IMG/VR virus record: IMGVR_UViG_3300020182_000086
Location: 1-37,001 of that record
Origin: a virus
Reading direction: 5' to 3' (one strand)
Length of the DNA: 37,001 nucleotides
The translations under genes and the position numbers were made by a program. A model generated the notes under the pieces. The model did not search any database. It worked only from the letters and a program-made list of their open reading frames with translations, and was not told the origin of the DNA. Every line of letters begins with the position of its first letter. Position 1 is the first letter of the stretch. This document shows, in pieces, positions 1-37,001 of the stretch.

Positions 1-3000
1 CCACCTGTTTTTGTAGTTGATGCTGTATTAAACCTACTTTTAATATCAGGTCTTTTACTAGCCATAGCTTTACTTTTACCAGCTGCAACATCTTGCTTAG
101 CTTCTAAGCTTAAATCTGTATCAGATCTTACGATTTCATTAGTTACTAACTTACCATATAAACTAGCAATACCTTTCAAAGCTTGAGCTTGTGGTGATCT
201 AGCATCAAACCCTTCAGCTTTCTTACCTTCAACAATACCAAATGTTTCTAGGAAATCAGCTTTACTAATTCCTTTGTTTAATTTAAACGGAGCAAGTCCA
301 GCTCCTTTGCCTAATCTAGCTTGTTTAGTATAAAAAGCATTAAGTAAACCTTTTGGCACGCCAGTAGACGTACCTAAGAGCTTCTCTGTTGCAGCTTCTA
401 TCACTGCCCCTTCTGGTAATATCTTTAATAATTTATCTGCGTTCTTATTGACAAATTGCTGAATAGCTGTAGCATCACCTTTTGATAGGTTTGCTGTAGC
501 TACTGTGAGCTTTTTAACTGGTATACCAATTTCAGCTGCAATAATTTCAGGAGCTAAGTCACCAAGTTTTTTAAACGTTAGATTTTTAGGATCGATGCCT
601 TTAATCTTCTCTTGTACTTGCTCTTTAATTTTAGTAATAGCTTCGTTAGAAATAAACGAGCTTGGCTTTATTTTTCTAGTAACAGGTTTTTCAGTAGCTT
701 CAGTTTCTACCTCTTCTGCCATAACGCCTCTAGCTTCTGTAACGTCACTAGTGAACTCTTCACCTAAAACCCTTTGAGAAGCTTCAATAGCTCTAGCTGG
801 TAAAAACTTATTTATATAAGCGGCTAATGGCACGCCTGATTCAGGTTTGTATTCTCTAATTAAATCAAATATTCCACGCTTACCTGTTTCAATTTCGTCT
901 GTTAAAAGTTGACGATCAAAATTAGGAGCGTCTCTTCTTTTCTCTACTATTCTATTTACTATGGGCTTAAATTGATCTATAATATCAAAAGCACCAGCTT
1001 CACCTTGAGCGTCATATATTTCTTGTACTTTAGTAGATGCTATAACGCCTGTATCTTTTTTACTTTCTTTAGTTACTACTTCTGTAATCTCAGCCTCTAT
1101 ATCAGTTGGAGTTTTTATGTCTACTTTAGCACCCTCGACAGCTGCTTTTTCAAGACCTTTAGAAAGACCCTTACCTTTTTGTACGCTTCTATTGTAGTCT
1201 CTAACAAAGTTTAATACATCTTTTCCAGTTTTAAACTTAACGTTTAAACCCATAGCGCTTAAAGCTCTACGTATAAAATCACCTATCTTAGTTGTAGCTT
1301 TTTCATTAAAAACAATGTCACCACTTTCTAATCCTTCACTAGCAAGAGTTAAAACCTCTTCCATAGTATCTGCTTTGGATATATCAGCATCTTCAACATA
1401 CTGATTAAATCTATTTAAAAACTTAGAGCTAGTAAATGTTATGTCTTTACTGTTTTTTAATTCTTCTAAAAGAGATGTACCCAAAGCTATTGCAGCTTCA
1501 GGTTTATTTTTAACAGTTTCAAACAAAACGGCATGACCAACCTCGTGTTGAGCAGTTGTCATAACATTGTCTTGAGCTGCAGATTCTTTATTTAGAATTA
1601 TAATTCTTTTGCCATCAGGCATTACTACAAATGTACCGTAGTCTTCAGAGCTTTTAGTATCAATGTTTCCACCTTGCTCTTTTAAAGTTTCTATAGCAGA
1701 AGCTACATCAGCTTCATTTTCAAAAGTTTCAAAACCAGTTCCAACTTGCTCAGCTATAACTTTAGCTCCTTTTTCTACCTTAGCAGTTTTGTCAGCTACT
1801 ATTATATCACTTAATTCTTTATCTATTTCACTAAGTCTTTCTGACTCTGTTTTTGTTAGACTAGAATTATCTACTTGCTTTATAGTGTTTTTTAGCTTTT
1901 TTTGCTCTATCATTAAATCAACTATTGCTGGTTGATTTTCTAAACTTATACCTAATGGTTTTAGTCTATTAACAGATCCTTGAACTTCTCTAGCTCTTAA
2001 TTTAACATCGTTAGCTTGATCTACAGTTATATCACCAACTTCAACTTTTTTATCCGCTTTAGCATCTATAGCGTTTAATGATCCAGGAATTTGAGATATT
2101 TTAACTTCAGCTTCAGACGTTGGTGTCTCTGGGTTAAAAGCTTCTATAACATTATTGGAATCAGATGTTTTTAACTCCTTGTTTATATTTAAGTTTGTAA
2201 TACCAGACTTAACAGCTTTAACTGCTTGAGCAGAGTTAATTGGAGCTCCGTAAGTTAAACCACCACCAACTCCTTGTATGAAAGAATCAGCTACGTTTTC
2301 AAATGGATCAACTCCATTTATCATATTTTGAGTAATAGTAGTAGCAACCTCTTCAACGCCCTCACCAACCATAGAAGCTGGTGCTCCAAACTTAGTTAAA
2401 GCAGATCTATACATATCTACAAGCCCCTGTCTAAATATCTTTACGCCTTCTTCTTTACCTTCTTTTATTAATATATCTTTATAGACTTTACCTATAGTAC
2501 CAGTTCCTATAGAGCTAAATACACTTTCAGCCCCTGCTAAACCTAAGCCTTTTATAATATTTTCTGCTTCAGATTGTCCTACATTTTTTTCTCTTTGTTC
2601 TTTTATTTCTGGACCAGCAAAAGCTATTGTACTACCAGTAGCTAGTTTACCTGTGCTAACAGCAGCACCTCCAATCATAATAGACATACTTACTGGTGCA
2701 CTTTCAGCTAAACCGCTAGCTAATTGCTTAAAACCATCTACATAATTACCCTCTTCGAAGTTTTTGTAGATACCTTGGTGATCATAGTTGGCTTTATTGT
2801 ATATGTCTTGTGATTCTTGAAGTTTAGCGCTTTCTGCTTCATAAAACTCTAACACAGGGTTTTCTAATCCAGTTTTTTCTTTAAATTTTTCAGAACTAGC
2901 TTCTATGTCTAACCCGGTGGCATTTGCTAACAAGTTTTGAGGTAAAGCAAATATATCATATATAGTTTCTGGAACAGAAGCTATCATTTCACCTAAAGTT

Positions 3001-3407
3001 GTACTTCCTTTTTTAAAGTCAATTAAAAGTTTTTCGCCAAAAGACATTGTAGCTATTTCTCTTTTTCTATCTAGCTCTTCATCTGTATCAAACTTATAAT
3101 ATATACCTTCTTTTTCATCTTCTTTTTTAACCTCTTCAACTTCTGGTGATACCGAAAAACCATCTTCCAATGTTAATTCCGTAGGCTCTGGTGCTGGTTG
3201 TGGTCCTACCGACGGAGCACTTGCACCCACTGCACCGTCTTTTGTCTTTACTTTACCAAGATCCACTTCCTCTAAAACCTCAGTTTCAACTACCTCTTCA
3301 GTAGCTGGCTGGTTAATTTTTTTCCACTCTATTACTTTAGCTTTAATCTCATCTACAGATAAACCTTGATCTTGTAGTGAAGCTACGTAAGTTTCTAATT
3401 CGTTCAT
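1..3407 (-). CDS. Very large virion-associated (polyvalent-type) protein with zinc-metallopeptidase motif, C-terminus beyond window
   Basis: I read this frame codon by codon. It is open from the ATG at 3407 to the window edge, with no stop in at least 1135 codons. A stop codon lies directly upstream of the ATG, so the start is fixed. The N-terminus (about 1-32) is a short helical segment followed by an acidic, proline-rich linker to about residue 90. Residues of about 215-400 hold weakly hydrophobic glycine/alanine-rich stretches of the kind seen in phage ejection proteins. HEVGH at 621-625 is a zincin metallopeptidase motif, and E683-E684 about 60 residues later could give the third zinc ligand. 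Long charged helices follow. Position at the end of the tail and ejection block suggests an internal virion protein injected with the DNA, of the large polyvalent kind. The exact role is inferred. Confidence 0.8.
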   Translation of the reverse strand, partial: MNELETYVASLQDQGLSVDEIKAKVIEWKKINQPATEEVVETEVLEEVDLGKVKTKDGAVGASAPSVGPQPAPEPTELTLEDGFSVSPEVEEVKKEDEKEGIYYKFDTDEELDRKREIATMSFGEKLLIDFKKGSTTLGEMIASVPETIYDIFALPQNLLANATGLDIEASSEKFKEKTGLENPVLEFYEAESAKLQESQDIYNKANYDHQGIYKNFEEGNYVDGFKQLASGLAESAPVSMSIMIGGAAVSTGKLATGSTIAFAGPEIKEQREKNVGQSEAENIIKGLGLAGAESVFSSIGTGTIGKVYKDILIKEGKEEGVKIFRQGLVDMYRSALTKFGAPASMVGEGVEEVATTITQNMINGVDPFENVADSFIQGVGGGLTYGAPINSAQAVKAVKSGITNLNINKELKTSDSNNVIEAFNPETPTSEAEVKISQIPGSLNAIDAKADKKVEVGDITVDQANDVKLRAREVQGSVNRLKPLGISLENQPAIVDLMIEQKKLKNTIKQVDNSSLTKTESERLSEIDKELSDIIVADKTAKVEKGAKVIAEQVGTGFETFENEADVASAIETLKEQGGNIDTKSSEDYGTFVVMPDGKRIIILNKESAAQDNVMTTAQHEVGHAVLFETVKNKPEAAIALGTSLLEELKNSKDITFTSSKFLNRFNQYVEDADISKADTMEEVLTLASEGLESGDIVFNEKATTKIGDFIRRALSAMGLNVKFKTGKDVLNFVRDYNRSVQKGKGLSKGLEKAAVEGAKVDIKTPTDIEAEITEVVTKESKKDTGVIASTKVQEIYDAQGEAGAFDIIDQFKPIVNRIVEKRRDAPNFDRQLLTDEIETGKRGIFDLIREYKPESGVPLAAYINKFLPARAIEASQRVLGEEFTSDVTEARGVMAEEVETEATEKPVTRKIKPSSFISNEAITKIKEQVQEKIKGIDPKNLTFKKLGDLAPEIIAAEIGIPVKKLTVATANLSKGDATAIQQFVNKNADKLLKILPEGAVIEAATEKLLGTSTGVPKGLLNAFYTKQARLGKGAGLAPFKLNKGISKADFLETFGIVEGKKAEGFDARSPQAQALKGIASLYGKLVTNEIVRSDTDLSLEAKQDVAAGKSKAMASKRPDIKSRFNTASTTKTG

Positions 3408-3412
3408 TTAAC

Positions 3413-4510
3413 TTAATTTAATTCGTTATCTTTCAAAAATTTCTGAGCCTTAGCTTTCTTAGCTTCAGCTAAATCAAACACCGCAGCGTCTGCCTGAACC
3501 GTAGGTAATTGGTTCGTAGTAAATTGTTTCAGATAATTATTCATAAAGTATTCTTTATATTTCTTTTCAAATAAAACTTTTTTATCTTGCATAAGAGGTA
3601 GGTCTTCTGTGTAGCTCCAAGAGCTATCTCCTGCGTTAGCGTTCTGAGCCATCTGATCGTCCTCTTTAGCACTTGTACCTTTAGATATATAAACGTTCCA
3701 AGCTGCAACCGCGTCTTGCTCAGAGCTCAGTAAACCAGCAACCTCAGCGTTTATAAACGGAGTTACTTTCTTTTCAATTTTATCTAAATCGTATTTAAGT
3801 GTGTTTCTACCTTTTCCATTTCCAATGTCTATGATCTCGTAATCAGGAGTTCCATCAGGATTCATAATTACATATTCTTGAGTTATTTTAGCTCCAGCTG
3901 AAAGCTCTCCATTTTCACCAACCATATCTGGTGAGAATATACCGACTTCAGTTAGAAGTCTTAGCATGTCTTTAGATACGTCCGGCGTAGAAGCTATTAG
4001 TGAAGTTTCTGCTTTGTTTAAAGAACTAAGAGCTGTATTGTTTATAACTAAAGGGTATTCAAACGCTGGTCCAATAAAAACTATTTGCTGAGATCCTCCA
4101 GGTAGTAAATCTAAATAAACATTGTAGCCATCTGACTTGGAGAAACCAGGTCTACCATTTAATACACTGTTAGCAGCTGTGTATTTATAGTTGTTATTAG
4201 GGTCAAAATTAGGTTCATCTGTAACACTAAGCTCAGCCATTAAAGAAGACAAGAAATCTAAAGACAACTGTGGAGCTTGATCCATATGCTTTATTTCAGC
4301 TAACTCTAAAGAGCACGTCTCATTCTGGCATTTATTAGATTCTATAGCTAATTTTAATTTAGCATATATTCTACCTGTGTTTCTATATGCATTGTCTAGT
4401 AGCTGAAAATTATAATCACTAGTACTTGAAATGAAACCTTCATTATAAGCAATAGCGTCACTTTCGTTAAAATGCTGTAAAGAAAGGTTTTGATTTAAGT
4501 TTTTTTCCAT
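3413..4510 (-). CDS. Structural or ejection-block protein of unknown function
   Basis: A 365-residue protein with no family I recognise. It is soluble and mixed alpha/beta, with no signal peptide and no membrane segment. The first 100 residues are mostly helical. The middle (about 100-260) looks beta-rich, with aspartate, asparagine and glycine turns. The last 50 residues are helical and lysine/alanine-rich. It sits 13 bases after the glycine-rich ejection-type gene and 5 bases before the giant metallopeptidase-motif gene, so the three are probably translated together. In short-tailed phages this position, last in the tail block, usually holds internal virion or ejection proteins, and that is my best guess. 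Confidence 0.7.
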   Translation of the reverse strand: MEKNLNQNLSLQHFNESDAIAYNEGFISSTSDYNFQLLDNAYRNTGRIYAKLKLAIESNKCQNETCSLELAEIKHMDQAPQLSLDFLSSLMAELSVTDEPNFDPNNNYKYTAANSVLNGRPGFSKSDGYNVYLDLLPGGSQQIVFIGPAFEYPLVINNTALSSLNKAETSLIASTPDVSKDMLRLLTEVGIFSPDMVGENGELSAGAKITQEYVIMNPDGTPDYEIIDIGNGKGRNTLKYDLDKIEKKVTPFINAEVAGLLSSEQDAVAAWNVYISKGTSAKEDDQMAQNANAGDSSWSYTEDLPLMQDKKVLFEKKYKEYFMNNYLKQFTTNQLPTVQADAAVFDLAEAKKAKAQKFLKDNELN

Positions 4511-4523
4511 TTTTTTTTTTTAA

Positions 4524-5189
4524 TTATCCTAACATTCCACCACCAATTGAAGCTAGTGATCCAAACATACCTGTAATAGCGCCTGTTTGATCTGCTTTTG
4601 CTTGAGCTTGAGATTGAGCTGCGCCCGTCATCTCTGCGTAAGTTCTATCTATAGCACCTTGTTCTCTACTTTCAGTAGCTCCAAAAACAAACTGTTTTCC
4701 AGCTGCTTCAGCCGATTGAACGCGTTGCTCTTCAGCCATTTTTTGCTGCTGAACATTTGCTTCTCCTTGAGCTCTTTTGTCTTCGTTACTTTTTTCTTGC
4801 ATCTCAATGCTAGCTGCAACACCTTTCTTAGACTGTAAAGCAGCTTGAGCTAATGCCGTAGCGCCACCAGCACCTCCACCTGTTGCTCTTACCGTGTCTA
4901 ATGTATTAGCTAAAGATATATCAGCCTCTTCAATTTTCATTTCAGCCGCTCCTGTTGCAACTGACAAGTTTGCAAATGGATTACTTATCATACCACTAAG
5001 ACTTGTTACGTCTTCATAAGGACTTATTACATCTTGTCTGTTTTCTTCTAATTTGTTTAATTTTCTTTGTAGACGAGCTTTTTCTCTTGCTGCTGCTTTT
5101 GCTGCTTTTTTAGCCGAGCTTGCGCCAAAAAGCCCTCCAGCTATGGATGCAACTCCACCTATAATGCCTGCCGTTACTATACCTGCCAT
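4524..5189 (-). CDS. Internal virion (DNA-ejection) protein, T7 gp14-like in architecture
   Basis: A 221-residue protein. It opens with a hydrophobic glycine-rich segment (about 3-24), followed at once by a basic alanine/lysine/arginine helix (25-50). A long glutamine/alanine-rich helical region follows (about 110-200), and it ends in a second glycine-rich hydrophobic tail. This layout is typical of small podovirus ejection proteins that form a channel in the host envelope. The sequence is too low in complexity for a firm family call. Its start overlaps the end of the upstream cupin gene by 13 bases, which indicates translational coupling. A membrane-acting role during genome delivery is inferred from composition and position. 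Confidence 0.7.
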   Translation of the reverse strand: MAGIVTAGIIGGVASIAGGLFGASSAKKAAKAAAREKARLQRKLNKLEENRQDVISPYEDVTSLSGMISNPFANLSVATGAAEMKIEEADISLANTLDTVRATGGGAGGATALAQAALQSKKGVAASIEMQEKSNEDKRAQGEANVQQQKMAEEQRVQSAEAAGKQFVFGATESREQGAIDRTYAEMTGAAQSQAQAKADQTGAITGMFGSLASIGGGMLG

Positions 5190-5638
5190 AATTTCTCTTT
5201 ATTTACATACTCTTCTATAGTAAAAGAATATAAGTTTTTTTCTATTTTATCTAAGTTTTGATCGTTAGATGGGTTTTTGTGTACGTTTATAAATACACAG
5301 TCTTCTATACATATTATAAGTCTTTTAGCACCTTTTATAGACTTCTCAAAACAAGGTGCTATATGTTCTACTGTCTCCCCGTCTGTTGTAACTTGTATTT
5401 TACCCGTCATTAAAAACCAAAAATGATCCGTATGATGCATAGCGCTTACAACAAATGTTCCAGCTTTCATCTTCATCTCTCTCATGTATAATTGATCTGA
5501 AAAGTTATGCTTTATAGGAAAGTCCTCATTATCTACAAGAGCTTCACCATCGCCGTATATAAAATCTTTATCATTGTTAGCTATTAAAACTTCTTGCAAT
5601 GTTTCTAGCTTTTTAGTAAAATTGCTAAGCTTATTCAT
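5177..5638 (-). CDS. Cupin-fold protein in the tail/ejection block
   Basis: A 153-residue protein with a single cupin-like beta barrel over about residues 55-122. The visible metal-site pattern is H68, H69 and H72 followed by a glycine turn at 79 (motif 1), and H120 in the segment VHKNP (motif 2). A run around 95-115 contains cysteines and the charged stretch KGAKR. Cupins bind a metal or a sugar and serve as enzymes or binding modules. Nothing here identifies the substrate. It lies between the 501-residue tail protein (one-base overlap at the start) and the ejection-type protein, so it is probably expressed late. It could be a minor virion component or an enzyme acting on the host surface. 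Confidence 0.7.
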   Translation of the reverse strand: MNKLSNFTKKLETLQEVLIANNDKDFIYGDGEALVDNEDFPIKHNFSDQLYMREMKMKAGTFVVSAMHHTDHFWFLMTGKIQVTTDGETVEHIAPCFEKSIKGAKRLIICIEDCVFINVHKNPSNDQNLDKIEKNLYSFTIEEYVNKEKLWQV

Positions 5639-7143
5639 TAATAGCCGTTGTTTTGAGTAAACTCAGAGCTAACTGCAAATAATTGCTTCTCAGCTCCAAC
5701 GTTTGTAACGGCATCAGTTAAGAAAGTTACTGTTGAAAAATAACCTTTAATACCAGCAACTTGCTCACCAGATATTACCTCACCATCTTCTGGATTACTA
5801 TAATTAACTAAGTTAGAAGCATAGCTATTTTCTTTTCTATTAAAACCAGCGTACTCTTTATTCAAAGCAGGTCTTATAGTTCCAAATGTAGCTAAATAAT
5901 CTTGTCTAACCACAGGTTGGCCATCAGCTGGATTAATAACATATTCACCCTCTAGATAACTATGTACTGATGTTGGTGCATATAAATCAAAGTTATTAGG
6001 TATTGTGGTTACATCTTGGTTTGTTATCCAGGAATTACCTGGTAAATCAAAATCTTGACCCGTGCCATCTGACGCGAATGAAGCAACTTTCCAGCCGTTA
6101 CTACCTTCATAAGAAACTGTTTTAAAAGTTTTTGAAACCGTAGGGCTTGGATTAAATACAAACGTTATAAGACTAGGTGTATCTACTCCGTAGAACTGAC
6201 CTCTATTAACTCCACTGTCGTGATGTCTATATAAACCTCCGTCTTGAACTGTGTAAAAGTTATTTCTTATACTAAACAATTGATCCGGACGGTAGCTAAA
6301 AAAGCTTGTCCATCCGCCAATAGAATCACTCCATGACAATGTGTTGTATGATGGATTTGGAATGTTTTGTTGAGTTGATACTATATACTTATTGTTGTAA
6401 ATATCATAACCACCTCTAACATAACCCTCTGCTCCTCCAGGATTATCTATAGCGTTTAACTGATCTCTAAAGTAATCTTTCATACCAGAAGCTGATATTT
6501 CAGTTATTCCGTTTTGACCTAACCTAAGTATTACATTATTATTTTTATCTGAAAAGAATTTATTAAAACCATAAACAGCAAAGCTTTCAGGGTTTCTACT
6601 TATTCCAAACCTACCAGCGTAAGGTTGTATAACCCCTATAACTAAATTAGTCGATGTTACACTACTAGTTCCTTCTGCTGAATAAATTGCATCTTTATCA
6701 ATTAAAGCTCTACTAACTTTTCTTTCTTGAAAAATAGTCAAGTTAGTATTTTCTGCGTAAAGCTTTTGAATAGAACCATCTGCTGGATCTGCACTTTTAG
6801 TTATGCTAGTTCCTGTTGAAAATACGTTTGTGTTGTTTATACCTGTTCTAGAATTAAATATTCCAGACCATATCAAAGAATTAAATCTTATAGACGAATT
6901 TGGTTCCTCTTCAACTAGGTACGCTTTAACTCCATAATCAACGTTAGTGTTGTTATATCCGCCTCGTATTCTAGCTTCTTCAATAGCCCAGTTATTAGAT
7001 TGCGATGTATCTGCAACCACTGGGTAACCTCCGTTTTCTTGAGGTATGCCAAATGAACCGTTCCAAACAGGTTGTTCCTGTGGTTGGATGGTTTTCTTTA
7101 ACACAAAGCTGTTAAAATATTTAACTTCTATTACTGCTCCCAT
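5638..7143 (-). CDS. Beta-rich tail protein, probably second part of the nozzle/muzzle assembly
   Basis: A 501-residue protein, beta-rich, with many serine, asparagine, glycine and tyrosine residues and no signal peptide or membrane helix. The segment around 265-350 (GGWTSFFSYRPD, a LYRH motif, then a YEGSNGW motif) resembles sections of nozzle or muzzle proteins of Bacteroidetes short-tailed phages as I remember them. It follows the 1389-residue nozzle-like gene by 39 bases. The two may form one tail-tip structure, split over two genes. The final residues run directly into the start of the cupin gene with a one-base overlap. Function is inferred from composition and location. Confidence 0.65.
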   Translation of the reverse strand: MGAVIEVKYFNSFVLKKTIQPQEQPVWNGSFGIPQENGGYPVVADTSQSNNWAIEEARIRGGYNNTNVDYGVKAYLVEEEPNSSIRFNSLIWSGIFNSRTGINNTNVFSTGTSITKSADPADGSIQKLYAENTNLTIFQERKVSRALIDKDAIYSAEGTSSVTSTNLVIGVIQPYAGRFGISRNPESFAVYGFNKFFSDKNNNVILRLGQNGITEISASGMKDYFRDQLNAIDNPGGAEGYVRGGYDIYNNKYIVSTQQNIPNPSYNTLSWSDSIGGWTSFFSYRPDQLFSIRNNFYTVQDGGLYRHHDSGVNRGQFYGVDTPSLITFVFNPSPTVSKTFKTVSYEGSNGWKVASFASDGTGQDFDLPGNSWITNQDVTTIPNNFDLYAPTSVHSYLEGEYVINPADGQPVVRQDYLATFGTIRPALNKEYAGFNRKENSYASNLVNYSNPEDGEVISGEQVAGIKGYFSTVTFLTDAVTNVGAEKQLFAVSSEFTQNNGY

Positions 7144-7182
7144 AAATTAATTATTACATGTTTTACTTATAAACTCCTTAGC

Positions 7183-10100
7183 TTACAAAAGTTCCACTTC
7201 ATATCCTTGAAAGTTTGTTTGTTGGGTACCCAAAGTTCGTTGAGCTCCTAGCCAACCACTACTAGGTATGTTGTTGGTTTCTACTAAAGCTTCAAAATCG
7301 GCAGCCGCTAGTGACGGTGTGGCCGCGTTACTATAATAGTTACTCGATGGGCCGCTGCTGGAAGAATTTTGAACTATACCTATTGCGCCGCTATTAACTG
7401 TATCTGATAATAAAGCTGCGGATGAAGGGCTACCGTTTTCTTGAACTTCCTCGGTTATTTTATAATACCAACCTTCATTTGCGCCAAATTCATTTGCTTC
7501 TACTTTAAACATAATACCATAAACGTTGTAATATGACTGCGTGCCAACTTCAGTGGTTTGTGCATACACTTCTAAGCTTCTCCACTCCGTTACGCTACTT
7601 GTTGCTCTTTGTTCTATAATAATAGTACAGGTATCAGTCGATTGCCCTGGATCTGTAAGCTGCATAACTATAGTATACTTATCCACTGGTCGATTTTGAT
7701 TTTGATTAATATCAGGTAAATTTTGAAGAACTACTTCACTAACATAGTCTGGAGTACCTATTAAGGTTCCAAATCCATCTTGACCAACATCTAGTGTGAA
7801 TAATTGATTAGCAGCTACAGGATCACCACTTGAATTCACTTGAGATGTAATCTCCCAAACTAATTCTCTATTTCTCAACTCTTGATTTCCTGCTCCGTTT
7901 TTACCCCACTTTGTTACTATGTTTATTACATTTCTGTTTTTATAATAGACCCTTCCACAAGGTTCATCAATTCGATCTTGATACGCTGATATTGTTGGTG
8001 CAATGTTATTAGGGTTACCGATTTCTAAAAATGGAGTTGAAACTGTATCAACCACACTTACAAATTTAAAGGTAAAATTTATTAAATTAGGATCACTTCC
8101 AAAATATATATTATCCCAATAATCCTCAGTTACTTTAACGTTATAATAATTTGTAGTTGTTGTTTCAAAAAGCTGAAAGTAATTGGTAACATTTGCGTTT
8201 GATCCATCTCTTACAATAGGCATAGATAAGGTAAAATTACTAACCTCTTGCCCAAAAGTATCTAACAAAGTAAAATCGTCAGTTAATATGTTAGCTGAAA
8301 GATCGGGTTGCCAGTTAATTGTTTCGTCCCAGTCGTTGGTGTTAAAAGAGCTAAACGCTGCTCCTGCTCCTGTAGTGTTTAGTATTAAGTAGTTTAAGTC
8401 ACTAACTAATCCAGCTGTAGAACTTTCCCAAAATATATCTAGCTCAGACTCTACTGGTTCTGTTTCATACACAGCTAAGTATTGAATACCTGGATCTACT
8501 ATAGTGCCGTAGTTTGGAGATGGAAATCCTTGAGCAAAAGTTAAAACAGCATCTGTTTTTAAAGTGACAGGCGAGTCAAAAGTTAATACGCCAATATCAG
8601 AGGTAGCTCCTGGAGTCCATAATATAACAATAGAATCTGCAGGTAGTCCTCCACCAAAAACAACCATTGAAGGATTAATATCACCTACAACGTTTTTTAA
8701 ATTAACAGTAGAACTACTTGAAACATCAGCTTCTACCAATGCGCTTGCTGTGTCAAAGTTAGTTGTAGCTGTTTGTCCTATTTTATCATCAGTGCTAATT
8801 CTAGCTACTAAAGGATTTGATAGAAATGAGTAAAACTGAGGGAAATAATCCGGGCGTGGTGGATCGTTGGGATCGTAATTAAACAAATCGTTTAATGTAG
8901 ATATCGTTGATACTGTATCGGATTCTCTTCCTGGAAAATATTGATCGTTTGATAACCCAACATCCTGAGGTATGGTTCCAATATAAGTAATCTCTGTGGA
9001 AGTGTTTTCCACTCTACCAAATAACCTTACTGAACTTCTAAATTGTTTTTGATCTGGTCCTACTTCGTTTAAATCTCTAGGTACTTTGTTTATGTTGTCA
9101 TTAATTAAAACAGCATGAGATGTATTACCTATTTCCAATGTAGTACTCTCTGGGTATGCTGCCATAATTCCAGGTAAATAAACGTTGTAATATTCTTGCT
9201 CTGTTTGTTTAACTACAACCTTGTAACTATACCAACCTAAAGGATTGTAGCTAAGGCTTGTTGGATCTCCATTGTATAACCCAGGCCAACCAGTTGTAGT
9301 ATTTGGATTAGCTGGACCAATAGGATCGTTAAATAAAACTTTAAGCGAATCTCCTGGCCATTCATTCTGCTCTACAGCTGTTGTTTGATATGGTGAATAT
9401 ATAGTTGATCCTATAAACTCATCACCATCTTCTTTTGATAAAATTGAATCTTTAGATACTATAACAGAAGACTGTCTTCCAAACCTATCAGATAAAACAA
9501 TACCAACCTGGTAGTTTCTATTCTGCTTAACAGTGTGGTTTGGGTTTTCTACAGTGCTCGTGTACTGCGTATCATCCGCAGCGGCTTCAAATATTAACTC
9601 TTCAAATGGTACAATAGTTACTGGTCCACTTACTGTAATTTCAGTTAAAATATCATCTAAGTCAGTAACAACTACTGGGTTTCCACCTGATGATAAATTA
9701 GTAATTATACTACCAACTAAAATAGTTCCAGTATTACTTGAAATCTGTATCGTGGTAGAATCAGTTTGAGAATCTGCAATGGCTGTGCCATTTTGTAAAT
9801 TAAATGGTTTTTTAGCTCCAACATTTACACTGTAGTTTATTGTGTCTGGAGGAGTGTGTTTGTCTTGGAAGTTTCCATAAACAAGTCTGTTGCTAATTAT
9901 CTCTTGAGATAAAGCTTTTACAGGTATTACATCAAAAACTCTTATTAAGTCTTTTGAAGGTAATGTTTTAAACGGCTTCTTTGACTCATATTGATAAGAA
10001 AAGTAATCATCAACAAATTCTATGTCTTCTACATCTATTGTATCAACTACTTTTACAGCCAAAGCATCAGATTCTTTGTAAAGAATATCTATTTTAGTTA

Positions 10101-11352
10101 TCTTCAAACCTTCGCTGATGTCTGATCCTGTGTAACCAGTAGGCAAAGGAACTCTTAGTTCTATATCATCTACTTTGTTTTCCATAAAAGAAACAATAGT
10201 ACTTCTATAAGTATTACTTTGATCATCTTTTTCAGGTATTCCTTCTTTGTTTACAAATAAAAAGTAACCATCTTGTTTTGGTATGAAAGCTATTTGAGTA
10301 AATGGAGCAAATATAGAATACTCACCATCTTCAAACTGGTATCTATAGCTAAAACGTATAAATCTGTCTTCTAAGTAATCTGGGTCTCCTGCAAACAAGT
10401 GTTTATAATAGGGATTTGCGTTAAACACTATTTCTGTGCCGCTAGGTAAAGGAGGCATTGAACCTGAAGTAGATACTTCGTGTGGATCTACACTAGTATC
10501 GTAGTTACTTACTGAAAGCCCTGTTGAAAACATTTCTCCAGAGTTAGAGTTTATATAAGAAATTGTTGAGTTTGAATCGTAAGCGTTAGAACCTGTAAAC
10601 TGAATATCCCCTTTCACTGTTGAAATTGGAATATTAGCAGTTCCACCAGCATAAGTACCTATAACATCTGCAGATCCGCCATTTGGCATAAACTTACTGC
10701 TAACGTCTTTCATAGTTGATTCGTAAGGAACCGCCCAAGTTTCAGAACCTGTTTCCGTAGATTTTTTCCATGTTTGGATTGGATCGTATGGGTTGTATTT
10801 TGCAACTGATATTTGATCTTCGGATATGTAGTGTGTTGGATTCGCTAGTCTACTAGGATTTGCTTTAGTAGTATCTATTTTTCTAGGTTGATTTCTATTG
10901 TCAGTCCAGAATAATAAACCTTCTAAGATGTTAATACCTGTAATTGGAAAGTTTTTTGAAAAGTTCAACCATGCACCTTCAACTAGTAAAGTTGTGTTGC
11001 TAGTGTCATCAAGCAAAGTATTATATGAGAATATAAAGTTATTCGCTGTTGGCTTGTAAGCATTTGGGTTTAAGTCTGTTGACTTAGGGTTGTCTGTTAG
11101 GAATAAATATACAGTGCTGTTAAATTCGTCGGTTAAAAAACCAATACAAATTAAATCATCAACACCTGTTAAAGCTTCAAAATCTTTAACTATGACATTA
11201 CCCAATACGTTCTCTAAAGAACCTACATTAGCGCCTTCAGATTTACTAACCTGAATATTTAAAGCATTTCTGTATTCTCCATTTGGGAGCAACCTAGCAT
11301 CTAAGTCTTGGTTTAATTTATTCTTTATAAAAGTATTAGTAACTTTAGCCAT
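7183..11352 (-). CDS. Large tail nozzle/stabilisation-type protein
   Basis: A 1389-residue protein, the longest in the tail block. The N-terminus reads MAKVTNTFIKNKLNQD and then has an ARLLPNGEYRNALNI motif. This start is familiar from nozzle or stabilisation proteins at the tip of short-tailed phages, which are beta-propeller-like. The rest is beta-rich, with repeated aspartate/asparagine turns and several Ig-like stretches, and no membrane segment. It follows two ring-type connector genes (7-base gap to the nearer one), matching the usual order portal, capsid, adaptor rings, nozzle. It probably forms the distal tail tube through which DNA leaves. Its length is well above the roughly 800 residues of T7 nozzle protein. 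Confidence 0.7.
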   Translation of the reverse strand: MAKVTNTFIKNKLNQDLDARLLPNGEYRNALNIQVSKSEGANVGSLENVLGNVIVKDFEALTGVDDLICIGFLTDEFNSTVYLFLTDNPKSTDLNPNAYKPTANNFIFSYNTLLDDTSNTTLLVEGAWLNFSKNFPITGINILEGLLFWTDNRNQPRKIDTTKANPSRLANPTHYISEDQISVAKYNPYDPIQTWKKSTETGSETWAVPYESTMKDVSSKFMPNGGSADVIGTYAGGTANIPISTVKGDIQFTGSNAYDSNSTISYINSNSGEMFSTGLSVSNYDTSVDPHEVSTSGSMPPLPSGTEIVFNANPYYKHLFAGDPDYLEDRFIRFSYRYQFEDGEYSIFAPFTQIAFIPKQDGYFLFVNKEGIPEKDDQSNTYRSTIVSFMENKVDDIELRVPLPTGYTGSDISEGLKITKIDILYKESDALAVKVVDTIDVEDIEFVDDYFSYQYESKKPFKTLPSKDLIRVFDVIPVKALSQEIISNRLVYGNFQDKHTPPDTINYSVNVGAKKPFNLQNGTAIADSQTDSTTIQISSNTGTILVGSIITNLSSGGNPVVVTDLDDILTEITVSGPVTIVPFEELIFEAAADDTQYTSTVENPNHTVKQNRNYQVGIVLSDRFGRQSSVIVSKDSILSKEDGDEFIGSTIYSPYQTTAVEQNEWPGDSLKVLFNDPIGPANPNTTTGWPGLYNGDPTSLSYNPLGWYSYKVVVKQTEQEYYNVYLPGIMAAYPESTTLEIGNTSHAVLINDNINKVPRDLNEVGPDQKQFRSSVRLFGRVENTSTEITYIGTIPQDVGLSNDQYFPGRESDTVSTISTLNDLFNYDPNDPPRPDYFPQFYSFLSNPLVARISTDDKIGQTATTNFDTASALVEADVSSSSTVNLKNVVGDINPSMVVFGGGLPADSIVILWTPGATSDIGVLTFDSPVTLKTDAVLTFAQGFPSPNYGTIVDPGIQYLAVYETEPVESELDIFWESSTAGLVSDLNYLILNTTGAGAAFSSFNTNDWDETINWQPDLSANILTDDFTLLDTFGQEVSNFTLSMPIVRDGSNANVTNYFQLFETTTTNYYNVKVTEDYWDNIYFGSDPNLINFTFKFVSVVDTVSTPFLEIGNPNNIAPTISAYQDRIDEPCGRVYYKNRNVINIVTKWGKNGAGNQELRNRELVWEITSQVNSSGDPVAANQLFTLDVGQDGFGTLIGTPDYVSEVVLQNLPDINQNQNRPVDKYTIVMQLTDPGQSTDTCTIIIEQRATSSVTEWRSLEVYAQTTEVGTQSYYNVYGIMFKVEANEFGANEGWYYKITEEVQENGSPSSAALLSDTVNSGAIGIVQNSSSSGPSSNYYSNAATPSLAAADFEALVETNNIPSSGWLGAQRTLGTQQTNFQGYEVELL

Positions 11353-11358
11353 TTAATT

Positions 11359-12585
11359 CTAGTGTTTAATCCATTTAGACTTGCCTCTCATTACTTGAGT
11401 AATCTCTCCAGTCTTTATATTAGATAATCTTATTTTTGCATTTCTCAACTTAGCGTACCTTTCTCTTTTAAGTCGCTGAACTACATACTCAGGTTGATTA
11501 GCGCGAGTAGATATGATAGCGTGTAGTACATGTGCATACAAAGCCTCTTCAGCCATTTTAGGTATCTTAGTGTCAGTGTCGTACGCTAAACCATCAGATA
11601 TATATTCTAGCAATATAAGCTCATCAACTAAGCCGCTTGAAAAAGATATTTTACCTTCTCTTTCGTTTAAATTAAAATAACCATTGCTCTGAGCGTATTG
11701 AGGATCTAAGCCGTATCTCTGCCTAGGATTTCCACTTGAGAAATTACTGCTACCACCAAAGTTAGATCCTAAAGTGTCTGGGTTGTTAGCTAAGTAATCG
11801 TTCAATGTTTCGTCGCTATTACTATGCCATCTTTCCTGTATAAGAGAAGTACCCTCTACATTTTCTCCAAAATTATCTTGAGTTGGTACGCCTTTAGAGT
11901 CTTGAATGTTTGTGTAATATGGGCTGTTTGTTAAATTATTAGCCGGATATATAATATGCTTAACACCGTGTCTATCTGTCCAAGATGCTCTAACATAGTT
12001 AACATAATCTTGAGGTAGCGGTAATGTTAGGCTTGGTGGTATTGTTAGCTCTGATGTTTTTATACTTTTTAAAGTATCATAGCTAAACTCTTGTAAGCCT
12101 CTTTTAGCAAAAAATAAAACATCTGATTTTTTAACCGACTGTATTAGTTTACCACCTCCAACGTATCCAACCATAAAGTTATCTATAGCATCACTTAATT
12201 TAATGTAAGAGTAACTTCCGTAATTGTCTTCAACGACTTGTCCATAAGCTTTTTCAGTTATTGTGCTACCGTATAACCCCCCGTCTAGCTTCTTTAACTG
12301 AACGACTATGTATAAACCGTTTGCTGGTTCAGAGCCTGCTTCAAAAGTTATAGCGTTGTTTACTACTGTAAACTCATCAGTGTATTCAGAATAATCACCT
12401 GGTAGACCAGTTTGGCTAGTGTATAGTTTAAAGTTATTTAAAGAATAGTTTACGGTATCTGGATCATAACTACCTAAAATTAAATCTGTATCAAAGCTAG
12501 TTGGAAAAGACAACTTAACACCGTCACCTGTAAAACTTTCAGCACCTTGATAATACTGTTGATTTGTTTCTGTAATTAAACTCAT
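11359..12585 (-). CDS. Head-tail connector/ring protein with extra N-terminal beta domain
   Basis: A 408-residue protein that appears to have two parts. Residues 1-110 are beta-rich and contain TFTGDG-like elements (ESFTGDGVKLSFPTSFD), reminiscent of decoration or fibre-attachment domains. From about 128 a helical region begins (LSDAIDNFMVGYVG, then a segment up to the LPLPQDYVNYV turn at 187-198). This pattern is common in tail tubular/adaptor proteins that dock under the portal. The C-terminal 60 residues are strongly basic. It lies three bases after the other ring gene and six bases before the nozzle-like gene. I infer a ring at the portal-tail interface carrying a beta domain that could hold fibres or spikes. 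Confidence 0.65.
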   Translation of the reverse strand: MSLITETNQQYYQGAESFTGDGVKLSFPTSFDTDLILGSYDPDTVNYSLNNFKLYTSQTGLPGDYSEYTDEFTVVNNAITFEAGSEPANGLYIVVQLKKLDGGLYGSTITEKAYGQVVEDNYGSYSYIKLSDAIDNFMVGYVGGGKLIQSVKKSDVLFFAKRGLQEFSYDTLKSIKTSELTIPPSLTLPLPQDYVNYVRASWTDRHGVKHIIYPANNLTNSPYYTNIQDSKGVPTQDNFGENVEGTSLIQERWHSNSDETLNDYLANNPDTLGSNFGGSSNFSSGNPRQRYGLDPQYAQSNGYFNLNEREGKISFSSGLVDELILLEYISDGLAYDTDTKIPKMAEEALYAHVLHAIISTRANQPEYVVQRLKRERYAKLRNAKIRLSNIKTGEITQVMRGKSKWIKH

Positions 12586-12588
12586 TTG

Positions 12589-13329
12589 TTATGATTTTTC
12601 GTTAATTTCCATTGACTGAGCTTCTTGTTCAGCGACTTGGATTATTGTTGGGTCGTTTATCACTATGCCAAAATACTTTAATATGTTAACAATTAAATTA
12701 GTTTGCTCTGATATATCTAAAGTAAATTGAGTTGAACCATTTGGAGTGTAAACATATTGTCCTAAAGTACCAATTGTAAAATTCCAAAAAGGTGGAGCTG
12801 GTAGCGTTAGAATATTTACAGTTAAAGTGTCGGGTTTTGGAGAAACCTTTAACACTAAACCGTTGTTTAAGTTTGTTGTGTAAAATAAAGGATTTTCTTT
12901 ATTTGGCGCCGTAAGTTTAGATCTTACTATTTTGTTAAAATCGCTCTTGCTAGTTAGTTGAGTTATAGATGTAACGCTAGGATTAACGTTTACGTATTTT
13001 GATAAAACCTCTCCTATCTTATATATAGAATCTCCACCTACTTGAATAAAGCCATCAGCTAAAGTATCGAAGTTAAATCCTATTTCTTTTTCAAATGGAT
13101 AAAGCTTATATGAAACATCTTTAAAAATATCAAAAAACTCAGTGTCATTTTGAGCATTTTGTTGGTTCTTACGGTATTGTTGATTACCGTCTGGAAAGTA
13201 AGATTCAAATATTTGAAATTGAACTTGCTCTGCAATACTGTTGAACTCAGCAGGAGTTACATACCCTCTTTGTTCTTTATTTAGTATGAACAAGACCGTC
13301 TTATATACTTTGTCTACGCTTACCGCCAT
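12589..13329 (-). CDS. Portal-adaptor ring protein
   Basis: A 246-residue protein. Its N-terminal helix region (about 6-45: VYKTVLFILNKEQRGY, then VTPAEFNSIAEQ) is a pattern I associate with ring/adaptor proteins of Bacteroidetes short-tailed phages. The centre (90-205) is beta-rich with proline/asparagine loops, and the C-terminal 40 residues return to helix and are acidic. No membrane segment is present. It is the first of four tightly packed tail genes and is preceded by a stem-loop at 13347-13387. The likely role is to extend the portal vertex and bind the next ring protein. The name rests on remembered motifs and gene order. Confidence 0.6.
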   Translation of the reverse strand: MAVSVDKVYKTVLFILNKEQRGYVTPAEFNSIAEQVQFQIFESYFPDGNQQYRKNQQNAQNDTEFFDIFKDVSYKLYPFEKEIGFNFDTLADGFIQVGGDSIYKIGEVLSKYVNVNPSVTSITQLTSKSDFNKIVRSKLTAPNKENPLFYTTNLNNGLVLKVSPKPDTLTVNILTLPAPPFWNFTIGTLGQYVYTPNGSTQFTLDISEQTNLIVNILKYFGIVINDPTIIQVAEQEAQSMEINEKS

Positions 13330-13346
13330 TTTATGTTTTTATTAAT

Positions 13347-13387
13347 TATAGTAGTTAGGCCACGTTTAAAGTGACCTAGCTACTATA
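13347..13387 (-). promoter_or_regulatory. Stem-loop between two tail-module genes
   Basis: Arms 13347-13363 and 13371-13387 form a 17-position inverted repeat around a 7-base loop (13364-13370). It has two imperfect positions, one of which can be a G-U pair in RNA. No T-run follows on the minus strand, so a standard intrinsic terminator is unlikely. It lies in the leader of the ring-protein gene and could protect, process or regulate the transcript. Confidence 0.5.
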
Positions 13388-13400
13388 GTATTACTTGTTT

Positions 13401-14219
13401 TTATAGTTTTTTATCTATAGACTTGTAAATTTCAACACCTTCGTCGGTTTTTAAGAAAGCCGCAAAAGCTGAATAAGGATTTTCGTCAAATGGTACATTC
13501 ATTAATTTTCTACCGTTTGATCCCCATGTGAAAGTTCTTTGATCCTGAGATAATTTAATTATACTTGCCTCAGAAGCTCTGATGGCAAAGTTTCGTAGCA
13601 TAACATTTTCATCGTTAGCTAAATTTATAAACAATACAGGGTTTTGTCTAGCGAATAAAAGTAAGTCTCTTCTAAGTTCTTTAGAACTCATTGAGTTAAC
13701 TTTAGATCCTAGTTCAACTCTTAATATTGCTTCTGCTTGATCTACATCCATTGATCTAGCTGCATTTAAAGCATCAATTTGAAGATCTAAAATATCTAAT
13801 TGATCTTCTGCTTCTTCAACAGCACTAAACTCTTCATACATTTTACCTTTTAATGGGTGGTAAAGTGAAAGCAATTTCTGTAAGTTTTGTTTTTCTTTTG
13901 GTACTTTTAAATCTCCATCTTGAAAAGTTATATGACCCATAGTGCATTCCCCTTTTTGTTCATCGACAAGTGGAGAGCTTTGGTTAGTTGCATATTTAAT
14001 TTCCCTTTGCGTGCCTAACTTAGGGTCAAAGTATAATAAAGCATGCTTACGTGTATGCTTACTAGGTATTGTTAATGTTAAAGGAGATTTATTACCTTTA
14101 AGATAGTATATTCTATCTTTGATTTCCCACGTTGGTTCTGTGGGTTTTTGTGGTGCAGTTTTAACTGCTACCTCTTGAGGTGCAACCTCGATTGTTTCTG
14201 CTGTAGCTTTTTTAGCCAT
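13401..14219 (-). CDS. Unknown protein, first gene after the capsid terminator
   Basis: A 272-residue protein of unknown function. The first 25 residues are alanine/lysine/glutamate/proline-rich and look disordered. Residues about 30-120 are mixed and beta-rich. Residues 125-272 are helical, including a leucine-rich LLLFARQNP segment and a DENVMLRNFAIRA segment near 205. It has no signal peptide or membrane helix. It starts 28 bases beyond a repeated palindromic element and is the first gene after a strong terminator, so it probably opens a separate transcription unit for neck and tail genes. Its leader is identical over 22 positions (including the ATG) to that of the scaffold-like gene. A head-completion or neck role is possible but not shown. 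Confidence 0.65.
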   Translation of the reverse strand: MAKKATAETIEVAPQEVAVKTAPQKPTEPTWEIKDRIYYLKGNKSPLTLTIPSKHTRKHALLYFDPKLGTQREIKYATNQSSPLVDEQKGECTMGHITFQDGDLKVPKEKQNLQKLLSLYHPLKGKMYEEFSAVEEAEDQLDILDLQIDALNAARSMDVDQAEAILRVELGSKVNSMSSKELRRDLLLFARQNPVLFINLANDENVMLRNFAIRASEASIIKLSQDQRTFTWGSNGRKLMNVPFDENPYSAFAAFLKTDEGVEIYKSIDKKL

Positions 14220-14249
14220 AATATAATATAATTAAATAGTTTAAAATTG

Positions 14250-14291
14250 TGACAATAGCCATAGTATATAACTAGTAAGGGGCTAATGTCA
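14250..14291 (-). promoter_or_regulatory. Repeated palindromic element, copy A (minus orientation)
   Basis: Read on the minus strand this 42-bp element is TGACA, two bases, then AGCCCCTTACTAG, an AT-rich centre, and a closing arm GGCTATTGTCA. The 11-bp arms are inverted repeats with one mismatch. It begins three bases after the T-run of the capsid terminator and ends 30 bases before the next gene. A sigma70-like reading is possible (ATGACA, 18 bases, TATACT). Two further copies lie near 36.4 and 36.8 kb. Confidence 0.6.
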
Positions 14292-14294
14292 TAT

Positions 14295-14321
14295 AAAAAA
14301 ACCCCCGCCCGAAGGCAGGGA
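14295..14321 (-). terminator. Intrinsic terminator with UUCG tetraloop after the capsid gene
   Basis: On the minus strand CCCTGCC, loop TTCG, GGCGGGG is followed by seven T residues. The stem has seven pairs plus an outer wobble, with a C(UUCG)G closing pair that is exceptionally stable. It lies 18 bases after the capsid stop codon and marks the end of the head transcript. Confidence 0.9.
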
Positions 14322-14338
14322 TTATTATTGATAAATTA

Positions 14339-15775
14339 CTATGCTCCTTTGAAAAGAACAAAGTTGTTAGCAGCTTGAGTTACTAAACATCTTTCAGATA
14401 AGAAGTTTACTTCCATAGCATCTAAAGTTGATGTATAAGCTCCTCCAGCAGAACCAGTTAACCAAGATTTCAATCTACGATCATCAGCTTGTGAAGCTCT
14501 GTATCGTACATGTAAGAATGGTCGACGGATGTTAGTTCCTAACACTTGATCGTAAACTGTAGAAGTTCCAGCAGGAATTAATACACCCTCAACAGAGTTA
14601 TTACCACCAGCTCCACCACGAGTAGACGCATCGTTTAAGTATTTCCAGTCAGTCTTATAGAAATCGTAAGAACCTCTTCTGAATCCAGAGAATCCAAGGT
14701 TCAAAGCCATTTCTTCAGAGTTTTCAAATAATCCAAAAGCAGTTCCACCGTTGTTACCGTTTGAAATAGCGGCTAACATATCGTCAAAATCAAGAGATGT
14801 TTGTCTCTGTAAGAATAACATGTTTTCTTCAATTGCTCCTTGAGTATCTAAATTTTTCAAGATAGCATCAAAATCAGCTAATCCATCAGTCGCTGTAAAG
14901 CCAACGTTTACGTTACCACGCGCGTTAACAGCGGCGAATAAACCTTCAGTTCCTTTTCCAGTAGTGATAGCAGAAGCAGCTCCAACTTTTTCACCCTCAA
15001 TCATAGATATTTCTAAGTAATCTTCAAAACGTAAACGAGTTTCAGATTCAGCTTTTAAATACCATAAGTATCCAGATGTTCCATCTTCAGTTGCAACTTC
15101 AACCCATCCAATTTGAGCCATATCAGATCCAGATACTACGTATTGGCTTTTAAGGATAATTGGTGAATTAGAGTACTGTGTAAACTGAGGATCAACACTT
15201 AAATACTGAGTTCCTGTGTTAGCTCCAGTTGCACCAGCTGAAATAGATCCACCTTTTTGGTACTCAGAACCGTATACAAAAACTTTCAATCCTGTAGCTG
15301 TAAAGCCGGTAAGATCCGCAACAGTATAAGGTTGTATAGTAATTATACCTGTAGTTGTGTCAGAGTCAGTCACTAAACATTTAGCCTCTAAACCAGTCGT
15401 TGGGTCTAACACCACAACAGTAGCTCTTGGAGATATAACGTTTTGAATAGTTGTTCCGTTAGTTTCTAAATCAATAGTTAATAAAGAAGGAAGAGTACAT
15501 CCATCGTAAGAGATGTGTAATCTGTTTTGCTCAGACCAAATTACCTGGTCAGAAGTCATTGGCATTTCAGCACCAACCATACGTAAGAATCCAGATAAAG
15601 TACGGTTTCCGTAACGCTCTACTTCTTGTTCGTAGATCTCAGGTAAGTATTGTTGTGCAAATGTGTTAGTGTCGCCAGTAGCGTCACTGTTAAATTGTAG
15701 GTAGTTAGAGTTTAGCAATTCCTGCTTTTGACTCGGGATAATACTACCAAATGTTGGAGTTAGTTCACTCGCCAT
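14339..15775 (-). CDS. Major capsid protein
   Basis: A 478-residue protein. Length and position directly after a scaffold-like gene and portal gene fit a major head protein. The N-terminal region (about 30-70) is helical with a LPEIYEQEVERYGNRTL segment, like the capsid N-arm. It continues into alternating beta strands and glycine/threonine-rich loops, with a long helix near 285-320. No membrane or signal segment is visible. An HK97-type fold is expected for tailed phages, but I cannot prove it from sequence alone. The gene is followed by a very strong terminator, consistent with the need for high, isolated expression of capsid protein. It begins 16 bases after the scaffold-like gene. Confidence 0.8.
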   Translation of the reverse strand: MASELTPTFGSIIPSQKQELLNSNYLQFNSDATGDTNTFAQQYLPEIYEQEVERYGNRTLSGFLRMVGAEMPMTSDQVIWSEQNRLHISYDGCTLPSLLTIDLETNGTTIQNVISPRATVVVLDPTTGLEAKCLVTDSDTTTGIITIQPYTVADLTGFTATGLKVFVYGSEYQKGGSISAGATGANTGTQYLSVDPQFTQYSNSPIILKSQYVVSGSDMAQIGWVEVATEDGTSGYLWYLKAESETRLRFEDYLEISMIEGEKVGAASAITTGKGTEGLFAAVNARGNVNVGFTATDGLADFDAILKNLDTQGAIEENMLFLQRQTSLDFDDMLAAISNGNNGGTAFGLFENSEEMALNLGFSGFRRGSYDFYKTDWKYLNDASTRGGAGGNNSVEGVLIPAGTSTVYDQVLGTNIRRPFLHVRYRASQADDRRLKSWLTGSAGGAYTSTLDAMEVNFLSERCLVTQAANNFVLFKGA

Positions 15776-15791
15776 AATTTGTGTTTTTTAG

Positions 15792-16946
15792 TTAAAATTT
15801 CTTTGTTTTAATTTTCAGTTTTGTAGAATCAGCACCTGAGATAGCTTTAACCTTAAATCCGTTTAAGAACACGTCACCTTGTGATGACCTAGCTTTGGTA
15901 TCACTTAAGTTTTTAGACTTGTTCATAACGTCTTTAACGGCATCTGCTTTTCCTTGCTCATAAAAGTGAGAGGCGATTTTATCTACGTTGTCAGCAGCGT
16001 ACATAGCTTTGTGATAACCTATCGTGTCACTAACATTACCATCAGAGTCTAGGAACTTCCCGACAAGGTTATTAATGTTTGATTGGTTTTCTGCAACTTT
16101 ATCACGGTTTTGAATATTATACTTATAACTTTTATCACCGACTTTAATATCGAAACCTTCGAAATTATCGCTAAAAAGTTGTTTAGTACTTTCTTGAAAC
16201 TGCTCATGTTGTTGCTTAACTGCTTCTTGCTGCTTATTGTATCGGTTGAAAAAGTCTGTAGCTTTCTGAGTATCAGGGTTTACGTTTGATCTCAACTTGA
16301 TTTCATCGTAATACTTAACCTTTGTTTCCTCTAAAAAACCTTTAGCTTTCGCAACTTCTTCTTTGAACGCAAGTTTTTTCTTACGTATATCTCTATCCTC
16401 ATCCAAATCTTCATCATAGTCAAAATCTTCTAAAAGAAGTTCAACATCTGAATTATCTAAATAAGGTTTATTTTTTTTGTAATACTCTTTCAATAACGTT
16501 TTATCGTCAACGCTAGAGTAATCAGCGTTAAGTCTAGTATAATCTTCAATTGTCCCGCCAGTCTCTTCCATGAAGCTAACGAGCTTTTCAATGTTCTCAG
16601 GTAATTGCTTACCTAAAACTTTTTCATCTCTTAATGCTTCTTTAACTTCAGCTTCTACTTTAGCTACTTCAACTTCTTTAATCGGAGTAAACTCTTTAAC
16701 GTCTTCGACTACATCTACGGTTGGTTTTTCCACAGGAGAATCTTTTATTTCTCCGATCTGTATAACCTCTTCTTGCTCTTTAGGTATTACTACCTTTTTA
16801 ACCTCTGGTTCTAGTTCTACTAAAGGTTCTTTAATGTTAACTCTAACAGGTTCGTCACTTGTTTTAGTTAATTTTTTTGGAGTTTTCTTTTTAAGTTTAA
16901 ACTCACCCTCCTGCTTAACAGGTTCTTCTTGTTTTACTTCTGACAT
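15792..16946 (-). CDS. Capsid scaffolding-type protein
   Basis: A 384-residue, highly charged protein with a lysine/glutamate/proline-rich and probably disordered N-terminal 110 residues. Long coiled-coil-prone helices follow (about 160-250), with an acidic patch around 165-185. The extreme C-terminus is short and basic (KLKIKTKKF), as in scaffolds that contact the inside of the capsid shell. It lies between portal and capsid genes, the classic scaffold position. No protease signature is visible. Its leader matches that of the gene starting at 14219 over 22 positions. It could instead be a head-maturation cofactor, but scaffold is the simplest reading. Confidence 0.7.
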   Translation of the reverse strand: MSEVKQEEPVKQEGEFKLKKKTPKKLTKTSDEPVRVNIKEPLVELEPEVKKVVIPKEQEEVIQIGEIKDSPVEKPTVDVVEDVKEFTPIKEVEVAKVEAEVKEALRDEKVLGKQLPENIEKLVSFMEETGGTIEDYTRLNADYSSVDDKTLLKEYYKKNKPYLDNSDVELLLEDFDYDEDLDEDRDIRKKKLAFKEEVAKAKGFLEETKVKYYDEIKLRSNVNPDTQKATDFFNRYNKQQEAVKQQHEQFQESTKQLFSDNFEGFDIKVGDKSYKYNIQNRDKVAENQSNINNLVGKFLDSDGNVSDTIGYHKAMYAADNVDKIASHFYEQGKADAVKDVMNKSKNLSDTKARSSQGDVFLNGFKVKAISGADSTKLKIKTKKF

Positions 16947-16977
16947 AATATAATATAATTAAATAATTGTTTACTTT

Positions 16978-19365
16978 CTACATGAAAGCTTGCATACCCA
17001 TATCGGGTTCGTTTTCAAAGTTTTTAGGTAAGCTATCATTTTGACGCTGGCTTATCATTTCACTTTGTTGTGTAGCTTCCATTTTGCTACGTTTATCCTT
17101 TCTATCTTCTATAGCTGCTTCTTTTTGCTGCATTGCCTGAACTTCGATTTGCTTAAGCTGCATATCATATTCAAATTTTTGCTGCATTTTAATTTTTTCT
17201 AAATCAGCTGCTATTTGCATTTTGTTTATTTCCATTTGAGCTTTAGCTTGTTCGTATTGAACTTTAGAACCTGATATAGCTTCTTGCTTTTGAACCTCAG
17301 ACATAGCTGTTTTTTCTGCAGTCTCTGCTTGAGCAGCAGCTTGAGCTTGTATGTTAGCCTGTTGGTTAGCTTGATCTTGAACTCCTTTTTGCTTACGTTT
17401 AACTTTAAGCATTTGGTTAGCTAGCTTAAGATTTTTAATCTGTCTTAAGTCTATAGCATCTTCTAAGTCAATACCTCCTTGGCCTAGCGCAACTTGTATG
17501 TTTTGTTCTAACTTAGCTTGCTCTTCATCGTCCGGTTCTAATTCTAAAAATACACCAAAATCATATAAGTTTAAATCAACAACCTGCTGAAGCGTTTCAA
17601 CGTTATAAGTTGATATAGAGTTTTTAAGTGATTCAGCTGTTAATGGAAAATATAAAGCATCAGCTATTTTAAGAGACACGTTCTCTGCTAGCTTTAACGT
17701 AAGATATAAACTAGCTTGCTTGATATGTCTAGTTGCTACATTAGACGCGTTAGCTGCCATTTTTTGTAGACCTACTAATGAGTTTTTATCTTGCGTGCTT
17801 CCATCTCTTGCTTCGTTTAATCCTGTCACATCACGTATCATTTGTAAATAATATTGATACGTTTGTATAAGTGCTTGTATTTTACCAAGTCCGCTAGAGC
17901 TATTAAGCTCTTGAATAGGTACTTTACCTGGATTCATATCACCATCTTGCGTCATTGACCTACCTACGATAGAACCAGTTTGGAAATACATATTTAATGC
18001 TTCTGCCGGGTTGTAGTTGGTTCCATTGCCAAGATCAACCTCAGCTAAACCGTCCATATCTAAATAAACACCGTCTGGTACCATTCTAGACATTACCTGT
18101 TGCAGTTTGAGATGTGTTAGTTGAATCATATCCGCAAATCCAACGCATTTACTTACAACAGACTCTATGCGTCCCTTATACATCCTAGGAGCACATATCG
18201 TGTAATTCATTTCAACCTTAGTTGTGTCTGCCATTGGTCTAGACATGTTCTCTGCTAAACCCCAGTCTAATATAGTGTTAGTTCCTAAAACTTTAGCTCC
18301 AGTGTATAAAACCTCTATTGACCTAGATACTCTTTCAAAATTATCATTTTCAGGCGGATCAAAAGTGTCTGGCTTTTCTAAAGCTTTCAACAATCCTGAG
18401 TCTGTTTGTTTTATTTTAAATACTTGATTGTGGTAAGTTTTGTACTCAAAGTACATAATCTGTACGGTATTTTCATCATAATTACCCCAACCAGTTATAT
18501 ATTGCCTGTTTCCAGGTGATTTTTGTATTTTTTCTAATTCACTCTTTGATATACCAGGAAACTCTTTTTTAAGTTCCGGTATTGTTATAGATTTTACTTC
18601 ACCTACGTAGTATATATCTTCAAAGTTTGGATCTTCAGTGTAAGAATGAACCATATATGCTGGATCTACGTAGTCAATAGTAATGCCTTCAGCTGTGTTA
18701 AAGTTAGTTTTGCCAGCAGCAATACCAATAGTCGTAAGATCCATGTTTAATCTACGTCTAACTAAGTCAAACTTGTTTTGAGCAAATACAGTTGATATAG
18801 CTTCCTCTTCTGCTATTTCAATTGATTGCTTATAGCTAAGCTGCATATGTAATTCAAGCTCTTCTTTAGATTCTGGAACTGTAACACCACTTGGTGATTG
18901 GTGTAAATCAATACCTAACGTTTGCTTTAAATTATCTAAATACTCCTTAGCCACCATATCCTCTTGAAGTCTGCTAGCATATTCAGTTCTTTTTTTAACT
19001 GAGCTAGGATCTTGAGAATAAGCTTTTATGTCGTAAGACTTTTGTGATATACCATTAACTACAATGTCAACAAACTTAGATAAAATAGGTACAGGTTTCC
19101 AGTCTAAATTAAGATAAGACAAATCACCGTTTATAGATAATTCATCTTTATATTTCTGTACAGGTTGTTCACCTCTAGCGTATAGTCTTAACGAGTGGAA
19201 ATTGTTCCAGTTTGTTAAGTATCTATTACCTCCAGTTCTGCCTTGGTTAAACCACTCATACTCGATAGCTTGAGCAACTTGGTTTCCGTATTCCCAGCTA
19301 GCTTTTTCAGCATCGCTTACTACTTGGCTTGGAAAAGCGCTATTAGTGTTAGTATATATACCCAT
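16978..19365 (-). CDS. Portal protein
   Basis: A 795-residue protein directly downstream of terL (adjacent, no gap), the usual place for the portal that forms the DNA gate of the head. A mixed alpha/beta body carries a conserved-looking stretch near 495-530 (QMIRDVTGLNEARDGSTQDK, then LVGLQKMAA) that I associate with portals of Bacteroidetes podoviruses. The last 150 residues (about 645-780) are glutamine/alanine/lysine/methionine-rich and strongly coiled-coil-prone, consistent with the long helical barrel of P22-like portals inside the head. The length is typical of large podovirus portals. No signal or membrane segment is present. Confidence 0.85.
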   Translation of the reverse strand: MGIYTNTNSAFPSQVVSDAEKASWEYGNQVAQAIEYEWFNQGRTGGNRYLTNWNNFHSLRLYARGEQPVQKYKDELSINGDLSYLNLDWKPVPILSKFVDIVVNGISQKSYDIKAYSQDPSSVKKRTEYASRLQEDMVAKEYLDNLKQTLGIDLHQSPSGVTVPESKEELELHMQLSYKQSIEIAEEEAISTVFAQNKFDLVRRRLNMDLTTIGIAAGKTNFNTAEGITIDYVDPAYMVHSYTEDPNFEDIYYVGEVKSITIPELKKEFPGISKSELEKIQKSPGNRQYITGWGNYDENTVQIMYFEYKTYHNQVFKIKQTDSGLLKALEKPDTFDPPENDNFERVSRSIEVLYTGAKVLGTNTILDWGLAENMSRPMADTTKVEMNYTICAPRMYKGRIESVVSKCVGFADMIQLTHLKLQQVMSRMVPDGVYLDMDGLAEVDLGNGTNYNPAEALNMYFQTGSIVGRSMTQDGDMNPGKVPIQELNSSSGLGKIQALIQTYQYYLQMIRDVTGLNEARDGSTQDKNSLVGLQKMAANASNVATRHIKQASLYLTLKLAENVSLKIADALYFPLTAESLKNSISTYNVETLQQVVDLNLYDFGVFLELEPDDEEQAKLEQNIQVALGQGGIDLEDAIDLRQIKNLKLANQMLKVKRKQKGVQDQANQQANIQAQAAAQAETAEKTAMSEVQKQEAISGSKVQYEQAKAQMEINKMQIAADLEKIKMQQKFEYDMQLKQIEVQAMQQKEAAIEDRKDKRSKMEATQQSEMISQRQNDSLPKNFENEPDMGMQAFM

Positions 19366-21576
19366 TTAACTTATAATTTTTGAATTGACTCCTTTGTTGT
19401 CATATTTTTTAATACCTAAATTTACAGCTTCTCTTCTAACTGGGCTAGACGGAGCGTACCTATGTTTGTTACAAGCCATCAAAGCTAATCCAGAACTAAT
19501 AGAAGCATCATGCTTTGTTCTGTTATTTATGTTAAACTTAGCCCAGTCTTCTAATGTTCTTTGAAAATACATATCACCATATCCAGTTTCTTTTAAACCA
19601 ACGTATGATTCTATATAGGTTTCAATAGCAGCAGCGTGTGCTTGTTTTATATCTTCACTTGAGTTAGGTATTCCACCTAATTCTTTTTCTGTTATTGATA
19701 GTTTGTTGTATTTTTTATCTGGTCTGTTTATAGAGAAGCGTCTATAACCTCTTCTTTTAAAATGGTATAATAATCTAGGTTTGTTATTCTCTGCTAGTAT
19801 AGGCATTCCGTAAAAAACGCAAGCCATTAGAACATCTTCAAAAAATATCTCAGCGGTTTGTGGTCTAGCTATATATTCTAAAAAGAAATGATTTGGAGGT
19901 ACGTCCTCCATACTAAACTTAGTTAAACCGTGTAAAGATCCATTTGATCCTCTCTTGTCAACCGTGCCTGATATATCATAACTATCACAACCAAAAGCTC
20001 CACAGTGTTCGTTGCCTGGATATTTCAATCCACCCTTTATTATCACACGATTTTGTAGATTTAAAGGTGGAACCCAGGAAACCCTGAATCTTCCGCTTTT
20101 GTTTGGTACAAATATAACTTTCGTATCTTTTTCTCCGTTTTGCCACTGAAAACTCCCTTGAGTAACGTTTATTGAGTTTTTAAGATCTTCATTGAAATCT
20201 ATTTGCTCGTATATTTTTGTTAAATTGAATAAAGATTCTTTAGACTCATCTCTAAACGCGTGTTTTGTTGTGCGTGGAAACTGTCTATAAAATTCATTTA
20301 AACCGTCTTGATCTTGCTTTAATCCTTCTACTTCGTTATCCCAGTATTCTATTACACCTTGAGTTATAGTGTCTCCAAGAGGACCTACTACTTCTTTTTT
20401 TGGTGTGTTGAATACAGGAAAGCCATAAGAATCAATGTAGCCTTCGTAGTTCCATTCCATAGGTATGAACAAAGAATAGAGTCCTGAGCGAGTCTGTCCA
20501 TTGGCGTTTCTTTGTGTAACGTCTGAATCATTGTAAAGTTTTTTAAAGTTATCTCCTCCTTTATCTAAAGCATTTGATGTTGATCCCATCATACACTTAC
20601 CTATAATTCTTGAACCTAGTCTTAAACAAGTTCTTGTAACCCTCCAGTTGTTTAATATGTTGGTAGGTCTTTCCCACTTTCCACTTTCATCGTGTACTAG
20701 TAGTTTTAGTTTCTCACCGTCATACGAGTTGTCTCCCGTGTTTTTCCAGTCGATCGTTGTATCGAGGCCGGTGATTTCCTGTAGCTTCTCGTTTGAGTCG
20801 AGTTTACGCCTTGTGAATTTCGAGGCTGGGACTCTGTACGCCAATTCGGTTTTTGGGCGATCCATACCGTCTTGTATTGGTTTAAAGAAAAATGGATAGT
20901 TGACTGATATTGGTACAACCTTGTCTGTAAACATTTTCTTTGCATCGGGTCCAGATTTGGACAGTATACCAAATCTAGCATCTGTAGATATTGTTGCCTG
21001 GTTAACGGTCTCGCCTGATGCCATGAATGAAAACCCTGATCGTCTATTTTTAAGATAGCACATCCCGTAGCTACGCGTGTCGGCTTTACAAGCTTCCCAG
21101 AATATATAGAATAATCTGTTTGATTCCCTAAAATCTGGTTGCCCGACATCAATTTTACTCCACTGCAAGTACATGTAGTTAGTGCCAGTAATATAAGTAG
21201 GCTTGTCTTTGTTAATAAACCAAAAACCCTCTTCACGCCTTGTAAATTCTTTGTCAATGTAATCATACCACTTTTCTTTAAAATCTAACGGGTATTCTTC
21301 CCAGTCAAATACGGATTTAATTTTACTTAATTCTTTTGGGTATTCAGTATACGACCATTTGTTGTCTTTAAAAGTAACAACATCATTTTCTTTTGGCAAA
21401 GCTATAACAAGATTTTGTATTTCATAAATTTCACCTATCTCGCCGGTTTTACTTATAACAACCATATCGTGCTCCTCGTTGTAACCGTACTCCCACTTCT
21501 TATACCTATTAGTTCTTTTTAAAACCTTAGGCTTGACGTGATCTTTAAGTATTTTATATAAAGTCTGCTCGTACAT
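19366..21576 (-). CDS. terL: Terminase large subunit (packaging ATPase and nuclease)
   Basis: A 736-residue protein with both terminase activities visible. The ATPase domain shows a variant Walker A (KNRRSGFS, 176-183), a Walker B with hydrophobic run and D296-E297 (KLLVHDES), and a coupling-type motif GSTSN at 331-335. The RNase H-like nuclease domain shows D531 (GCDSYD), E596 (ILAENN) and D690 (KHDASISSG), the expected acidic metal ligands. The protein drives DNA into the prohead through the portal and cuts the concatemer. It overlaps the preceding 91-residue gene by one base and abuts the portal gene. A stretch at about 20700-20900, between the two Walker motifs, is visibly richer in G+C than the rest. 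Confidence 0.95.
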   Translation of the reverse strand: MYEQTLYKILKDHVKPKVLKRTNRYKKWEYGYNEEHDMVVISKTGEIGEIYEIQNLVIALPKENDVVTFKDNKWSYTEYPKELSKIKSVFDWEEYPLDFKEKWYDYIDKEFTRREEGFWFINKDKPTYITGTNYMYLQWSKIDVGQPDFRESNRLFYIFWEACKADTRSYGMCYLKNRRSGFSFMASGETVNQATISTDARFGILSKSGPDAKKMFTDKVVPISVNYPFFFKPIQDGMDRPKTELAYRVPASKFTRRKLDSNEKLQEITGLDTTIDWKNTGDNSYDGEKLKLLVHDESGKWERPTNILNNWRVTRTCLRLGSRIIGKCMMGSTSNALDKGGDNFKKLYNDSDVTQRNANGQTRSGLYSLFIPMEWNYEGYIDSYGFPVFNTPKKEVVGPLGDTITQGVIEYWDNEVEGLKQDQDGLNEFYRQFPRTTKHAFRDESKESLFNLTKIYEQIDFNEDLKNSINVTQGSFQWQNGEKDTKVIFVPNKSGRFRVSWVPPLNLQNRVIIKGGLKYPGNEHCGAFGCDSYDISGTVDKRGSNGSLHGLTKFSMEDVPPNHFFLEYIARPQTAEIFFEDVLMACVFYGMPILAENNKPRLLYHFKRRGYRRFSINRPDKKYNKLSITEKELGGIPNSSEDIKQAHAAAIETYIESYVGLKETGYGDMYFQRTLEDWAKFNINNRTKHDASISSGLALMACNKHRYAPSSPVRREAVNLGIKKYDNKGVNSKIIS

Positions 21577-21851
21577 TATTTAGACCTCCCTTCTGCAAAG
21601 CCTCTAAAAGATTTCTCTTCTTTAACCTCTACTGGTTTTTCATTTAACATATTCTCTTCAGCTTCTATTCTATTTAATATTTCAAACGCATCAAATATAG
21701 CTAGCTTTTTTGTAGCTGCAGCATTTTTTAATCTATCTGCTGATATATCGTCATCTGAATCAACGATAGCTTCTTTAGCTACCTTGATTAATTCCTCAAC
21801 TGCTTTTTGCCCAGCTTGGATTATGTTCAACTTCGTTTCCTTGGTGTTCAT
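21576..21851 (-). CDS. Small helical protein before terL, candidate small terminase subunit
   Basis: A 91-residue helical, charged protein (KAVEELIKVAKEAIVDSDDD, then ISADRLKNAAATKK). Its last base overlaps the terL start, and its own start lies 56 bases inside the preceding gene in another frame. The location directly upstream of terL and the helical character fit a small terminase subunit. I do not see a clear DNA-binding helix-turn-helix, and at 91 residues it is short for that family. The long overlap suggests that its translation is coupled to the tandem GroES-like gene. Treat the terminase suggestion as a hypothesis. Confidence 0.6.
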   Translation of the reverse strand: MNTKETKLNIIQAGQKAVEELIKVAKEAIVDSDDDISADRLKNAAATKKLAIFDAFEILNRIEAEENMLNEKPVEVKEEKSFRGFAEGRSK

Positions 21852-22401
21852 ATTTAATTACGATATCATTAGATTTCATACAGTATAATCTCTTGCCGTC
21901 AACTAAAAACTCCCATTCTCCATTCGGTGTGTAACCAACTAAGTCTCCTGAGTTGATTCCTAGCGCATTTAAGGAGCTATTGTCATATTTTAATATACCA
22001 ACAAGGCTTTTTTCTTTATCTAGCGTTAAAGACTCTGTATTTTTTATTGGTGAAACAAAACATCTGTCTCCAAAAGACCTCCATTTATCACCTTTATTAT
22101 ATAAGTAGATTTGATTTATAGCGCAAAAATGCCATTCATCTTTAAACCAAGATCTACTTTTCTTTTTTCTTCCTTTCATGTCATAGAATACTCTAAACAC
22201 GTTTTGGTGTATAACAATTATATCACCAACTTCAATATCAGTATTAAAAGCCTGAGGTGTTTCTACTACTTTAGCTAGTCTATTAACAAATTTAAAATCT
22301 TCAATCTTTGTGTTTACAACTAGCTCCTTACCGGCTATTGTTATTTTATTACTGTATTTTTCACCTAATGGCTCTACTATAAAATCGTATAATCCCCTCA
22401 A
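21796..22401 (-). CDS. Tandem GroES-like protein (two co-chaperonin barrels)
   Basis: A 201-residue protein that reads as two GroES-type folds in a row. The first (about 3-102) has the opening GLYDFIVEPLGE and the hairpin VNRLAKVVETP, then the glycine-aspartate turn IEVGDIIVIHQN. The second (about 108-186) has SFGDRCFVSPI, SLVGILKYDN, INSGDLVGYTPN and ends RLYCMKSNDIVIKYE, which parallels the closing strand of GroES (MSESDILAIVE in E. coli). The only usable start is TTG at 22401, overlapping the stop of the gene before. No ATG lies between the upstream stop and residue 75. Because groEL and a normal groES are also in this phage, a specialised co-chaperonin or a barrel-only structural adaptor are both possible. 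Confidence 0.6.
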   Translation of the reverse strand: MRGLYDFIVEPLGEKYSNKITIAGKELVVNTKIEDFKFVNRLAKVVETPQAFNTDIEVGDIIVIHQNVFRVFYDMKGRKKKSRSWFKDEWHFCAINQIYLYNKGDKWRSFGDRCFVSPIKNTESLTLDKEKSLVGILKYDNSSLNALGINSGDLVGYTPNGEWEFLVDGKRLYCMKSNDIVIKYEHQGNEVEHNPSWAKSS

Positions 22402-22625
22402 TACTCCAAGTCGTATTCAACGGATATTGCCATGTGAGAATTAAACTTCTTCCATGGCATTACCTCGTTGTTTTTCTTAATGTGGATATTGTAAGAGTTA
22501 TCAGACTCGTCAAGAAGTATATGTGAAATCTCGTGACCCCCATAAACTTGCTGACCTACAGAATAATGCATAGCGTCATTTTTGTAGTCAGAACCAATAC
22601 TTATTTTTCTTACAATTGAAGACAT
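22398..22625 (-). CDS. Small conserved-looking protein of unknown function
   Basis: A 75-residue protein with mixed beta content and aromatic residues (for example MHYSVGQQVYGG and MPWKKF). It has no signal peptide or membrane segment. The stop overlaps the TTG start of the tandem GroES-like gene in a TTGA arrangement, which should couple the two. It starts one base from the stop of the coiled-coil gene. I do not recognise a domain. The pattern resembles small uncharacterised proteins seen beside terminase in marine phages. Confidence 0.6.
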   Translation of the reverse strand: MSSIVRKISIGSDYKNDAMHYSVGQQVYGGHEISHILLDESDNSYNIHIKKNNEVMPWKKFNSHMAISVEYDLEY

Positions 22626-22626
22626 A

Positions 22627-22878
22627 TTATGCTTTTTCTAATTTAGCATCTTCTTCAATAATTTCATATTCACCTGTTTTTAGGTTTATATTAACTGGAC
22701 CGTACTCTTTTTCTAACTCAAGCTTGTAATCTTCTAGCTCTTTGTTAGCATCTGCCACTTGATGTAAAAGTCCATGCTTTTGTGATTCTAAAATACCAAT
22801 TTGATTAACTAAACCCATTAATTTATCTTGGCTTTCGTTGATTTGTTTTAATTGCTCTTCTGTAATTTTTTTACTCAT
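22627..22878 (-). CDS. Small coiled-coil protein of unknown function
   Basis: An 83-residue protein, helical throughout its first 60 residues with heptad-like spacing (LMGLVNQIGILESQ, then VADANKELEDYKLELEKEYG). It ends in a short acidic beta tail after VNINLKTG. It has no membrane segment. The leader repeats most of the A/T-rich leader of groEL. A coiled-coil assembly factor or tail-fibre chaperone is conceivable, but no family is evident. Confidence 0.6.
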   Translation of the reverse strand: MSKKITEEQLKQINESQDKLMGLVNQIGILESQKHGLLHQVADANKELEDYKLELEKEYGPVNINLKTGEYEIIEEDAKLEKA

Positions 22879-22921
22879 TTGATTTAATTTAATTGTTTAT
22901 AATTTATTATTACTTGTTTTT

Positions 22922-23317
22922 CTATTTATTACTTATAGACTTTGCTTTTTCAAAAGTTCTACCTACAAAATAAGCTCCGTAAACGGTTACTAACAATGTT
23001 TGAAATATTGGTATGTATTCTTTAGCTAATACAAACTCACCGATGTTACCATCAAAGAAAGCTAAGGACGTAAAGATTACAGTTAGATATATTAAGATTA
23101 TTGGTCTAATATTTTTACTTAAAAAACTATCAGACTTCATATCTGCTTCCCAACGCTTACTAACTTCTAATTGAGCTTTAGTATCTGCATCTTCCAGTAT
23201 CTGCTGTATTTGCTTCTTCACTTCTAACCTTTCTTCTTCAGTTGTAGTGAGCTTGTCGATGACGTTACCAATTTCCTTGATGACACCACCTGATAGCCAT
23301 TGAATTATTTTTTTCAC
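22922..23317 (-). CDS. Holin-like membrane protein
   Basis: A 131-residue protein. An amphipathic N-terminal region has a helical charged stretch (about 20-60). Two hydrophobic segments follow (about 71-88 and 101-118) separated by a short loop, and the C-terminus is basic. The layout fits the 3-TM holin superfamily of phages that puncture the inner membrane to time lysis, with the first 20 residues as a possible third, weakly hydrophobic helix. The start must be GTG at 23317, because a stop codon is directly upstream and no ATG occurs before residue 60. No endolysin is next to it, which weakens the case slightly. Confidence 0.65.
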   Translation of the reverse strand: MKKIIQWLSGGVIKEIGNVIDKLTTTEEERLEVKKQIQQILEDADTKAQLEVSKRWEADMKSDSFLSKNIRPIILIYLTVIFTSLAFFDGNIGEFVLAKEYIPIFQTLLVTVYGAYFVGRTFEKAKSISNK

Positions 23318-23327
23318 TTAAATACTA

Positions 23328-23609
23328 TTATTTCCACCTAGATTCTGTTTCTCCGGTTTTTGCATCTGTTTTAACTTGTTTTTCCAAACTAGCGGTTTCA
23401 GGTCCTTGACCAGCGTTGTCTTTGTAGAACTCTTTATATATTTGACTTCTTTTATCTATTTTCAAAATTTTTCCAGTTTTAGGGTGTTTTCTAACAATAT
23501 AGTTTTTTTCACCTTCTTGGGTTTGTAATAATGCTGATTCTTTATATGATCCTCCAACGTGAAGCGGTGACCCTGCGGCTATTGAGTGTTTACTTGTAAA
23601 TGGTTTCAT
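23328..23609 (-). CDS. Small basic protein of unknown function
   Basis: A 93-residue soluble protein, lysine/threonine/glycine-rich and probably poorly ordered (for example VRKHPKTGKILKIDKRSQIY). It has no signal peptide or membrane segment. It lies between the holin-like gene and the secreted lipocalin-like gene, with a long A-rich leader (a nine-A run before ATG on the minus strand). No family is recognisable. Confidence 0.55.
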   Translation of the reverse strand: MKPFTSKHSIAAGSPLHVGGSYKESALLQTQEGEKNYIVRKHPKTGKILKIDKRSQIYKEFYKDNAGQGPETASLEKQVKTDAKTGETESRWK

Positions 23610-23624
23610 TTTTTTTTAATTTAT

Positions 23625-23978
23625 TTAGTTGTTTATTTTTTCTCTTTTAAGCAAATATGTATCTGTGTTATCTCCACTAAAAACACATTGTAACGTGTCT
23701 TCATTTATAATAGTATATGAAAGTCCAATAGTATAACCATTTTTTGGATTATATATTGAAGTTGTAATAGTAGTATCTGTTTGTTTCAGTATTACCTCGT
23801 TAAGCGTTGCATCTTCTTCAAAGCTATAATTAATAATTTTAACCACAGCGTAGTCGCTAGCTAGCATTACAGTCTTGTAAGATGAATCATTCATAACCCA
23901 AACACCTTCAAATGCTTTTTGAGCTTTAGACGTCAGTACTGTAAAAAATAAAGCTAATGTAATAAGTATTTTTTTCAT
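23625..23978 (-). CDS. Exported lipocalin-like small protein
   Basis: A 117-residue protein beginning with a clear signal peptide: lysines at 2-3, a hydrophobic run at about 4-16, and SKAQ at 17-20 for cleavage. This is the typical Bacteroidetes form. The mature part starts with FEGVWVMND and continues as alternating strands with NGYTIGLSYTI and a final GDNTDTYLL region, compatible with a small lipocalin-like barrel. In a phage, a protein sent to the host periplasm or surface often alters the envelope, for example to block superinfection. No such activity can be read from the sequence. The leader is strongly A/T-rich. Confidence 0.7.
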   Translation of the reverse strand: MKKILITLALFFTVLTSKAQKAFEGVWVMNDSSYKTVMLASDYAVVKIINYSFEEDATLNEVILKQTDTTITTSIYNPKNGYTIGLSYTIINEDTLQCVFSGDNTDTYLLKREKINN

Positions 23979-24029
23979 AATATTAAATTTAATTGTTATA
24001 ATATAATAATTACATATAATTGCAAATGT

Positions 24030-24239
24030 TTATTTTTTAATTGGTGTTTCTGTTACGTATTTCGCGCCAGGAAATTTATAGTCATATCCTGGGTACATTA
24101 TTTTTGTATATCCTCGGTTGTCAGTACCTAGTACTTTAAACTCAACTCCTTTCATTGTTATATCGCCTCCTAATATAATATTTTGAGACTTGTTAACGTC
24201 AGGGCTGTTTTTTAAATAACCTGTCTTAGATGTCTTCAT
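24030..24239 (-). CDS. Small phage protein with MYPGYDYKFPG motif
   Basis: A 69-residue protein. The segment from about 27 to 62 (ITMKGVEFKVLGTDN, then GYTKIMYPGYDYKFPGA) resembles a recurrent small uncharacterised protein of marine and flavobacterial phages that I recall but cannot name. It has no membrane or signal segment. It ends at 24030, and its ATG overlaps nothing, with the metallopeptidase-like gene immediately upstream. Confidence 0.6.
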   Translation of the reverse strand: MKTSKTGYLKNSPDVNKSQNIILGGDITMKGVEFKVLGTDNRGYTKIMYPGYDYKFPGAKYVTETPIKK

Positions 24240-24548
24240 TTAAGATCGTTTATAAGCTTCAGCTTCCCAAGGTAGGTTTTTAGCACCTTCTTCCATATCA
24301 GCCCGTGAATACTTTTTACCTTTCCAATATACATTGTCATCGTCGTAATCTAAATCACCTCTATCCATTTGTTCTAAATGAATTTTTTCGTGAGCAACTA
24401 CGTCTTCTACTTGATCTGGATGTAAATCTTTATTTATGGTTATAGAACCATTATTATTAGCTTTTCCCATAACACCATCTTCCATATCTACTCGATATAT
24501 TGGAGTGTTGTCCATGTGGAAAGGTGGATTGTTTAGTTTAAAAGCCAT
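24240..24548 (-). CDS. Mini metallopeptidase-like protein (HEKIH)
   Basis: A 102-residue protein. It contains HEKIH at 53-57 within VVAHEKIHLEQMDRGDL, the HExxH zinc-binding and catalytic motif of zincins. PWEAEAY at 93-99 supplies glutamates (E95, E97) that could be the third ligand in a gluzincin arrangement. The remaining sequence is too short for a full protease, so it resembles a minimal zincin. It is not exported by any visible signal. Zinc binding or a scaffold role without peptide cleavage is also possible. It is packed within a run of small genes between groES and the terminase region. Confidence 0.65.
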   Translation of the reverse strand: MAFKLNNPPFHMDNTPIYRVDMEDGVMGKANNNGSITINKDLHPDQVEDVVAHEKIHLEQMDRGDLDYDDDNVYWKGKKYSRADMEEGAKNLPWEAEAYKRS

Positions 24549-24550
24549 AT

Positions 24551-24703
24551 TTATTTTTTATAAGGAAATATTTTATTTAGTATTTCTTTTCTTTTATTAC
24601 AACCGCATCCACCTGGTATCTTATCAGCTAATTTTTTAATACCAGTTGCTTTTGTAAACTTTTCTATTGAATCTCCTAGTCCTTGCGATATATTATTGTC
24701 CAT
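24551..24703 (-). CDS. Very small protein with CGCNKRK motif
   Basis: I place the start at the ATG at 24703, giving 50 residues. The longer reading from 24775 would overlap the upstream gene by 83 bases and adds an unlikely hydrophobic start. The protein has the pattern GLGDSIEKFTKATGIKKL, followed by CGCNKRKEILNKIFPYKK. This resembles tiny conserved phage proteins of unknown role. The CxC pair and following basic cluster hint at metal or nucleic-acid binding. It overlaps the preceding gene by 11 bases. Confidence 0.6.
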   Translation of the reverse strand: MDNNISQGLGDSIEKFTKATGIKKLADKIPGGCGCNKRKEILNKIFPYKK

Positions 24704-25184
24704 ACTTATTAAAGTAGTTGCTTTCATCTTTATCAAAAAAACTACCTGATTTAGAATTAAACTCTGCTTTAGCATTGTAATCTTTGAAGCCTTTGTCAGT
24801 TGTCTCTTTTAGCTTTTTTGAAACTTTTTTAGTTTCACCTTTGAACTCAGCTTCTTTGTCAGCTTTTGTTTTACCGCCTCTTGGCGTAAAAGCCGCAGCT
24901 ATATTATCTTGAAGTCTTTGAAAGTGTGGAGCTGTAGAAACGTAAGCGTAATCTAAAGGGCTATCTACTTGAGTTTTTTTTTTATAAGTATAAGTGTCGT
25001 CTCCTGGAAACTCTTGCTCGTCTTCAGACTCGTAGTCATAATCTCCCTGGTTTATTTGAGGTAGTAAAGCTGAGTTTTTATACATCTCTTTATCATCTTT
25101 TTTAGCTTGTCTTTCTAGCTGCTTGAGAGTAAATGTTTTTACAGGGTTTTTTTTAGAAAATTTTTGTTGAAATGGTGAGCTCAT
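24693..25184 (-). CDS. Charged protein of unknown function
   Basis: A 163-residue hydrophilic protein with many lysine, aspartate and glutamate residues (for example YDYESEDEQEFPGDD). A middle segment (DYAYVSTAPHFQRLQDNIAAAF) is the only region likely to fold. It has no signal or membrane segment. Its start overlaps the stop of the 65-residue gene by one base, and its stop overlaps the 50-residue gene by 11 bases. No family is recognised. Confidence 0.55.
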   Translation of the reverse strand: MSSPFQQKFSKKNPVKTFTLKQLERQAKKDDKEMYKNSALLPQINQGDYDYESEDEQEFPGDDTYTYKKKTQVDSPLDYAYVSTAPHFQRLQDNIAAAFTPRGGKTKADKEAEFKGETKKVSKKLKETTDKGFKDYNAKAEFNSKSGSFFDKDESNYFNKYGQ

Positions 25185-25381
25185 TATTTATATGTTTTTG
25201 CGCGTTGTGTAATTGGTCCAGCTCCACTATCGCACGGATATTTAGAAACTTCTAATCCATCTTTGCCTGAACTAGATCCTTTTCCCATTGGGAAACCTTC
25301 TTTACTAAGTGGTCCGTCCCAAATAGCGTTTTCACCTACCTGACCTGATAGATCTACTTTTAAGTTTTTAATGTTTTTCAT
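25184..25381 (-). CDS. Small unknown protein
   Basis: A 65-residue glycine/serine/lysine-rich soluble protein (VGENAIWDGPLSKEGF, then KYPCDSGAGPI). It shares the tight spacing of its neighbours: a one-base overlap with the next gene and one base from the previous. Its low complexity and short length prevent a functional call. Coding is supported by its place in an unbroken run of genes. Confidence 0.5.
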   Translation of the reverse strand: MKNIKNLKVDLSGQVGENAIWDGPLSKEGFPMGKGSSSGKDGLEVSKYPCDSGAGPITQRAKTYK

Positions 25382-25382
25382 A

Positions 25383-25862
25383 TTAGTATTTTTTATTGCA
25401 TTTTTTTAGTATAGGTGTTACAGAGTTTTGTCTTTGATCTGTGCTGCCAAACATTCCTTGTGCTGCGTTTTGAGCTGAATTAGGGAACACTGCGTTAGCC
25501 ACACCCGCCGCTGATCCTTGGTTGTTTGGCTGTGTAACATCTTGGTTTCCTTCTAAAGCTGAAACTCTATCGCTAAGTTCTGATATATCACTACTGCTTC
25601 CAGGCACTGCGCCAGCTGCTTGGCTTGATCGTTGAGCAGCTGCTCCTGAAAGAACTCCAACGCCTTTACTTGCGTTGAGTGCTTGTTTTTTTTGATTTCT
25701 ATAATTTTGCATAGAGTCTACCATTCCGCTAAGGCCACCTCCTTGCTGTAACATGTACCCGGCCATGGATTGATCTGGATTGAAACCGCTTGCAGCACCA
25801 GCAACCTGATTTACTGGTGAGTTTCCAGTTGTAGCTTTAATGTCTTGTTTGTATGTTGGCAT
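25383..25862 (-). CDS. Low-complexity glutamine/asparagine/alanine-rich protein
   Basis: A 159-residue protein dominated by alanine, glycine, serine, asparagine and glutamine, with one short heptad-like helix (ISELSDRVSALEG, about 93-105). A similar composition is seen in minor virion or internal proteins of podoviruses, but also in linkers, so no role is assigned. It lies one base from the winged-helix-like gene and one base from the 65-residue gene, giving continuous translation across the group. Confidence 0.5.
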   Translation of the reverse strand: MPTYKQDIKATTGNSPVNQVAGAASGFNPDQSMAGYMLQQGGGLSGMVDSMQNYRNQKKQALNASKGVGVLSGAAAQRSSQAAGAVPGSSSDISELSDRVSALEGNQDVTQPNNQGSAAGVANAVFPNSAQNAAQGMFGSTDQRQNSVTPILKKCNKKY

Positions 25863-25863
25863 A

Positions 25864-26310
25864 TTATCTATCTTTATCTTTGTTTACATTTTTTATAGAA
25901 GTTATAAGAACTTTATCAGTGTACGTCTTACCCTTCATTATACTGTTTCTGTGATTGCTAGTTGGTAGATCATCTTGACCTAGTATAATTCTATACATAT
26001 GCTTGATTAAATGCTTACATTTAAACGATGTTTTGTATATATGATACTTTTGAGTTGTTCTATTTCTTTTTCTCCAAACAACTATCCAACCTTCTTTCAG
26101 CAAACGGTTCCAGCGGCGGTTATCCCAACTATAGGAATAACTACCAGCTTCGAAATCTTTTTTTGTAAACATATCAATACAATCTAAGTATATCAATAAC
26201 TCTAGATCAGCATCGTTAAGGTCGTTGTTTCTGCAAGCCCATTTACGTATTATACGATAATGTTTAAACAGATTCATATTTTTTATGTCATCTGCGTCTA
26301 GCCTTTTCAT
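25864..26310 (-). CDS. Winged-helix (MarR-like) candidate DNA-binding protein
   Basis: A 148-residue basic protein. The first 115 residues read like a winged-helix domain: helix LFKHYRIIRKWACR, helix LNDADLELLIYLDCI, a recognition-type segment with DNRRWNRLLKEGWIVVW, a wing with RKRNRTTQKYHIY, then a final helix HLIKHMYRIILGQDDLP. This layout resembles MarR-type regulators and conserved proteins of Bacteroidetes phages. Its start overlaps the groES stop in an ATGA junction. A regulator of late transcription is a reasonable guess, perhaps acting at the repeated palindromes described below, but there is no direct evidence. Confidence 0.6.
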   Translation of the reverse strand: MKRLDADDIKNMNLFKHYRIIRKWACRNNDLNDADLELLIYLDCIDMFTKKDFEAGSYSYSWDNRRWNRLLKEGWIVVWRKRNRTTQKYHIYKTSFKCKHLIKHMYRIILGQDDLPTSNHRNSIMKGKTYTDKVLITSIKNVNKDKDR

Positions 26311-26567
26311 AAAACAACAACTACATCTTGCGCTTTAATAACGTGATATGTTTTTCTGTGTATTTCTATCTTATGCCCAGCGTGTCTATCAAAGAAGATT
26401 TTATCACCTTCTTTTAATCCTTCAACCTGTTCACCAGCTGATAATACATTAGCTTCAGTGTAACGAATGTCTTCACGTTGATTTTCTGCAAGAAGTAAAC
26501 CACCTTTTGTTTCGGTGGTTCCTTCTTTTATTTTTTCTATTATTAAGTTTCTACCTATCGCTTTCAT
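26307..26567 (-). CDS. groES: Co-chaperonin GroES
   Basis: An 86-residue protein from the ATG at 26567. A TTG three bases further upstream is a weaker alternative start. Typical GroES features are present. The N-terminal strand is GRNLIIEKI. A mobile loop at about 15-33 has KGGLLLAEN, whose hydrophobic triplet contacts GroEL. The roof and turn segment is LKEGDKIFFDRHAGHKIEI, and the closing strand is HVIKAQDVVVVL. It caps the phage GroEL ring during protein folding. Its start overlaps the end of groEL by 17 bases. In bacterial operons the order is normally groES then groEL, so this arrangement is reversed. The last bases overlap the next gene (ATGA). Confidence 0.9.
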   Translation of the reverse strand: MKAIGRNLIIEKIKEGTTETKGGLLLAENQREDIRYTEANVLSAGEQVEGLKEGDKIFFDRHAGHKIEIHRKTYHVIKAQDVVVVL

Positions 26568-28104
26568 CAATTCTTAAATTATTGATTACACAATCAGTTG
26601 ATAATATAGTTGTCGCTACTGAAGCTGCATTTCGAAGAGCGCTTTTGGTAACTAGCAGAGGGTCGATAATACCTGACTTAATCATATTTACCATTTTTCC
26701 TGTAACCACGTTTAGACCTCTTCCTTTAGCTTTAGGTAAATCCGCATCTGTTATACCAGCGTTTTCTAGTATTGTCTTAAATGGTGCTCTAATTGCTTCT
26801 AGGAGCAGTTTTTCACCATCTGACTTTGGTACTATACTTGTTGCGGCGTTTAACAGCGCGATACCTCCTCCAGACACTATACCTTCTTTTATAGCAGCTT
26901 TTGTAGCGCAGATAGCATCTTCTGCTCTATCTGTTTTTTCTTTTAATTCAATATCAGAATTAGCACCTACTTTCACAATTGCTACTCTAGCAGAAAGCAT
27001 ACCTAATCTTTTTTCGAGCTTAATTATCTCATAAGCCTGCGTAGCTTCTAGTAAATCTCTTTTTAGCTTGTCAATTGTAGCTAAAATCATTGGTCCTGAT
27101 TCTTCAAATTGAAGTATAGTCTCAGCATGAGTTGTAACGGCTTTTAAACACGTTCCTAGGTGCTCTGGTTGGATTAAATCCATATCGTCACCTAAATCCT
27201 CATTTATAATCGTAGCATTTGTTAGAAGCGCTAAATCCTGTAACACCTCCTGTTTGTTGACGCCTTGAGTAGGACCGTTTATAACGTTAACTCTTATATT
27301 GCCTTTATTTTTGTTCATAGCTAAAGCAGATAAAACACCTTGTTCTAAGTCGCCGATAATCAGCAAAGGCTTATTGTTTTTTATTACATACTCTAGCACA
27401 GATTGAATCTGTCTTATTGTATCAACTGGTGATTCTATTAACAACACTAACGCATTGTCTAGTTCAGCTGATTTATTTTGAACATTAGTTATAAAATGAG
27501 AGTTCGTAAGACCTTTGTCATATTGAACGCCATCTACAACCTCAACTTCTGTTTTTCCATCTTGTGACGTTTCCATCATTACAATCCCCGTGTTATCTAC
27601 AGCTCTAAAAGCATCGGCTATAACTTTACCTAGCTTTGGATCGTTATTTGTAGATATTGTGGCAATGTTGTCAATCATGTCCCCTTCAACTGGTAACGAA
27701 ACACTCTCTAGGTATTTTATAACCTTATCAACACCGCTACTAATACCTTCTTTTAATTCTCTTGAGTTTGTTTTATCTGAAACCTTATAAGCTTCAGTTA
27801 ATATAGCGTGAGCTAAGACCGTAGCGGTGGTTGTACCATCACCTGCTTCTCTCACTGTTTTTCTTGCTGCTTCTTTTAAAAGCGTAGCTCCCATGTTTTC
27901 CACTGGGTCTCGCAAGATTATTGAATCTGCTACTGTTACACCATCTTTTGTAATGATTGGTTTTCCAGTATGATCTTCTAGCATCACACATTTGCCGCTA
28001 GCTCCTAAAGTGGAGCTAACAGCTTTTGTGAGCTTTTCTATTCCTTTAAATACGTTAACTCGGGCTTCTTCACCGAAGTTAAGGTTTTTGACAATTGCGT
28101 CCAT
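26551..28104 (-). CDS. groEL: Chaperonin GroEL
   Basis: A 517-residue group I chaperonin with full ATPase residues: TKDG with D54, GDGTTTAT at 88-95, and RAEDA with D396, followed by EGIVSGGGIALL. The apical domain keeps the KPLLIIGDLEQGVLSAL core, but bacterial GYLSPYFI is replaced by KGLTNSHFI, and the usual GFGDRRK loop is changed. The C-terminal GGM tail of bacterial GroEL is absent: the protein ends at RIDESDR, about 30 residues short of the E. coli form. It probably folds phage capsid or fibre proteins with the phage GroES. The gene opens after a 32-base A/T-rich leader. Confidence 0.95.
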   Translation of the reverse strand: MDAIVKNLNFGEEARVNVFKGIEKLTKAVSSTLGASGKCVMLEDHTGKPIITKDGVTVADSIILRDPVENMGATLLKEAARKTVREAGDGTTTATVLAHAILTEAYKVSDKTNSRELKEGISSGVDKVIKYLESVSLPVEGDMIDNIATISTNNDPKLGKVIADAFRAVDNTGIVMMETSQDGKTEVEVVDGVQYDKGLTNSHFITNVQNKSAELDNALVLLIESPVDTIRQIQSVLEYVIKNNKPLLIIGDLEQGVLSALAMNKNKGNIRVNVINGPTQGVNKQEVLQDLALLTNATIINEDLGDDMDLIQPEHLGTCLKAVTTHAETILQFEESGPMILATIDKLKRDLLEATQAYEIIKLEKRLGMLSARVAIVKVGANSDIELKEKTDRAEDAICATKAAIKEGIVSGGGIALLNAATSIVPKSDGEKLLLEAIRAPFKTILENAGITDADLPKAKGRGLNVVTGKMVNMIKSGIIDPLLVTKSALRNAASVATTILSTDCVINNLRIDESDR

Positions 28105-28136
28105 ATTTGATTTAATTTAATTTAATTGAGTGTGGT

Positions 28137-28451
28137 TTATTTAAAGGTTTTTACTACTTTAGGTCCGTCGATAAATTCAACTTTCTTCAAGTAATGCGCT
28201 ACTGTTTGGTCGATAGCTGTTTCAGCTTCTTCTAAAGTTTCACGCCTGGTAACATCATGCCAGTTTTCTGGATCTTCGATGTCTTGGTACTCTGTTTGGT
28301 AAAATCCATTGATAAGCTGGACAATTCTCCAGTTTTCTTTGTTAGTTATGTGTTTCCATAGTTTAACTTGGCTTTTGCTTGGTTGTGGGTGACTACTCCA
28401 CGATTCAGTCTGGTAAAAAAGTGTCATTGGTTTTGGTTTTAAAATTAACAT
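28137..28451 (-). CDS. Unknown protein
   Basis: A 104-residue soluble protein rich in aromatic residues, with a WRIVQLINGFYQTEYQDIED stretch, a WHDVTRRETLEEAETAIDQT helix and a GPKVVKTF end. An internal ATG at 28427 is an alternative start (96 residues). It has no signal or membrane segment, and no family is recognised. It lies between the fibre cassette and groEL, 32 bases from the latter. Confidence 0.55.
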   Translation of the reverse strand: MLILKPKPMTLFYQTESWSSHPQPSKSQVKLWKHITNKENWRIVQLINGFYQTEYQDIEDPENWHDVTRRETLEEAETAIDQTVAHYLKKVEFIDGPKVVKTFK

Positions 28452-28503
28452 TGGTTTTATGCTTTTGTAGCATATGGCTATTATTACTCGTTTTACTCAA
28501 TAT

Positions 28504-28824
28504 TTACTCCCCTATTGTCATTGTTACAGACGTAGGGTTTATTAAAGATTCTATTTGACTAGCAATACCAGCTTCAATAGATTCTACAGTTTCTTCTCCC
28601 ATAGCTTCTTTTGTCCACTCCACAACTATTTCATTAGTTAAGTCTTCAAATGGTATAAAAGCGCCGCCTTCACTTAAAGGGACGATTTGAGTACCTATTG
28701 CATTAGATGAATAATCGCCATCAGTCCCTGTCACTATCCAGTGTACATTATACACTACATCCGTCTGTTCGTCCTCTTGAGGATGTACATCCACTGTTTT
28801 GCAATTCCAATCGTAAGTTATCAT
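28504..28824 (-). CDS. Small phage protein, DUF7936-like
   Basis: A 106-residue protein with strands in the first half (VYNVHWIVTGTDGDYSSNAIG) and a helix in the second (EIVVEWTKEAMGEETVESIE, then AGIASQIESLINP). This type recurs beside fibre genes in phages, where I recall an uncharacterised family. Its function is unknown. It follows the long fibre gene by two bases. Confidence 0.6.
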   Translation of the reverse strand: MITYDWNCKTVDVHPQEDEQTDVVYNVHWIVTGTDGDYSSNAIGTQIVPLSEGGAFIPFEDLTNEIVVEWTKEAMGEETVESIEAGIASQIESLINPTSVTMTIGE

Positions 28825-28826
28825 AT

Positions 28827-31800
28827 TTATTTATTTTCTAATTTTTGTATTCTTGTTTCTAATTGTTCTATTCTTGTTACAGCTTCTTGAAGAGCTGCTG
28901 TCAATAAAGGTACTATTTTAGCTTGATCTATTCCTTGATAAGATGGTTTATTATTTTCATCAACCGCATCTTTTTCACCTGATATAGCTTCTGGTATTAC
29001 TTCAGCCACTTCGTGAGCCATAAAGCCATCTACTTTATAATCGCTTGGTCCTTCTTTCCAACTAAACCTATTAGGTTTTAATTCTTTTAATCTACTTACT
29101 GCGTCGTTTATAGGTGTAATATTTTCTTTAAGTCTATAATCCGAACTCGTATTGTATTGAACTCCGTATTGGTTCATGCTTATATAACCCCTAACAGCAT
29201 TATTAGATCTTATAAATTCAATCATACGACCTGACGCACCGGGGAAAGCAGTTTCAGATTTTATTCTCATCAGCTGAGAAGATGATGTTGAGGTAGTTCC
29301 TTTTATGTAAAGCTTAGAAGAAGGGGAAGTTTCCCCAATCCCAACGTAGCCTGTGCTGTTAATACGTAATCTTTCACTGTTTTGAGTTCTAAATGTTATA
29401 TTCGCTGCTTGAGTGGCGTTAAAGTTGAAAACCCCTGTTCCTCTATGAATTAATTCAGAAGAAGTATTAGCACCGAGACTATTTCTAATTATTCTAAGAC
29501 CATAATCGCTGTAAGTTGAATCTCCCACAAGATCAATATAAGCGAAACCGTTTGTAGTCCTGCCGTTACCAATTTGAATAAAGTTTGCTCCGTTATTGGC
29601 GTAACCAACATCTAATCCGTTACCTGTTATTCTAGTGCTGCCTGCTACCTCCAGTTTTTCGTTAGGACTAGTTGTTCCAATACCAACATTACCTGAGCCA
29701 TTAATAACCATTTTTTGAGTAGCATTAGTCCAAAACTCCATGTTGTTGGTGGCCATTTCATATCTAACCCTACCTTTAGTTTGAACTGAGCCGTTACCAA
29801 ACCAAAGCTCAGCTTCATTAGCTCCTGTTATTGTAACAAAACTCCTATTGCTGGCTGTGCTCTCGAATATAGCTGATGTTCCACTCGCAGGAGACCAAGT
29901 GCGAAGCGTTCCGTTTGCCACGTGAAGTTTTGCTTGAGGACTAGTCGTTCCGATACCTACGTTGCCGCCTAAAGTTCTAATCGCCAAATTTCCATTAGCT
30001 CCAAATATACTAGTATCGTAGCCTACGCCATCCCAATCACCTAGTTGTAACAAACCCGAATCACCTTTAGCCCAAGGAACTCCTTCTACTAAATAGCCAT
30101 CACCTCCAACAGAGTCAATCTCACCTGCGACTTCCAGCTTAGAGCCAGGACTAGTCGTTCCAATACCTACTCTATTGTTTGGCTCATCTACGTAAACAGT
30201 GTCTGAAACTAGTGTGTTTCCATCACCAATCCATATTCTACCGGTTGGTAGGTTAGGCACATCGTTTGATCTAAGTAAAGCAGCTACAACAATGTTACCA
30301 TCAGCTGAAGTACTTACCCTACCTACTTGACCTACGTTTTGAATAAGATTCGTAGACCCAGTTGGTTTTGTCAAAGTAAGTCCACCACCTGATTTTACGT
30401 ATATAGTATCATTTTCGTTTGGAGTGCTATTGTCTATTGGTGATGTTATTAAATTTCTTAATTTACCAACAACAGTTGCTGTACCTTCCCCGTTAGGTGC
30501 TAGATCTTGATCTAATAAACCAAAACAAGGCATTTTATTATCACCTAAATTATTAGTTGCCGTAGAGTCAGCATCTGCTAAATCAACATAAAGCCTAGGT
30601 GAAGCACCAACACTTCCATATATGTAAACTGGATCTCCTTTTACTAAATTAATACCACCGTTTGCTGAAGATATATTTTTTACTTGTATATCTATAGCTT
30701 CTGATGATTCAGAAGCTGTTGGTAGTACTATTGATTTTAAGTTTATTGCCTCTACGTGACCAGTGGTGTTTGTTGTAACTGAGTCAACAGCTGTTACGGT
30801 ATCACCTGCAGCTGGAGTTATAGTAGAAGTATTGTCTGTTCTTGAAGTTAAATCATGGTTAACCGTTACAATTGGACCTGTAGAGTTTACGGTCGTTATA
30901 TAGGTTCCACCCTCTACATCTGTTACATCTCCTTGTGGTATAGTCGGGAAGGTTTGTAAATTTCCAGCACCATCAACGTATTCAACAGAAGAGCCGTTCA
31001 TTGTGATATCAACAGAGGGATTCACAGTGGCTACGCCACCTATATTTGCGGTAAAGGCATTTCCAGCGTGTGTAGTAGCTACTGAAGTTACTGTACCTTG
31101 AAACTGATCTGTAGAGTTTATAGTTAACTCATTTAAAACTGTGTCGTACAATGTTGTAACATTTGTACCACCAATAAAGCTAATTGTATCTCCGCTTAAC
31201 ACAGATTCGCTACCTGAATCTCCAGCTACAGTCCACGAATATGTTCCAGGTATCGAAGCTACAGTAGCCCATGTATTAGATTTAGTTAAATACCTTTCAC
31301 CAGTAACAGCGTTACCATCTAGTGCTGTTAAATCAACTTCACCGATATTTACATCACCTGTTGCGCTTGAGTTTATATTTCCATAAGCTACATACACTCC
31401 TGTGTTGTTGTTACTAAATGTTTCTACTATATTAGTAGGTATTGTTGGTAGTGTAAAAGTTGTGAGTTCTTGACCTGTAACATGACCTGAAGAGTTAACA
31501 CCTACATTAGATGAAAGAGCCGTAAAAGTTCCGCCATGCGTTAAAGTGGTTGAAGGAGTTGTGTTAGTTTGAGCCTGAGAATCGTGTGTTACTGATATAG
31601 TTGTATTTCCAGCTTGGTTTGCTGTGAATGTGCCGGTTCCACCTAAAACTCCAGTTCCTTGAACCGTTAAAGTTCCATCTCCTACAGTTGGTATAGCTGG
31701 AAATGTTTGAAGATCACCTTGACCATCTACGTATTGACTTGCAGTACCTGCCCATGTAAAGTCTAAGTCAGGTGTAGTTGTTGGATTAGTAACAGCTACA

Positions 31801-33476
31801 TCTAAAGCGTCTCCTGTTGTTGAAGCGCTTACGTTTGTTACTGTACCGTCAAACTGATCGTTAGAAGTTACTGTTAAGGTGTTAAGACTTCTGGTAACTG
31901 TTGTAGTTCCTGCGCCTATAATTAACACATCGTCATTAGAAGCGTCTGAACCTGCTAGTCTTACACCAGCTGTTCCATCCACAGAACCAACGCCTTCTAA
32001 ATTGTAAGTTGTATTTAAGTCAGTGCCATCTATAGAAAGTTCTGTCGCGCTAACTCTGGTAACTGTTATGTTAGTTCCACCGGTTAGTGTTACAGAATCA
32101 GATGAAGCGTCACTACCTAATAATGTTATATCAGTAGTAGCAACTGGCACTGTTAAGTCGTAAGTTGTGTTAGTATCTGTAGCGTCTATAGTTAAAGTTG
32201 TACCAACTAGTGCGGTAGACACGTTTGTTCCACCTACAAAAGTTACTATATCTGTTGAATTAACTACAGTTGGTCCGCCAGTGTCTCCTTGTATTTCCCA
32301 CTCGTAAGTTCCAGGTATTGTGCTTATCTCAGCCCACTTATTTGTTTTAGTTAAATAACGTTCTCCTGCAGCTGCATTTCCATCTATAGCTGATAAGTCA
32401 GCTGTTACAACAACATCACCAGTAGTAGGTATGGTAGGTGTAAGATCTATGTATGTACCGTCAGTTGTATCTAAAGTTTCAACTATATTACTAGGTACTA
32501 CCGGTATTGCTGGAAAAGTCTGTAAATCACCAGCACCGTCTATGTATTGAGTTGCGTTACCATTTAAACCTATAGCTAAAACTCCAGCTGTGGTTATTGG
32601 AGATCCAGTTACTGAAAATGCATTACCAGCATGTGTTTGACCTACGCTAGTAACTGTACCTGTTGGTATAGTTGGAAATGTTTGCAAGTTACCCTCACCA
32701 TCTACATACTGTAAATTAGTTCCTTCCCAGTTAAACGCTATAGTTCCAGCGCTTGTAATAGGTACACCAGCTACACTTAAAGAGTCTCCATCTATAGAAG
32801 CATCTATACTGGTTACTGTTCCAACAACTGTCACATCTATTAGTATATTGCTACCTGTGTCGGTTAGTGTCACATTTGTACCAGCTTGTAATTTTACTAT
32901 ATTCTCTGTTAAATCACTACCTATAAGTCTTATATCTGAATTAGGACCGTTTTGTATGGAATCTAACTCGTAGGTCGTGTCTAAGTCCTCGCTAGCTAAA
33001 ACAAAAGAGCACGTATCATATATTTTCTTTTTTTCAATATAACCGCTACCACCTATGAAGGTTAGGTTTAAAGTGTAAAAAGTTGTTACACCAATTTGAG
33101 TGTATGAATCTATTTTGTAATGACCAAAAGTACTTATTTCGTTTTGTTCACTAATAAGTATTTCGGTACCTACTATGTAATCTAAAAACCCAACTGTATT
33201 TTGTCCGCTAATATCTATAGCATTTATATTTAACGACGTTATGTTTGAGAAAGGCGTTAGATTTGGAACACCGGTTATATCACCGTCGCTTGCACCTGAT
33301 ACTTCAAACTTATAAAGCATACAAGCTGATATAGATATAGTTCCAGTTATGTTTATATACTCACCAACGGCTTCAGCCGTAAAGTTTCTAGTCATTAAGT
33401 TGCTAGCTCTTGTGCCAATCCAATAATCCTCTGGTTGTACAGGTAAATGTTTAGGGTATGCGCTAATTCTAGCCAT
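28827..33476 (-). CDS. Long tail fibre/adhesin with C-terminal S74 self-cleaving chaperone
   Basis: A 1549-residue protein. The N-terminus (MARISAYPKHLPVQPEDYWI, then GTRASNLMTRNF) matches the start of two neighbouring fibres. Residues 180-900 are threonine-rich beta repeats: QYVDG-x-GDLQTFP-x-IP occurs at about 256, 310, 580 and 832, and two longer copies of a GERYLTK module lie near 351-401 and 705-756. Residues about 1100-1400 have four GIGTTSP-x-x-KL-type repeats. The end is a peptidase S74 chaperone domain: S1445 in SDYRLKEN with K1450, the expected Ser-Lys pair, then VDGFMAHEVAEVIPEAI and a final coiled coil. The chaperone trims itself after trimerisation. This is the most likely receptor-binding fibre. 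Confidence 0.9.
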   Translation of the reverse strand: MARISAYPKHLPVQPEDYWIGTRASNLMTRNFTAEAVGEYINITGTISISACMLYKFEVSGASDGDITGVPNLTPFSNITSLNINAIDISGQNTVGFLDYIVGTEILISEQNEISTFGHYKIDSYTQIGVTTFYTLNLTFIGGSGYIEKKKIYDTCSFVLASEDLDTTYELDSIQNGPNSDIRLIGSDLTENIVKLQAGTNVTLTDTGSNILIDVTVVGTVTSIDASIDGDSLSVAGVPITSAGTIAFNWEGTNLQYVDGEGNLQTFPTIPTGTVTSVGQTHAGNAFSVTGSPITTAGVLAIGLNGNATQYIDGAGDLQTFPAIPVVPSNIVETLDTTDGTYIDLTPTIPTTGDVVVTADLSAIDGNAAAGERYLTKTNKWAEISTIPGTYEWEIQGDTGGPTVVNSTDIVTFVGGTNVSTALVGTTLTIDATDTNTTYDLTVPVATTDITLLGSDASSDSVTLTGGTNITVTRVSATELSIDGTDLNTTYNLEGVGSVDGTAGVRLAGSDASNDDVLIIGAGTTTVTRSLNTLTVTSNDQFDGTVTNVSASTTGDALDVAVTNPTTTPDLDFTWAGTASQYVDGQGDLQTFPAIPTVGDGTLTVQGTGVLGGTGTFTANQAGNTTISVTHDSQAQTNTTPSTTLTHGGTFTALSSNVGVNSSGHVTGQELTTFTLPTIPTNIVETFSNNNTGVYVAYGNINSSATGDVNIGEVDLTALDGNAVTGERYLTKSNTWATVASIPGTYSWTVAGDSGSESVLSGDTISFIGGTNVTTLYDTVLNELTINSTDQFQGTVTSVATTHAGNAFTANIGGVATVNPSVDITMNGSSVEYVDGAGNLQTFPTIPQGDVTDVEGGTYITTVNSTGPIVTVNHDLTSRTDNTSTITPAAGDTVTAVDSVTTNTTGHVEAINLKSIVLPTASESSEAIDIQVKNISSANGGINLVKGDPVYIYGSVGASPRLYVDLADADSTATNNLGDNKMPCFGLLDQDLAPNGEGTATVVGKLRNLITSPIDNSTPNENDTIYVKSGGGLTLTKPTGSTNLIQNVGQVGRVSTSADGNIVVAALLRSNDVPNLPTGRIWIGDGNTLVSDTVYVDEPNNRVGIGTTSPGSKLEVAGEIDSVGGDGYLVEGVPWAKGDSGLLQLGDWDGVGYDTSIFGANGNLAIRTLGGNVGIGTTSPQAKLHVANGTLRTWSPASGTSAIFESTASNRSFVTITGANEAELWFGNGSVQTKGRVRYEMATNNMEFWTNATQKMVINGSGNVGIGTTSPNEKLEVAGSTRITGNGLDVGYANNGANFIQIGNGRTTNGFAYIDLVGDSTYSDYGLRIIRNSLGANTSSELIHRGTGVFNFNATQAANITFRTQNSERLRINSTGYVGIGETSPSSKLYIKGTTSTSSSQLMRIKSETAFPGASGRMIEFIRSNNAVRGYISMNQYGVQYNTSSDYRLKENITPINDAVSRLKELKPNRFSWKEGPSDYKVDGFMAHEVAEVIPEAISGEKDAVDENNKPSYQGIDQAKIVPLLTAALQEAVTRIEQLETRIQKLENK

Positions 33477-33492
33477 ATATTTTTATTTTATT

Positions 33493-34209
33493 TTATGCGT
33501 CTTTAACAAATCTGATAAATAAACCCCAACTGTTCGCATCGGAAAACCCAAGAGGTCCTAAATCACCTTGGGGTGTAATTTGCAACCCCCATCCAATAGT
33601 GGAGATTGAAGCTATATCTGTCCAATATCCCTCAGCTCGTTGAGGTAAACTAAAAAGAATACCCCCTTGTGATGACGATGCAACTGATGTATAGCCATAC
33701 CCTTGAGAGTTAAAACCGCTATCACCTAACTCAGTTGTGTTGGTTAATAAAGATTGATCCCAATTGCCAGGGCTTGCACCGTATCTATTTTTATTTCCAT
33801 TAGGAGTAGGGGATGGAAAGCATGGTGCGGTTTCTAAAGTATTAAAATCACTAGGTGTTGGCAACCTAAAGCCAACTGGTGGTTTCACTAAGTTTTTAGC
33901 AAAATAATTGTAAATCAATCCATAACTAGCGTTATTAGCGTCAAAATCCCAATAGCAAGCAGCTGGGGTTTGGTTGATCCAAGCTGCTCTCCATTCAACT
34001 CCATTGGTTGAGATAGGTATATTACCACCTGCAATTAACTCTGTTTCATTAGAGTTTGTGTCTGTCCAAATTAGATTACATATTTCTACTTGTCCAGAGG
34101 GTGTTGATGGAGGCCAAACAAGTTCAGATCCATTGTATATTTTCTGTACATCCATGCTATTAAGCTGAATGTTTGTTGGAGTTACGCCGTTTATTTTAAA
34201 ATCCCCCAT
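33493..34209 (-). CDS. FISUMP/C-type-lectin-like adhesin
   Basis: A 238-residue protein. A short N-terminal module (INGVTPTNIQLNSMDVQKIY, then NGSELVWP) resembles mounting modules of phage adhesins. The rest follows the FISUMP pattern of Bacteroidetes and Fibrobacter: SYGLIYNYFAKN at about 95-106, GFRLPTPSDFNTLE at 113-126, and a final GLFIRFVKD. The fold is related to C-type lectins, which present a variable ligand-binding face. It sits between the collagen-like protein (one-base overlap) and the long fibre, so it is probably part of the receptor-binding apparatus. Confidence 0.75.
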   Translation of the reverse strand: MGDFKINGVTPTNIQLNSMDVQKIYNGSELVWPPSTPSGQVEICNLIWTDTNSNETELIAGGNIPISTNGVEWRAAWINQTPAACYWDFDANNASYGLIYNYFAKNLVKPPVGFRLPTPSDFNTLETAPCFPSPTPNGNKNRYGASPGNWDQSLLTNTTELGDSGFNSQGYGYTSVASSSQGGILFSLPQRAEGYWTDIASISTIGWGLQITPQGDLGPLGFSDANSWGLFIRFVKDA

Positions 34210-35114
34210 TACCCCACTATTACAGTTAGCCAGTTCTGGTTAGAGCCAAACCCAGCGTCATACTGAGCCTGTGTCAATGTTACAATCTGTGTTATCTTAG
34301 GCACGGATGTCCAAATATCTTCGTTATTTTTAACTACATCTGGAGCCGAAACAGTGATGTCTCCTGTTGTATCTGATAAAACTATGTTAGTACCTGCAGT
34401 AACTGAGCTTACACCTCCAGGTTCACCAGTTAATCCTTGTATACCTTGTTGTCCTTGTGGACCTGTAGCTCCAGGAGCTCCGTCTGTACCATTCGTTCCA
34501 TCAACACCATCAACACCATCAGCTCCAGCTGGACCGGTAGCGCCTGTTGCACCATCTGTCCCATTTGTACCATTGGTTCCGTTTACTCCTGCAATACCTT
34601 GTATTCCTTCAGGTCCTCTTAAAGGTCCGATGTTCAACCAAGTGTTTCCTACAGTCCACACGTAACCATCTCCAGCAGTAGCGCCACCACCTGTTTGATC
34701 TATAATCCATAAATCACCAACTGTGTTACCAGTCGCGGGTAAATCAGCTACAGTAGGTTTAGTTCCTTGTATTTCTATAGACGTTCCATCCGCACCCGCT
34801 GGACCTTGAGCACCATCTTGCCCGTTAGCACCATCTGCTCCATTAGCACCAGGTGCTCCATCCGCGCCATCTGCTCCGTTTGTACCGTTTGTTCCATTTG
34901 TACCATTAGTACCGTTTGCTCCAGGAGCTCCATCTTGCCCTGCTGGACCTGGTACGCCTTGTGGAATTTCAGCCGCTATCAAAGAAGTTATATTACTAAC
35001 TTTAAAATTCTTAGTTTTAGGTAATTTATTTGTGTTAGGATCTGGTATCGATGTACCAACTAGTAAGTCACTAGACTTAGGTGTACCTATTGGGTATATG
35101 TTTATTTTAGCCAT
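34209..35114 (-). CDS. Collagen-like tail fibre protein
   Basis: A 301-residue protein. The N-terminus MAKINIYPIGTPKSSDLLVG resembles the neighbouring fibres. Two Gly-X-Y stretches occupy about 55-111 and 167-234, rich in GTN, GAD and GAP triplets, which should form a triple-helical rod. Between them is a small domain (about 112-165: IQGTKPTVADLPATGN, then VGDLWIIDQTG and GYVWTVGNTWLNIGPL) common between collagen segments in phage fibres. The end is a short beta region. It is likely a trimeric spacer that displays the next adhesin. Confidence 0.85.
   Translation of the reverse strand: MAKINIYPIGTPKSSDLLVGTSIPDPNTNKLPKTKNFKVSNITSLIAAEIPQGVPGPAGQDGAPGANGTNGTNGTNGTNGADGADGAPGANGADGANGQDGAQGPAGADGTSIEIQGTKPTVADLPATGNTVGDLWIIDQTGGGATAGDGYVWTVGNTWLNIGPLRGPEGIQGIAGVNGTNGTNGTDGATGATGPAGADGVDGVDGTNGTDGAPGATGPQGQQGIQGLTGEPGGVSSVTAGTNIVLSDTTGDITVSAPDVVKNNEDIWTSVPKITQIVTLTQAQYDAGFGSNQNWLTVIVG
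34413..34616. repeat. Gly-X-Y coding repeat, second collagen segment
   Basis: Short 9-base units encode GTN, GAT, GVD and related triplets (residues 167-234 of the collagen-like protein). The DNA repeats are imperfect and could change in number by slippage, altering rod length. Confidence 0.75.
34782..34952. repeat. Gly-X-Y coding repeat, first collagen segment
   Basis: This tract encodes residues 55-111 of the collagen-like protein. It includes four near-identical GTN triplets in a row, followed by GAD and GAP units, a slippage-prone tract. Confidence 0.75.
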
Positions 35115-35125
35115 GTTTTATGTTT

Positions 35126-36124
35126 TTATGCTGGGTATACTCTTATTTCTATAAACAGATTTGCAGAATCACCTGTTTTAAAGCTTATAACATCTAATCC
35201 TTGACCTGTGAAATCAATTGTGTGAGCGCTATTTAAACTTCCTTGCTTTCCGTCTACAAATACCATTATTTTATCAATATCTACCCATGCTATGTTTGGT
35301 GTGATCGTTGAGTAGTCGTAAGCAGGAGCTTGAGTAAATTCAGTGGCGTATGTAAAAGCTCGTCCTGTTGTGTTGTATATTACATTTTGAGAGTATAATG
35401 GAGTGCCTTGTATGTTTGTAACTGCAACCTGTGCTGCATAAGATTGGTAAGGTAAGCCATCAAAAGAAGGTGCTGCCCAAACGTTATCACCTCTAAGAAA
35501 TGTAGTAGCGTCCTTAGTACCTGTAGCACTTAAATCGTATGTTAAATCACCAGAGGTTGTAATGTCCGCGGAAACACTAGAGACAAAATCCCCGTTCAAA
35601 GCACCCACGCGAGTTACGGTTCCAGTTCCGGGTTGACTTGATGTATAGTTAGGTATATTTAAAACCCCACCTATTAAAGTAGAAGCACCTGACGTCCCAT
35701 TTGTAGTAAGTGTTATAGCATCTGGTATTTGAGGAGTAGGTATGTTTAATACTCCTGCCGCTAAAGTAGCAGCGCCAGTACCTGTAGTAGTAAGACTTGT
35801 AAATGGAATATCTGGAAAAGCAACAAGGTTACCTTCACCGTTTACATACTGCGAACTATCACCAATCCATGATATATCTAAAACACCTATAGATGTTACA
35901 GGAGAATTGCTTACAACAACAGCGTTTCCATCCATACTAAGACCTACGCTTCTAACTGTTCCCGTGCCTGGTATAGGCGTGAACTCTATAAGGCTTATTA
36001 CATCACTTACGCTGAAGTTTCTGGTAACAAGTTCGTTCTCTTCATCAGCATCAGGTACCGATGTACCTAATAATAGATCATTTAACTTAGGTGTACCTAG
36101 TGGATATGCTTGTGCTATTGCCAT
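35126..36124 (-). CDS. Fibre-like protein sharing N-terminal module with neighbouring adhesins
   Basis: A 332-residue protein. The first 45 residues (MAIAQAYPLGTPKLNDLLLG, TSVPD, then TRNFSVSDVISLI) match the start of the collagen-like protein closely and the long fibre loosely. The body is threonine/serine/glycine-rich beta repeats, including SQYVNGEGNLVAFPDIP, which is a variant of the QYVDG repeat of the 1549-residue fibre. The C-terminal 110 residues form a distinct beta domain, possibly a binding head. It is the first large gene of the leftward unit, 11 bases before the collagen-like gene. Fibre or adhesin function is inferred. Confidence 0.75.
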   Translation of the reverse strand: MAIAQAYPLGTPKLNDLLLGTSVPDADEENELVTRNFSVSDVISLIEFTPIPGTGTVRSVGLSMDGNAVVVSNSPVTSIGVLDISWIGDSSQYVNGEGNLVAFPDIPFTSLTTTGTGAATLAAGVLNIPTPQIPDAITLTTNGTSGASTLIGGVLNIPNYTSSQPGTGTVTRVGALNGDFVSSVSADITTSGDLTYDLSATGTKDATTFLRGDNVWAAPSFDGLPYQSYAAQVAVTNIQGTPLYSQNVIYNTTGRAFTYATEFTQAPAYDYSTITPNIAWVDIDKIMVFVDGKQGSLNSAHTIDFTGQGLDVISFKTGDSANLFIEIRVYPA

Positions 36125-36127
36125 TTT

Positions 36128-36376
36128 TTATGTGTTTTTTGTAACTCTGTTTGTTTTTGGATTATATGTAGCAGACGCTGAGGTTTCATCTGCTCTATCT
36201 AGTGCTCTTTCTTCTGCTGTCATTCGATTTCTAGATTTTCCTTTAGCTGTTAGCTCTCCACCTGGCGTCATATCGCCACGTTTCTTCAATAATGCTATAG
36301 CAAAGCCCTTGTCTCCAACCTGAGCCATTAGTCTATCCACTAGTTGCCCGGAACCCATAAATCGTTGTGTTTCCAT
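36128..36376 (-). CDS. Small unknown protein opening the leftward operon
   Basis: An 82-residue basic protein (QLVDRLMAQVGDKGFAIALL, then KKRGDMTPGGELTAKGKSRN and MTAEERALDRA). The C-terminal part looks disordered. I recall similar short segments in marine phage genomes but know no function. It lies three bases before the fibre-like gene and just left of the divergent control region, making it the first gene of the leftward unit. Confidence 0.6.
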   Translation of the reverse strand: METQRFMGSGQLVDRLMAQVGDKGFAIALLKKRGDMTPGGELTAKGKSRNRMTAEERALDRADETSASATYNPKTNRVTKNT

Positions 36377-36420
36377 ATCTATATATACTTACACATATCG
36401 CCGCTTATTTACCAAGACTG

Positions 36421-36463
36421 TGACATAAGCCCCTTACTAGTATATATTAATAGGCTAGTGTCA
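36421..36463 (+). promoter_or_regulatory. Repeated palindromic element, copy B
   Basis: This 43-bp copy has TGACATAAGCCCCTTACTAG, an AT-rich centre and the closing arm GGCTAGTGTCA. The 11-base arms pair with two mismatches. A sigma70-like reading fits: GTGACA, 17 bases, TATATT. A T-run follows at once, as in the other copies. Confidence 0.6.
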
Positions 36464-36639
36464 TACTTTTTAAAAAAAATGTTACATATTTGGGGGTATG
36501 GTGTTATATTTCTCCTCCGGGAAGCGCATTCTCTAGGAAAAACGCAATCTCTAGACCACCCCCGCCGACTTTTTACAACCTTTTTCCGTATATATCGGGA
36601 TTTTTTGCCACACATTTTCTAAACATTTATGCTTTTTTT

Positions 36640-36673
36640 ATTACAAACTAAATACGAGTTATATCGGATAATA
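36640..36673 (+). repeat. 34-bp direct repeat, copy 1 (candidate early promoter)
   Basis: This 34-bp block is identical to 36885-36918, and partial identity continues for 13 bases (TGTAA, one base, CAA conserved). It ends 28 bases before the start of the first rightward ORF, the distance expected of a promoter. Confidence 0.7.
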
Positions 36674-36701
36674 TAAATGTAACCAATAAATAATAAATAA
36701 T

Positions 36702-36797
36702 ATGACTACTAACTTTACCTTCGACCAATTAACGGAATGGAATAATTATGACTTAATTGAACAAATAATTTTACTTCAAAACGAATTAAATAAATAA
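36702..36797 (+). CDS. Rightward micro-ORF (31 residues), unknown
   Basis: ATG at 36702, stop TAA at 36795-36797. The product starts MTTNFTFDQLTEWNNYDLIE and ends in a leucine/glutamine-rich helix. It is acidic and has no signal peptide. It lies between the first 34-bp repeat and palindrome copy C, a neat promoter-gene-element arrangement that is repeated with the next gene. Early phage genes often encode such short host-acting peptides. Short length makes the coding call uncertain. Confidence 0.45.
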   Translation: MTTNFTFDQLTEWNNYDLIEQIILLQNELNK

Positions 36798-36817
36798 TAC
36801 AAACTGTTATAAAAGTG

Positions 36818-36861
36818 TGACAATAGCCCCTTACTATACTTAGCTTAATACCCTAATGTCA
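36818..36861 (+). promoter_or_regulatory. Repeated palindromic element, copy C
   Basis: This 44-bp copy has TGACAATAGCCCCTTACTA, an AT-rich centre and closing CTAATGTCA. The inverted arms GTGACAATAG and CTAATGTCAC span 36817-36826 and 36853-36862 with one mismatch. A T-run (GTTTTTA) follows. It starts 20 bases after the micro-ORF stop and ends 23 bases before the second 34-bp repeat. No convincing -10 box is present at standard spacing. Confidence 0.6.
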
Positions 36862-36884
36862 CAGTTTTTAATAACTAAATAAAT

Positions 36885-36918
36885 ATTACAAACTAAATAC
36901 GAGTTATATCGGATAATA
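36885..36918 (+). repeat. 34-bp direct repeat, copy 2 (candidate early promoter)
   Basis: Perfect copy of 36640-36673, 245 bases downstream. It lies 45 bases before the next rightward ATG at 36964. Confidence 0.7.
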
Positions 36919-36963
36919 ATACTGTAAGCAAATTAATACTAATAATAACTAAATAAAATAACT

Positions 36964-37001
36964 ATGCAAAATCTAAATTCTAAAAATCGTATCGAAATAC
37001 T
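36964..37001 (+). CDS. Start of a rightward gene, truncated by the window edge
   Basis: Twelve codons are visible (MQNLNSKNRIEI) after an A/T-rich leader and the second 34-bp repeat. The rest lies outside the window, so no function can be given. Its placement suggests that a rightward, probably early, gene block begins here. Confidence 0.45.
   Translation, partial: MQNLNSKNRIEI

Follow-up and report, generated by a model that had tools for sequence, protein, structure and literature searches.

A giant putative virion polyprotein of a metagenomic virus combines a zincin-like domain with repeated linkers that co-vary with it

Results

The locus and its surroundings

The window, which is the whole stretch of DNA analyzed here, makes up an entire IMG/VR record (37,001 bases), so that its left flank can be read only in relatives. 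On the minus strand, an ATG at 3407 opens a frame that runs to base 3 without a stop and then off the contig end, in agreement with the initial annotation, which had claimed at least 1135 uninterrupted codons. The MNEL.. start of the encoded protein is common to its relatives, of which L003, L006, L008, L016, L020 and others are complete. The following features were located:

3..3407, minus strand: 5' part (1135 codons) of the gene for a putative giant virion polyprotein, truncated where the contig ends
1851..3407, minus strand: N-terminal module of variable sequence (residues 1-519) that is exchanged among relatives and has stretches of hydrophobic/small residues
1098..1850, minus strand: zincin-like metallopeptidase domain (residues 520-770; AlphaFold2 pLDDT 85, pTM 0.82)
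1533..1547, minus strand: HEVGH (residues 621-625), two zinc-binding His and the catalytic Glu, from sequence and alignment
1356..1358, minus strand: E684, the third zinc ligand, invariant and located on the second helix, from alignments and model
1056..1070, minus strand: site 0, KESKK (residues 780-784), predicted cleavage linker at the zincin/sigma-like junction, from motif comparison
54..1055, minus strand: sigma-factor-region-2-like segment (residues 785-1118), from weak but convergent signs (all-alpha model, pLDDT 72)
51..65, minus strand: site A, MASKR (residues 1115-1119), predicted cleavage linker, from motif comparison
4524..5189, minus strand: neighbouring gene whose product weakly resembles T7 internal virion protein gp14 (PF24072, E=0.012; the curated cut-off is not reached), in support of an ejection block

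The C-terminus and further domains had been expected to lie outside the window. Judged from intact close-clade relatives (2,521-2,991 aa), about 1,400-1,850 residues are missing, and the window ends 16 codons after site A and 16 codons into a variable cassette. From these comparisons, the complete protein appears to be a chain of separate proteins, about 2,500-3,000 residues in all, joined by short repeated linkers.

The surrounding block encodes terminase, portal and capsid proteins matching PHROG families, together with a crassvirus muzzle domain protein (PF25729, E=2e-10). The nearest named portals were those of MW202828 (50%), Maribacter phage Panino (44%), the Flavobacterium elemo phages (41%) and Cellulophaga phages. 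The analysis supported the view that the gene closes the structural block and encodes a multi-domain protein; it lies next to the gene for the weakly gp14-like protein, and its positional equivalent in phi18:3 is annotated as structural. The contig that holds one relative was binned with a Cryomorphaceae MAG, a weak hint of a Flavobacteriia host.

Several other genes of the window, all on the minus strand, were also recorded. The proteins of 5638-7143 and 7183-11352 match positions 920-1205 and 3-182 of the 1474 positions of phrog_14478, and in phi38:1 the match to the former falls inside the single gene gp97; the muzzle appears to be split into two genes in the window. GroEL (26551-28104; PF00118, 3e-57) and GroES (26307-26570; PF00166, 1e-13) are present, and both are also annotated in the elemo phages, Panino and MW202828. 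The 102-aa protein of 24240-24548 carries HEKIH with weak M78/DUF6782 similarity and is presumably the first zincin of the initial annotation. A 1549-aa tail-fibre-like protein (28827-33476) has many repeated segments and a C-terminal Peptidase_S74 chaperone domain, and a 301-aa protein with collagen-like G-x-y repeats (34209-35114) adjoins the fibre genes.

Terminal giants of Pervagoviridae, Pachyviridae and Elemovirus occupy the same position, are very large and are annotated as structural: gp101 of phi38:1, gp123 of the Cellulophaga phage phi18:3 (annotated from MS/MS) and the 3,667-aa QMP89368.1 of elemo. The phi38:1 and phi18:3 giants have no HExxH, whereas the elemo giant has one HEIFH; none of the three has the repeated linker. 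Profiles of the zincin and of the C-terminal domain gave no match to the giants of phi38:1, phi18:3, elemo, Panino or MW202828. Since none of the positional equivalents was homologous by profile, it is genomic position that would place the window protein in the virion; and its presumed injection is argued from position and analogy only, as no sequence homology to it was detectable in the MS-verified equivalents. The giant of MW202828 (L101, MW202828.1 741-12320) is 3,859 aa long, contains two HEFGH motifs and is annotated as a reticulocyte binding/rhoptry protein.

The zincin-like domain

HEVGH was confirmed at residues 621-625. It is the only HExxH in the 1135-aa protein, in which about 0.0008 would be expected from composition. 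The third ligand had been placed at E683 or E684. E684 was invariant in all 68 of the non-redundant relatives selected for HExxH, while position 683, which is E in 69%, was discarded. In alignment A1, whose 53 rows include variants without the first His, E622, H625 and E684 were likewise invariant. The AlphaFold2 model has N-terminal helices (2-35 and 46-58 of A1), a three-stranded sheet (62-64, 72-76 and 82-87), the HExxH helix (99-113) and then the helix with the third-ligand Glu (159-176). The zinc site combines an invariant third ligand with a confidently predicted fold. The topology of the model is zincin-like, and its order of helices and strands is that described for the MPTases of polyvalent proteins in the available text of Iyer et al. 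2017 (PMC5512222).

Foldseek searches of the PDB with the zincin model gave weak matches, among which one zincin was noticed (E=0.31); matches to glyoxalases were discarded as short strand matches. Against viral models, the best match had E=1.6e-3, probability 1.0 and TMq about 0.5, and further rows had probabilities of 0.98-1.0. Moderate matches to phage giants were obtained, and several weaker rows were named 'large polyvalent protein'. The motif varies in the family: L058 has HEKAGH, an HExxxH form, and L021, L054 and L074 have EE[IL]FH in place of HExxH and thus lack the first zinc-binding His. These EExxH zincins may, from their sequence, be inactive.

Relatives and module order

Two scans for relatives yielded 95 loci and 73 non-redundant giants; across the whole family, intact giants are 2,100-3,370 aa long. 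The order in the window clade is a variable N-terminus, the zincin, the sigma-factor-region-2-like segment, a variable cassette, a HAD phosphatase-like module and finally a large C-terminal domain. Upstream of the zincin, identity to relatives is lost in many loci. The HAD module has a weak DNA-3'-phosphatase match (TIGR01664, E=0.015). In L006 (10001-17746), a kinase (AAA_33/Zeta-like; PF13671, 1e-14) is inserted within this module, an arrangement that resembles polynucleotide kinase/phosphatase. Several unrelated enzymatic or nucleic-acid modules are therefore present in one polypeptide, namely the zincin, the HAD module, the kinase of L006 and the sigma-like segment. L018 was considered as a case of separately encoded modules, and this was dropped because its breaks look like frameshifts in one record.

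Pfam, PHROGs and NCBIfam gave nothing above cut-off on P0001. No Pfam LPD-type domain exceeded its cut-off in P0001, P0002 or P0003, and LPD14 in L006 (E=0.004) was below it. Pfam and NCBIfam gave no RNA polymerase match in P0001, P0002 or P0006, and no T7-like RNA polymerase domain of the N4 type was found in them. P0001 and P0002 had no tblastn match in named phages.

The segment between sites 0 and A

The conserved stretch that separates site 0 from site A is 335 aa long. Its sole PDB profile match was RpoS (E=2.3). Alignment by hhalign with four E. coli sigmas gave E=0.001, probability 21 and 66 collinear columns, compared with about 0.5 for controls (0.48 for the reversed one). Among the best 50 fold matches, 39 were RNA polymerase holoenzyme entries, with the chain letters usual for sigma and E values of at least 0.7. 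Pfam PF04542 did not match the segment or the window. Taken as three weak independent signs, the profile, alignment and fold matches suggest that the segment is, on balance, sigma70-region-2-like.

A repeated linker at module junctions

In the window clade the same short linker, [K/M][A/E/F]S[K/R]-X, recurs from one module junction to the next. Its forms are AKESKK|DTG at site 0, MASKR at site A, MASKR before HAD at site B and AKASKR just before the C-terminal domain at site C. In the wider family, site C carries the related forms KFSKT, KFSKS, KFSNA, KASKE and RASKK. Per 1000 aa, the linker occurred 0.88 times in the giants, as against 0.28 times after shuffling of their sequences and 0.11 times in the remaining ORFs of these contigs. 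Elsewhere in the window, a linker-like motif is confined to a 163-aa protein (24693-25184, minus strand) that starts MSSPFQQKFSKKNP; L018 has a similar start, MSSPFQKSFSEKSP.

The residue X differs between proteins and agrees within one. It is L or I in L011, L013 and L019, G in L021, K in L024 and in L041 and L051, and R in most proteins. Sites A and B were identical in 16/16 proteins (0.60 expected); agreement was 0.85 between A and C (0.41 expected) and 0.74 between B and C (0.32 expected), each with p<=2e-4 by permutation across proteins, a procedure that ignores relatedness. Since the relatives are not independent, a safer count is about five separate concerted switches of X. The codons used differ among the sites of one protein (CTA/TTA/CTT; GGT/GGA/GGG; serine AGY or TCN), and recent gene conversion was therefore rejected as the cause of the agreement.

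Co-variation of X with the zincin

For 40 giants whose C-termini could be aligned, X at site C was set against module-by-module sequence distances. With the C-terminal domain controlled, X correlated with the zincin (partial Mantel r=0.54, p=0.0002, in a class of tests that can be too liberal), whereas with the zincin controlled there was no correlation with the C-terminal domain (r=-0.13). X thus tracked the zincin, about 1,000 residues away, and not the domains touching the site. When the HAD, N-terminal and post-zincin segments were added in a multiple regression, the zincin alone was significant. With alignment-free distances and the cassette added, the zincin led by far (p=0.0004), with the post-zincin segment at p=0.044. 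The correlation persisted without the EEIFH proteins, among non-R proteins, and after thinning the zincins to <70% or <50% identity. On the zincin tree 16 changes of X were needed, against 25 on the C-terminal tree.

Near-identical C-termini with different zincins carry different X. L016 and L021 have C-termini that are 98% identical and zincins that are 20% identical, and their X is R and G, respectively; in L054 and L056, a natural zincin exchange of the same kind, X changes too. Conversely, L021 and L054 share the unusual EEIFH zincin, their C-termini are 32% apart, and both have G at several sites. Two of the three EExxH zincins show the cleanest site switch. A counterexample is L025/L030, whose zincins are 71% identical, yet whose sites are KASKR and KFSKT. 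Matched pairs of near-identical C-termini gave a non-significant Fisher test (p=0.47): no more than four pairs, too few to be informative, had kept the zincin, and in two of these four the X change was conservative.

Discussion

The initial annotation had suggested that the protein might process itself. This gained strong indirect support of an evolutionary kind, in that repeated sites lie between the modules and co-vary with the encoded zincin. Judging from the sequences compared here, the zincin is likely to be the maturation protease of its own virion polyprotein, with the linkers as its predicted cleavage sites. The zincin, in the first half of the polyprotein, would cut at the [K/M][A/E/F]S[K/R]-X linkers, either in cis or between copies; the scissile bond is perhaps K|X, X being the residue that changes with the protease. 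In the window clade the products would be an N-terminal fragment containing the zincin, then a sigma-like protein of about 335 aa, the product of the variable cassette, a HAD phosphatase (fused to a kinase in L006, as in polynucleotide kinase/phosphatase) and a large C-terminal ejection-type domain. Carried in the particle, these products would come into play as infection begins. We infer the cutting itself, its timing (in the particle or at entry) and the functions of the products.

MPTases have been proposed to process polyvalent proteins, and autoprocessing was predicted from P1 DdrB, which is cut to 76 kDa before packaging; the options listed in the available text of Iyer et al. 2017 (PMC5512222) are that such zincins act inside the head, once injected, or against host proteins. 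The polyvalent proteins covered there are, like the giants, multi-domain phage proteins with an HExxH helix followed by a Glu helix and with unrelated modules shuffled around the zincin, and an HExxxH variant occurs in them as in L058. That text names no cut sites, whereas the giants have a repeated linker that co-varies with the protease, and their modules include the sigma-like segment and the HAD/kinase pair. P1 DdrB is also a phage protein with a zincin (HELGH at 872), but it is 996 aa long with the zincin near its C-terminus, and DdrB and DarA contained no linker motif beyond one chance-like match. The N4 virion RNA polymerase (Schitoviridae) is an ejected virion protein, as the giants would be, with about 3,500 residues and, like them, an HExxH domain (PMC12633501). 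It has an RNA polymerase where the giants have the sigma-like segment, and its related zincin is carried in a protein packaged uncut, according to the available text of PMC5512222. Crassvirus cargo proteins (phi-crAss001 gp45-gp50, PMC10172136) are comparable in size and in the fate proposed for the giants, being very large, stored in the virion and ejected, and the muzzle domain PF25729 and the portal, capsid and terminase families of PHROG are common to crassviruses and the window. For this cargo, PMC10172136 describes neither a zincin nor cleavage. The motif is absent from DdrB, and N4 vRNAP enters the particle uncut, so that processing is not necessarily a general property. These two proteins, the weak PDB match of the zincin, the L025/L030 pair and the EExxH zincins count against self-processing, as do the non-significant matched-pair test, the disregard of relatedness in the permutations and the possibly too liberal Mantel tests.

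The linkers could instead be recombination or hinge sequences for module shuffling that the zincin does not cut. The surrounding modules are indeed swapped between relatives, and one motif per junction would aid shuffling. However, the likeness of the sites within one protein is not kept by shared DNA, as their differing codons indicate, and a pure recombination linker does not predict that X follows the zincin and not the modules touching the site. We regard this explanation as unlikely. Cutting by another protease, from the host or a second phage enzyme, is rather less probable still. The zincin would then have a structural, packaging or host-directed role; the N4 MPTase region is needed for encapsidation though the protein is packaged uncut (available text of PMC5512222), and the EExxH zincins of some relatives may be inactive, but if a different enzyme read the sites, no co-variation with the zincin would be expected once the other modules are controlled for.

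Very improbable, in our view, is packaging and ejection at full length, as for N4 vRNAP, with the zincin attacking host proteins after entry. Conflict systems do include zincin effectors, and the available text of PMC5512222 counts host targeting among its options, but this reading would leave the repeated linkers and their co-variation with the protease unexplained.

Autoprocessing by such zincins was thus already predicted in 2017, without cut sites in the available text; what appears to be new, from sequence comparison, is the predicted sites that co-vary with the protease. In a literature search that covered few subscription journals, we found no report of cleavage sites of such zincins, of sites co-varying with the protease, or of a virion-delivered sigma factor.

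The zincin is the commonest domain of phage and plasmid polyvalent proteins, and self-processing is the leading role proposed for it. The predicted cut sites can be read from sequence and suggest a protease-site code with R, L/I, G, K, E and T/S types. This makes the self-processing idea testable and offers a route to predicting the mature products of giant ejection proteins that only metagenomes have revealed. Tentatively, and with somewhat more doubt than confidence, we propose that the particles of a Bacteroidota phage family contain a polyprotein that cleaves itself, with protease and cut sites evolving together as matched pairs that can be exchanged. Its products would include a sigma-like factor delivered by the virion and a phosphatase for DNA ends, accompanied in some cases by a kinase, which would set up the earliest minutes of infection. 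If real, such a sigma-like product would give phages one more means of initiating transcription.
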